Source: Paramacrobiotus metropolitanus
Lineage: Eukaryota; Tardigrada; Eutardigrada; Parachela; Macrobiotidae
Assembly (NCBI RefSeq): GCF_019649055.1
Contig: NW_026570253.1
Coordinates: 620,001 to 684,000 of the forward strand
Reading direction: 5' to 3'
Length of the DNA stretch: 64,000 nucleotides
The position numbers and the translations under genes were made by a program. Below the pieces are notes generated by a model that ran no database searches, was not told the origin of the DNA, and saw only the letters and a program-made list of their open reading frames with translations. Shown one piece after another: positions 1 to 64,000 of the stretch; the first letter of the stretch is position 1, and every line of letters starts with the position of its first letter.

Positions 1-3000
1 ATGATGGCAACTTTTCGTTCGGCAATGCCGCGCGCCTTCACTTCTTCCAGCGCAGTCGTGACGACCTTTTCATACATTTTCGTAGTTGCTTCGAAATCAG
101 GATTAATAGGATCGGGATAACCTAATGCCGCCGCTCGATCGCGTTCCTTGAAAGTTAACACATCAGTAAAACAGAAAATAAGAAGACACTATGGTGTCTA
201 TAAGCTGCAAGACGAAACTGGTTGCACCTGTTTCATGTATGCTCCTCGAACAATTTTCGCACCGAAAAAGAAATCTTCCTTGCGACTGAGCTCAAGATGA
301 GTTATTATCATACGGTACGCATCCTGTAACAAAAATCGTTTTCTGAAGTCATGCAAGAAAATGCAGAAGCGCAAAATACCGGCAGAAATCCATAAAACTG
401 TGTTTTGAAACATTACCGATGGATTACCTTCAAGTAGCACTGATACGTGTTGAATATGTATGCTTTTTCCCGATTGTATCTTCTCATTAATTCAACCGTC
501 AAACGACTGATGGCCGGTTGGAAGTATGTTTGTTCTGCGTCGATCATCATCCGTACTTCCTTCGATATGGCATGCTGTACACACAAAGACAGTAATTATT
601 AATGAAAGTCTTCCAATATACCGTCCATAACAAACCTCAGTAATGATCTTTAATCGACGCATCATATTTCGGAACATCTCTTCGTCTTCAGGGGTAAATT
701 TGGAAATCAGGGATTTGAACTGTACTCCGCCCTTGATCGGCAACGGTACACGGAGCAACCGGTCAAACTGCTTAGCATTGTCAATAAGGTCACCCCACTC
801 GAACAGATCCACCACACTAATAAGAAAAGGTGATACCCAAAGAATTATTAAAGTATCAAGAAATTTACACAAACAGCTTTCGTATTTTGGTTCAAAAAAC
901 TAAACAAAATAAGTTTCAAGCAATGATCCATAATATTTTAAAACGGATAATAATATTATATGAAAAAAATGGCTCATAATGGATCAAAATGGATCATAAT
1001 ATTATTATCACATATTATGGATCATAATAAGTCATCCGTGTGATCATTCTGAAACCGCATAGCAAACCATTAGCAAACTCAAAAACAACGGAATCCACAT
1101 AAAAAATTAAAAACTACTTAACTATACAGTACAAATAGAATTACCCATCTTTGTTGGTGTCAATGTGAGATAACCAATCCACCACTTCCGGCTTATTCAG
1201 ATCGACCCCTTGATGCAACAAACGCTTCTTGAAATCTTCAACTTTAGTTTTCCTTAAAATAATATACTCTTCCAGGTCAGGGTATCCCAATATTTGATTA
1301 AAGTAGCGGCGAGATTCTACTAGAGCTGCCGATAACCGCATCTGTAAAAAAAACACCAAGTTAATTTACCGGGCATCGAAATTAAATGAACTGCTGCAAT
1401 TCTAACATATTTCAATTATGTAGTTATTACGGTACCAACCAGAGGAATCACAACTGTAAGCTTGTAAAAATTTACCACCTCCACATTCTCACCAAAAGCT
1501 CTGGTCGACCCAGAGCCGTTAATTTGATAGCCGCAAACCCGGTACTGTGGGTTGTGCCGGAAACGGCGTCGATGCACTTGAGAAATGTTGCCATGTTTTT
1601 CTCGCATTGTGCTTCGTTCTCATACAGATATGTGCGAGCGCTAATAACATCGCGGCGACGATCTCCGAACTGTTTGGAAGGAACGTACTGTTTTAGTGGC
1701 TGTGAAGACGAATCTGTAAACACAGGCGATATTAGCAGCAGTGGCACTTCACGCTGTTCCTCTCGTGAACGTACCCCCGGTAGATTTCTCCACTGCCGTC
1801 GGTACAATCCTACCAAACAAGTAGTTATTAAATGCAAAATAATATAACCCATGTATTCCACGCAAACTTGCGAAGAAATAACATTGCAATTTTGCCAAGC
1901 AAAGACAACAGCTCTCTCGACATGTAATTTTCAAAGGAGGCAAAAAAATCTAAGTACTTTTAATTAATAATGGACTAAAAAGGACTTTAAATTAATCTAA
2001 CACAAAGCTTCTTGTACTTCTTAATACTGCAGGAAATGCATATCAAGCGTAATCTGAATTAGGTACAGTATTTTAAATCTCACCACGCACTGGCTACCTT
2101 CCCCAAAGTCCTACAGTAACTGTTCCAGCAAACTGCCGGCAATCTCGCAACCTTCACACAACCATTTGCTGAAATGAGTGAGTATTCATCTCATTTACAC
2201 ACAGTATGTACTCGGACTAACGGAAGACGGATAACTTGAAAATCATGTGATCGTCAATGCAAAACAACCCCCCCCCGTTGAAAAGCGGCGTTAGCAAAAG
2301 GACATATTCATGCATTATAAAATTTTCTGTTTTAAACACCACTGAAATAAAAGACAGAAATATACAGAAACATATATGAACGCTAGCAACAGTAATGTCC
2401 TGTATTTCATAAGACCGAAAACGTACTGTACATATATACTGTCACTGTATATATAAAACCTGCATATTGTATATTGTATAAAACCTGGAAAATAAATCAA
2501 GCCAAGGTACTAACTAGTACTCGTATAGCTTGCAGAAGGCTACCCGATTATCAATCATCGACTGGTACGAACGATGATTCGATCGATAATAACTGATCAA
2601 ACTTCCGCACTAACGCGAAATTAACCGATTGCATGCAAAAAATCGTCCCTTTCTCAATTTCATATCTAAATAGCCGAAGTTGCACTGCTTTTCGAGGTGG
2701 ATGCTGCACGCTTCATCCAGCCTGATTACATAACGCACCCCACCATTCCAATCATACAAATCTTTATCAACAGCCGCGCCCTATCACAACTGTATTACGC
2801 TACGGAGACAAACAATATATACGTCATCACTGACTTCCTCCCGGATATTACAGTATTTCTCACAGTGAATAGGTGCACTCGTGTTTGATTACGCAACGCC
2901 CGTCTTTCCCGACCACTTCAGGACAATCATGCGGAAAAAAGGGGCGGTCTTACTTGAATTCCTGTTCCACAGCCGTCTCGGTTGGGACGTCTTCTTCCGC

Positions 3001-3948
3001 ACTGTAATCCAGAATGGATTTCACTCCAAACTGGCGCATCCTCTCCACTGCGGGTTTGATCTTCTCCGGATCTTCACCCGCCACGAAATGCCCGTAAAAT
3101 GTGGATTTCATGATTTTTTCGAAGAGGCGTTTGCCCAGAAATTTTTTCCCCAGTCGAATGAGCTATATGTGAGAAAAAACTCAACTCACCATCAGAGTAC
3201 AAAAAGTGTACTCAAAAACAGCTGGAAAATATTCGCTGCTAAACCATAGCCACAGTCCACAGATATGTAGAATTACTGGATATGTATGCAACTGTTGCAT
3301 TTCAGAAAAAATAAATCGAAAATTACTATTAGAAACTGAAGCCAGATTAATTAACAATTACTATTGATACCAACATAGCTTGTTGAATTTGTAAATTTCT
3401 TTAAAACAAACAGTTACATTACTAACAAAATCATTCACAAAACGGTATGGAAAATAAATAAGTAAACAAAAAATTGTCAAGACAGAAAGGGGGAAGCAAT
3501 CAAGAAATAATTTAAACGATTACTGAGCGGAAAAAAATCAAAACAAATTAGCGAAGCTATCGAAACACCCGTTTACTGAATTTATTCGTCGAACCTTGGG
3601 ATTATTATCCACCAGCCAGGTGATGCGGCACAAATTCAGCACAAACAACGCCCGAATGATTTCTCCCGTGGTCTTACTCTTGTAACACTGCTGATAGTTC
3701 TCAAACGTCAGATCAATGGGATCCCGACTAGGCGGCGACGGGTACGTCGGAGTCCAGTGGGGATCGGCACGTTTGGCCAGAATATCAGGGCTGACATTGT
3801 TGCTGTCCTTATCCTGCACCAGCATACCCGCACTGACAATCTTCCCCGAGGCATCCTTGGGCAGATCCTTGATCTTGGGAGCGATACGCGACGAGAAGCA
3901 GACGCGCTGCAGGTGTTGCGCCTGCAGACAGCGTACGCGAAATAGCAT
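1..3948 (-). CDS. PRODH: Proline dehydrogenase, mitochondrial (3' end outside window)
   Basis: FAD enzyme of the mitochondrial inner membrane that oxidises proline to pyrroline-5-carboxylate. Exons read on the minus strand: 3595-3948, 2954-3162, 1775-1809, 1493-1713, 1145-1341, 636-816, 428-574, 228-323 and 1-146, giving about 528 codons before the edge; all phases agree. Family signatures seen: [11 protein letters not shown] (exon 2), [10 protein letters not shown] and KLTALGRP (exon 4), EEEMFRNM-like [12 protein letters not shown] (exon 6), [15 protein letters not shown] (exon 7), [12 protein letters not shown] (exon 8) and GYPDPINP (exon 9). The N-terminus from the ATG at 3948 is Arg-rich and fits a mitochondrial presequence. 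An EF-hand loop (DTNKDGVVDLFE) is split by the intron between exons 5 and 6, as in the EF-hand-bearing animal PRODHs I recall. Two exon calls are less certain: the 35-nt exon and the weak donor at 3594 (GTTCGA). The remaining C-terminal third should lie left of the window. Confidence 0.93.
908..1032. repeat. AT-rich foldback repeat in a PRODH intron
   Basis: Inverted repeat with perfect 14-bp arms: ATGATCCATAATAT at 923-936 and its reverse complement at 1012-1025. Between the arms lie further partial copies of GGATCATAAT. A 7-bp direct repeat, AATAAGT, flanks it at 908-914 and 1026-1032 and may be a target-site duplication. It sits in the intron between PRODH exons 1145-1341 and 636-816. It could be a small MITE or simply an AT-rich hairpin. 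Confidence 0.45.
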
Positions 3949-5155
3949 GGTTGTAGTTAACGCTTTCTGACGGAGAGGAAAATCACAACAGCCTGCGGTC
4001 CGATTTCTGTCCGGATGATTAATGGGTTCGACGTTTTTTCCACCGTAAAAAAGTCAACAACACGTTCTCGAATCAAATTTTGATGGCACGCGAATATTAT
4101 ATACGCACTACTCTCTCAATACGTATGGGGCTGACTCGAACCTGCCAGCGTTCTTTTCTCAAGCTACATAGAATACGGCTAAAAATACACAGTAAAAAAG
4201 CTATAAAAAGATAACGTGTCGTTGCTTTAACAGACGTCATTACGCAATAGGAACCGACTTTCGCTGTGACTCACCGTAGCCACGCCGTGTTTTTCGTCCA
4301 ATCAGGAAATGGGCGGCTGCGCAGTACAAGTCGGGCCGCCAAAATACAATAAAACTGTGCGAGCATTTATGATTTATCACAAAATTTAATTAATAATACT
4401 ACAGTGTCATCACTTTCATGCTGCATACTGTCAGGTTGATCTGTTTACTTCTTTTGAATTTTTTCAAGCGTCCTAAAACGCCTAAATTCAGATTAAAAGC
4501 AAGAAACGATTTACATCTGCACGTTGACGTTTATTATGAGAACTGATACTTGTGCCTAATTTCAGCCTAAAAATATGGAGAAAATAAAAATCCGATGTTT
4601 TGGATCAGGTGTTATTTCCACTCCCGAGTGCCAAAATGTGTAATTTGACTAATTTCACGTTACTTAACTAGTTTGTTAATTTAATAATACTTCAATAACA
4701 AAGCGTCCATAGACCTCTTATTGGTTACATAATTTCTCGAAAATGTGTATTCTGCTGCTTCATAGGCGACTGTTCGTTGAGACCTACGCGGCTGCGCCCG
4801 CGGTACCTCACTAAATGCAATACGAAATGCAAATCGACAAGTAAACACAGCGACTTTTTGAAACATTTAAATAACATAGCCAAAGCTGACAAGCAAATCG
4901 TTGCAAAAATCCAGACATCAAAACGCAAAGCCGCCAAAATTGACGGCCTACGGCTACCGAGGTCACGTACCAAACCGATAAGCAAACCAGCAGCGAAGAA
5001 GCGGTTGCACATATACAGTGTAATTTTAAAGCCAAATTTAAGAGCATTAAAACAGTAAGCTTTAAAACCTCTACAACTTAAATTAGCTCTCCACTGAAAA
5101 CTGTCAAACGAGAATACAAAAATATACACAAAACCCTTTGTGCAAGCAATACAAC
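3949..5155. promoter_or_regulatory. PRODH upstream region with CCAAT and GC boxes
   Basis: About 1.2 kb between the PRODH start and the end of the zinc-finger gene. It holds TGACTCA (AP-1-like) at 4267-4273, CCAAT at 4298-4302 and GGGCGG at 4311-4316. This cluster lies 320-370 bases upstream of the PRODH ATG and could serve as its promoter, or as a promoter for the basic reading frame at 4766-5058. Motif matches only; no transcription start can be seen. Confidence 0.3.
4766..5058 (+). CDS. Possible exon of a small Lys/Arg-rich protein
   Basis: An open frame of about 97 codons follows a good-looking acceptor (TGCTGCTTCATAG just before 4766) and ends at TAA 5056-5058. It has no ATG of its own, so if real it is a terminal exon. 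The peptide is strongly basic (for example KIQTSKRKAAK and KPAAKKR) with no family I recognise. No convincing upstream exon was found, and the opposite strand is also open over much of the span. This may be chance. Confidence 0.2.
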
Positions 5156-8100
5156 TTAATCACCGCCGACGCCTCGGGTGGGCCGCTTGTTGTCCACAAC
5201 GATACCCTCGTCGATTTCCTCGGATTTTCGTTTCGATCCACCGGACGCAGTTGACAGTCGGTCATCACTCTCCGAGTGCCCTGTTTTTCTTCGGGGCCGG
5301 GTGTATTGTCCAGCCTGACGATTGTGGCTCAGAATGTGCTGCCGCAGATACGAGGAGGCAATCTGATGGTGACATTCGGGACCTGTCGCACACACGTGTT
5401 CAATACATAACTGGATAACGACTCATGGCAATAAGGGCACACACAATTTACAATTCCCAACCATCATTACAAGTAAATAAACTTTGTGAATTTTTACGTA
5501 CGCAGGCAAAAAAAAGAAATCTTATAACAATTACTTGTTGTAATCTGTTTTAATTAAATGAATACTGAAATAGTTACAAGTTGGAGCCACCATGTACTGT
5601 ACTTGTACAGCACTCCTGCTGCTCTTCGTTTATGAAGTGCCCGCAAAAAGCGAGTGCACTTTTCTAGCAAGTACCGGTAGTGGTAGCGATTTGCGAAGTT
5701 GTAAATATTTGAACTAACAAAATGAATTCACAAAATACTTAACTTCCCCTAAAACACACAAAACACAAAAAAACACAAACTTAAACTATAAACACACGTA
5801 CATTCCTCCTTGACAACATCAACTCCGCATGTCAACTCGTGATATTGCATGGCAGTTGTAGAATTCATAACCTTTCCGCATGTCGGAATTTGGCAGCGTA
5901 GTTTTAGTTTCTTCTTCATGACCATATTCCATCGCTGCAAGTTAAGAACATCATTTATTTCCCCGCAGAACCACTTTTACTAAAATTTCTGTCAGCTAAA
6001 TAACAACAAAAAACCCAAGGTGCAGACTGTAAATCAGCAGAACTGAGAAGCCGACATACCACTCGCTTTTCTTCGATCTCAAAGCGATCCTGTTCCGCCA
6101 TAAGCAATCCATTGTGGGTTCTATCAAAATGTTCACGCCCGGCCGGCTTTAGATTGCAGCGCCTGCATATCGCCGGCTCTTCGTTCTCACCCACGACGGC
6201 GCTCATCACACTGACTGACGTTATGTCCTTTTCCACACTGGGGCGCGCTACCATTTTCATCTCTGACTTTAATACATTCGGCCGACTGTTTAGGCGATTC
6301 TGAGTTCTGGTACGCTTTCCTTTCGACTGCAGTTCCGCCCGTTTAACGGTCGTTCTCAGGATTCGAGTGGGTCCATTGCGCTCCACTGTAGGCGCCACTG
6401 TCCGCGATCGTCCAACCGTAACGCGTTTGAACGCCACCGGTATACCCACTCTTCTTGAGTTGGCAAACTTGTCCGGAATGCTAATTATGGGGCCTTCCTT
6501 CAAAACACAAGAATTGTGGATTTCTGAAGTTGTCTAAAATTTTTTACTGATACGAATACGAAGCAAAAACTTCAACCAATCCGATTTGACTATTTACCAC
6601 CGAAGGATCCGTGTACACACTGATAGATGCAGATTTCCCGCTTCCCGGCTGATTAATCAGGACCAACCCCACCGCCTGCTCCGCTAACGACGGCGGCGAA
6701 TCCACAGATGAAATCTGATCCCAGTCACTGTCACCGAAAGACACCATCGAGTCGCCGGGATTGGATGAGCTCTGACTGGACAGATCCGTCAGCGGTTCCA
6801 CCAGAACATCACCGGATGTGCCTAAACATGTAGCACACTCAGGAGACCAGAAAAAATACGTGAGAACACAAGAATAAAAAGAAACTCAAGAACAGATAAG
6901 GCAGTTTTACCGTCATCCCACACAATCTTTCCACTTCGCCTGACTGTGGGAAACTCGTCCCTAATCTTAACGCGATATTTCATTCCACTGGTATTGCGCA
7001 TCACTCCGCTGTGCGTCCATATCTCTTCCTGCCGATCTTGACTAGATGTGCTCTGTGCGTCTGTCGATGCCTGTGAGGCGCTGATACAGGACGTTTCCTC
7101 CTGACACGACGAGACTTGTGACGAAAGACCTTCATGATCACACACCTCCAGAGTAGAACTAACTGACGGATCCATAATACTGGCGAGGAGAATCTCCTTC
7201 GATAGAATATACCACGCTTCGTGGTCAGCACCGCTCAGCAGTTCGGCAACCGATGCCAAGCAGGCCAAAGCGGATGTGTCCAGCTTGGCATCCACCGCAG
7301 CAGCGTTCCCGAATTGACTGTCGAAAGAGAAATCCAGCGCTTTCTCCTCATTCGTATTCAGGTTATTCTGAACGCCACCGTCATCCTTATCCAGAGTGGG
7401 CTCAAAGTGCACGGACTTCAAGCTGTGCTCTTGTCCCACAACTGTTTCTGCAAAAACAACATGATTTCAAGATGATCAGTGTAGTTCGTTATTGTGTAAC
7501 AGCTTTTTCACTACTGACTTGTACGTACTTGCATGCTTCGTATGATCATTACTTACCATTGTAACGCAGAATACAGTTTCTCACCGTTTCACTAATCAAA
7601 CAGTTAATAAAATATTAGTACTCGATTTAAGAATTACACTGGAAAAATTTCATTACAAAAAGAGTAAAAGTCAACTCATCGTTCGTAACGATATTCCAAA
7701 TGTATGAAATCGATCTTTTTTTGTTAATAGAGTTGCAAAACTGGAATGTAAGTGCATCGATGATACTGATAGTGCTGCACTGCTGCATGTAGTTTTACAA
7801 ACCAGAAACACAACCACGAAATACATTTTCAAATTCACGCTACTGTCGCTGTCAATAATTCTACGACCAATACAAATCCAGTATTCCTTTTTTTGAGTCA
7901 TTCACGCGGCAAGGTTATCCTCAGCCTGCTTCTTTCTACTGCGACCGCATTACGACACACCAGCTAAATTGAGTAAAGTCAATACTCGTAGAAATGACAG
8001 TCGGCAGGAATGATGAAATCATAATAATTAGTGATAAAAGCGGGAAAAAGTCAGGATGCCCCGAAAGTGCAAACATACCGTTTCCGACACTGTTATTTTC

Positions 8101-8298
8101 TGCCGTTTCCTTTTCTATCACTGCCACCAGTTCATCCGTTTTCCCAGCGGTATCGCTATTAAGCAGCTCTTGGCCATCTAAATCTGGCGCCTTGGAAATC
8201 TGCTCCTCTGAGCTGTCTTTTTCCTCCAAATTTTCCAATTCTTCTGCGCTAATGCTGTCCCTGAACGCGTCTTCTCCAAGGTGCTCTTTCTGATCCAT
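5156..8298 (-). CDS. Zinc-finger protein with long disordered N-terminal part
   Basis: Proposed exons on the minus strand: 8079-8298, 6911-7447, 6598-6821, 6060-6533, 5802-5934 and 5156-5421, about 617 codons in consistent phase. The first three exons are acidic and Ser/Gln-rich, with no domain I know. Exon 4 is basic and ends with CRRCNLKPAGREHFDRTH (C-x2-C...H-x3-H-like). Exon 5 has C-x4-C-x12-H-x4-C (CQIPTC...HELTC). The last exon has C-x5-C-x12-H-x3-H (ending HILSH) followed by a basic Ser-rich tail. Three separated fingers suggest a nucleic-acid-binding nuclear protein. I cannot assign an orthologue; ZNF512-like proteins are a loose thought. The donor at 5801, the acceptor before 5421 and the donor at 6597 are the weakest junctions. 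The alternative to the 6597 donor is an in-frame stop at 6544. It is transcribed away from the TFIIA-like gene. Confidence 0.6.
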
Positions 8299-9010
8299 AA
8301 CTGCTTCACGGCACCTGAACAACTGAAACCAAAGAGAAATCAAACAGCAGAAAATAATAACCGCCTGTATGCAGTATTAAAAAATCCAACGAAGATGGTG
8401 ATACATTCTGTGCGGGAAAATGTCCAGTTGTGTGCTGACGGTAGTTTGTCAAAAAATCGATGTTTTGGCATCATGTGGCTGGGCTTACCTGTTGTCAGCT
8501 TAACTACTGTTTCTTGGGAATAGTAGTGACGAAAAAAAAAACAGATTTTTATGAAACGAAAAAAACGGGTTATCAAATGCAGACCATCCTGAAAAAATAA
8601 TACCACAGAAACGTCAGAACAGCCCAAAAGTACACGAGAAAAACAATTTAATGCAATCAGCAAAATAGGTTAGGTAATTTTGCTGATGAAAAATTTTGCT
8701 CTGGCAAAAATTTTTTCCTGCTACATTTACGATCGCCCTAGAGGATTGGCTGGTACGGATGCACGTGATCAAATGGCCATACCCCTTTTTCGTTTTGACT
8801 TGGCCGTGTTTCGCGTTTCTTCTGCAGTTTTGCTTGGAAAGTTTGAGATGTAGTATTGTAGTTATTTGTAATTTGCTTAAAAATTCTGCCGCGAACGATT
8901 GTTTTCTTTTATATTGGATAGGACCGCTTGGTTTGAATACTTTACTGTTTGTAACATAATCTGTTGAATCTGGAACTTCGAAAATTTCGATAGTGATTCA
9001 CGGTGGAAAG
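8299..9010. promoter_or_regulatory. Divergent promoter region, zinc-finger gene / TFIIA-like gene
   Basis: Seven hundred bases separate the two start codons, which face away from each other. There is an inverted CCAAT (ATTGG) near 8743 and an E-box CACGTG at 8762-8767. The left half is AT-rich and may contain 5' untranslated sequence of the minus-strand gene. Inference from motifs and gene orientation only. Confidence 0.3.
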
Positions 9011-9798
9011 ATGGCGAACCGCGGACCGCCGACTTGGTTTAAAGAAACCGAGATGTTGTATTCATATGTTATCGACACCGTCATTCAGGAATGCAAAGGT
9101 AAGACCGTAAGTTCTTTTGAATTTCAGCATCCAGCGTTAGAGGTTTACGTAAGCAGTGGTTTGCAAACATTGTACAGTTTTTACAAGAGACGAAGGAATG
9201 TCGACTGTGTCACACTAGTCGACTAGATAAGTAGCACTAGAATGTTTGAATACGAGTACGTTTTTCTTTTTCGCTAAGGGATGTTTTGAAATTGTTAAGT
9301 GTTTGCAGTTTAATATTTATTTTCATCATATGAATCTTCATTATATTTCATATGAAAGGTGTTTATAGTTTTGCAGAAATGAGAAATATTCTCAATAGAC
9401 ACCAGATGAATGAAATAATATTGGTGACTATTGAAGGGATATTTTAAGCATTTGCAGTATTGTATTCACGTATTGACGTGCAGTTTTGTCTTGCAGAGGA
9501 CTTTTTGGACGAGGGCCTTTCCGAGGACGTAATTATGGATTTGAAAGCGATCTGGGAGCATCACATGGAAGAGAGCAAAGTGGTTCACAACTATCCACCA
9601 CCTGTATGCAAAACAGGTTCCAGCAACTCTGCCAACAGTGTTCCAGTGGCGTTGAGCGACGCCGCCAACGTGCAAAATCAGGAAGATAAGCGTCCTGATG
9701 ATGCCGAAGAGGATGAGCTGACATCCGCTGATGAGGAGCCGACTTCACGAAAGTGTCGACGCTCGATCGAGAAATGGTTGACATTAAAAAGAAAGTAG
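9011..9798 (+). CDS. GTF2A1-like: Truncated TFIIA alpha/beta-like protein
   Basis: The TFIIA large subunit joins TBP at promoters; its N-terminal helices form a four-helix bundle with TFIIA-gamma and its C-terminal part forms the TBP-contacting beta-barrel. Exons 9011-9098 and 9497-9798 (donor GGTAAGACC, acceptor TCTTGCAG, phase 1) give 129 residues. LYSYVIDTVIQECKEDF, GLSEDVIMDLKAIWEHHM and the following Ser/Val region match the N-terminal domain. An acidic stretch (DDAEEDELTSADEE) follows, like the acidic segment before the barrel. The last 15 residues (ending EKWLTLKRK) resemble the first barrel strand, then TAG at 9796-9798. A poly(A) signal AATAAA at 9817-9822 closes the gene just before Rab14 ends on the other strand. 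Human GTF2A1 is about 376 residues, so most of the linker and nearly all of the barrel are missing. It may be a paralog, an alpha-only subunit or a decaying copy. Confidence 0.75.
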
Positions 9799-9816
9799 CG
9801 TTAAATTACTCGTATA

Positions 9817-9822
9817 AATAAA
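9817..9822 (+). terminator. Poly(A) signal AATAAA of the TFIIA-like gene
   Basis: Exact AATAAA 19 bases after the stop codon. It leaves no room for a further C-terminal exon before the convergent Rab14 gene. Confidence 0.6.
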
Positions 9823-9852
9823 AACTCGCGCATCCCCTGAAATCCGCGCCAC

Positions 9853-11086
<1,234 letters not shown>

Positions 11087-13799
11087 TGTTCAACGATCAA
11101 CAGAAATCCGATTCCAATCAAACGAACCGATGTCCACGCGCACGGAGATATCACTGACGTCTGAGGGCTAAACAAATGCCGGATGCGCACAGAACAGTGA
11201 GAACACCTGTGAGAAGTAAAAACCCTTAATCAAATATTCAGCGCTGCCAACGAACTGAAACTTAAAACAGACTGCCAACGGGGCAAGAAAAAACTGTGGG
11301 GAAACGGAAACCTGCTAGTTTACAGAGTTTACGACGCGAACCAATTTTATCCAACAAGCGATTATGCACTTCCTCAGTTTAACGATGGATCAATTCTGAT
11401 CTTCTGGTATCAGTAGCGACAACTATAAACAAAATAACTGTGCTCTATATGCTAATGAAACTGAGTCAATCTGATAAAAGTAAAACTAAGTTACTAAAAG
11501 ACCCCATTAACATGTGATGCGCACAATTAGAAAAATATTATATCAGTATTCGTATGGCGTTACTGCGTGCAGAATCGGAGCAATACCTTACCTCAATAAA
11601 AATATGCCACACAATTTTTCAAGCACTATGGAAATAAAAATAATACGTAGATCCTCGCGGTAACACATAAATTTTCAAAAAATTTTTCACTTTTTAGTTA
11701 TCAGGCGAAGCAACTTCCAAATTCCAATGTTTTTAATGATTTTGCATGTGAAAACTGCAATCCTGAGCAGCTGGAGAGTTTGGATTTTTGCCTATTCTAA
11801 CCGAAGAAACGCGTTTGAAATATTCGAGCTGTAATTGGCTTCCAGCAATTTTTGGACCAATGAGCATTGCGAAATATTTTGTATGCTGCAAAACGCGCAA
11901 CATATACTTACGATTAATGGAAAGTACTTATGGTTTGTGTTATTAAATCGCATTACTGACCAGTCTGACCGGATGTCTCGCCGTCGTTACCCAGTTTGAC
12001 CTATGAAAAGAAATTTTTGTGGAACTGAAGTAAGAACCTCTCCTCTCCGAACCCCTGGAGGATCGCCAAACTCTGGAAACCTGTTGACCTCTACGCATTA
12101 TACTCTACCGAACCGTGGGGACACTCCATAACGCCCTGAAGGCTGAAGGAATTGCCTTGGTTTTGGAAAGAGACTTCATGCATCTTCGTCCTCTGATATT
12201 ATTCATTAACATAATTATTGTAATTATGAGATCTACCCCTGTGTTTGACTTTGTGTCTGTAATATTATACTGTATACAGATCGTTAAGGAGTGTGCGATT
12301 CCTTGTCGTTGACCAGTAATTTAAACATTCCGAGCCTTTATGCGAGTTAGAATTTTAAGAAGTAAGATGATCAACGGAATCAGATCAATGATCATTCGAA
12401 TTCGGAATACTCGTAACACTACACTGTAAGTAAGAACAACAGTTTTGTTAATGCATGACAGCTTCTTTTTTTACATTTTTTCATTTTCTGCCGTTCAGGC
12501 TATGTACTCAAGAGTGGACAAAAACTTATAACAATTAACATCATTCTCGTTCTGCTAAATTAAAAGCAAAACGCACATCGTCCTTCTCAGCCGAGTCACT
12601 AAACGTACCGAGAACAGAAACTACTGAACATTTCCTCGCTGATCATGAATCTCGATACCAATTTTTTATAACTGGTGCTCCTTAGTCTGTGATCGAGTCA
12701 TGAGCTCTTTTCACCTAATATTAGAACGATTAATTTGAATAACCAGCAAATAGCAATATTGACCTGATCATCACAAAAAATTGTTTGGTGTTGGTGCAGA
12801 ACCAAAGCCGGAAGGGCTGCAAAATGTTGAACATTTATATAAAATTATTATCACTGTTGCAGCGCGTAGCTGCACCTTTACCATATGCGTACTGTAATTA
12901 ACGATAAGTTCAAGTCACGAACAATGGAGCACAGAAACCCAAGTAATGCCGAAGAAACGCGACGCGTTTCCGGTAAACCAATCAGCAGCAAGCTGCTGTC
13001 TTTTATTGACCAGACACCCAGACCGGTCCAGACGAGCATCGTTTCCAGCGTTGCTGTAGATGTCGGTGTCGAAATGATGACTTTCCAGAACAAAAACGCT
13101 GTCCGAGTGGCCGACCAACTAAACTCCAGTACTATGCGGCCGTCCTACGAGTTAAACGTGCATCAGAAAGTCGTCCCACGCTAATACTGCGTAATAGTGC
13201 GTATATATATACTGTATTAATTTTGTCGTTACGAGACCATACAACCGAGTCGTGAACCGACCATCGTAACACGAAGTTTTCAGGCACGTTGATCATGCTT
13301 CTCGGAACCGACCTAGCTTCAAAAATTTCTGAAAGCGCTTACATATACATATGTACAGAGTATGTCACCTAATTTGCGGACATACCAATTGATCTTTATC
13401 CTTTAATTAACAGCAAAGAGACGTTACAATACACTTATACTCAAGGGTTTAACGAAAAGGTTCCCATGCATAGCACTTATAAAACTACGAGTATGTACCG
13501 TACGAATACAGTACTATACACGTTATTAAAGTACGTAAATACACTTTGAGCACTGCATCTTCAACATTTTGGACAACCATTCCTAGGCCTAACGATGAAT
13601 CGATGATATAGCCTGATTCCACCGGTACCATCGCGAATGCCCGTCAAAGCTGTTCCACACTTACTGTTTGTCTTTTCTCCTAAGACCTAAATTTTATTGG
13701 TCCCGGCCGCCTTTGGCCATGCGAATGTACACATGTCTACATAGGAAATTTTCGGAACATCCCGAAGCCAAGAATGTTCCACCTTAGTCCACCTACGAA
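11087..13799. other. Gene-poor region upstream of Rab14
   Basis: About 2.7 kb. Close to Rab14 it has CCAAT-like elements (ATTGG near 11834, CCAAT near 11857) that could belong to its promoter. The rest is AT-rich with short open frames in several phases, the longest near 12885-13184, none matching a family I know. I see no gene. Confidence 0.4.
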
Positions 13800-14480
13800 A
13801 GTCGTCAGCAGCAGGATGAATACAAGGAGCGTTAATACATCTCTTGGGAACCTACTTAACGACTCCAGCCTAAGGACAGATGTGGGCTGCGCCTGGGTGC
13901 ACCGGTACGTACATCACACCAGCGCATTTGCTGCGACCAAGCAGATGAGCATGGCTATCATGATTCAAGCTGCAAGTTCAGTGAAACCGACCCACGAAAC
14001 CTCAAAACGGTCATCAGGCGCGCCTTTGCATCGGTTGGATTCGAAACTGAACTGGAACCTCTCGGAATCTCCCGTACAGATGGCAAACCGCAAACGACCA
14101 GACGGTGTGACAATTTCCCCGTGAGAAAGAGGAAAGGCGCTGGCCTGGGATGTAACCTGCCGTCGTACATCGCAGCCACATCCACCCGAGCAGGAGCAGC
14201 AGCAGTGTTAGCCGAGCGGAGCAAGACCGAGAAGTACCGCAGCATAATCCAGGATTACTGGTTCTACTTCTCGCCGCTGGGCTTTGAGGCTTGCGGAACT
14301 TTCGGACCAGGAGCCACCAGGAGCCACCCGGCTGATAAACGTGCTACGAAAGATGATCCAGCAGCAATCAGGCGAACCGCGCGCACTGGCGTTTTTGCAT
14401 CGGCGGATCAGCGTAGAAATTCAGCGAGGAAAGGCAGCATCTATAATGGGAATGGCACCACCGGCGGCGAATATTAGACG
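13800..14480 (+). pseudogene. Decayed retroelement C-terminal region (nuclease-like domain)
   Basis: Fragments in changing frames match a conserved region that I recall downstream of reverse transcriptases in invertebrate retroelements. In order: LLNDSSLRTD; CGLRLGAPV (from 13881) with a degraded Cys/His knuckle and DEHG; a helix-rich stretch ending in LEPLGISRTDGK; RPDGVT at 14095-14112; WDVTC at 14146-14160; ATSTRAGAAAVLAERSKTEKY; and finally GEPRALAFLHRRIS and IQRGKAASIMG. RPDG followed by WDVTC looks like a PD-(D/E)XK nuclease core. Breaks seen: frame changes near 13880 and 14090, TGA at 14122-14124 where the family usually has Trp, a frame change just after 14160, and a 10-bp tandem duplication at 14309-14328. 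No reverse transcriptase was found upstream, so this is a 3' fragment. It is not translatable as one protein. Confidence 0.7.
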
Positions 14481-17400
14481 GAATCTTTTCTGTTATATCA
14501 CCCGCCTTTGTTTGTAGATGTTGCTGGGTAGCTTGCTGTTTTTCCAGTTTTGGATGACTTATAATTAGTGCAATTTTATCTTCTAGTGAATGATTTTATT
14601 ATGTGAAAAACAAGTACAGAAGTATTAAAAAAAGTTAATACCTGAACTAACAATTGTGAAGATCACGACTCCAACAACACCAAGTCCAACACAACAAGTC
14701 AGCGACGGAAGACAGATTATGGCCGCTTAAACATTTTTGCGATAGCTCAAATCTCGAATACTTTTGAAATTGTAATAACATCGGAAACACTGTCGGTACG
14801 ACACGCTGTGTGCGGCGTCTATGCCAACTCTCCAAGATAGCCCTTTGATGCAAAGGGCAGAACGCAGGATTTCTTTGGAGTTAACGGCCGTCGGGCGGTG
14901 GCCGCGCAGTATAACCGATAAAGTAATGGAAAACCGCATAAACATTTTTTGTACCAACCGAAACTGAATGGAAATTGAACTGAAAAAAATGTGCTGGATA
15001 AATTTTAAAATTAACGCTTCTGCGAAAAAGCAAATTCAGTGAATGTACCTGTTGCACCACCCATGCGGCCGTTTTTTATCTTATTCAGTTATTCCTCCTA
15101 AAATATAATATACATAGAAGAATCTAAAATTACGTAGATACCGTATACACATACATTATTAGAATGTATTATCAAAAACGTTTGGATTGATAAAGTGTGA
15201 TGTATGTAGCGGCGGTGTATACTTTATTAATACAACTGCTCGCTACCGAGCCAACCAGCCAACTGATCGCTAAACAAGGCGACAACAATGGACAATAGGT
15301 ACGCCGTTGCTACGGCACATTAGCCATAGCCACAGGACAACAATTCACGAGATACTTTGCACTCGTACGTCGCTGTACCAATACGTACAGTCATACAGTA
15401 CATAAAGAAAAGCTCGAAAAATGAATACCCGACCTGTAGACGGTCCACTTCTTTAGTTATTGGTTCCAGCTATTTAGTATTTACCTTAATAATATGTTGT
15501 ATGTGTTTCCATTTTTAAGTGAGTCGAAGTGCGCAGCTTTTTATCAACCCCAAAGTAATTTATCTGCACGGACACTGGAACTTGGAAGGTGTTCATACAT
15601 ACAAGCCTTTGCCCTGACCGCACGCATCTACACCAAACATCCAAGCGAAGCTTGGTGTTGAATACAGCTAGGGTACTTCGAAGTACTGTTGACAGTGCTC
15701 TACTCGGATCAGCACTCCAAGGCTGCTGCGATGTGGCCTATACCGGATGTGTACAGCTGACGAAATCTACATCAGATAATAATAACAAGCTAATAACACG
15801 TATGTTTTATAGCTGTCAAAGAAGGTGGTACCTAACCATAAGTACAATCAGTGTACATAGTGCACTGCGTGCAACGTGACCAAGGCGCGGGACTTTCTAT
15901 TGTCAGGAAAATGGAAGTACCCGTTAACAAGATCGTCAACAGCGTTCACAGCATGCTTACCGGTCAGTTTCGTTACATCTGCTGTAACAATTTTCTGCGA
16001 GTACTGAGGACTGACTATCGAAGTCCGCCAACCTATACTCTTGCCGATAGCCTCCAATAGATGTTGATCAGCATAAACTGCTGTAGATTATTCCAAAGAT
16101 TCAGCGCGTTTGTTGCAGCCAAAAGGGCCGCGCAAATTTCGCAAATACGGTTGCTCAGTCGAGTCAACCCGATGCCATGTAACAAGATTTGGTCTTTTTT
16201 TCCACAATTTAGAGGTCGATTAATGGTCTTGCTTAACAATAAGTAATTTATTGGACAACTTTGCTTTTTTCGATGTCAACCTAGCACTTTACCCGGTTCA
16301 TAAGGGTAAGTTAAGGGGGAATCGTTGTTTTATGTAGATACATATTGGCAGGCGCTAAAATTTATCAATTAAAAGTTTTTTTTATTAAGGCCATAAAATG
16401 TCTACAGCGGCATTCCTATACTGCTGCAGCAGTTAGCGCGTAATATAGCAAGCGTATTGTATGGTAGTTTAAACAACTGGAAGCTTGCCGATCAGCGTAG
16501 CTACAGTATTGTTTGTTTTCTACTTTCTGCCGACCTTATTATGGATTAACTGTGATACCAATGTATATTTAAATGTGCGCATTGGAACAGGAGTTACTCG
16601 TAACAATGTAAGCATTTAATGAAAGATGTTTAGTGCGCATTTCCTATGCAGCCTGTGTGATTGTTCTTGTTATTAGACAGTACCTAGCGGCTAGATCTGC
16701 AACGGAACGGCCAACATTTATTTGCTTTTCCGGTCAGATGACACGTCATACCGGGATAGTCCGGAATCACGTTGAAGGTCTTTTGGTTGCAACAATAACT
16801 CTAGGGATGCTTAGGTTATGACAGTTTTTTTTTAAATTTAGTCACTTATTAAATTTTGAACAAGTTACTCTAAAACAGTGACAGTTGCAGGCAACAAGCC
16901 TCGCTGGAGTTGTTCTAGTAGTTAAATAGAGTAGCTGTTAAAGTTAACAGTTAAACATATCACATACAAGTATATTACATATATTTATATTCAGAATAAT
17001 ATTCTTATATAAACGTGCTCATGCTCGTGCCGGTGTGGCCATACTGAACAATATTATATCTGACTACATATACTTAAGACACACTCAGTTAAGCAGCCAA
17101 CAGAAACTTGACGTTTTTTATAATTAATTGAACATGTCAGCCCCCGGTCGCTACCGGCCTGTCATCCAGTCCATTATCCTAATAGTGAAGTTGTCAAAAA
17201 TTACGGAAATTTGAAGGTTTTATTATTAATCGACATACCTAAACAAACGGCGCAGGTTGATCGGTGCGTAATGCGTGGTGTGCACCAGCACCGGAATTAA
17301 TGTCCGATTGCTTTGTTTAGACATTTTTATAACGCTATAAAACCCGTAGCTTCTTTTAGTTTCAGTGCAACCGACAGATGCGATGTGCAAATCGAAGTTT

Positions 17401-17972
17401 GTTGCGATTTTGTACTAAATTACCATCGTGGCAATTATCGCTTTTGCCAGAAACTTTCTGTCAAAAACACTTTTAAATTTTCTTAAATGCGATCGGCCAA
17501 ATTAAGCAAACCCGCATCAGCACTAATGCTGCTTTCTCTCGGCGATGATTGACTCTGATTTTCATTTGTGTAATATAATAATCTTTGCGGTAAATTGTCG
17601 CATGAGAATAGTTCGGCTCCTAGTGCGTGCATATTCAATGTCACTTAGTGTTTTGGTGTATGGAATTGATAAATGTTTGACATTTGATCAGCCATTTGGA
17701 TGACAAAACATACAACGGTACTTGTCAGGTGTACGCATGTTAAACCCTCTACTCTGCTCGGCTAATTTTTATTGGCAATTAGAACATTACTTATTTTTTG
17801 AGCGAGCTTATTTTTTTTGGCAATTAGAGCATTACGTTTTTCACCTACACTGTGCAACAGGTGACCTTTTGTTTTCGTGTTTGAACTTCAGTGTCTTTTC
17901 CAGTTTTAATACAGACCGCGCTAATCCGATGGTAGTATCGCTCATCTGATTCTATCATTTGCCCAGGATAAG
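14481..17972. other. Gene-poor region upstream of CAD
   Basis: About 3.5 kb of AT-rich sequence with scattered short open frames on both strands (for example 14727-14957 minus, 15589-15879 plus). None shows a recognisable domain, consistent splice signals or a long codon-like stretch. The CAD promoter must lie at its right end, but I see no clear TATA or CCAAT arrangement. No RNA gene was recognised. Confidence 0.4.
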
Positions 17973-20900
17973 ATGACAACAGGAACTGCCGCACTGTATT
18001 TGAAAGACGGAAGCGTGTGGCATGGAAAGATTGCAGGGGCAAAGAAAAGCGTCGCCGGAGAAGTTGGTATGTGAAAATCAACTGTTTATCAGTCATCGAA
18101 GTCCTACGAACGACTTAAATCGGAAAAGATTATTTGAATCAAAAAGTCATTTACTTGAAGTAAAAACTGTACTGGTCAAAAAGCACATGCATGTTATTCA
18201 AGGATACTAATTTTCGGCACAGGATTTTCGCTTAGGCATATGCATGTCTGACGTACCCGTACGTGGAGGCACCTGCTTTGCGATTTGCAATGCTAAGGAA
18301 GATAATTATTGATTTACACAAGTACAATGCATATCGAAATTTTATTCCGCCCTACAACATGCGGTGATACCATTTTCGAAATCTTGTTCACTTATTCCTT
18401 AATTAATTTACTTTTTTGTAATCGATACACTTATCTGGAACTGACGCTTTTTTGTAACTTTTTTAACAATGCTGCATGCATGCATAGAATTATCTCCTGG
18501 TTCAAGCTGTCTGTATACAGTATTTCAAACCGGAATGGTGGGTTACCCGGAAGCCCTGACTGATCCATCGTATCACGGCCAAATCCTGGTGTTGACCTAT
18601 CCCATGATCGGAAACTACGGCGTTCCAGGCGATGATCTCAACGAGGAGCATTTCTCCAAGTGGTTGGAATCAGCCAGAGTGTGGGCTACTGGGTTGGTTA
18701 TCGGGGAACTGAGCAAGGAATTCAGCCACTGGAATGCTAAACGGTCGCTGCATCAGTGGATGGAAGAGAGCGGGGTTCCCATCATCGAGGGCATCGACAC
18801 ACGCGCCTTGACGATGAAGCTGCGTGAACACGGAACACTTCTCGGCAAAGTAAGTATTTTTTCGGCAAAAATTGCGTACCGCTTTACAGTGTTGACTCTC
18901 GGCTATCTTACGAACCAGATCATTGTGGGCGACGATCCCGTCGATGCCATTCCATTCATCGATCCAGATGACCGCAATCTGGTGGACGAAGTCAGCATTA
19001 AAGTAAGTGTCAGTAGGTGGTGTACCTGGTATTATTCTAAACAGGTAAGGCTGTTTATAATTAAAACAAAACGCTTAATTGGGCACTTTTTGTTATTCCA
19101 CTGCGAATTAAAAGCTTTGCAAACCCCGTACGAATAGCAGTACAGGTTTTGCATACAAAAATGTAGTGCTGCCAGTGTAAATGCGCTTTATCACACTTAC
19201 CAGAAATAAGCAGCCCCAATGTGCAGTTGAGAATGTGCGGCAATATTACAACGAACCAGAATATTGTCGGTATTTTGCACTCTTGCTCTGTTGTCCATGA
19301 TTTTGGAAGTATGTAATTTATTGGTTTATAATTTTTTTAACAGATGGTACAGATCTGTGTGCATTTTACGGTGCTGTAGCGCACGCCGTATATAGTCTGT
19401 GCGAGATTGGTAGAAGAAATCGAATTGACAGAAATGACCATGCAGCACTCAGCATGCACAGCAATATGCCAACACTAGAGTAGATCAGCGCTGCATTCAG
19501 AAATTAAACTGACTGGAAGAGGTGGTCAGTCGTTTTTATGTCGCTTTTTAGACACCATCACCACTGTACAATCCTCGCGGGAATCCAAAAATTCTGGCTG
19601 TTGACTGCGGATTGAAGTATAATCAACTGCGCTGTTTCCTCAAGCGCGACGCATTCGTGCAAGTTGTCCCATGGAACCACCCCATCCACAAGGAAATGGA
19701 CAACTTCGATGGACTATTCCTGAGCAACGGCCCCGGTGACCCCGCACTGTGCACAACGCTCATTGCGAACCTGGCCATGTACATGCAGAACCCCCAGTGT
19801 AAACCGGTGTTTGGCATCTGTATGGGACATCAGATTTTGGCGTTGGCCGCTGGTCTGAAATCGTACCATCTCAAGTACGGCAACCGCGGACATAATCAGC
19901 CATGCGTCCACAATGGCACCGATAAGTGTTACATAACCAGTCAAAATCACGGTTTTGCCATCGACACCAAGGAGATTACACATCCCTGGGAAATACTTTT
20001 TACCAACGCCAACGATGGCACCAATGAGGGGATTATCCATTCAGAGAAACCGATTTTTTCGTAAGTCCAGTTCACAGCATGAAAGTGACCTTTAGGTTGA
20101 TACCGATGTGTAAATTAGGATCAAAGGCGCTGCCATTCAAAACTTTTTGGCTGATTTACAATTTAACTGAATATTTTTTGGCTTTTACTGCATGTTCACG
20201 CTGTTAGCGATTCATTGCCGATACATAGATACCTATCGATTTACACGTAACAGATGCATACGCTGCATAAGCCTGTTTCCTGTTATTGGACGCAATCAAC
20301 ATCGGTTGTTTACGCGTTTTCTGGGTATGATGCCTGGTAACGATTTGAACTGGTAACCTTTGCTGCCGTAGGGTGCAGTTCCATCCTGAGCACATGGCTG
20401 GTCCCGCCGATCTGGAATGCTTGTTCGATTTATTCCTGCAGACAGTTAAGGATACAAAAAACGGCCACCCGCACAGTTTCCGGGAGCAGATCATTAGGAA
20501 GTTGCAGACTCCGCCGGCGCCCTGTCCTGTGACGGCGTTCAAGCCTCGCAAGGTGCTGGTGCTGGGCTCTGGTGGGCTGAGTATCGGACAAGCCGGAGAA
20601 TTCGACTACTGTGGATCGCAATGCATCAAGGCACTGAAAGACGAGGGCATCACAACGGTTCTCGTCAATCCCAATATCGCCACGGTGCAGACCACAAAAG
20701 GCATCGCTACGAAAGTGTACTACTTGCCGGTCACAGTGGACTATGTCGAACAGGTGACGCAAAATCTGACTGAATAATGCATTATTACACAAAACCGCTT
20801 GAACTACGAGTTTAATTTTGGTTGAGTGAAGCAAAAAAATTTAAAATAAAATGTAAATCTTCAACAGGAGCAGCTGCCGTACAGTAGTATACTATGTATT

Positions 20901-23900
20901 GTAGGTAGTATGTACAAGTACTCTGGGTAATCTTTAATATATAATATAATAATAATTATTACATAAGTTTTACTTCTCCCTCTTTCTACTGTAAACTGTA
21001 CAACATTATTACATGCATTAGTCGTATAGTATCATATTTGGTCTATCTGCGAGTATAACTTATAAGCTCTGCATTGACTGAAGATCTGGTGAGGTAAATT
21101 GTGTGTTGAAATAATTGAGCCATGAGAAATATTATCGTTCAGCCCTGTTGCGCCTTTTTTATTATGTTATAATTATTATTACATTTTTGATGGTTGTATT
21201 AATTTTATTTATATTTAATCATTCTTATGTTCGTAACCTCTTTGTGAATAAGAATCATACACTACATAACTACGTGCTACTCAGGTACTAACTTATACGA
21301 GCATAATAGTAAAAAGTATGCTATTCGTAATAACGTTTTGGGTGGGACATTTTATCTACTCGTAGGTGATTAGAACGGAACGACCAGATGGAATACTACT
21401 GAATTTCGGGGGCCAGACCGCTTTGAACTGCGGTGTCCAGCTGAAAGAGCAGGGCATTCTGGAGAAGTACAGTGTCAAAGTGCTGGGCACCCCGGTGCAG
21501 GTCATCGTCTGGACGGAAGACCGAAAACTCTTTGCCGACAAACTGGCAGAGATCGGGTACCGTGTCGCACCCAGTATGGTTGCCTATTCGTTGCAGGATG
21601 CCGTGGACGCAGCGCAGACCATCGGCTATCCGGTTTTGGTGCGCGCGGCGTATTCCCTCGGTGGTTTGCATTCGGGTTTTGCCAACAACGTCCAGGAACT
21701 GACGGAGATCGCCACGCGAGCGCTCTCGGTGTCGCCGCAGTTACTTTTGGATAAATCGCTGCGTGGATGGAAGGAAGTGGAATATGAAGTCGTACGGGAT
21801 ATCCATGACAATTGCATTACGGTGTGTAAAATGTATTATTTCTTACGCATTTTGCCACTTATAATTAAATGGATTTCTAACTTGACCCTTGGAGGGTCGA
21901 TGCGATAGTCTGTAGATAAAAATTCTTAAGCAAAACCGAACTAATAGTCACCCCTTTGCGATTTTTGGCAACCAAAGTACGTAGATTAGTAGTATAACGG
22001 TCAAGGAAGAAAAAATCTCGAATCTTGATCTAAAGTACTGTACATAGAACTTAGAAGTATACAAAGCATGCATATGGATGGTAAATTTTGAAGTTGGCTA
22101 AAAATGTAAAACAACAGCGTTGTACGTAGAATGGATGCATCGATAGAAATAATCGACCCAACGTTCATCGATAGAAATAATAAAAGCACCTAAAGAAGTG
22201 TTGAATTCATAAGCTGCCATCATAAATCATGACCTTCCATTGTCAGTCGCTAGAAGTACTAGTAACTAACAGTGATGAAGCAAACACAAAGAGAAATAAT
22301 TAAGTAACAATATGCAATTTCTTCTTTATGCGCTAAGTACAGTATTAAGCACGATATTATTATTTTCGAACAGGTGTGCAATATGGAGAACATCGATCCA
22401 TTGGGCATCCACACCGGGGAGTCGATTGTGGTGGCGCCCAGTCAAACGCTGACCAATGCCGAGTACCACCTATTGCGAACTGCGGCCATCGAGGTCGTTC
22501 GGCATCTGGGTGTGGTGGGAGAGTGTAATATTCAGTATGCGCTGAATCCGCAATCGCAGGAGGTCACTTACAGTACAGTTATTGAATTACTGATCTCAGT
22601 GTGCATCTTCTCGTGTTGGCTTTTCAGTTTTATGTGATTGAAGTCAATGCGCGACTGTCGCGTAGCTCCGCCCTGGCCAGTAAAGCCACTGGATATCCGT
22701 TGGCGTACATTGCAGCCAAGCTGTCCATTGGGCAGAGTTTGGTGGAGCTGCGCAATCCGGTGACGGGAGTAACGACAGCCTGTTTCGAACCCAGTCTGGA
22801 TTACTGTGTGGTCAAAGTGCCGCGGTGGGATTTGAGGAAGTTTCCCGGCGTCAGCACCAAGGTGACCCAACAAATGCCTTAAAAAAGTTCATATTTGGGA
22901 GTTTTTCGGATGGAATGGCACTTAGTATGCTGTTTTTTTTTGCATGCAACATAAATTTGTTGATTTTCGTGAGTTTCATTCGTGTAGCACTAGAATTACA
23001 TAAATATATTCATTGCTACACAAATTGTTGACCATGATTAAATTTTGATGATAGTGTTTGTTACACCGTATTTTTGTTAGATTGGAAGCGCCATGAAGAG
23101 CATCGGCGAAGTGATGGCCATCGGTCGTAATTTCGAAGAAGCGTTCCAGAAGGCCTTGCGCATGGTGGACGAACACTACGCCGGCTTTGAACCATATGTC
23201 GAGGAACTTTCTGACGATGTAAAAGAATCCTGTTTGCTTTGGTAACCGCAATAAAATTAAATTTTCCAGGAGCTGAGTAACCCCAGCGACCGACGGATCT
23301 TCACCGTGGCCACCGCCTTGGCGGAGGGCTACACCGTGGACCGTCTACACGAGCTGACGCGAATTGACCGCTGGTTCTTGTACCGCATGAAGAACATCAT
23401 CGACTTCCGCCAAGAACTGCGTACGAAGGTGGCTCAGTCGCCCAGCCGCAGTCTACTTCTGTCAGCTAAAAAGCTGGGCTTCTCTGATGCCCAGATTGCT
23501 AAGCTGGTGCGTAGTACGGAGCAGATCATCCGCAACATTCGGCTAGAAATGGGTGTCCATCCATGGGTCAAGCAGATTGATACGGTGGCCGGCGAGTGGC
23601 CGGCTTACGCCAACTATCTCTATTTGACATATCATTCGCAGCAGCATGACGTGATGTTTGACGCGAAATCTTCTGCTGTAATGGTGCTCGGATCTGGTGT
23701 TTACAGGTAAAAGCGCGATTTTTGAATGGTTCTCTAAAAGCAGCATCATTTTCTAAAATTTACGGTAAATGCAGCAGTTCATCGAGAACCTTTGAAGACT
23801 ACTCGTAGTACTTGACACAAACATTTTTTCAAAATATAACTACAAGCGTCCGTCTGCCGTGAACGTAATATGGCATCTCGAATACGCGCAATAATTAGTT

Positions 23901-26900
23901 TAACCAAATAATGTAAATGAAAAATTATTGTTTAAAATAGCTATGATTTCTTTGCAACAGGATCGGAAGCAGTGTGGAATTTGACTGCTGCGCAGTCGGT
24001 TGTCTGCAGGAACTACGCCGGCTTGACCGTTCGACGATAATGGTCAACTGCAACCCGGAAACGGTCAGCACCGACTACGACGTCTGTGACAAGCTGTACT
24101 TCGAAGAGATTTCCCTGGAAGTCGTCATGGATATTTATCAGCTGGAGAATCCGGAAGGAATTATTTTGTCCATGGGCGGGCAACTGCCGAACAATATCGC
24201 TATGGATTTGTACCGGCAGAACGCTGTCATACTGGGAACCAGTCCCGAGTCAATCGATAATGCCGAAAACCGTTTCAAGTTTTCCCGACTGCTGGACAGT
24301 ATCGGAATCGAGCAACCAAGGTTGGTCGGAAACGTTTGTAATGTGTCATTTTACCGTTAAGAAAGCAAATTGTTTCTTAATGAAAGTTGATTTCATTGCT
24401 CGTAAATGCTCAGCGACCATCGTATGAGTTGGTAAGACTATCTCATAAGTTCAGTTTTTAATTACAGGCTACATTGAAACAATAAAAATATAAAACGTTT
24501 CGGTGAACAGTTATTGCGGCTTTCGGGCCAAATGCAGTAACACCTACTAAATGCTTTATTTACAAATGGATAAATATTCTCGGTTAACATTGCTCTACAT
24601 AATTATGTAATTGAAATCAGAGTTTTATCTTATGGCTTGTTTTCATGATCAGATGGAGCGAATTGACCAGCATCGAAAGCGCCAAAGAATTCGCCAACGA
24701 AGTCGGCTACCCTTGCCTAATCCGTCCCTCATATGTCCTTAGTGGCGCCGCCATGCAAATCGCCTACTCCGTTAGCGATTTGGAAGAATACCTGAACAAA
24801 CCAGGCACCATCATCAGCCGTGATCGACCCGTGGTCATCTCCAAATTCATCGAGAATGCCCAGGAAATCGATGTGGACGCCGTGGCGGCACAGGGCGAGG
24901 CCATCTGTATGGCCATCTCGGAACATGTGGAGAATGCCGGCGTGCACAGCGGAGACGCCACACTGGTCACTCCGCCGCAGAGCCTGTCGTGGGATATTGT
25001 CGAACAGATCCGGGATATTGTGGAAGCCATTGGGGATGAGCTGGAAATCAGTGGACCTTACAACTTGCAACTAATGCTCAAAGTAAGCCGAAAGGTCACG
25101 CAGACAAGAAGCGTTTTACGTTGGATGAATCAAAAATATTTGCTGGCAAATACTTGTTTAATGAGTACAAAAATAAAAGATGTAAACCTTTTTAAGCAAT
25201 TTTGTGCATTACTGAATAGTCGGGGGACTAAAAATTGATGTGCAACTGTCATAATATTAGGTGAGTTCTCCTTGTTGTAGGATAACAAATTAATGGTCAT
25301 TGAATGCAACGTTCGTGTCTCTCGTTCCTTCCCCTTCGTGTCGAAAACCCTGGACTACGACTTTATTGCGGCGGCCACCCGCGTCGCTCTGGGCATTTAC
25401 GTGGACTCTGCAGACGTGACTTTCGGTCAGGAGAATCGCATCGGCGTCAAAGTGCCCATGTTCTCCTTTTCCCGCCTGACCAATGCCGACGTGACCCTGG
25501 GTGTGGAGATGCGCAGTACCGGCGAAGTGGCCTGCTACGGGACCACCAAGTACGAAGCCTTCCTCAAAGCGCTGATCGGCAGCGGCTTCCGCTATCCCCG
25601 TCAGAACATCTTCCTGGGCATCAGCAATCCGGATCACCGGAAACTCCTGACCAACAGCGTCAAACTCTTACAGTCACTGGGGTACAAACTCTACGCCAAC
25701 ACCGGGACAACGGAATACTACAAAACCACTCATAGCATCCAGTTAGAGGAAATTGTGTGGCCGACGGATGGATCGGAGGCGGCGCTAGCCAAAACCTTTG
25801 ATTTAGCCATCAGCATCCCCACTCGCCGGGGAATGACACCGCGACTCTCCATTGACAGCACCCATGGCTACCGTCTCAGTCGGTTGACCGCTGATTTCGC
25901 CATCCCGCTCATCACCGACGCCAATTGTGCGCTGATCCTGGCGGAGGCCCTCACCGCTTTCCCCAAACCACCGCCGTTGCGTTTAAGCACCGATTTCGTC
26001 ACCACGCGCCGGCTGTACCGTTTCCCGGGACTCATTGACGTCCACGTGCATCTGCGAGAGCCGGGCGCTACGCATAAAGAGGATTTCGCCAGTGGGACCG
26101 CTGCGGCGTTGGCCGGCGGGATCACGCTGGTGTGCTGTATGCCCAACACCAATCCCCCGGTGACGGACGCGGAATCCTTGGGTTTGGCGAAGGCAGCAGC
26201 GGAACGCGGTGCCCGCTGCGATTATGCGCTGTTTGCCGGGGCTTCGGTGGACAATGCGGCGACAGTCAGCCAGTTGGCGTCGCAGGTGATGACCTTGAAG
26301 ATGTACCTTAACGACACATTTACCACGCTGAAGCTGGACAATATGGCGCTATGGGGACCGCATCTGGCCGGGTGGCCGAAGTCCCGACCGATTTGCGTTC
26401 ACGCAGAGAGCAGTACACTGGCGGCGGTTTTGTTCTACGCGCATCTGTACGATCGTCCGGTGCACATCTGCCATGTGTCCAACAAACAGGAGATTTTGTT
26501 GATCCGCGAAGCCAAACAGAAAGGGATGAAGGTCACGTGTGAAGTAGCCCCGCATCACCTGTTCCTCAGTACGGAGCAGCTGGCGACGTTGGGGAAACGC
26601 GGCAGTGTCAAGCCACCGCTGGCCACGCCCCAGGATCAGGCGGCGTTGTGGGAGAATCTGGACGTGATTGACTGCTTCGCCACGGATCATGCGCCGCATC
26701 TGCTGAGTGAGAAGGACGGAGAGCACAGTCCGCCAGGATTCCCGGGTTTGGAGACGATGCTGCCGCTGCTGTTGACGGCGGTGGCGGACGGACGGCTGAG
26801 TCTGGAAGATATTGAGACGCGGTTGTGTACGAATCCGCGGAAGATTTTTGATTTACCGGTACAGCCCGATACGTTTGTGGAGGTGGATTTGGATGAGGAG

Positions 26901-29250
26901 TGGGTGATCCCCGAGAAGCAGGAGTGGACTAAGGCCGGCTGGAGCCCGTTTGCCGGCATGAACGTTCGTGGAAAGGTACTGAAACATTTTTCTATATAAA
27001 CAGATCTTGCTAAAAATGCTAAGAAAAGGGATGTTATCTATACAAAACAATAAATTTAATCAAAAAATCGTTGAAACGTCCTAATGGTTAATTACCAGTG
27101 AGTGAGTGTCGGCTATGTGAAATGGATTTAACAGTAAAAAAGAATGTGTTTTGTTATGTAAATCGGTTGTTTTGTTGTGGAATATCCGTTGTGTTTTGTC
27201 AGGTTCAACGAGTTGTCTTACGCGGTGAGGAAGTGTACATCGACGGCGCCGTTCTTGCCCAGCCCGGCTACGGCAACGACGTGTGCAAGGACACCATGGG
27301 CACACGCCCCATTAAACCCGTCTCGATCGTCATCTCACCCGCCATCAGCACGGAGGCGCCTCGTTTCCGCTCGCGCACCTCCACCCGCGAGCGCACCGAG
27401 TCGGCGCCCCAGGATGAAACTGCCGCAGATTACGCCGATGACCATTATCCCGATACCCTCCTAAAACCGATTGTCCCGCGTAACCCCAAACGCGGTTCTT
27501 CCGCCCCGGGCCGCAAGAGCATTTCCTTCGTCACCAGTGAGGAAGCGGCCACGGCGCCAGCTAAACCGGCCACAACGGTCAACCAGCGCCGCCCCACCAC
27601 TTTTATGCCGCACGAGGAACTCATGGCGCGCCGGCAGTCGCGGTTGTCGGTGGATTTCGGCATTTCGGATGTGGCGGGTGGCGCCTACGGAGGTGCAGTG
27701 CATATGCGACGCTCCTCCATGATCCCGCCGCCGATGGCCGAGGCGCTGCCCTTCCACTATCTGATCTGCGTGGAAACCTTCACGCAGCAGCATATTGAGC
27801 ATTTGTTTCGCTTGGCCCGCTATTTCAAGACTTGTGTGCAGAAGAACCGACCCACAGGACACGTGTTGAGCGGGAAAATTCTGGCAAATTTGTTCTATAC
27901 GGAGGACTTCGGAAGCCAAAATGCGTATGCAAGCGCCATGCACAGGTGACTTTTGTGACTACTTTTACCTATTAGCGTTTAAACAGCTGAAAAATGAAAA
28001 CGATAACTACTATTTTTTCCCACAAGAAGTAATTGCTAAGAATTTCTGAGCACTAAAGTAAATGAAAAATGAAAAGATTTTTGTCGATGACGACAAAAAT
28101 CGATGTCGATGTCGATATATCGATGTCGATATATTATTAGTCGATGTTTATAGACTGGGCGGATCGGTCATCTACATGAATCCCGCCACGTCGTCAGTGA
28201 AGAAAGGTGAAAGTCTGCACGATACGGTGATGATTATGTCAAGTTATGCCGATGTAGTGGTGTTGCGACAGTCGTACGAGAATCCGTTGGAGGTTGCTGG
28301 CTGGTGTCAGCAAAAACCGTTCATTAATGCGGGCGACGCGGTATGTGTTTCGGGATAAAATACGTTTGCCACCCATAGGATGTTGTACATGTAACCTGAC
28401 GTGGAAAAATTCCTGCTAAGTACAAAACGGTAGTGTTATCCACATAAAAGTTTATGCGTATAATTGTCACAATAAATTTAACCAAAGGCTAATTGTGAGT
28501 CAATGTGAGAGGTGGGCTAAAAGGGGGTTAGGCTAATTGACTTGCTAATTGATTTTTTATGATGACTTTGTTATACGTACATGTTGTTCTGACAATATAA
28601 CTCACCGGTTTCTTGTTGGACAGTCTGGCGAAGATTTTGTGCAAGCGCTGGTTGATGGTTTCACCATCTGGGACGAGATCGGTACCATCCGGGGCTGTGT
28701 CGTCACCCTGTCCGGCAACCTAAAGAGCGGCCCGGCGCACTCGCTGGCTAAACTGCTGGCAAAATGCCAGGTCGGTGAGCTGCGCTACGTGGCACAGGAA
28801 CAGTGCGACATGCCGGAGGAGGTCAGCCAGTATATCGACGAACTGCACACCACACCGCAGCGTCTATTCACCAGTCTGGAGGAGGCCCTGCCGGAGACCA
28901 ACATTCTGTACATGGCGCCGCTGTACAACACCGGAACGGACGCTGCTGAACACCGTCGTCTGTCGCTGACGCCGGAGCGCATGACGCTGGTCAAACCGGA
29001 ATCGCTGACTGGGCCGAAATTCCGCATTCTGCATCCGCTGCCCCGTCAGCATGATATTGCGCCGCAGATTGATAAGGATTCACGAGCGGCCTACTTCCGG
29101 CAGGCGGAGAACGGGGTGTACGTGCGGATGGCCATTCTGGCTGTGCTGTTAAAGGGGCTGATTGAGCGGCGCCCCTCGGAAACTACGGAGCGGACACTGG
29201 CTAGTTTCCGCCGTCGAATGAGTTCGCATTCGTCCAGGAAATCGGAATGA
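17973..29250 (+). CDS. CAD: CAD trifunctional pyrimidine protein with degenerate ATCase domain
   Basis: Sixteen exons: 17973-18066, 18521-18849, 18919-19002, 19552-20060, 20372-20753, 21366-21821, 22374-22562, 22628-22861, 23081-23218, 23270-23706, 23961-24320, 24653-25082, 25281-26975, 27203-27945, 28154-28340 and 28624-29250. All phases join, giving 2,297 residues (human 2,225). Order: glutaminase (about 1-360; FGICMGHQ nucleophile, QFHPEH), CPS (about 390-1450; [34 protein letters not shown], then the second half with [12 protein letters not shown]), dihydroorotase (about 1455-1790; [12 protein letters not shown], Lys in LKMYLND, HICHV, DHAPH all present), a Ser/Arg-rich linker, and an ATCase-like domain (about 1960-2297). 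The ATCase part keeps [18 protein letters not shown] and [11 protein letters not shown] but lacks the STRT, HPTQ, HGRT and TRxQ residues. So steps one and three of UMP synthesis look intact and step two does not. The donors at 22563 (GTCACT) and 24321 (GTTGGT) are weak. A possible poly(A) signal ATTAAA lies at 29330-29335. Confidence 0.95.
27904..29172 (+). other. Degenerate aspartate transcarbamylase active-site segments within CAD
   Basis: Sites where catalytic residues are replaced. DFGS at 27905-27916 (about residues 2014-2017) stands where the family has STRT, without any gap. EDFVQ near 28630-28644 replaces EHPTQ. GNLKSGP at 28714-28734 replaces the GDLKHGRT segment with one residue fewer. 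APLYNTG from 28915 replaces TRIQKER. The 80s-loop Ser and Lys (SSVKKGES), the Arg of VVVLR, the Gln of DFVQ and HPLP remain. In ATCases the lost residues bind carbamoyl phosphate and aspartate. Confidence 0.88.
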
Positions 29251-30950
29251 GTGGGATAGTACCGGTGGACGCTTGTCTACCAGCATGGCGCAGTCAGTTT
29301 TCATCGAAAATTTCGTTGCGAAATATTCCATTAAATTTTATTCGTGAATTTTATTCACCGGTGTTTTAATTTTAATGTCTTTTATCCGCTCGCAAGTCCT
29401 GTCTATTTTGCATTATTATCTTTCGGTGCATTTATTTAGCAATAATGTCAGTTACAAGCACTTCGCGATGTACTGTAAATGTTAGCTTGAGCGTACCGTA
29501 GAATGTGCATTATTTGCTTAATGATTAATATTGACTATGATTAATTTAGTGAAAATTCACTTCTAAATATGCTCTTAATTGCACAACTACTGTACAAGTT
29601 CTGTACTGGTAATCAATGTTCCATTGCTTGTGAAATTTGTTGTAACAAAATCATACTTAATTCTTTTCCAATGAAGCGCCCTTATCATGTGGTTGAAAGT
29701 GGTTTTGCTAGGGATATTATTGAGTGTGCATTAATTGCTTCTACAGTAGTGTCTGTGAACAGCACTCGTTCGGTATTTCCCGCGTTTATCGGTTACGGGA
29801 ATCATTCCCGCTGACAAATTTAAAGAATGATATTGTACCTGTTCGTGTTGCACAACTCGCTTCAGAATCAAAATATTTACTGTGTATAACGTCATTACTG
29901 TCAAAAGAATTTCACAAGAGACTTTTCAGAGTGTTGTCGTTTTGATATCGGACAGCTGATGGCAGTCTTCGGATGGAATAAATTTTCATCGGCAGCTTAT
30001 GCATTCAGCTCTTTACGCCAACATCTACAAAACCAAATGCTGTTGGATCATGATTGTCTTAGCATGCGGGTACATCCAACAATACTTGGGCCGAAAACGA
30101 AAATGCAAACGTAAATTATGCTGTAGTTGCAAAATTAAAGAAGCCCCCATTCGAGAGAAATGACTTATGAACAGTAACTCCACTGATTTATGTAAGTGCA
30201 TTTGTATAGTGAATATCAGTCAACTGGTGGAACCATATGGTAATGCATATATGATCAATTCTTCAGTAGGAGTACTTTTACTTTTTATTACAAATAGCCG
30301 AAGGTAGATTTATATAGCTAGTATAACACTGTATCTACAGATTTCTACATCGATTATGTCCTGTTTTGGCCGATAGGCCTGCGCCGCTGCCGCAGGGAAT
30401 TGACTGCATTTAAAGTGATCATAGGGCGCGTAATGATATTTAAAATGATTAGCAGGCTGTTTGACAGTTGGTGATCCTGCCGCACAGCATGCAAAACGCC
30501 ACCCGTCGTTTGAACACAAAACACACGTCATTCAACGTTAAAATTTAATTAAGAAAACGCTTAAGACATATTACAACAACAATTAAAGCCATCGATTAAA
30601 CAATATTTAATGTGAGACAAACACGTATTTGCCCATTAAAAGCACTTCCATTCGGTACGAGAAACATCGTGTATACTGTATACAGTGCATGATAATGACC
30701 ATGTATAATAATATTATGCTCTGCATGTATTAATTGTACACCGGCATTTGGCTAATCAGCCAGCACAAAAGTGATTTCAGAAAACCAGTTGACAAGTTAT
30801 GAATAAACTGTTTTACAACACCAGTAATTCTGCTTGTAAATGCGGGGTTTTTTCCCGTGACCTTTTGGTTTTTTTTAACAAAATTATCCCCGGCTTGTTT
30901 ACATACTTGTGTTCTTTTTATTTAACCAGCCAGATTTAATTTGCAGCAAA
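29251..30950. other. Intergenic region between CAD and SLC22-like gene A
   Basis: About 1.7 kb, AT-rich. The left end should hold the CAD 3' untranslated region (ATTAAA at 29330-29335). Short open frames at 29569-29945 and 30310-30531 have no recognisable content. A pyrimidine-rich acceptor-like stretch near 30909-30929 and the bases up to 30950 probably belong to the 5' end of gene A. Confidence 0.4.
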
Positions 30951-33900
30951 ATGGTTCGCCGGCAATCTTTAATGAACATTCCGCCTAAATTGAAAGATGC
31001 CGATGATATTTTAAACATCCTGGGAGATCCCGGCATCTTCCAGACTATCCAGTTCACCTTGTTGATGTTGCAGTTTGTACCGATTGCCATGAATGACCTA
31101 ATGCCTATATTTTACAATATTCGACCGCTAGGCATTCAGATTCCATATTACGGAATATCGGATATCAATAATAATTCTTTCGTGACAGCTGATGACAATT
31201 CCTCGATGGGGTACGTTTATGTTAACCTGTCAGCTGCTTGCAACGCTATTCACTCTGGATTACCGTCTTCGAATTTCTCCTACGTATATCGAAATCGCCA
31301 GTGGTCAGTTATCGGAGAGGTACATCACTGAAAACATGCTTCTGATTTAATTTTCATCGAGAAAAGCAAGCAGTTGATGTGCTTTGGTTTTAGATGGATT
31401 TATTATGTGACAAAGCGTGGCTGGCAAATCTAGCGACAACAGTGTATTTTCTGGGTAAATCTCGCATTAAGTTCAGTTTACGTAATATATGCGCTGATAC
31501 CTACAAAATTGTACTGGTCCATTACTAGACTCCTTTGCGCGCATATATATAACTTTTGCATGAAATTATAGACGTCCTTAAATTAATGTATTGTTGGTAT
31601 TCAGTAGCTATATATAAATGGTTGATCTGCATGACTTGGATGGAATCATCGATGTATGTTACATTAATACTTAAAATAAACCGTGTGTGAAAACACAATT
31701 TTAAGGCGCCAGGGCGAAATCCTACATAGGGTAGTGAACTATATCGATGTGCAGGGCAAATCATTGGGTCACCGATTTTTGGATGGACTTCCGACAAATA
31801 CGGCCGAAGAAAAACCTTGATCCTCTCAAATATTGCTTATTCTTTGCTCAGCATTGGAGTAATTTTTTCAAGGGATATCATTTCCTTTTCAGTTTTGCGC
31901 TTCTGTGTTGGGCTGGCCAGACAGGTACAACACTCAAAAAGTCTGAATGCTGTCGGTCTGTATCCATTCATAACTTTCATAACTACTCTAGCAAATAATG
32001 CATTTGTTACTTAGGTAGTATTTAAGTAAACATAGAAGTAGTCTTTCTCTTTCGTACTTTGTATAATTTATTTTGGGAACATTCAGGGAGTATTTATTTC
32101 CATTAACTAAATGTGGGTCATGTTTAGTATTCTAACGTCTGTACATGTGCTAGAGAACATCTGACGTGATTTATGCCCAACTTTTTCAAATATTTTTGTT
32201 GACTGCGTTTCGTACTATGGAACAGGGGATGCACAGCGCATTTTTCGTGCTGATGATGGAATGGATCCAGTCACACCGGCGTGGCCCGTGGGCAGCCATC
32301 GCCCAATTCCCTTTTTCCGCCGGTGTGCTGCTTTTAGCATTATTCGGATATCTTCTCCAGAACTGGCATCATATGCAGATCGTTCTAGCTGTTTCAAATT
32401 TTACCGCCATAGGATTTTACTGGTACAGTACATTGATCGTAAAAATATGTGTAAAAATACAGGTACGTTATGCGCGCTCCGTTGTATGAGAACATCTGGT
32501 TTTCCAACACCGCCATACTCTGTACGTTAACCTATAAATAAGCGCGACGAGTTTTGTGGTAGAAAGTTGTACTGCAAAAACAATTAAAGTTAAAATATAT
32601 AAAAATAAAATAAATTGTTGCTTATGCAGAACTGTTCCAGTTTTTCCAAATTCTGGTACATTACTGCTCGTACAAGTGGAGAATATAATAATAATTATTA
32701 TTACATCCTGTAAAAAAACATTTCCGCTCTAATCTAAGAGCATGACATGACCTTTTGCGAAACATTAGGACGATAAATGCTTTAATTTTAGCTATGCGGT
32801 TGGATCTACTCTAGGCTGAATCCTACTGCCGTCATACTGCCGTCATACTGACTGGTATGAAAAAAAGTTTATTTACGGCGATTTATAAACATAAGAATAT
32901 AGGTCAAGCTTGACCAGTATCACGGCAGTAGAATTCAGTCTCGAGTAGATGCGACCGCATAAACGCTTAGGCATTTGTTAACGATCCAGGTTCGCTCCGG
33001 AATCGTTAAAGTGGTTAATTCTGCACCATCGTGCGACGGAAGCCCAGGACATCTGTAAGCATATCGCGCACTTTAACAACGTTCCCATATCCCGAAGTGA
33101 CCTTAAGGACATTGAAATCCTAGCTAAGAATCTACATTCCGGTGGCCAGCCTGTGCAGTCCCATTCTTTTATCGATTGCTTCCGGACGCCGTATGTCCGC
33201 ATATTCACCGTATTGTGCTGTTATATTTGGTAATTATCACAATATATTTCTATATTTAAATTATGTACAATTGGCACATTCGGTAAAGTAAGCAAGGTGG
33301 CGCATTATTATGCACAATGATAATGTTCAGATTATTCCGCGTACATAAGTACTCTAGCGAATGAAGCGCTGTTTTGGATTCAGGTTCGCCACGTTCTTCA
33401 CATACTTTGCCTTTTCTTTTCTCATGACAAACATGGTGGGCGACGTGTATACTAACCTGGCTATCAGCGGGTGCTTGGAGCTCATTCCGCGGGCATTAGC
33501 CGTCATTTCCGCTCAAAAGTATGAATTTAGTATTTGTAGACAGCGTAGTTGCAAGATACGTACAGTGATTTATACATTCCACAATATGCTATAAAATCGT
33601 TATTTTATTCTTTGCCTGTGATACAGTTGCTATCGGTTTCACTATAAAACAGCAATACAGTAATTTGCCAAGTGTTTTGTCGACGTAGAAACGTTGTGCA
33701 GATCCTGCATAATTATTTAGAAAGAGAATTGTCCGAAAGTTATAAATTTTCATAAAAATAGATAGATTATTGTGTATATAATGAGTGATCCAAAGTAATT
33801 TTTTCGAGGAACGTTTGTTATTACCAATACGAGTATTATTATCCTGCATTATGAAGGATCACCAACCGTGCCATGCTGGTGACGTATTTCTTCTGGGCCG

Positions 33901-34477
33901 GCATCTTCGCCCTGATAACTGGTGCCATACCGGCCGGCGCCAAACTGGACGCCAATTCCATCGCGAAAACCGCCATGGCCCTGCTGGGACGGATGGCCAT
34001 CGTCGGCTGTTTTCCCATTGTCAGCGTGGTGTCCTCCGAATTGTTCCCCACCGCCATCAGGAACAGCGGCTTCGGATTGTGCTCCATTGCGATGAAAGCC
34101 GGTGCCATGGTGGCGCCACAACTCGCCTTACTGGTCAGTTGGTGCAAATCTCATATTACGATTGTTGCAGCTGCATAGGCGTTTACAGAGTACGTTGCGT
34201 TGCATTACAGACCCTAAACACCTCGTTCACCGGCATTCCCTTCTATATTATCGGAGCGGTGTCCGTTCTGGGCTCGGTGATGACCATTATTTTACCGGAA
34301 ACGACAGATATGAAGCTTATGTCGACCATTGCCGAGGCCGAAGAATTTGGTACACGGGAACTGATGGCCTTCTACAAGCGGAAAAGCGTGGCCTTCTTAA
34401 CGGTTATGAAGCCAGTCAAAAAGATGTCACTTAGGGAAAGAGCTAAATCTATTTTTGAGAAAATTGAAAAATTCTAA
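30951..34477 (+). CDS. SLC22-like membrane carrier A
   Basis: Major facilitator of the SLC22 (organic cation/anion/zwitterion) type, expected in the plasma membrane; the substrate cannot be read from sequence. Eight exons: 30951-31319, 31394-31454, 31755-31924, 32226-32422, 32990-33229, 33384-33518, 33857-34133 and 34211-34477; 571 residues. Family marks: DDILNILGDPGIFQ at the N-terminus; a large loop after the first membrane segment with several N-x-S/T sites; WSVIGEMDLLCDKAW; GWTSDKYGRR (MFS motif after segment 2); FAPESLKWLI after segment 6 (SLC22 has PESPRWL); TNLAISGCLELIPRAL; SSELFPTAIRNSGFG; and LPETTD after segment 12. Twelve hydrophobic segments are apparent across the exons. It is the first of three tandem copies. 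Its third exon is undivided where B and C each have an extra intron. A foldback repeat lies in the intron before exon 5. Confidence 0.88.
32794..32961. mobile_element. MITE-like foldback element in an intron of gene A
   Basis: About 168 bp with imperfect terminal inverted repeats of roughly 55 bp. The left end begins TATGCGGT at 32794; the right end is its complement up to 32961. Both arms share ATCTACTC and CTACTGCCGT. The left arm carries an 11-bp tandem duplication (CATACTGCCGT). There is no coding capacity and no obvious target-site duplication. Typical of a non-autonomous DNA element, family unknown. Confidence 0.6.
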
Positions 34478-35522
34478 TGAAAACCGGCGAGCGTTTACCG
34501 GCAACAAATCAGGAGCCATGAAACAACTTTCTGTCAAATGTTATCGTTGTAAATATATAGATATTTCGCCTGTGGGTTCAGTCCTACGATAGGTGCAACT
34601 GCAAGGTGTAAATGATAACGCAGATGCTAGCTTGTATGTGTGTTTTAATGTCACCTCCCGGAGGAAATTTTAGATTTATTGTTAAAGTTAGTTTTTTGTC
34701 ATAACTTACGTAAATCATGCGTAGAACTATTTATGTCTACATGAAGGATGGCATCCTTAATTACGCGTGTACGTATTCAGTAATTCAACAGGGCCATTGT
34801 AATTACCGAAAAATCACAAAAACGTCTTAACTTATTTAATTGTAGTACTCAAATCATTTTTTAATTTTCTACAACCGTTTGTCATGCCATCCTGATGCTT
34901 AATTTCCTTTTTACATGGACTAATGTTTATGCCTTTGAGATAGTTCTGGGGTACATAGTATAAGTATAATTACTGGCTGAAAAAAATAGACGAGTATTTC
35001 TTCGCACTTATGCTCGTATAAGACAATATGCGCGTTATCATCGGCACAGTAGTCGCTCTAAAAACCATTCTCGTTTTACGACGCTGAATCCTGCTGTATT
35101 ATCAACCACTTGCGGTTTATCTTTCTTTCAGCGGCTAATAAAACCGTTTTATATTTTGGAAATTTATTTGGATGTGGCGGTCAGAATACTCGTTTGATAC
35201 AGTTAAACAAAATTATACTGACTATGAATACTCCACAATGTTATATTGCATTGGTCACCGCTCGTACACAACTGGGTAAATTGTAAGTCAGTAAGTGCTT
35301 TCCCAGTTTGTCAAAAACAAACCCTCTCGCCCACAATTAAACGCTCATGCGGGTTTCTGGCATGAAATGTGTTCTTTACATAGCTAATCGAACAAATAAT
35401 TTGCGTCTAACCATTCCTCTGATAGAAATTATCAGCAGTAATATCCCTGGACAACATAATTAAATTTTGCACAAATAATTGCGTATTACAGTAGGAACTG
35501 CTACTGCGGTTACTGCGGTACA
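34478..35522. other. Intergenic region between carriers A and B
   Basis: About 1.0 kb of AT-rich sequence. It has no open frame above about 60 codons and no repeat I recognise. It must contain the 3' end of gene A and the promoter of gene B, but neither is marked by a clear motif. Confidence 0.35.
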
Positions 35523-38500
35523 ATGGCCGATCCGCTGATCCAAAATCCCGATGATATCCTGTACTTCTTGGGTGATCCCGGCCGATTTCAGATTCTCCAG
35601 TTTATTCTGCTAAGCTCGCAGTTTATACCAATTGCCATGAATGACCTTATACCGATTTTTTACAATATACGCCCAGTGGGATTGTATGTCAACACCCTTA
35701 ATGAGACCCGTGACAATTATTTAGGAGCGCAATATTACAATCTGTCGACGGCCTGCACACTTTTGGGACAAAGGAATTTCGCGCAAACTGACCACTTGTA
35801 CGTGTACGCTTCACCCAGGCAGCGCTCAGTGGTTGGTGATGTAAGTAAATAACTGTACTAGTAGTGTAACAAAATCAGGATTGATAACAACGGAAATGCT
35901 GGAACAATTATCGTTTGTTGAATATCAAGCGTTCCACAGTACCTACGTAATATTACGATGATGAGATAATCGTTGCCAAGACAAGATGCATTCAAAAAAA
36001 TTAAGTGCAATAGCAGGCAGAGTTTGCAGCAGCGTACTATTGTAAACAGATGTCATATTTGCACAAATTAATTAATACCGTACACCGGTTTATGTATGAG
36101 TAATCTGAAGCGGGTTTTCCATACAAATTAAGTCACACAATTGTTTACTCAGGTTTGCATACATGATACGACATATTTTAAACAAGGCAGAAATACCAAA
36201 ATAATATTAATCATTAGTGCACTGATGCATGCCCTAAGAAAGCCCAAATACTTTCTATAGTGTAGAATATAAAAAAATAAAATACAGAAAGTTCCTGGAA
36301 AGACGTATAACTTCAGTAAGCGATAAATACGCCGACAATACTAGTACTCTGGCAGCTTTCAGTTTCAACCGACTGTGGAACTATCTACCGCCTATTTTTC
36401 GCACTCACCTGGTCAGCTTATCCTTTACCTAAAATACCTTTTTTTTGGCTAATTTAAATTAGCGTTATTTCTTGGCAATGCACACTTTATCATTGCAGAA
36501 CTACATACCATAATCATTTTTAATTAATAAAGTTACATGTAAGAATACCGCACTTCATGCGTGTGCAAGTATGTTGGCGGTACGTGCAATATGTAGCGGT
36601 GCGTGCAATATGTAGCGGTGCGTGCAATATGTAGCGGTCTCTCAAATCATGTCATCAAGAGTGAGAAGTATCCCAGCGGCTTAGCGATGCTACAAGGTAT
36701 ATCTCCAGGACCGCACTTTTCTTTCTTCCAAAATTTTAAAGCGAAATGTTTAACGCAGTATACAGATATCTCATGTTTATGTATATTTTTGTACGGTATA
36801 CTACGAAATTAAATCAAACTAGATACGAAGTACAACCTTCCATAGTGTACGTGTAGACAACAATAATTAATATTAAGAAAAGTTCTTTTACTAACGTACT
36901 CATATCTTGTCATACAAAAGCCGTCGCGTGCGAGAATAAAACAGGCTTCGACCACTAAAAGCAAATTCTGCAACTTACTATTTATTTACTGTAAGCAGAA
37001 TTAGACAATTTGTGTTACGAATCCATATTACCATGGCCAGAAGAGCTTTTCTTGGTTACCATATATTGCAGATGGACTTGGTTTGCGATAAAGGATGGCT
37101 CGCGAATTTGGCCACTGCAATTTACTTTTTTGGTATGTACGAGGACGAACGATTTACTTTTTACTTTATTGGATTTTAATTTTTTGGTATGTACGAGTAC
37201 GAACTACGAATACTACGAAGTATGGATGTTCTATCAAGGTTATAGCAGAAAATTCATGAAAGGTTAATTATAAACCATGATCATGACGGTACTAGAGTAT
37301 ATTTGGCACCACTTTGGTAAAATAGTTTTAGATACAAGTATTCTAAGGAGAGCATTTTCTTCGTGATACTTTTGTCTGAAATATTTATGTGCATGTAGGT
37401 TGGCATAAGGCGTTATGATTTATAAATAAACGCGTGTCTAGCGCTTACGTTAAGTAACCGTTAAATAATTGCAATTCTTACGTCGAAGTTGCTATTGTAC
37501 AATTCCTTAAAGTGCCCAAACACAATTAATATTGTTGTTTCTTATAAAGCTGTGCACATGTAGAAATCTATTTTCATACCTTACACGCTGACAGGATCTT
37601 TATAGGACAAATAATTGGAAGTTTTGGCTTTGGAGTAATATGCGATCGCATTGGCCGAAGAAATCCACTGCTGTTTTGCAACGGTATGTGATAGCAGTCA
37701 TTAGAAATTAACATTATACAGTAACGCAATATGATACCCTGATTCTTATATTAGCCATCTTTGAAATGAATAATGACACTATTTTTTTATAGTGCTGTTT
37801 TCCGCTCTTAACGCCGGATTAATATTTTCCGCCGATTATATTTATTACGCGGTATTTTTATTCTTCATTGGGATTAGCAGACAGGTACAACAGAATAACG
37901 AACATGCATGCTGTACAGTACCAAGCACATGAAGGTTTAGTTGCTCGTGCTATTCGTTTAATACGGAAAAATCAAATTATATTCGTACACATAAAAAACT
38001 GAATGCATAAGTAGCAACTGAAGTTACCTATCTGTGTACAATACATTACAGTAAGTGTATGCCTGCAAAAGTTAATTAAACACCATGATCGTGTTAACTA
38101 AAGAAAAGTCATTGTTTATAATAATTGGGCTGCTTGTGTTTGTGATTAATATAGGGGATGCATAGTTCGTTTTTTATTCTAATGATGGAATGGATCCAGC
38201 CCCGGCGTCGCGGTACATGGGCAGCCATAGCGCAGTTTCCCTTTTCTTTGGGTGTTCTACTCTTAGCGCTAACAGGCTATCTGGTGCAGGACTGGCGCAA
38301 AATGCAACTTGTGTTGACCGTATCAAACTTTACGGCATTAGCATATTACTGGTAAATGGTAATTACTTTTTCGACATGGAGATTCCGTCTCGCAGTTTAA
38401 TAAACCTGCACATGTAGCAATTGCCCTTCAGAATAAACATAGGAGTGTTTCCGCTATTATTTTTTGCTTATCTCGCACTTCGCGCTGCTCCACTGCATAA

Positions 38501-40287
38501 TTTTAACATGATTATTCCTATTTATACAATACATATTTAACGTATGTTTGTATATGATTTTATGTAGAACACTGTATTTGGACAATGCAATAATTTCGGC
38601 TTCTTACAGGTTTGCTCCGGAGTCATTAAAATGGCTGGTGCTGCAGAATCAATTCCCAAGAATCGCAGTCATATGCACGCGTATTGCCCGATTCAATAAA
38701 ATAACGCTCTCGGAAGAAATTTTACAGGGTGTTCAGCTAATGACCATTCAGCTGCACGAAACACAAACAAAACACCGCGCCTATACCATGCTGGACTGTA
38801 TAAAAACGCCTTATCTACGCATATTTACTTTTTTGACAGGTTATTTATGGTAAACAACTTCATTCTCACAAACACACTTTACTGCAGCAATATTATTCCG
38901 ATAATGCGTTGTGGAAAAATCAATCTACATGTTCTTCATAGGTTCGCTGTGTTCATGTCCTACTTTGCTTTTTCCTTCCTCGTCGCTGGATTAGTAGGAA
39001 ATATTTATATGAATATTGCGATCAGCGGAGCTTTGGAGTTGATCCCACGCGCGCTGTGCATTTTACTGGCTTCAAAGTATGTATCTGTATGCGCGGCCGT
39101 AACAGTTAATTAAATTGACATTCTTATTAAATTTTGGTGACTGCACAATGTAGTCGAAGTGTCACATACAACTTCTATTACTCCAGCATAGAAAGTAGTG
39201 ATACGACTTCAGAGTATTTAAGGGGAAGTTTCGGTAAAGCGTACGTATACAAAAATGTGTTGGACCGCTACTTATTATTAATTCGCATGTTTGTCGATGA
39301 AGTTGATCGTACATTTAGTATATCAATCCAAAGTTGTCGTTAATTATTATTTTACATATTTAATTAATGGTTGGCTTCTTTTGATAGGTTCTCCAACCGT
39401 GCTATCCTGACCGGTCATTTTCTGCTGACAGCCGCTTTGGCTCTATCGGCCAGCGTGGTTCCCACTGCCGGCAATGTGACCCTGGCTGTTGTCCAAGCGG
39501 TTTTGGCGCAAGCTGCCCGAATGTCCGTTGTCGGGTGTTTTCCAGCGGTTGCAGTTGTGACGTCGGAATTATTTCCCACAGTTATCCGCAACAGCGGATT
39601 TAGCTGGTGCTCAGTCTTGATGCGATTGGGGGGAATGGTGATTAACAATAACTTAATATTATAATTTGCAATTACTTGTTATTTTCTTCAGTGATAGATC
39701 ACTGTATTTTTGTAAAACAGTCAGCAGGCATAAGCTTGACTTTTCCAAAAGGCAAAAAAATTTAGTATCTGTTCGTTTTTAAAGGTTCTATTTAATAATA
39801 TTTACCGGTAGCTCGCTTTGTAATGGCAGAATAACATTCTTACTCTTCTTTTACAGGTTGCACCGCAATTTATCGTGCTCGTAAGTGATCTTTATTTATG
39901 CACATCATGTTTGCTGTTACCATTACCAGTCGGTTCAAATTGCGCAGTAACAAAACAGCCAAAGTAGCTAGAAGTATAGTATTTTACGAGAATTGTGACG
40001 ATAAGTGACGATACAAGTCACATCGGTATCTCAATAGAACTACCTACTACTAAGCATACGGTTTTAAGGCAACCATCACTACATTCAGCGGACTGCCGTT
40101 TGTCGTTATATCGGTGACCGTTATTCTGGGCGCAGTGGTCGCCATCCTGCTACCGGAAACGACCGATATGAAGATGCTGTCCACTATTGCTGAAGCGGAA
40201 GCATTCGGCAAGGAAACATTCTTAGCCAATTTTAAACGCAAGGATGTTCCAGTTTTAACCGTTCGGAGAAAGCCGGCGAAAAATTGA
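35523..40287 (+). CDS. SLC22-like membrane carrier B
   Basis: Second tandem carrier, 537 residues in ten exons: 35523-35840, 37072-37132, 37606-37683, 37793-37884, 38155-38351, 38610-38849, 38942-39076, 39388-39637, 39857-39880 and 40069-40287. It shares the N-terminal DDILYFLGDPGRFQ, DLVCDKGWLANL, ICDRIGRR, FAPESLKWLVL, ALELIPRAL, TSELFPTVIRNSGF and LPETTDMK with its neighbours. Exon lengths 61, 197, 240 and 135 nt are identical to gene A, so the intron plan is shared. Two introns are unique: one after LLFCN (37684-37792), and one that isolates a 24-nt micro-exon coding eight residues (VAPQ followed by FIVL). Intron 1 is long (1,231 nt) and holds a triple 19-bp repeat. The donor of exon 2 is duplicated 54 bp downstream. 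The substrate is unknown. Confidence 0.87.
36580..36638 (+). repeat. Three tandem copies of a 19-bp unit
   Basis: The unit GCGTGCAATATGTAGCGGT is repeated three times head to tail (first copy TACGTGCAAT...) inside intron 1 of carrier B. It is a short recent minisatellite without known function. Confidence 0.7.
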
Positions 40288-41359
40288 AGAACAGAAATCG
40301 TTTCATCTTCCGGATAGCACGAAGTTATCTTGCATTGTGTCCTCGTAATCTGTAAAACAGTTACGAGCAACCCTGTACGTTAACGTCCTTAAAAGGGTTG
40401 CTGGTCTGCACGCTGCATGAAATCATAACTAGAATACGACTATGGTTACTATAGAATGATCACGACCGCCTTGTTTAAGTATTGGATAATACTGTAGTTT
40501 TTAATATTGTGGTTCTCCATAGACTGTAGCTTTATAAGTTGAAAAAACTTGTACTTACGACTGGTGGCCTGGTGCGTACTACATACAACCGGTACCGGTA
40601 GTAAGATGGATTCATTGTTTATTATGATTCTGACGTAATTCTTGTATGCTTCATTTGTTTTGCAAATTCGGATGTAACTGTGAGCTCATAATAGATTTTA
40701 AATAAATGTCTTGTACAATGTACGATATGTCAGATGGTTAGGATAATTATGCCAGATAAGCGGTAGTAATATTCAGACTGAAATTGAAGAACTGTACTAG
40801 CTGGACTCCGCAATCTTAATTAAGAAGGCGAGAGCCGCATCAAAGGTTACGTATGCGGATATTTCCTTGTATTGTACTATTCTATCGTAGATATCCACGA
40901 CTTTTGATAACCTTATAATTTTTAATAACTGACCGCTCAAACTAATCATCAGAAAAAATGGAAAATGATGTAGAATCATCGCATAACTAACCCAACTTTG
41001 TTCTACTTGTCGGTGCATGTAATTTTTTATTGTAGTTTACGGTTTTCGGCTTTCCTGTATCTCATGAATAAACAAAAGAGAGAACTGCAATAATATTAGA
41101 GTAGCGTATCATTTACGGTACAACGCTTTCCATGTTTCCGAATACTCAGAACCCGTGTACTAATTATTAACTTACAGTACAAATCAGTACGGTACGTCAT
41201 GTACGGTTACGCATTAGTGGTACTATGATGACGTGCTGCTATAGCTGGAATTATTTAAGCATTTACAGGTTAATCTGATCGTACTCCTAACACAACAAAA
41301 AATTCACAAACGAACATGGCAATGTTGTACTCCCCAACTCCTTCTACCATAACGAAACG
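40288..41359. other. Intergenic region between carrier B and the four-TM gene
   Basis: About 1.1 kb, AT-rich. A minus-strand open frame at 40797-41018 has a hydrophobic stretch but no family resemblance and no splice support. No gene called. Confidence 0.35.
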
Positions 41360-43032
41360 ATGACAGGGCTGGCGGGGACCCATCTGCAGCAGGACGACAG
41401 GGTCCGACTCACCTCTTCTGTTAATTCAGGGAAAGGTCAGCCACACAGCGATCCTAATGAACCACGACGGAAATCCTCTCTGGAAGCTCTGACGTACCGT
41501 CAGCTTATTCTTTATATGGGATTTCAGCATGTACTCATCAGCATGGTGGGTTCGTTGCTCTTTTTCGTTTGGGGTAAGTCTGTATACGAAAGGTCACAGT
41601 CATGTACTTACAACTTTAAAAGCTTCAGTGTTACACGCATTAGGAAGTTACTAAGTGCTTTCACAAAATTCAGTTACTCACTTCTTACGCTGCACCGTAC
41701 TTACGCCGCACGTTTTTCATCAAATAGCATAAACTATATAATACCGCATTATCAAAAGAAAAGCCAGGAAAAAGTACTAAATCGTTACCCCGAAAGAATA
41801 AACGGTGTAAGTGTGGTGATTTTGTTTAGTATTTTGACAATTGTGGCGTGCTTTATCCCTAAACCTTGCGTGTACCAAAGATCACGATAATAAGTACTAC
41901 TTATTCATTATGAAACTTATGTACGTATGAAAATTTCCAAAGCTACTCGTAGAGTGGGTTGCTAACGTCTTCACATACTCGTACAGTATTCGCTACTTAC
42001 AGGTGATGCGCTTATTTGTCATATTTGTCAGTTTGGCCTAATTCACCAGGTTTCGTTATTAAATTTAACAGTAGCATCGAAATTACTGTAATTTTTTCTG
42101 TGATTCGATCTCCTGTTCCCGCCGTGTTGATACGCTCTGTCCTTTATAAATCGTAGAGAAAAACTATGTCCTCGACAAGCATGTTTCTTATACTGTAGTT
42201 AGCAGTAAGTAGCGTTCATTTTGCAATTAATGTTGTTAAAGTAAAGGACGTCCATTCTCTTTGGTAGGTTATATAGATATTATGATTTTTTGGTATTAAA
42301 CATGTAAGCTTATTATAAAGATAACATGCTGATCTTTGAGCGGCCAGATGTGTACAGTTAAGTAACATAACAGGAGTACGAGTAAAGAATTCTGAACTGA
42401 GTATACAGTAATATACTGTACTCTACTCGAGTTAAGAAAATACTTACGTACTGTACTGAAGGTACACAACCTGAATTTTAACTTTTTACCGTCCGTAAAA
42501 GATAAAAAAAGAACAGTAGTACATAGTCACGTAATACTTTTTTATAATGCTCACGAAGTATATACAGTAAATATTGTGAATACGCAATTTTTTAGGGATT
42601 ACATATATCGGCGTTGCACTGATGGGATGGGAAATCACATGCGGCGTGTTATTCTTTATCGGTTACGGAGTCTTACAAATTCTACCTTTGGAAACATATG
42701 GCAGCAGCGTATCCAAAACAGTTGAACGTCTATTAAATGTTTTCGTGCTGGTGACCATGCTTTCGGTACTGCTGGCCACGGGCACGATGACATATGGCAT
42801 CTTCATCGCGTCGACGATCACCAGCTCTAATCAGACATCCCTGGAAGCGGACATCACCTTTGCCGCCGGTCTGTATGCGGCGTTGCTAGGCGTGACGATA
42901 TTGGCCGCTAAAGTCTTTTTACTGAAGAAACTCATCGAGTATTTGATTGTGCTAAGGATAGCCAATGCAATGCCGTCGCAGAATCTGACCGATCAGCATA
43001 AGATTGCAGTTTCTACTGCCGCACAAAAATAA
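41360..43032 (+). CDS. Unassigned four-membrane-segment protein
   Basis: Two exons, 41360-41573 and 42596-43032 (donor GGTAAGTC, acceptor TTTTTTAG, phase 1), 216 residues. A hydrophilic N-terminus of about 45 residues, rich in Ser, Arg and Pro, precedes four hydrophobic segments at about residues 50-72, 76-100, 118-142 and 157-180. A short polar tail follows. Two N-x-S/T sites (SSNQTS) lie in the loop between segments 3 and 4. The topology recalls MS4A/tetraspan-type proteins, but there is no tetraspanin CCG motif and I recognise no family. It sits between carriers B and C on the same strand. Whether it works with them is unknown. Confidence 0.6.
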
Positions 43033-44034
43033 CTACCGACATGGCGGAACTGTTTAGTACTGTCATACTACCGATTACTCTGTATAACAAAGTTGCAGCT
43101 GCCTGTATGTACTGGAAACTGAGCGATTGTGCGACGTAACCGTTCGCGGCCAAGAGAGTGACCGCGTTCGATTCGATTACCGTTCGATTTTCGGGCATGA
43201 TTAATTTTATCCCGAAAGTTTTTGTGTCTATCCATAATTTTCCTCTCCGAAGGCATTGGGAACAGTTTAATTATTTATGGTGCTTTACTTCCGAACCGAC
43301 CACGGTGATTTTTCTTCTTTAGCCATCTCCACCGTCCACCGACGCAGCGTATTATTATATGTACGAGTATTTGGGAACGTAGTCAACCATTATCGCAGCT
43401 ATAGCTAGACAGTAAGCGATTGCTACAGGTATAAGAACTTGGAGTCACCTTTTATAATTAGACTAAGGTAAACTTTCTAATAATTATTATAATTGTTCTT
43501 TAACGGAAAGTGCGATAAGGTAAGCAGGGTAAACTACTTCGCAGATATCATTTAAATATCGAAAAAACAACCAAACTAACTATTCTGCCTTGGGTTACAT
43601 AAAAGGTACAATAACATACTTTACAGTCAACACACTCCTTTAATAACAGCCGGAATAAACCGTCATCATTATCTTTATATTCATACAATCTTACCGACCA
43701 AAGCGTATTTATGCGCCGTTTTTATCTCCTCTACAACGCGTGGTCAGTTTAAGTCCAGCTTAGTCTTAAAAAATTCCATATTTTCCATAGGTGTGCCAAT
43801 AGATTTTTGTTTGTTTTTAATAACCAGTGGTCAGAAGATGGTTTCACCAGGTCTTAAGTACAGGAAACGTAAAGAGCACCCGAACAAGTATTCACTGCAC
43901 AGCAATAAAAAGTACTTACGATTAACATAACGACTGTAACCACGGTGACTATAGCGGACGCATACTTATGTAAATACTTGCTCTTTAGGTAAAATATGTA
44001 TATTACGTCACGCAAAAGTCCATACGTATTTCAG

Positions 44035-44415
44035 AGCGTCGAAACGTCATAAATTTAAAACGTAAGAACGTAACACCGTCAGAACGTCATAAAGTAAGAA
44101 CATCGGAACGTTAGAAAGTTAGAACGTCAGAACGTCAGAACATTAGAACGTCAGAACGTCAGAACGGTAGAACGTCAGAACGTCAAAAAGTAAGAACATC
44201 AAAACGTTAAAACGTCAGAACGTCAGAACGCCAGAATGTCAGGATGTCAGAACGTCATAACGTCAGAACGTCATAAAGTAAGAACATCAGAACGTTAGAA
44301 CGTTGGAACGTCAAAACGTCAGAACGTCATAAAGTAAGAACATCAGAACGTTAGAACGTCAGAACATCAGAACTTCAGAACGTGAGATATTAAAATTGTC
44401 AGAACGTCAAAAATT
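44035..44415 (+). repeat. 8-bp minisatellite AGAACGTC, first array
   Basis: Roughly 45 units of AGAACGTC and one-base variants. A longer pattern is visible: ATAAAGTA-AGAACATC-AGAACGTT-AGAACGT recurs 58 bp apart near 44273 and 44331. Since 8 is not a multiple of 3, all three forward frames encode the same eight-residue cycle (RTSERQNV), but variants introduce stops. No evidence of transcription. Confidence 0.85.
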
Positions 44416-44699
44416 CCGAACGTCAGCCTTTATATGTTTATAATGACCTTTCTAAAACAAAGCCAATACTATCCAGTACTTAAGTGCCGGGTGCTTAAGT
44501 ATTCACCGCACAGCAATAAAAAAGTACTTAACATAATGACTGTAACCACGAAGACTATAGCGGATGCACAAATACTCGTACTTGCTTTTTAGTGTAGATG
44601 ATAATTATTGTGCTAATAGTACTTAAATTACCTAATTTGGAAAACGTCCATAAAAGGTAAAGTACAGCGCACCTTATGTCGCATACACTGTTATCTGCA

Positions 44700-44935
44700 T
44701 ACGTCAAAACGTAAAAATATCAAAAGGTCAGAACGTCAGAAATTCAGAATATCACAACGTCAGAACATCAGAATATCAGAACGTCAGAAATTCAGTACGT
44801 CAGAACATGAGAACGTCAGAACGTGAAAAATTAAGAACGTTAGAACGGCAGAACATCAGAATATCAAAACGTGATAAATTAAAAACGTTAGAATGTCATA
44901 AATTCAGAACGTTAGAACGTCGTTACGTCTTATAA
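44700..44935 (+). repeat. 8-bp minisatellite AGAACGTC, second array
   Basis: Shorter and more degenerate array of the same unit inside the second copy of the ~600-bp segment, with many ATCA and ATTC variants. Confidence 0.8.
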
Positions 44936-45905
44936 AATACGACCACGAAAGTTTATATACGATTAAAATCATAGTCTTAAAAAACATTTTTTCTCTAATT
45001 CTGGCTTTTTTATATTTTTAATGACCTTTCCAAAATAAAGCTAAAACTATCCAGTACATAAGTGCCGAGCGCGGATGCGCGAGGCTACCTTGTAATATAA
45101 TTACCGTATTATACGGTTTCCTACAAAGCTATCTGTATACGTAGTGAACCGGAAGCCGGAAACTAGAACTGACAATGAGTTGCAGTCGCGTTAAAAAATG
45201 TATATTTGTAACATTAATTAACATTTCATATTTGTAGTCAAGTTGGCCTGAAACTATATTTCACAACAGTCGAGCGCTCTGCGGTCATCATGGCAAACGG
45301 CATCTTTCGGCATAGTTGTGGCGACTTCTCACAGTACTTACTCATCGCCTTACATAGCGGCGAAACTAAGAAGTGTGCTGGTACTGGCTAAAATTTTCTG
45401 GATTTCATGTATTAACTAACGATCATCGTCGCATTTTTAAGAGTTATTCAAACAACATGCGGGTTGCACAATAGGAAATATGGTCCCACGGGTAAGGTCC
45501 AGCAGAGACAACGGTGCATGTTTATGTGCACTTTCCTTCTTGGTGATGAGATTTGGCGAAGCTGCAAGATTTTTAAGTATTATGCATTGGTTTGGCTCAG
45601 TAATTCAAGTTTGTCTCTTATGTTATAAATTAAGGAATGGAATGAAAGTGGTGCAACTGAATATTCCTGTAGTTAACATATATAACGGATATGCACATTA
45701 AAATGCCGGTTTATGAGTTGATGCTGATGATCACAATATTTGTTTGCATTGACCTTGACAAAATTTGCATGGTTTGCAAAGATGTTAGCCGGTGTCGGTA
45801 TTGCTTTATGTGTTCGCTACTGTCGAATTGCGAAAAACCCCAGTATTGTAATTCCTCGCAGTCGGAGGTGGCTCTGGATAGTCTGACGGCTTACGCGTCT
45901 CGTAC

Positions 45906-46103
45906 TTACGTACCAACGGCTTTACGCGGCAGTTCTCCACCATAAACTGCCCGCAAGCCAAACTGTAAATTATACCGTTCAGCAACAGCAAACCGGAACA
46001 CTGTCGGCAACGTAGCGTAGCAATTGTTCGCCCAAAAAAAGAACCCCAGACAAAAGAAAACCATGTTCCAGATTAGCAAAATCCGCAATGCTGACCACTC
46101 CAT
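45906..46103 (-). CDS. Possible first exon of a small secreted or membrane protein
   Basis: ATG at 46103-46101 opens a frame of 65 codons beginning with a strongly hydrophobic segment after MEWSALR, like a signal peptide or anchor. A consensus donor GTAAGT lies just before the frame's TAA, so translation could continue in another exon, but I found none. No homology recognised. It could be chance. Confidence 0.2.
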   Translation of the reverse strand: MEWSALRILLIWNMVFFCLGFFFWANNCYATLPTVFRFAVAERYNLQFGLRAVYGGELPRKAVGT

Positions 46104-47113
46104 CACAATTTTATCACTAATCGTTTCTTTTGTCTTTCCAGCAAATTGGCTATCAACATCCTCCAGCTAATAATTAAATATTCTTCACAAATTTAAGACC
46201 AGCGCCACGACCGGAAATATGTATAATGTACATATTATTGTTTTTCATTTTTCGGTATAATCGCCAAACAATAAAATGACTGACAGCCAAGTGCGGTTAT
46301 ATCGCCAAAACCGGCAGCTAATCGGTGTAAAAACTCTCGCATAAATAAACATACCAAATTATTGGCAAAGCTGCGATAGCGATCATAAAAAGCCGGCATT
46401 TTCTGCTGGCGGAATTTGTCACTCTAGTTTCTCGCCAAAAAGAAGGCACGAGTACGCTGGAATAATGTTGTACAGATACATGTACTGTATATTTATACAT
46501 CAGTTACTTGTACTTGTACATGTACAAGATACGATATAGATATTCCATCGACCAAATAATTTTGTACGTGACATACGAATAGTAGAAGCCAGCTTCAAGC
46601 CACCTGTTAAATTATTGTTTTTTTAATTCTTAAGCGTGCTGGCTTAACAATGGTCGTTTTGAGTACAATAACAAACACCGGCAATTATTACTCCTCTTCA
46701 CTTTTATGCAGCGCGAGGGCGTACATGCGAAGACGCCGATGAATTACACGTGAGGTGTACAATGGAATATAAGTGAACTGGCATTATATGCTGAAACCTA
46801 TGCTGAATAAGCATACACATGTGCCACAGTTAAGCGACGTTTATTGTTTCGTCCAAAGAATAACACAACTACCAGTTTCTTGTCATACAGCAAGTAATAT
46901 CGTGATAACACCTCGCCGCTTGTGCCGATCCGACTATAGTCGTATTTCCGGTGCAACGCAGCAATTCTACAAACAACGAGCATGTGCGCGATATCTGATA
47001 AAAGTCAGGTTAAAACGAATTCGCATAATGCACGCCTTGATAATGCGCTTTAATACATTGTCACACCGTCGGCTTGTGCATAACTTACTTCTGTTTTTTA
47101 ACTATTTATAATC

Positions 47114-50100
47114 ATGTCAGCAATGACTAAATTAAATGATCCCGATGACCTCTTGTATTTGCTTGGCGATCCGGGACTGTTCCAGATTATTCAGTTTATG
47201 CTATTGGCATGTCAGTTTATACCGGCTATGATGAGTGATTTCATGCCAATATACCATAACATTCGTCCCAGGGCTGTCAGAATCCCGGAACAATTTTCTT
47301 CAACTTTAGACAATGCATCATTAATGGCGGGAGAAAAGAAAATGTATAACCTAAGCAGTTTTTGTGAGTTCTTTCCTGATGTGAATGCAGAAAATGCCGG
47401 CTTGGAGTATGTTTATGCCGACCGTCAATGGTCAGTGGTTGGAGAAGTGAGTACGGTAACTCACCCTGCGGGGCACTCACACAAAAACGGCAGATACAAT
47501 ATTAATGTCTGCAAAGTGTCAGATATATACCGGTAATCATGTAATAATCACGTAAGTATTGAACATATTTTGTGCCACAAACATATTTTTCGACACCTTC
47601 GTTTTTCATTTTCCGCTTCAGTAGACCGAAAAGGGAGTGGGTTTTTGATGTTTATTAATGTTTAAAATTTTTTTACGCAGTGGGACCGCGGAAGCTTCTT
47701 TTACTGTTGTGATGGTTGTTAAAAACGATGACATTACGCTGCAGCCGTAATATTTTACCGTAATATTAGTGTAGCTCAGTAAAGAAGTACACTGAGAAGT
47801 TGCGAACGGACTACGTAACAAGACCTAAACTAAAATATTTGTTCTAGGTTTATATCCTACTTGCCATCAGAGGGCATCATCCTAATGCTGTCTTAGAATG
47901 CTGTTTTTGTCATAGTTTTAAGGAATTATTTATTTTCTGAACTTCTTTCTAGATGGATCTCATATGCAAAAGATCTTGGCTTCCAGAGTTTGCCACAACA
48001 ATATATTTTTTGGGTATGCAATCACCAGCAATTTATTTACGATTTTAAAAGAAATTGTCTCAATTCTTTTCATAAAGTCAATCACAAAGCGTGAAGTTTT
48101 GTAACAGTAGGTTATCTGATTTCAGGACAGATCGCAGCCAGGTACGATATCGATGGAACTCGATTGATATTTGAGTTAATAATTTTTTCATGGTTGAGAA
48201 AAAGTTTTGTTTATCTGATTTATCTATAATCATGGCAAATACATACACACGTATAGAAGTATAAGTAATACTATGCACGTAATAATTGCACAAATCGAAT
48301 CTGTTTCAGTCCTGTTTGTGGTTTTATCGCCGATAAATACGGACGCCGGCCAACCGTGCTGGTTTGCAATCTGATGTTCACATTATTTGCCGTGTCTATG
48401 GCCTTCTCCTATTACTATCCCATCTTTGTAATCTTGAGTTTTTTTCTCGGATTATTCAAGCAGGTAAGCAATCGAAATTCTATAGTTTTCAATCAACTGA
48501 ACATTTAATAAATATTATTTGCTTATAAGGATAGTGTCATCGCTTTCCCTATATAGATATTACCTGGTTTCTTTCAAAGGTGAATCTAATTTCAATCTAA
48601 ATAAAGCCTACCAAATTCTGTATGGTTGCACTGCTTAGTCAGGCGCTATGCACTACAGTTTGTATATCTAAATCTAATATCATCTATGCAACATATTATT
48701 AATGTTATCTAATCTAACGGCATTTATGTACATTTTTAAGGGAATCCAAGCTACTTCGGTGATATTGATGATCGAATGGATACAGCCGAAACGACGTGCC
48801 ATTTGGTCTGCCATTGCACAGTTTCCCTTTTCCTTTGCTGTCATAATATTCGCCGGCACCGGCTACTTTCTGCGGAATTGGCGTTACATTCAAATCGTGG
48901 TTGGCTTGTCAAATTTCACGGCCCTGGCATTTTATTGGTAGGTGAAACACTTTATTGCATATACAACAACAAAGCCGTTATCGGCATATATAACCTACAG
49001 TCAAGTTTGCAATATTGAATCGGCACAATTATTAAACAGTCAAAATAAATGAACTCAAAATTATAATACGAGACTCATACATGTATTTATGTGATTAATA
49101 AGAAGCTGCCAGTACTAAATTTGAATTTCGCCAGGTTTGCCCCGGAATCTCTACGATGGCTGATTCTTCACGGCAGGCAACATGAGACTCGGAAAGTGTG
49201 CGCTAATGTGGCAAAATTCAATGGAATTTCTCTAGGCGACGATCAGCTGGACGAGATCAATCACATTTCCGCCAAACGTGCACCGGCTACTGCTGCTGCA
49301 CCGGCTGCATCCCAGTCGTTGTTTGTCTGTTTTAAGACCAAATACCTAAGACTGTTCACGCTGATGGGATGTTTCTTATGGTACGTGTAGAGTTATTATT
49401 AGGCTTGCAGCCAATGATTAAAACTAACGTCCATGCGTATATCAGTAGTTGTCCATTTAAATAATAACCGAAAAGGTCATCCGTCTGTTACTCCAAGCGT
49501 TAATGCTGACCTGGCCAATGCGCATTTGTATATAACATATACTGTTAGATATTTTTACTTTTAGTAAAAGCATTTCTTTGAAGGATGGCCACCTTTTTCG
49601 TGTATTTTTCCTTTTCCTTCTTGGTGGCCAACATGAGCGGAAGCATTTACCTGAACATAGCCATCAGCGGATGTATGGAGCTTATTCCGCGCTCTATTGG
49701 AATCTTTATGGCCAAAAAGTACGCATATGTAAAGAACAGCAAAATTAAAGTTTACTATATTTTACAAGATCACCAAAGTTGCACATGCAGTATACCTGTG
49801 GCATGGTCATCCAATGCAAATGTCACATGCTTCTAATCAAGTGATTGTGCTGACGAAGCACGTCAGAGGGTATCCGAATCAAAATTAATTCGTGCATTTA
49901 AATGAGTATTTTTTATGTCCGCGACTCCGCACTCGTACCGCGCTAAAAATTAATTCGGATTGCACATGTGTTTTGCAGGTTCACAAACCGTGCTTCGTTA
50001 TGCGGCTATTTTGCCGTCGCCGGTGTATTGGCGATAATTGCCGGAGTACTGCCGGAGCAGCACGGTGTCGTGCAAACGGTGCTGGCACTGTTGGGCCGCA

Positions 50101-50734
50101 TGAGTGTGGTCGGATGCTTCGCCGTCATGCAGGTGCTCACTTCGGAACTGCTGCCCACCATCGCGCGCAACAGTGGATTCGGATGGTGCTGTGTGGCCAT
50201 GCGAACCGGTTGCATGGTCGCACCGCAGCTGGTATTTCTGGTAAATAACCACAAGTTTACTGTCTTTTTATAAAGCAGAAACCAAGCCGTTGCAGTGATC
50301 ACGCAGTTTATTTTACCATCTTTCAAGGAATACCGAATGTCATTTACACGTCAATTTTGGAGAGCTTTAGAATAATATTATGCTGGCGCTAGCTTAAAAC
50401 TCGCACTCTGTTAATTAATAGGTCATATTAGTTTTATTTTAAATTTTAGGCGACCGTTACACCCTTCAAAGGCATGCCATTAGTGGTGGCGGGGGCGGCT
50501 TCCCTATTGGCCGCCGGGATAACAATACTCGTACCGGAAACAAGTGACATGCGCTTACTGGCCACCGTGGAAGAAGTGGAGAGTTTCGGTAAACGCGAGA
50601 TGTTGGCATTTCGGCACAAGGATATTCCCGTCATCACTGTGCTAAAATCCACCATCCGGAAACGGCATGCCGCCCAAAAAAGTACTTCTCCACCACTCGT
50701 TATCAGCCATGATTATAATAATGGCGAAACGTAA
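47114..50734 (+). CDS. SLC22-like membrane carrier C
   Basis: Third tandem carrier, 562 residues in nine exons: 47114-47446, 47953-48013, 48126-48141, 48310-48463, 48741-48937, 49135-49380, 49584-49718, 49979-50240 and 50450-50734. Marks: DDLLYLLGDPGLFQ, a WSVVGE-MDLICKRSW junction, GFIADKYGRR, FAPESLRWLI, NIAISGCMELIPRS, TSELLPTIARNSGFG and LVPETSDMR. The third exon is only 16 nt and codes GQIAA. Without it, exon 2 (phase 1) and exon 4 (phase 2) cannot be joined, and with it the summed length (231 nt) equals that of A and B. N-glycosylation-type sites occur in the loop after segment 1. The acceptors before exons 5 and 7 are AAG rather than CAG/TAG. The substrate is unknown. Confidence 0.87.
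48126..48141 (+). other. 16-nt micro-exon of carrier C
   Basis: Flanked by TGATTTCAG and GTACGA. It supplies the residues GQIAA and the first two bases of the next Ser codon, restoring the match to GQIIGSP in carrier A. Confidence 0.75.
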
Positions 50735-51404
50735 CTGATGGAATATAACTGCTCAATGTTGCGATACCAGTACCTTGTGCCTTAAGGAAAGTGAATTTTT
50801 TGCTGTATAAAAAGGGAAGCTTCTATTGCGTAAATTTATCTTTTGCTTCATCACTCGTGTTCATGTTCACTGCGGTAAAAGTATTCAGAGAAAATCGGAA
50901 TGACAGCCAGGATCAATGTTTCGCACAAGTAACCATGCCTTACAAATGCAAGTTTTAAGTCAGTTTATTTCGATCTATTTACCGTACCTACAGTCATTTA
51001 TACACAAACATCGCCGCTTGTGCTGTTTTGAAAATAACAAGACAGCACAGCATCAATAAATTAACCATATTCTTATCCCGCAACTCCATTAATCTATTTA
51101 AAGCACGAAGTCATCGTGACTAGGAAAGCGGATGCAAAAAGAGAGGAAATATATTCGCCAAAGAAGACAGACACGAACCAAAAGAGCTCACAAGGAAACA
51201 TCAAAAGTGGGAACTTTCCAAAAATTGGAGCACTGCACAGGAGAAACCGAGGAACGAGAGGAAACAAATTTTGCCAAAAATCACATAAATTGCACCCACT
51301 TCAAAAAACATCCACCGTGGCACGGAATATAAACCGTTACGTAGAAGCCGATACTCGTACACTCAAAACATCCCTGAATGTTCGTTCCACCGTCGCTTCA
51401 ATCC
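50735..51404. other. Convergent 3' region, carrier C / BTBD10-like gene
   Basis: About 670 bases between two converging stops. The part from 51115 to 51330 is purine-rich and open on the plus strand, but that frame then runs antisense into the BTBD10-like exon and is not a gene. It probably contains both 3' untranslated regions. Confidence 0.4.
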
Positions 51405-53205
51405 TTATTCGTGTTCCTCCTCTTCCCCGCTGGACACACCAGCCTCCTCCGGTTCTACCACCACCGGTTGCTCCACCGGAAACTCCACATCAGGTTCCGG
51501 CTCCACGGGAATATTCACAATGGCGTTAACATCGTCCAGGGGATGTTCAGCAGCAGCGGCTGCCAGCGATCCTGCAGATCGTGATCGCGAGCGAATACAC
51601 TGGAAATCCACATGCCGACTGCGGGCGTCCTCCTTCTCCCACGACAGCCGAATAAACGGCCGCTGCACGTAGAAATACGACGCCTCCAGCTTTCCATCCC
51701 AGCGCGGCCGAATCCGGTCGACATGCGTCGGGAACCCTTCCGTGCCCAGACACACCTTCTTAAAACCGCGCTCCGTCAGCACTCGCTTGGCCACATCCCG
51801 ATTTTCCACGTATTTAAAGAATGTGAGCAAGGCGGTGCTATGCAAGATCTGCGATTGCTCTTCACCAGACGGCGGTGGGAGCTTGTCATTCCAGTGCACT
51901 TCTTCGTCATCCATCAGGATTACCACGTTGCACTCGCGCTCACCTTTCAGCGCTCGCTGTACAATACAAGGCATAATCTTCTGCTCTAACTGAGATTCGA
52001 ATTCGCGTCGTGCTCCGTCATTAGAGATCTCGTGTAAGAGTGCGCGGAGATCATAGGTCTTGATGGTGTTGGCGTTGAAGGGGATCAGTAGGAAATCACA
52101 CAGGTCGCGGAGATCAGCCAGGGAGATGTCAGCGGGATGCTTAATGTAGCCCAGCTTGTAGTAGTCCTGTCAATGTCAGATAATTACGCAGTGCACGCAA
52201 GGATATATTTACAGCGTATTACATCTACTCCAGAATTTCATATCAGTCAGTTACATGACGGAAATAAATCGCATGCAGCCTTGTGACTTTCTAGGGATTA
52301 TTCTACCGCCATTAAGCTGCAAATCCATATTTCAGCAATTTTATCCTGAGTTTAAATAACGTATCTTTAATTAACAAAGGATGCCTGCAGAATGGCCAAG
52401 AAGCAAGCAGGATTAATGCTGAAATCAAACTTACAGAATATACCAAACCAAGAACAGAATGCTATTTTCCCACTCAATGTACAACAATCCAATAAGCAGT
52501 TATAAAAATCAGCACCCAAAAAAATGAGCAAACAGACGCACAACTATCACTGAAATTTTATTTAAGGAAGGGACCAAAACGCTCAGGAACACAAGCACGC
52601 TGCACATTAATCCGACTCTTCATACTTAATGTATAATTACGGTCACCGTAAATTTCTGATCTATTTATATTTCAATAATTTACGAAACTATATAGTCACC
52701 AAAATAACTAACCAAAGAAACAAACAATCATTTTAACTGCACTTTACTTCGGTTTTTGTCCACATTGAAGAAGAAATTAAAAACAGCTGATCAACATACC
52801 AGTGCCACACGGAAGAAATCGGCAGAAAAGTCCATATTTAACACAAAATCGCCTCGATCGTTCTGCTTAACGATATCGTGGGTAGGTGAGCAAGCAACCA
52901 TTTTCCCCAGCATGGTTTCCGGATGGGCCGCCACGCAGTCACGGTTAATCTACAACAACACAAACAACATGAGCCACATGACATTTTCATCAATCTGCGG
53001 CATGCAGCTCAGTCACTGAGTAAGCCAGACAATTTCGTACAGTGAAATGAGTTCCGTTAACAACGAAAGTCACAGTATTGGCGTTGCCAGCGCGGTGCTT
53101 GACATCACAGCGAGGAGAACTTCTCAACTGCTCATTAACATTGCTGGCACCGGCATTTACGGAATTTCGCGAGGACGACCGAACATTCGGAGATGTCCGA
53201 TCCAT
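51405..53205 (-). CDS. BTBD10/KCTD20: BTBD10/KCTD20-family BTB protein
   Basis: Proposed exons on the minus strand: 53041-53205, 52800-52949 and 51405-52166, 358 residues in phase 0 throughout. A BTB-type domain is split over the exons: VTFVVNGTHFT, then AAHPETMLGKM and FFRVALDYYKLGYIK. It is followed by HEISNDGARREFE, GERECNVVILMDDEEV, HSTALLTFFKYVENRDVAK and the very conserved FIRLSWEKEDARSRHVDFQC near the C-terminus. The tail is acidic (ends SSGEEEEHE). Vertebrate members bind and promote Akt activity by restraining its dephosphorylation; that role is an inference here. The N-terminus is short and Ser/Asn-rich. The ATG at 53205 is the first possible start after an upstream stop, but an additional upstream exon is possible. 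Confidence 0.88.
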
Positions 53206-54610
53206 TCCAATTTCCACAAGAATTTTTACCGCGTAACCTCTTCAGTCCTCTGCAAACACACCAATGCAGCAACAGAAGAAGTTATCAACCATGTGGAATG
53301 TGGATTAACTCAATATAAACATCCAGGTAGTTATCAACACGACCTGAATCAGAAAAAGCTGCAAAAATTAACGAAAAGGAAAATCCCGTAGCCGTAGGAT
53401 AAGTCAGCACGATCGGATCGATGAGTTGAAAATGTTAAGCAACTAATTCGGTTTCTAAATTCTTATGAGCTAAAAATCAAAAATGCATAATCATTATAAG
53501 AGGGAGTTAACGGTTAACCCTCATAATCTTACCGCTCTACTGTAGATGTTGAGAAAATAATGCTCACCGTCTTGCGAGTAATCTCGGTGTTATCACTGTT
53601 ATGCAACACAAAAAATCCAATAATGTAAAGATGTCCAATAATGTAAAGTCACACTAGCAGCGGTGACTACTAGAAGTAGGAAGGATTTATTTGTAGATCA
53701 GTAACAGATGCACTGAATATGTTTTCAAACCTTGTCTCAATTAATAAGAGTTGTGCCACAATCCTCTGAATCCTTCAATAGTATGTTCACCAACTAAGGT
53801 TCTTCAACAAAAAACGGCAACAATTTCACTGCATCCATAAAGCTGCAAAAAATCAAATCGTCCTTGAGCTATTCACATGAAATCAGCATCCACGTGCTTC
53901 GCAGGATCTTACATGAATGCGATCATCTGCGAATCGTGCTTCCTGCTGTAGCTTGCTGTCTGGTTGCATAAAAAAACATTGAAATGGCGTACAGAGATTA
54001 TGCAGTTGCGCCGTCCTAAAAGCGCTTGAATGCGCTCAGCGAAATCTCTTTCTTTATTTTAATAACGATAAGGTCGCCAGTTGCCTTATTATATTTAAAT
54101 TTCGCAAGGACTTAATTTAATTTAATACACAGTCATTTATAACGTCACCCAGATTCTAAAGCTTTAAAATTTATTAGCCAAGACTGCCAAGTGAACCTAG
54201 ATACGAACATCCCATCTTGACATTGCAGCGATTTCCCTGTAGAACGCATGACGTTCGAGGCTGCACTCGGCCACCAATCACATGGCGTTTTGCGATATCA
54301 CCTCATTCATGAGTGTCCACCAATTCAATCTGTTCATAGCGGAAATGCTGCGCGCGTGTTGTCATAGCGCTATTTCGGATTTGCGGTTCGCGAAACATTC
54401 AAGGAAGTGCTCTGCCTGGACTATAAATTCTCGAGAAGGTAAGATCCCAGACGCTCGTAACGCTGTAGTAGTTTTCGCACGAGATTCTGTTGTTTTTTTC
54501 AAGTGTTATATCTTTTCTACGGATTGCAGCTGCCAGCACCCACACAGCTAAGTTCAAACGGTTCCTAGTACGGTACTGTAAAAACGATATTCTTTAATCA
54601 ATCTCACAAA
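53206..54610. promoter_or_regulatory. Divergent promoter region, BTBD10-like / CHCHD2-like, with a 5' UTR intron
   Basis: 1.4 kb between divergent starts. A CCAATCA lies near 54275. A likely untranslated first exon of the CHCHD gene ends at about 54439 (AAG then GTAAGATC), and an acceptor after TACGGATTGCAG near 54529 leads into the 5' leader before the ATG at 54611. The remainder is AT-rich without recognised genes. Splice assignment is by motif only. Confidence 0.4.
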
Positions 54611-55789
54611 ATGCCTCGACGTGGTGGTGGTGGACGCTCTCCTTCGCCCATGGGGTAAGCTGACTTTATAAAGAAAAATTTACTATTCGTGAGAGTTTTG
54701 AAATAATAGTGGAAATAGACAAATTGCGCAAAGATAAACTCCGTGAATCCATTGTTATCGAATACACCAACAATTTTGTTTATTTGTCTCGTATAGTTAA
54801 TAGTATAACTATAGTTGGAACTGGTTCTTGGTTTCCTACATGGCAGATTGCATCAGCATATGATTCCTGCCTGAAATGTCTTGGTATTAATTTTGTCCTC
54901 GCGGTTATACCTTATACGTCATTCTGAATTTAATGGAATTCTTCGATTCTGCTTCCAAAACTTGATAGGGATGCAGGTTGTTGGATAATTTATTTTCTAA
55001 TGTAATGTTTGCCATTTTTTTATAACATCATTACCGTAAGTACTTTTTAGGGATAATCAGGACTGATTTCCCGATAAGAACAAGTTCCAATTAAAAACTT
55101 TTTATTTTTCTGAAATCGCCGCGGTACAAAATGACAAAAAAGGCATGAACTTTCGGCTTTTCAATGTGATTTAAGTTCAGAACAGTAACTTTTATCTTGT
55201 ACATGCGTCTCGCCTATGACTGTGGCTGAGCGTTAAAAAAAGTTTTATATCTTCGGCTGCTTCTCTGCTGAAATACGCGTAGCTTCGGGACTAAGTGTCT
55301 GCAGCATTATTAATCAGTTGCTATTTGTATTAATCAGTTGTTATTTGTAGGGGTGCCCCTCGGCGTAGTATGACCACGGCGGCCCCAGCGCGTCCCGCTG
55401 CGCCTCCTCCCGTCCCGGTGAATCCGGCGGCTAATGCGCCCATGGCATATCCCGCCCAACGCCAGCCGGGCATGTTGGGCCAGATCGCAGGTACAGCGGC
55501 CGGTGTGGCCATTGGTTCAGCGGTGGGGCACACCATCGGTCACGCTCTGACGGGTGGCGGCGGCAGCAACCCCCGGGAAGAGGCGGTCTCGGGTACTAAC
55601 CCGCAGCCAGTCGGTTCACCGGGCTACTACCAACAGCAAGCGGCCATGACGCCCTCGTATAATCCATGTGAACTGGAGATGAAGCAGTTTATTGAGTGCG
55701 CCCAACAGAATTCATCGGATATTTCCATGTGCACGGGATTTAATGAGCTACTGAAGCAGTGCCGTGTTAGGAACGGCATGCCGGCCTAA
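54611..55789 (+). CDS. CHCHD2/CHCHD10: CHCHD2/CHCHD10 mitochondrial twin CX9C protein
   Basis: Intermembrane-space protein linked to cristae (MICOS) and respiratory-chain maintenance; CHCHD2 also acts in the nucleus. Exons 54611-54654 and 55351-55789, 160 residues, phase 2. The start [10 protein letters not shown] and the Pro/Ala-rich stretch that follows match the family. The conserved hydrophobic Gly-rich segment reads [21 protein letters not shown], with positions as in human. The C-terminal CHCH domain has two CX9C pairs: [11 protein letters not shown] and [11 protein letters not shown]. The single protein could be orthologous to both vertebrate paralogs. Poly(A) signal AATAAA at 55947-55952. 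It converges with UQCC1. Confidence 0.95.
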
Positions 55790-56210
55790 ATTCACTGTGC
55801 ATTTTCTTTCAGGAATTTTGTCGTGTTTGTGCAGTTTAGACAATTTGGGTTGTTATTAGTTTACTTTGATGTGTGCGACAGTATATTTCCTTTCGGTAAC
55901 CATTGCCGACAAGATAAAGTTGATTTGAACCATTCGGGCGAACTTAAATAAAGTGGAATTGATGCGCGTTGCATTTTCTTGTTCTAATTTTTGCACTGTT
56001 TTCGTTGGGTATTTAGGTTTATTGCAATGAATTTTATCGTCGTGAAATTGAACATACTCGGTACGAGAGCGATCTTGAAACGATAAGAAGAGCAATCAAT
56101 GCAATCAATTTAAAAATCCCAGGATTGACTGCTTACACTAAACATTTCAAACATGATAACATACCGTAATAACATAACATACCGTACAATGAAATCACAA
56201 CTGTTGATTG
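55790..56210. terminator. Shared 3' region of CHCHD2-like and UQCC1
   Basis: About 420 bases between converging stop codons, with AATAAA at 55947-55952 on the plus strand. I see no other feature. Confidence 0.45.
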
Positions 56211-57821
56211 TTAGAACGACGAGGTTTTGGGATCTGAGCTTTTGACTTCATTGATGGGGATCCATTTCACAATTCCATTCGCTAAAATGGTATGCCGGTC
56301 TTGGCATTCCAGATTATCAATCTGCATGCATAAAAGAGCAAATGTCCGCAAAATAAATGCAACCGAAAAACGCCTTATAAAAGATCGCACCTGTTTTCGC
56401 ACGTAATGCACCAACAGCTCTATTTTTCGGGGATCTTCGCACTGCATTGCGAAAAAATTCCTCCAGAGCGCTCCCGCAAGCACTTTATCATCGTAAAGCA
56501 AACCCTGTATCACCATGAACATCAAGTAACAAAAACAATTCCGCGATTTTAAGAGCGGAATTGAACCATATCACGGATTCCTACCTCGTCATAAGCAAAC
56601 AGATTCGCCCTGAACTGCTCGGCTAATATCTTGATCTGCTGTTTTCTGAGCGCAGATGCTGCTTCCTACAAAGAACCGCAGATTAACTGTAACTAAATCA
56701 TCAACACTGTAACCCCTATGCCACATCTGAGAGCTGCCCAGAAATGACTACGCAGTCTAACTGTAAGAATAACAATACAAAGGGGCCCTTTCAAAAGGGC
56801 CTCTGGCCCTTTGAAAGGGCCAGAGGCCCAAAGCTACTATGTATAAACGTTAATCAACGCACTAGTGCTACTTACTCCAAGACTCTTGCTGCGCACCTCC
56901 ACATCCTTCCACATGTTCTTGACTATTTCATTGCGGCAATATTTCCCATCGTAGGCCTCAATACTTAACCGGACAGCGCACATCCTACACACCAGTTCAA
57001 CGTGCCAAAACCGGAAATGCGGGTGCAAACTAGTGGCACTCGGGTTGCCTACCATACATGCAATTCCGTTATCTTGAACCAGGAATTGAAAGTATCCGGC
57101 AGGCCCAGCACGTCGAAGAAATGCAAATGGTTTAAGGGATCAGTGCAGCAACCGTACATGACCATACCGGCGTACTGCAAATCCGTTCGAGAATATTTTA
57201 TCAATTTAAAGCTCTTAATCAATCCCTTAATTCGTTCCCAAACACGGCTGCTGTACGAATTTGCCAGTGCTAATGCATCCGACGTCATCTGTAATCACAG
57301 CAACGAAAAGGCCTTTAATTATATAGTTCAAAAAAGGGATTTAAACTTATTTTACTGGTTGAAAAGCCAAGCAATTTGATTCAAGTGGCAATGCGACAAG
57401 TAAAAACATACTGCGGCAAATTCTTAACAAAATCTTCCGAGATTTCCTTGATCATAAAGTAATGCACAGCAAAACTTAATATGGTCAAGAAAACTTGTAT
57501 TTATGACCTGTACGGCGGCTTTCAACCATTAAAAATTCGGAGAACAAATCAGAGTTGTTTTTTAGAAAAAATTTTACATTTGCAAACCGTTAAAAAATAC
57601 ATAGGAGACGGTAAAATACGATACTGAAAGAAATTCTAAAATTAAGTCACTAACTGTTGCAAATTAATTATAACTAATAAGTAATACAAATAAGCAAGCG
57701 TGCAGAACAGAAAGTTGCATACCATCTGTCTTGAGGATGAAAACGGACGATGAGAACACGAAAGAGCTGGAGAAAAGGCACGGTTGACTGAACTGCAACC
57801 AGCATGCCGACGCGAGTACAT
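56211..57821 (-). CDS. UQCC1: Ubiquinol-cytochrome c reductase complex assembly factor 1 (CBP3 homologue)
   Basis: Mitochondrial chaperone that, with UQCC2, stabilises newly made cytochrome b for complex III. Six exons on the minus strand: 57723-57821, 57053-57288, 56876-56984, 56585-56665, 56391-56504 and 56211-56321; 249 residues in full phase agreement (human about 300). Diagnostic stretches: FGLPDTFNSWF-like DVLGLPDTFNSWFKITELHVW, MCAVRL...GKYCRNEIVKNMWKDVE, AEQFRANLFAYDEG, DDKVLAGALWRNFF and CEDPRKIELLVHYVRKQ. The first exon (MYSRRHAGC... ending FSSSRQM) is Arg/Ser-rich with no acid residue, as expected of a matrix-targeting presequence. It is the least certain exon, since the next one also begins with ATG after a clean acceptor. 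The intron between exons 3 and 4 carries a perfect hairpin. Confidence 0.92.
56797..56829. repeat. Perfect 16-bp hairpin in a UQCC1 intron
   Basis: GGGCCTCTGGCCCTTT at 56797-56812, one base, then its exact reverse complement at 56814-56829. An adjoining weaker palindrome (GGCCCTTT-CA-AAAGGGCC) precedes it at about 56783. The segment is far more GC-rich than its surroundings. Confidence 0.85.
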
Positions 57822-58758
57822 CGGATACAGGACCGAATTCTGAGGGGAACAAATCGGTAATATAATGAATTCGTTTAGTACAGAATTCAGCAATCAAAGC
57901 AGCAAACCATGCTACATTCTTTGATACAACGACATAACCGTACGTACGGTGGCATGATGTCTGCTCGCGCAGTTGGTAATCTGTTTATTCATCGTCAGTG
58001 ATTTCCAGGCGGAACTAAACACTGAAGAGCTGCAGCCGGAAAAGATATGGCGATGCATAACCGAAGCCAGCATAACTGAATTAACGAGATTCGCGGACTG
58101 CGAAAACCAAATACCGCAGTAGCGGGAGACCAGGGGTACTGCGCATCAGAACAGAAGCTCGTCAATGTATTTCTCGCAAGCTGGAGATTAACCGCATAGC
58201 AGCAGATGGAAACACAGAGACTCGAAGAAGAACGATCCTGTTGTCAGCAGTCCCAGTGTAGAGCACACACATTAGACAACGTCTTGAAAAATTGAAATAT
58301 GCCCCGAAAGTCTCACACCAGCTACATATCGCTGAATGACATTATATGACACTGATATTAAACCGTAACGTCTAATAAACTTGTTTTACAAAACTTACAA
58401 AAGAGCGAAAAAATTACGACCCCGACCATTTATTAACTATTACGTATCATTTTTATAACTCACCCCCCCCCCCATATGCGGCAGCGCTAATCCATGTTGT
58501 TGTTTGTTGAAATATAAAAATTTCTGTCAGAAAAGTGAAAACTTTGTTGTTTCGTTCTTCGTTTCATTTTTGTGTTTTTTCTTTCTAATATATTCTTGGT
58601 TACTTCCTTTATGTCAGTTTTAGTTGTGGATTTCTTTTTAACAACACTTTCGTTGTTTCTTTCCCTTTCCCTACTGCTTGCGAAGACTTCCTTATCTGTA
58701 CTGTACTATTATCCGGCGATCAACAGTACCCACCCAAACCTTTTAATCGGGAATCGGG
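57822..58758. promoter_or_regulatory. Divergent promoter region, UQCC1 / LDAH
   Basis: About 940 bases between divergent starts. Contains a run of about 13 C near 58462-58474 and a pyrimidine-rich tract at 58550-58690. The tract could be an intron end or 5' leader of LDAH. No clear core promoter motif. Confidence 0.3.
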
Positions 58759-60177
58759 ATGTTGGGCGAAGGATTTGCTCGTTACGAATGGCACAACGTG
58801 GCCGGCACCCGAACATTAATCTTAAAAGTTGGCTCTGCTTCTGACAACCTTCTGATACCATCAGTATCTGCTCCAGATAAAGCGAGTAGCGAGTGTGCTG
58901 AAGACATGGATGAGCATGTCGGCCCGCGCCGAATGATATTAATTGTGCCTGGTAGGCTAGCAATAAACGGAACCACAGTTTTCTGTCAAATGGATCGTCA
59001 AGTAGTTCGCGCTGTTATGTGTATGCTAACAGGAAATCCCGGGAGTATCCAATTCTACGAAGAGTTTGCCGTGCGTCTGTGGGAGCTTCTGGGTGCTTCG
59101 AAGGCTGATGCCGTATGGGGCGTTTCCCATGCTGGACATGTTTTCCACTCAAGCTTGACGGAGGAAATTTTTGGTGTGTCCGAATTGCTGGTTTAGACTC
59201 AAATGCACAAGTCGCTCAAGAATGGCGTTTTTATACTAGATGGGAATGATTATCCCAACCTCCGCTTCCAGATAACCCACAAATCCCATTTTGTGCGGGA
59301 GTGCATTCCCGAGAGTGTCGAGGAAATTGTTCTAATTGGGCATTCCATTGGTGTTTACATCAGTCTTAAAGTTCTGGATGAGCTGTCACGGTCTTCATGG
59401 TCAGGTAAATTTTGGTGTTCCATTTCGAAACCGACCTTAAATTGAACCGACCGTAAATCTTTTAGAAATTGTAAACATTATTCCGTACTCCTGATTCCTG
59501 AACATGAAATTTGGGCACTATATGTATTTACAGCGTACAATAGTCTTATCGATGGATAAGCGCTAAATTAATCAATGGAAGTGATTTAGATTTCTAAGTG
59601 TTGACTATAAGAGTAAACTGTGTAAAGCATCGACAGCACATGTTTTTATTCACTGTCTGCATTGTGTTTCCATTTTATGTTAGATAGAAAGTTACGCGTC
59701 ATCGGTCTCTTCCCGACGATTGAACGCATGGCCATTACGCCGCATGGGCGGTTGTACACTCCAGTGTTGAGATACTTCCGTTGGTTCTTATTGCTGACTG
59801 TTTACGGATTGTCCTGGCTGCCCGAAGGCCTGCAACGTCTGGTATTCCGTTGGTACGGACCCGACATGGCTGACCACCATTTTTGTGCCATTCGCGGTTT
59901 GACCAATTACCACAGTTTCCGGAATAGCATTTTAATGGCCAGAGACGAGATGGAGCAAGTGCTGGAATTGGATGGGGATTTAATTGAACGCTATGTTGAC
60001 CGTGTGGTGATGTATTACGGGAATTGTGATCACTGGTGTCCGGTGGATTATCACACGAATATTAAGCAAATGTTCCCGGCCGGACAGTTTCATCTCTGTG
60101 ATCAAGGATACGAGCATGCGTTTGTTCTGAAGCACTCGTTGCCAATGGCGCAGCTCGTGGCAAAGTGGCTAACTTGA
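58759..60177 (+). CDS. LDAH: Lipid droplet-associated hydrolase
   Basis: Alpha/beta-hydrolase of lipid droplets, implicated in cholesterol ester or triglyceride turnover; its true substrate is debated. Exons 58759-58951, 59033-59173, 59240-59404 and 59684-60177, 330 residues (human 325), all junctions phase 1. Visible: ILIVPG-NPGSIQFYEEF (oxyanion-hole strand, split by intron 1), SHAGHV, nucleophile elbow GHSIG, LFPTIERMAITPHGR (very conserved), YYGNCDHWCP carrying the acid Asp, and YEHAF carrying the catalytic His. So the Ser-Asp-His triad is complete. Introns are short (66-279 nt). The N-terminal region before the first strand is longer and more acidic than in human. AATAAA at 60348-60353. 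Confidence 0.93.
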
Positions 60178-61208
60178 CTGTGAGATTGTCGTAGTCTTTT
60201 GTGAGCCGGTGCCACTGGGAATATCGGGCCGATTTTTCTTCGGTCTGATTTTCCAGATATCTTCAGAAATTTTACTGAATAGTTTTACACACAGGTGTTG
60301 CGCGTATAGAAATTTCTTGAATGCTTGAGATTGTGATAGAAATTTCTAATAAATATATTTATTAGAAAAAAATACTGCACTTCAGGTCTTCTGCGCTCGT
60401 TCGTACTACTTGTACATACTGTAAGAACGTGTGCGGTATATTTAGCGTCACCGTACTAGCAGATTGGATAAAAGCAAGAAAGCGAGCAAAAGCACATTAT
60501 TACATAAAAAAGGAAAAAAAGGGGCTATAAAGCATTGTAAATTAACCCTGGTGTAAATTAACACTTGCTTGTCAGTGACAAGTTGTCACAAAGTCTGCTA
60601 CGTCATCGCGGCGCTAGCGATCAGAATAAATGCCGCCAAACCGCCTGTTGCTCTCGTCCGGACTGCAACCCAGTTCGTACTACACAGTCCACTTCCAGCG
60701 CCCGCTTAAATGATTGAATCTTAATTCTTATTCCGTTATTCGGAAACATATCTATTCTTTAATTAATAATTTCAAATAAAACGGTTGCCTTTGCAGCAAG
60801 TGTGATTCATAATCGATAAACGATTATGAATGAGTACTCTACCTTGTTTTTCTGATTGCGAAACGCAGCGTGATTCATATTCCGACTGAATGGATGTCGT
60901 CAGATTGCCTTCCGCTAATGGTGCTGCTTGCCAACTCGGGCCAGACAGTCGACCGTCTGCGATTTGTTGTACTTTTGTTTTTTATACAGCTCCTGTTTCG
61001 AAACCACATTAACATGATTGATTGTCATTTTTAAGTTTTTAACAGTTGTAAATCGGGCATTGAGTCGCGATTTTAAGACTATAGTTGGTGTTGTTTCTTA
61101 AGGAAATGTTAAGGAGTTGATGTAGCGCGGTTATATGGTGTCACAACCTGAAAGTTTTGATTTACGGATTCGTATCGTTACTAGCGTTGATGATTGTGGC
61201 TGAAAACT
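60178..61208. promoter_or_regulatory. LDAH 3' end and ADAM17 upstream region
   Basis: About 1.0 kb. AATAAA at 60348-60353 ends LDAH. A CRE-like TACGTCAT at 60599-60606 lies 600 bases before the ADAM17 ATG. The rest has no open frame of note. Confidence 0.35.
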
Positions 61209-64000
61209 ATGATTCTGCTGCGGGATCGCCATAATCGGATTATATGGTCGGGATTGTCTCCTCTGACAGTATGTCGCTTTTCAGGGATCTCCGTGTTGAT
61301 TCTGGCTGGTTTGGTCAGTCAGAGCAGCCAATCTGTACAAACAGGTGCGAACGGAATTTTATGCAGATTCTGGACTGTCAAAAATCAGAGTGCTTGGTGA
61401 TAGAGGTTCTGTTTGCCTTATTGTTGCAGGTTTGCTCACGAGTCGCTTGCGCGGTTACGATATTCTCCAAGCGACAGAAGTGGCGCATAAGATTGTCAAG
61501 CGAGCCAGTAATCCCAGTCCGAACGATTATAATAATATGGTCGATATCAGGTTCTTCGCTCTTGACAAGTAAGCGAGATGTGGCTGCGTTGAGGGTTGTT
61601 GCATTAATGCATGAATGTTCAGCACTCTTAATTCCGCTCTTCATCATTTTGGATTTAGTTTTCGTTCCATCGAGATTGTTAGCTCACAGCTGTGCAAATG
61701 TACCGACGTTGCTTCAGAGTATTGCAGTTGTGCAGCATTTGAAGTAATTTATGCACGTACTTCTGACGCTGTAAAGCCGGTTAATTCATAAAAACTTTAC
61801 TATTAAAAGTTGCGAATTCACTGTTTTATTGCAGAAATTTTCGACTGACTTTAACGCCGAAAGCCAGTCTCTTCGCTCCCGACATGGAGTTCGCTGCCGT
61901 GGACGGTGACGGCGCTCGAACACCGTTCTACGTCAATACGGAGGCGTTCTACGGCGGTCATGTATTTGGTATGGAGTTTTTATTAAAAGCAACTCCATTC
62001 TGTGTTTCAGTAGATTTTTTACAAGAAAGTGTTCAGAAACTTTAAATGCTCAAAAATTGGCGGCAGCCCTAATGGGTTTTTTTATTTCTCTGATACGAGC
62101 ACCTCTATAAGATCTTACACAATAAGCACACACGTAAAAATAATTATCTAATCTGGAAATCAGAAAAAAAGTGAATATGGAATAATTTTTCGCTCCTTTT
62201 CTATTTCTTCTCTTAAGGATTTGTGCGGTTTTCGTGTATTTAGTGTGAAAAGCTGCGAAGTAATCGTATTGCAAATTCAGTTTTCGAAATCGATGTTCAT
62301 TTTTTATTAAATTTTTGTTATTAGGGGAAAAGGATTCTGCAATTAATTTGCACTACGAAAATAACCAGTTCACCGGATCAGTTCGAACGTCGGATGAAGT
62401 GTACTATTTTGAAGTGCGTCCTTTCGAGCGGCAGTTCTTAATTTCAAAGTTTTACAATGCGACAGCCTCAAGTGAATGTTCTGTTGATTGAGTGCGCCTA
62501 TTGCAGCCAGCAGATCTGCACCTGCCGGGTGCTGGCGAAGATGCCACCTTGGTCTACCGAAAATCGGATATCATTGTCAATGATTCTGTAGAACGGAACG
62601 AAAGTCGCTGTGCCGCTGTATCTGTTGGTGAGTGATAGTGTAACAGAGTAGTCAAGGTCGCATTCTTGGAAAGTGTAAAGTTGCTTGCTGCGATGCTGGC
62701 TTTGCCTGTAGCAGCAAAATCCATATTAATTTCCATTTGTTTGTCGCTGTAAGTTGCAGACGATGATGTTGGTGATTTCGATGACTTGTCGCTTAGTCGT
62801 GATAAACGCCAGATCCCGACTTTTGTTCCGACTCACACACGGTGCGGATTGCGATTAGTGGCCGATCATCGCTTTTTCACTTCCATTGGAGCTCGAAGCA
62901 CAAAAAGGACCGTTACATATTTGGTAGGATGATAAAATCCTTATGGGGTGAACAATTTTCTTTAATATGATAACTATGGCTGTAATGCATACAGTTATGT
63001 CTGTAGATCAACATCATCGACCGAGTTAATGCCATTTACAATTCCACAAACTGGAACGAGGGACATGACAATGATCCCTTGCTGGGCTACGGGTTCGTTA
63101 TTCAGGCGATCAATGTCTTGACGGAAGCGACGCGCACCAGAAATGGTGACCCGCATTATAATGATGCGACGGCACGGGGCGATTCAAAAGAAATCCTGGA
63201 CGTAAGTTTCCGTGGTGTACGCAGAATACATTTCGCGTTCAAAAATTGTATTTGTGGGTGAAATCCATAGCTTCTAGCATTAGCAGTTGTGTTTCATGAT
63301 GTTCGTACATAATTTTGCTGTAAAGCAGCCTCAGTTACAGTTCTGTGGCCTTAGTTTGACTCATAACAGGGAAAATAATCGAATTGGTGTATTGGATCGT
63401 GATGTTATTTGTTTGGCGATTTGCAGTTGTTCAGTCGCGATCCTGACCACCAAAATTTCTGCCTTGCTCATCTTTTCACCGATCAGGTTCTGGAAAGCGG
63501 TGTCCTGGGGTTGGCGTATGTAGGGAATGGACGCCGTGGTTCAGCAGGAGGAATATGTTCTGCGTGTACGCATAGACCTGTTTTTTTTTATTTGATTTTC
63601 TTCACAGTATTTTTGGACTTACTATTTGTAGCGTATGAAAAGGAAGGACGGCAGCTGTACTTGAACTCGGGCCTGACAACCTGTCGCAATCAGTTTAATC
63701 AAATTGTCATCACCCGTGAAATGGAGCTGGTGACGGCGCATGAACTAGGTCACAATTGGGGCAGTCAACACGATCCCGTATGCCGATTTTCTAAAAGCCA
63801 TTTTTTGTCTTACCTGTCTATACTTCTGGGCAAAAAGCGGCAATTTTTCATCTAGGAAACCAAAGAATGTACTCCAGAATCAAAAGATGGTGGACGGTAC
63901 TTAATGTACATGTATTCTGTGACTGGACTGGAAACGAACAACAAGGTATGAAAAAGAAGCAAACGACACTCGTATTGCGCTTGCGGTTTACCGGGAAACA
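61209..64000 (+). CDS. ADAM17: ADAM17/TACE metalloprotease (3' end outside window)
   Basis: Membrane sheddase that releases ectodomains of cytokines, growth factors and Notch-pathway proteins. Ten exons seen: 61209-61344, 61430-61568, 61835-61968, 62325-62413, 62507-62627, 62760-62923, 63007-63201, 63427-63565, 63632-63777 and 63856-63945, then it continues right. The first exon has a hydrophobic signal segment ([10 protein letters not shown]). The prodomain holds LRGYDIL, YRKSDI and a candidate cysteine-switch Cys (SRCAAVS). A furin-type site RDKR precedes the catalytic domain ([38 protein letters not shown]-like LYLNSGLTT). Zinc site [12 protein letters not shown] is intact, followed by [14 protein letters not shown], which matches the ADAM17 subgroup rather than ADAM10. 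The donor of exon 8 (GCGT then GTACGC) was chosen by phase. Met-turn, disintegrin and membrane parts lie outside. Confidence 0.93.

What the first reader, a model, noticed from the sequence alone, without database searches (positions are those of the whole stretch)
27203..29250. CAD with a pseudo-aspartate-transcarbamylase domain
Seen: an intact 16-exon CAD whose last domain aligns end to end with ATCase, yet has DFGS for STRT, DFVQ for HPTQ, a shortened GNLKSGP for GDLKHGRT, and APLYNTG for TRIQKER. Known: these positions bind carbamoyl phosphate (STRT, His of HPTQ) and aspartate (Arg of HGRT, TRxQ). Kept: [13 protein letters not shown], the Gln of HPTQ, HPLPR, and [11 protein letters not shown]. 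Inference: catalysis is lost while the fold is conserved, perhaps because the ATCase trimer holds the CAD hexamer together. Fungal Ura2 is the known opposite case, with a dead dihydroorotase domain. An animal with active CPS and DHO flanking a dead ATCase would need a separate ATCase, pyrimidine salvage, or a new use for CAD.
Basis: partly seen in the sequence, partly recalled or inferred. Interest (0 to 1): 0.92.

Follow-up and report, generated by a model that had tools for sequence, protein, structure and literature searches.

The report
Tardigrade CAD copy with dead ATCase
This animal, very probably a tardigrade, has two copies of the large enzyme that starts pyrimidine synthesis; the one in this window has lost the active site of one of its enzymes yet appears to be kept as a working protein, probably as a partner of the complete copy.

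Summary
Window 17973-29250 (+) is an open 16-exon CAD gene of 2,297 residues. Its ATCase domain has lost 8 of 12 own-chain substrate residues, including all of STRT, but keeps both residues that ATCase lends to the neighbouring subunit. The inference that the animal lacks ATCase is wrong: a second CAD with intact STRT, HPSQ, HGRT and TRIQ lies on contig C4, and no third transcarbamylase was found. The genome is very probably Paramacrobiotus metropolitanus TYO.

The window copy is not a dying pseudogene. Against the C4 copy, with human outgroups, rates in its GATase, CPS and DHO regions do not differ detectably; only ATCase is accelerated (64:21, p=3e-6). A decayed partial copy of its GATase/CPS-A part on C222 gives pairwise dN/dS 0.15, with 24 nonsynonymous differences assigned to the relic, 2 to the window gene and 14 unresolved. 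The aspartate-domain exon is predicted to fold as ATCase.

Best reading: a CAD paralogue whose dead ATCase is kept as a subunit of the CAD assembly, probably mixed with the complete CAD and lending it its carbamoyl-phosphate loop. It mirrors fungal Ura2, whose dead domain is DHO. Mixed assembly is inferred, not shown.

The parts
17973..29250 (+). CAD paralogue gene, 16 exons: 17973-18066, 18521-18849, 18919-19002, 19552-20060, 20372-20753, 21366-21821, 22374-22562, 22628-22861, 23081-23218, 23270-23706, 23961-24320, 24653-25082, 25281-26975, 27203-27945, 28154-28340, 28624-29250
   Evidence: Spliced alignment, two junctions (exons 1/2 and 6/7) corrected; 2,297 residues, one terminal stop
17973..20500 (+). 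Glutaminase (GATase) domain, GICMGHQ and [11 protein letters not shown] present; end approximate
   Evidence: motifs; alignment to human CPS1
20550..25700 (+). Carbamoyl phosphate synthetase halves A and B. Of 13 CarB ATP-site positions checked in half A, the 11 that are the same in E. coli CarB and human CPS1 are all kept; glycine-rich loop reads GGLHSG (CarB G178 is His) at 21660-21677
   Evidence: site list recalled; boundaries approximate
25998..26975 (+). Dihydroorotase domain; [11 protein letters not shown] loop, HAE, CHV and DHAPH present
27203..27750 (+). DHO C-terminal end and DHO-ATCase linker coded in exon 14
27755..27945 (+). Pseudo-ATCase, first part of carbamoyl-phosphate domain; STRT replaced by DFGS (within 27902-27919)
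28154..28340 (+). Exon 15: carbamoyl-phosphate loop SSVKKGES (28191-28214; S80, K84) and the D90 and R105 equivalents, all kept; window-only and C4-only differences 7:7
28624..29250 (+). Exon 16: aspartate domain; H134D, R167 lost, R229P, Q231Y; Q137, P266, L267 and R269 kept; AlphaFold2 pLDDT 91.8, best PDB match human CAD ATCase

Best explanation
The window gene is an old CAD paralogue in a genome that also holds a complete CAD. Shown by sequence: the ATCase active site is lost on the own-chain side; the GATase, CPS and DHO regions evolve at rates not detectably different from those of the complete copy; the carbamoyl-phosphate loop that works in the neighbouring subunit and the D90/R269 pair are kept, and the aspartate-domain exon is predicted to fold as ATCase. 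Inferred: the dead domain is retained as an ATCase-trimer subunit, so that the protein can enter CAD hexamers, most likely mixed ones with the complete CAD. There it would add CPS and DHO capacity and lend its loop to an intact neighbouring site. Because no other transcarbamylase was found in the genome, carbamoyl phosphate made by this protein would have the complete CAD's ATCase as its only known transcarbamylase consumer, which favours working together.
For: Second CAD on C4 with intact ATCase and no third ATCase/OTCase. Own-chain residues kept 4 of 12, neighbour-donated 2 of 2, versus 12 of 12 and 2 of 2 in C4 (site list from PMC4581275 Table 1, passages). Relative rates, window-only:C4-only: GATase 28:36, CPS-A 31:21, oligomerisation 10:7, CPS-B 21:18, DHO 27:31 (p 0.21-0.75), ATCase 64:21, p=3e-6. 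Selection on the GATase/CPS-A part: dS 0.167, dN 0.025 over 778 codons; nonsynonymous differences assigned 2 to the window gene, 24 to the relic, 14 unresolved. Fold: hydrophobic columns 80 of 89 (C4 86, human 85); exon 16 model pLDDT 91.8, matches 5g1n. Loop exon not accelerated, 7:7 versus 55:14 in the other two exons, p=0.04. D90 and R269 kept. ATCase trimers and DHO dimers are proposed to build the CAD hexamer, and mutations breaking either dissociate it (PMC9863657, passages).
Against: No expression, protein or assembly data. Only 2 residues are neighbour-donated, so their retention alone is weak, and 80 of the 83 references came from a scan in which the loop motif was one of two search patterns. 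The exon comparison was chosen after seeing the data. The substitution-score test is not discriminating: window-only changes outside the active site average BLOSUM62 +0.27 against a neutral simulation near -0.4, but the 21 changes of the constrained C4 copy average -0.24. Besides the substrate residues, 21 of 61 other conserved columns are also changed. The relic does not cover ATCase, so current constraint on that domain itself is not measured. CPS-A carries G178H in the glycine-rich loop, so CPS activity may be reduced. The first part of the ATCase domain (exons 14-15) was not modelled.
Confidence: 0.55

Rival explanations
1. The dead domain is only a homomeric scaffold: the window protein forms its own hexamers as a CPS plus DHO enzyme, and the products diffuse to and from the complete CAD.
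For: GATase, CPS and DHO look intact, with rates like C4 and purifying selection on the GATase/CPS-A part; the fungal inactive DHO-like domain keeps the homodimer (PMC9863657, passages).
Against: Retention of the neighbour-donated S80 and K84 has no catalytic purpose in a homotrimer without working own-chain sites.
Confidence: 0.2
2. The ATCase domain is in free decay: the gene is kept for CPS and DHO, and its last domain was inactivated recently and is on its way out.
For: ATCase is accelerated and 21 of 61 other conserved columns have also changed. If neutral only for the last part of the branch, an open frame could still be expected.
Against: Changes concentrate on the active site: 8 of 12 lost against 21 of 61 other conserved columns, one-sided Fisher p=0.04; hydrophobic columns, loop exon and D90/R269 kept; no stop or frameshift.
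Confidence: 0.15
3. The domain has a new ligand or regulatory role, for example binding a nucleotide in the remodelled pocket and controlling the complete CAD.
For: Radical replacements in the pocket (mean BLOSUM62 -1.0 over 7 own-chain sites); plant ATCase binds UMP at its active site (PMC7878868, passages); a dead paralogue activates deoxyhypusine synthase in trypanosomatids (PMC3663545, abstract).
Against: No positive sign of a particular ligand; the two arginines that contact UMP in the plant enzyme (R248, R310), which by role correspond to R167 and R229, are lost here.
Confidence: 0.08
4. Assembly or annotation error, or an alternative exon, explains the missing motifs.
For: None found; RNA reads were not available here.
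Against: Changes fall in three separate exons in one open frame; no alternative ATCase exon matched in the genome at E<=10.
Confidence: 0.02

Closest known systems
Animal CAD (human CAD)
   Same: Domain order GATase-CPS-DHO-ATCase; GATase, CPS and DHO signature residues; ATCase homology
   Different: ATCase own-chain catalytic residues lost in this copy
Fungal Ura2 / Chaetomium CAD-like protein
   Same: One domain of the polypeptide is catalytically dead but keeps its fold and presumably its oligomer role (PMC9863657, passages)
   Different: There the dead domain is DHO and a separate DHO enzyme exists; here it is ATCase and a second CAD with intact ATCase exists
Pseudomonas aeruginosa ATCase-pseudo-DHO complex
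   Same: An inactive homologue is needed for ATCase assembly and activity (PMC7053772, abstract)
   Different: Separate chains; the inactive partner is DHO-like
Trypanosomatid deoxyhypusine synthase with dead paralogue
   Same: Dead and active paralogues in one hetero-oligomer (PMC3663545, abstract)
   Different: Different enzyme; the hetero-oligomer is shown there, only inferred here

Membership tests
CAD | GATase, CPS, DHO and ATCase homologous domains in one polypeptide | tested here: met
CAD | GATase motifs, conserved CPS-A ATP residues, DHO metal and loop residues present | tested here: met
   11 of 11 CarB positions shared by CarB and CPS1 kept in CPS-A (site list recalled), G178H noted; CPS-B judged by motifs only
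CAD | Functional ATCase active site | tested here: not met
   8 of 12 own-chain residues lost; activity itself not measured
Transcarbamylase family (SxRT, HPxQ, HxLP motifs; PMC4581275, passages) | SxRT motif | tested here: not met
   DFGS
Transcarbamylase family (SxRT, HPxQ, HxLP motifs; PMC4581275, passages) | HPxQ motif | tested here: not met
   DFVQ; only Gln kept
Transcarbamylase family (SxRT, HPxQ, HxLP motifs; PMC4581275, passages) | HxLP motif | tested here: met
   HPLPR
ATCase equivalog TIGR00670 | Score over 236.95 bits | tested here: not met
   191.6 bits; the C4 domain scores 311.6
ATCase fold | Homologous fold | tested here: met
   Exon 16 model pLDDT 91.8, TMq 0.75 to 5g1n; exons 14-15 by sequence only
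CAD hexamer subunit | ATCase trimer and DHO dimer formation | not testable with these tools
   D90 and R269 equivalents kept, consistent only

The most novel reading that the evidence does not exclude
The two CADs have divided the work: the window copy has a dead ATCase but keeps the TF pair of the DHO catalytic loop, while the C4 copy has an intact ATCase but Asn at the human F1563 position of that loop. They would then depend on each other in mixed hexamers, each completing the other's weakened step, with the dead ATCase lending its loop to the live one.
Probability: 0.12. Interest if true: 0.8.

Novelty: new variant of a known kind. Interest (0 to 1): 0.55.

Why it matters
Fungi show that a CAD-like protein can keep a dead DHO domain. 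A dead ATCase inside a constrained animal CAD, beside an intact copy, would be the mirror case. It offers a natural test of whether ATCase is kept in CAD for assembly apart from catalysis, and of whether a multi-domain enzyme can split its activities between paralogues within one assembly. Searches of the open-licence library: (CAD, aspartate transcarbamoylase, tardigrade) found 0 papers; one search found 48 papers holding 3 of 4 terms, of which I saw 8 titles, none on this. Most subscription papers are not held, so this is not proof of absence from print.

Tried and rejected
Loss of de novo synthesis: rejected, since a CAD with intact ATCase exists and OMP decarboxylase and DHODH-family matches are present (several PF01180 pieces contain stops, not examined; OPRT not searched). 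Third ATCase, OTCase or separate DHO: none found; the tool warns that a missing match does not prove absence. A third CPS match on C222 proved to be a partial relic of the window gene. Retrocopy origin: rejected, 11 intron positions are shared by the two CADs (the C4 model's 22 introns may include an artefact near its first exon). Pairwise dS between the two CADs is saturated in five of six domains and 2.9 in ATCase (pS 0.73-0.85), so it gave only a lower bound on age. A first codon comparison with the relic used a frame off by one and its codon counts are discarded; replace it. An early spliced model from an incomplete template was replaced. Comparison with other tardigrades was not possible: no eukaryotic collection is offered here. 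Human F1563 mutant activities could not be read (paper not held). Literature searches (20 of 382 titles seen; 12 of 603 seen) listed nothing on a tardigrade or pseudo-ATCase CAD.

Full report
What is there. The window is C33:620001-684000 of a 169.8 Mb genome. A spliced alignment, with two junctions corrected, gives a CAD gene at 17973-29250 (+): 16 exons, GT-AG at every intron, Met start, one terminal stop, 2,297 residues. The genome is very probably Paramacrobiotus metropolitanus TYO. Its contig C1 is 4,484,719 bp and the total 169,799,020 bp in 533 contigs, with C533 at 10,170 bp; the published assembly has a longest scaffold of 4,484,941 bp and 170,483,395 bp in 684 scaffolds (PMC8277472, passages). 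This match is by size, not by sequence.

The ATCase domain. The substrate residues listed in PMC4581275 Table 1 (passages) were scored. Own-chain: S52D, T53F, R54G, T55S, H134D, R167 lost, R229P and Q231Y are changed; R105, Q137, P266 and L267 are kept; so 4 of 12 kept. Neighbour-donated: S80 and K84, 2 of 2 kept. The C4 copy keeps 12 of 12 and 2 of 2. Of 61 other columns conserved in at least 90% of references, the window copy keeps 40, C4 57 and human 59. The window domain fails the TIGR00670 cut-off (191.6 against 236.95 bits) while C4 passes (311.6).

A second CAD elsewhere. Searches of the whole genome with PF02729 and PF00185 found only this gene and one on C4:1136993-1138066. The one stop reported in a C4 match lies just past the exon end. 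The C4 gene gives an open CAD model of 2,279 residues with 0 stops, its two ends trimmed by the aligner. It shares 11 intron positions with the window gene, so the two arose by DNA duplication. Synonymous sites between them are saturated or nearly so (pS 0.73-0.85): the duplication is old. No other DHO was found. OMP decarboxylase and DHODH-family matches exist. The inference of an animal without ATCase therefore fails.

Which domains are constrained. With human CPS1 or human CAD as outgroup, window-only against C4-only differences are GATase 28:36, CPS-A 31:21, oligomerisation 10:7, CPS-B 21:18, DHO 27:31 (p 0.21 to 0.75) and ATCase 64:21 (p=3e-6). ATCase against the other five pooled gives p=1e-4. 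Detectable acceleration is confined to ATCase.

The gene is alive. A CPS search found a third match over the cut-off, on C222. It is a partial copy of the window gene from exon 4 to exon 10, introns included, with 3 in-frame stops and 4 exon indels, and without DHO or ATCase. Over 778 codons (3 more skipped for gaps) dS is 0.167 and dN 0.025. Polarised by the C4 residue, 24 nonsynonymous differences fall on the relic, 2 on the window gene and 14 are unresolved, stops included. Introns differ at 314 of 1,557 sites and exons at 125 of 2,342, so the relic itself was probably functional for a time; gene conversion is another possibility. The GATase/CPS-A part of the window gene is thus under purifying selection; this says nothing directly about its ATCase exons.

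The fold. Exon 16, folded with 46 of the 80 prokaryote loci, gives pLDDT 91.8 and pTM 0.82; the best PDB matches are human CAD ATCase, TMq 0.75, 43% identity. Exons 14-15 were not modelled. Of 89 hydrophobic columns 80 remain hydrophobic (C4 86, human 85). Changes are over-represented in the active site (8 of 12 against 21 of 61; one-sided Fisher p=0.04). Outside it, 55 window-only substitutions are milder than a neutral simulation (+0.27 against -0.42 and -0.47; 0 of 2,000 runs reached it at either base bias), but the 21 C4-only changes give -0.24, so this measure is weak. The exon with the carbamoyl-phosphate loop shows 7:7 window-only and C4-only differences, the other two exons together 55:14 (p=0.04); this split was chosen after seeing the data.

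Mechanism. The ATCase active site is shared between neighbours: the carbamoyl-phosphate loop of one chain enters the site of the next (PMC9863657 and PMC4581275, passages). The window domain has lost most of what serves its own site and kept what serves the neighbour's. It also keeps D90 and R269, the pair named in the title of a hamster ATCase study on oligomeric state (seen in a reference list; paper not read; numbering match recalled). ATCase trimers and DHO dimers are proposed to build the CAD hexamer. The simplest reading is a structural and loop-donating subunit, probably mixed with the complete CAD, whose ATCase is the only transcarbamylase found in the genome for its carbamoyl phosphate. 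Mixed assembly is inference.

Open points. The window CPS-A loop reads GGLHSG where C4 has GGQGSG, human CPS1 GGLGSG and E. coli CarB GGSGGG; the relic shares the change. The C4 DHO loop has Asn where human CAD has F1563, a residue described as crucial for catalysis (PMC9856072, passages); the window copy keeps Phe. E. coli and yeast have Thr there, so Asn may be tolerated. This leaves open a reciprocal division of labour.

Comparison with known kinds. It is homologous to CAD but fails the ATCase score and two of three transcarbamylase motif tests, so it is a CAD paralogue with a pseudo-ATCase, not a typical active ATCase. Fungal CAD-like proteins are the mirror case. Searches (0 papers; 8 of 48 titles seen) showed no report of this in the held library.

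Noticed in passing
G000 C222:13146-18227 (L090): Decayed partial copy of the window CAD (81-93% DNA identity by piece, introns included), exons 4-10 only; exons differ far less than introns, so it was probably functional before decaying.
   Followed up: yes
C4 CAD dihydroorotase, L005: Loop reads LNETN where human CAD has LNETF and the window copy LNDTF; could weaken DHO in the otherwise intact CAD.
   Followed up: partly
window 21660-21677: CPS-A glycine-rich loop GGLHSG instead of GGxGSG; shared with the C222 relic, so older than that split.
   Followed up: partly
window 17973-29250 and C4 CAD: Third-position G+C is 0.67 in the window CAD, tending to rise along the gene, against 0.53 in C4; the window DHO lies in one 1.7 kb exon where C4 has several introns.
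   Followed up: no
window 30879-31331, 35460-35852, 47102-47536: Three similar open frames (PIFYNIRP / PIYHNIRP) of a tandem gene family, no Pfam match in these frames; a transporter family is a guess from memory.
   Followed up: no
window 9853-10626 (-), 51405-52169 (-), 55334-55789, 58747-60177, 63403-63855: Neighbouring genes by Pfam: Ras-family GTPase, BTB_3 protein, CHCH-domain protein, lipid-droplet hydrolase, reprolysin-type metallopeptidase.
   Followed up: partly
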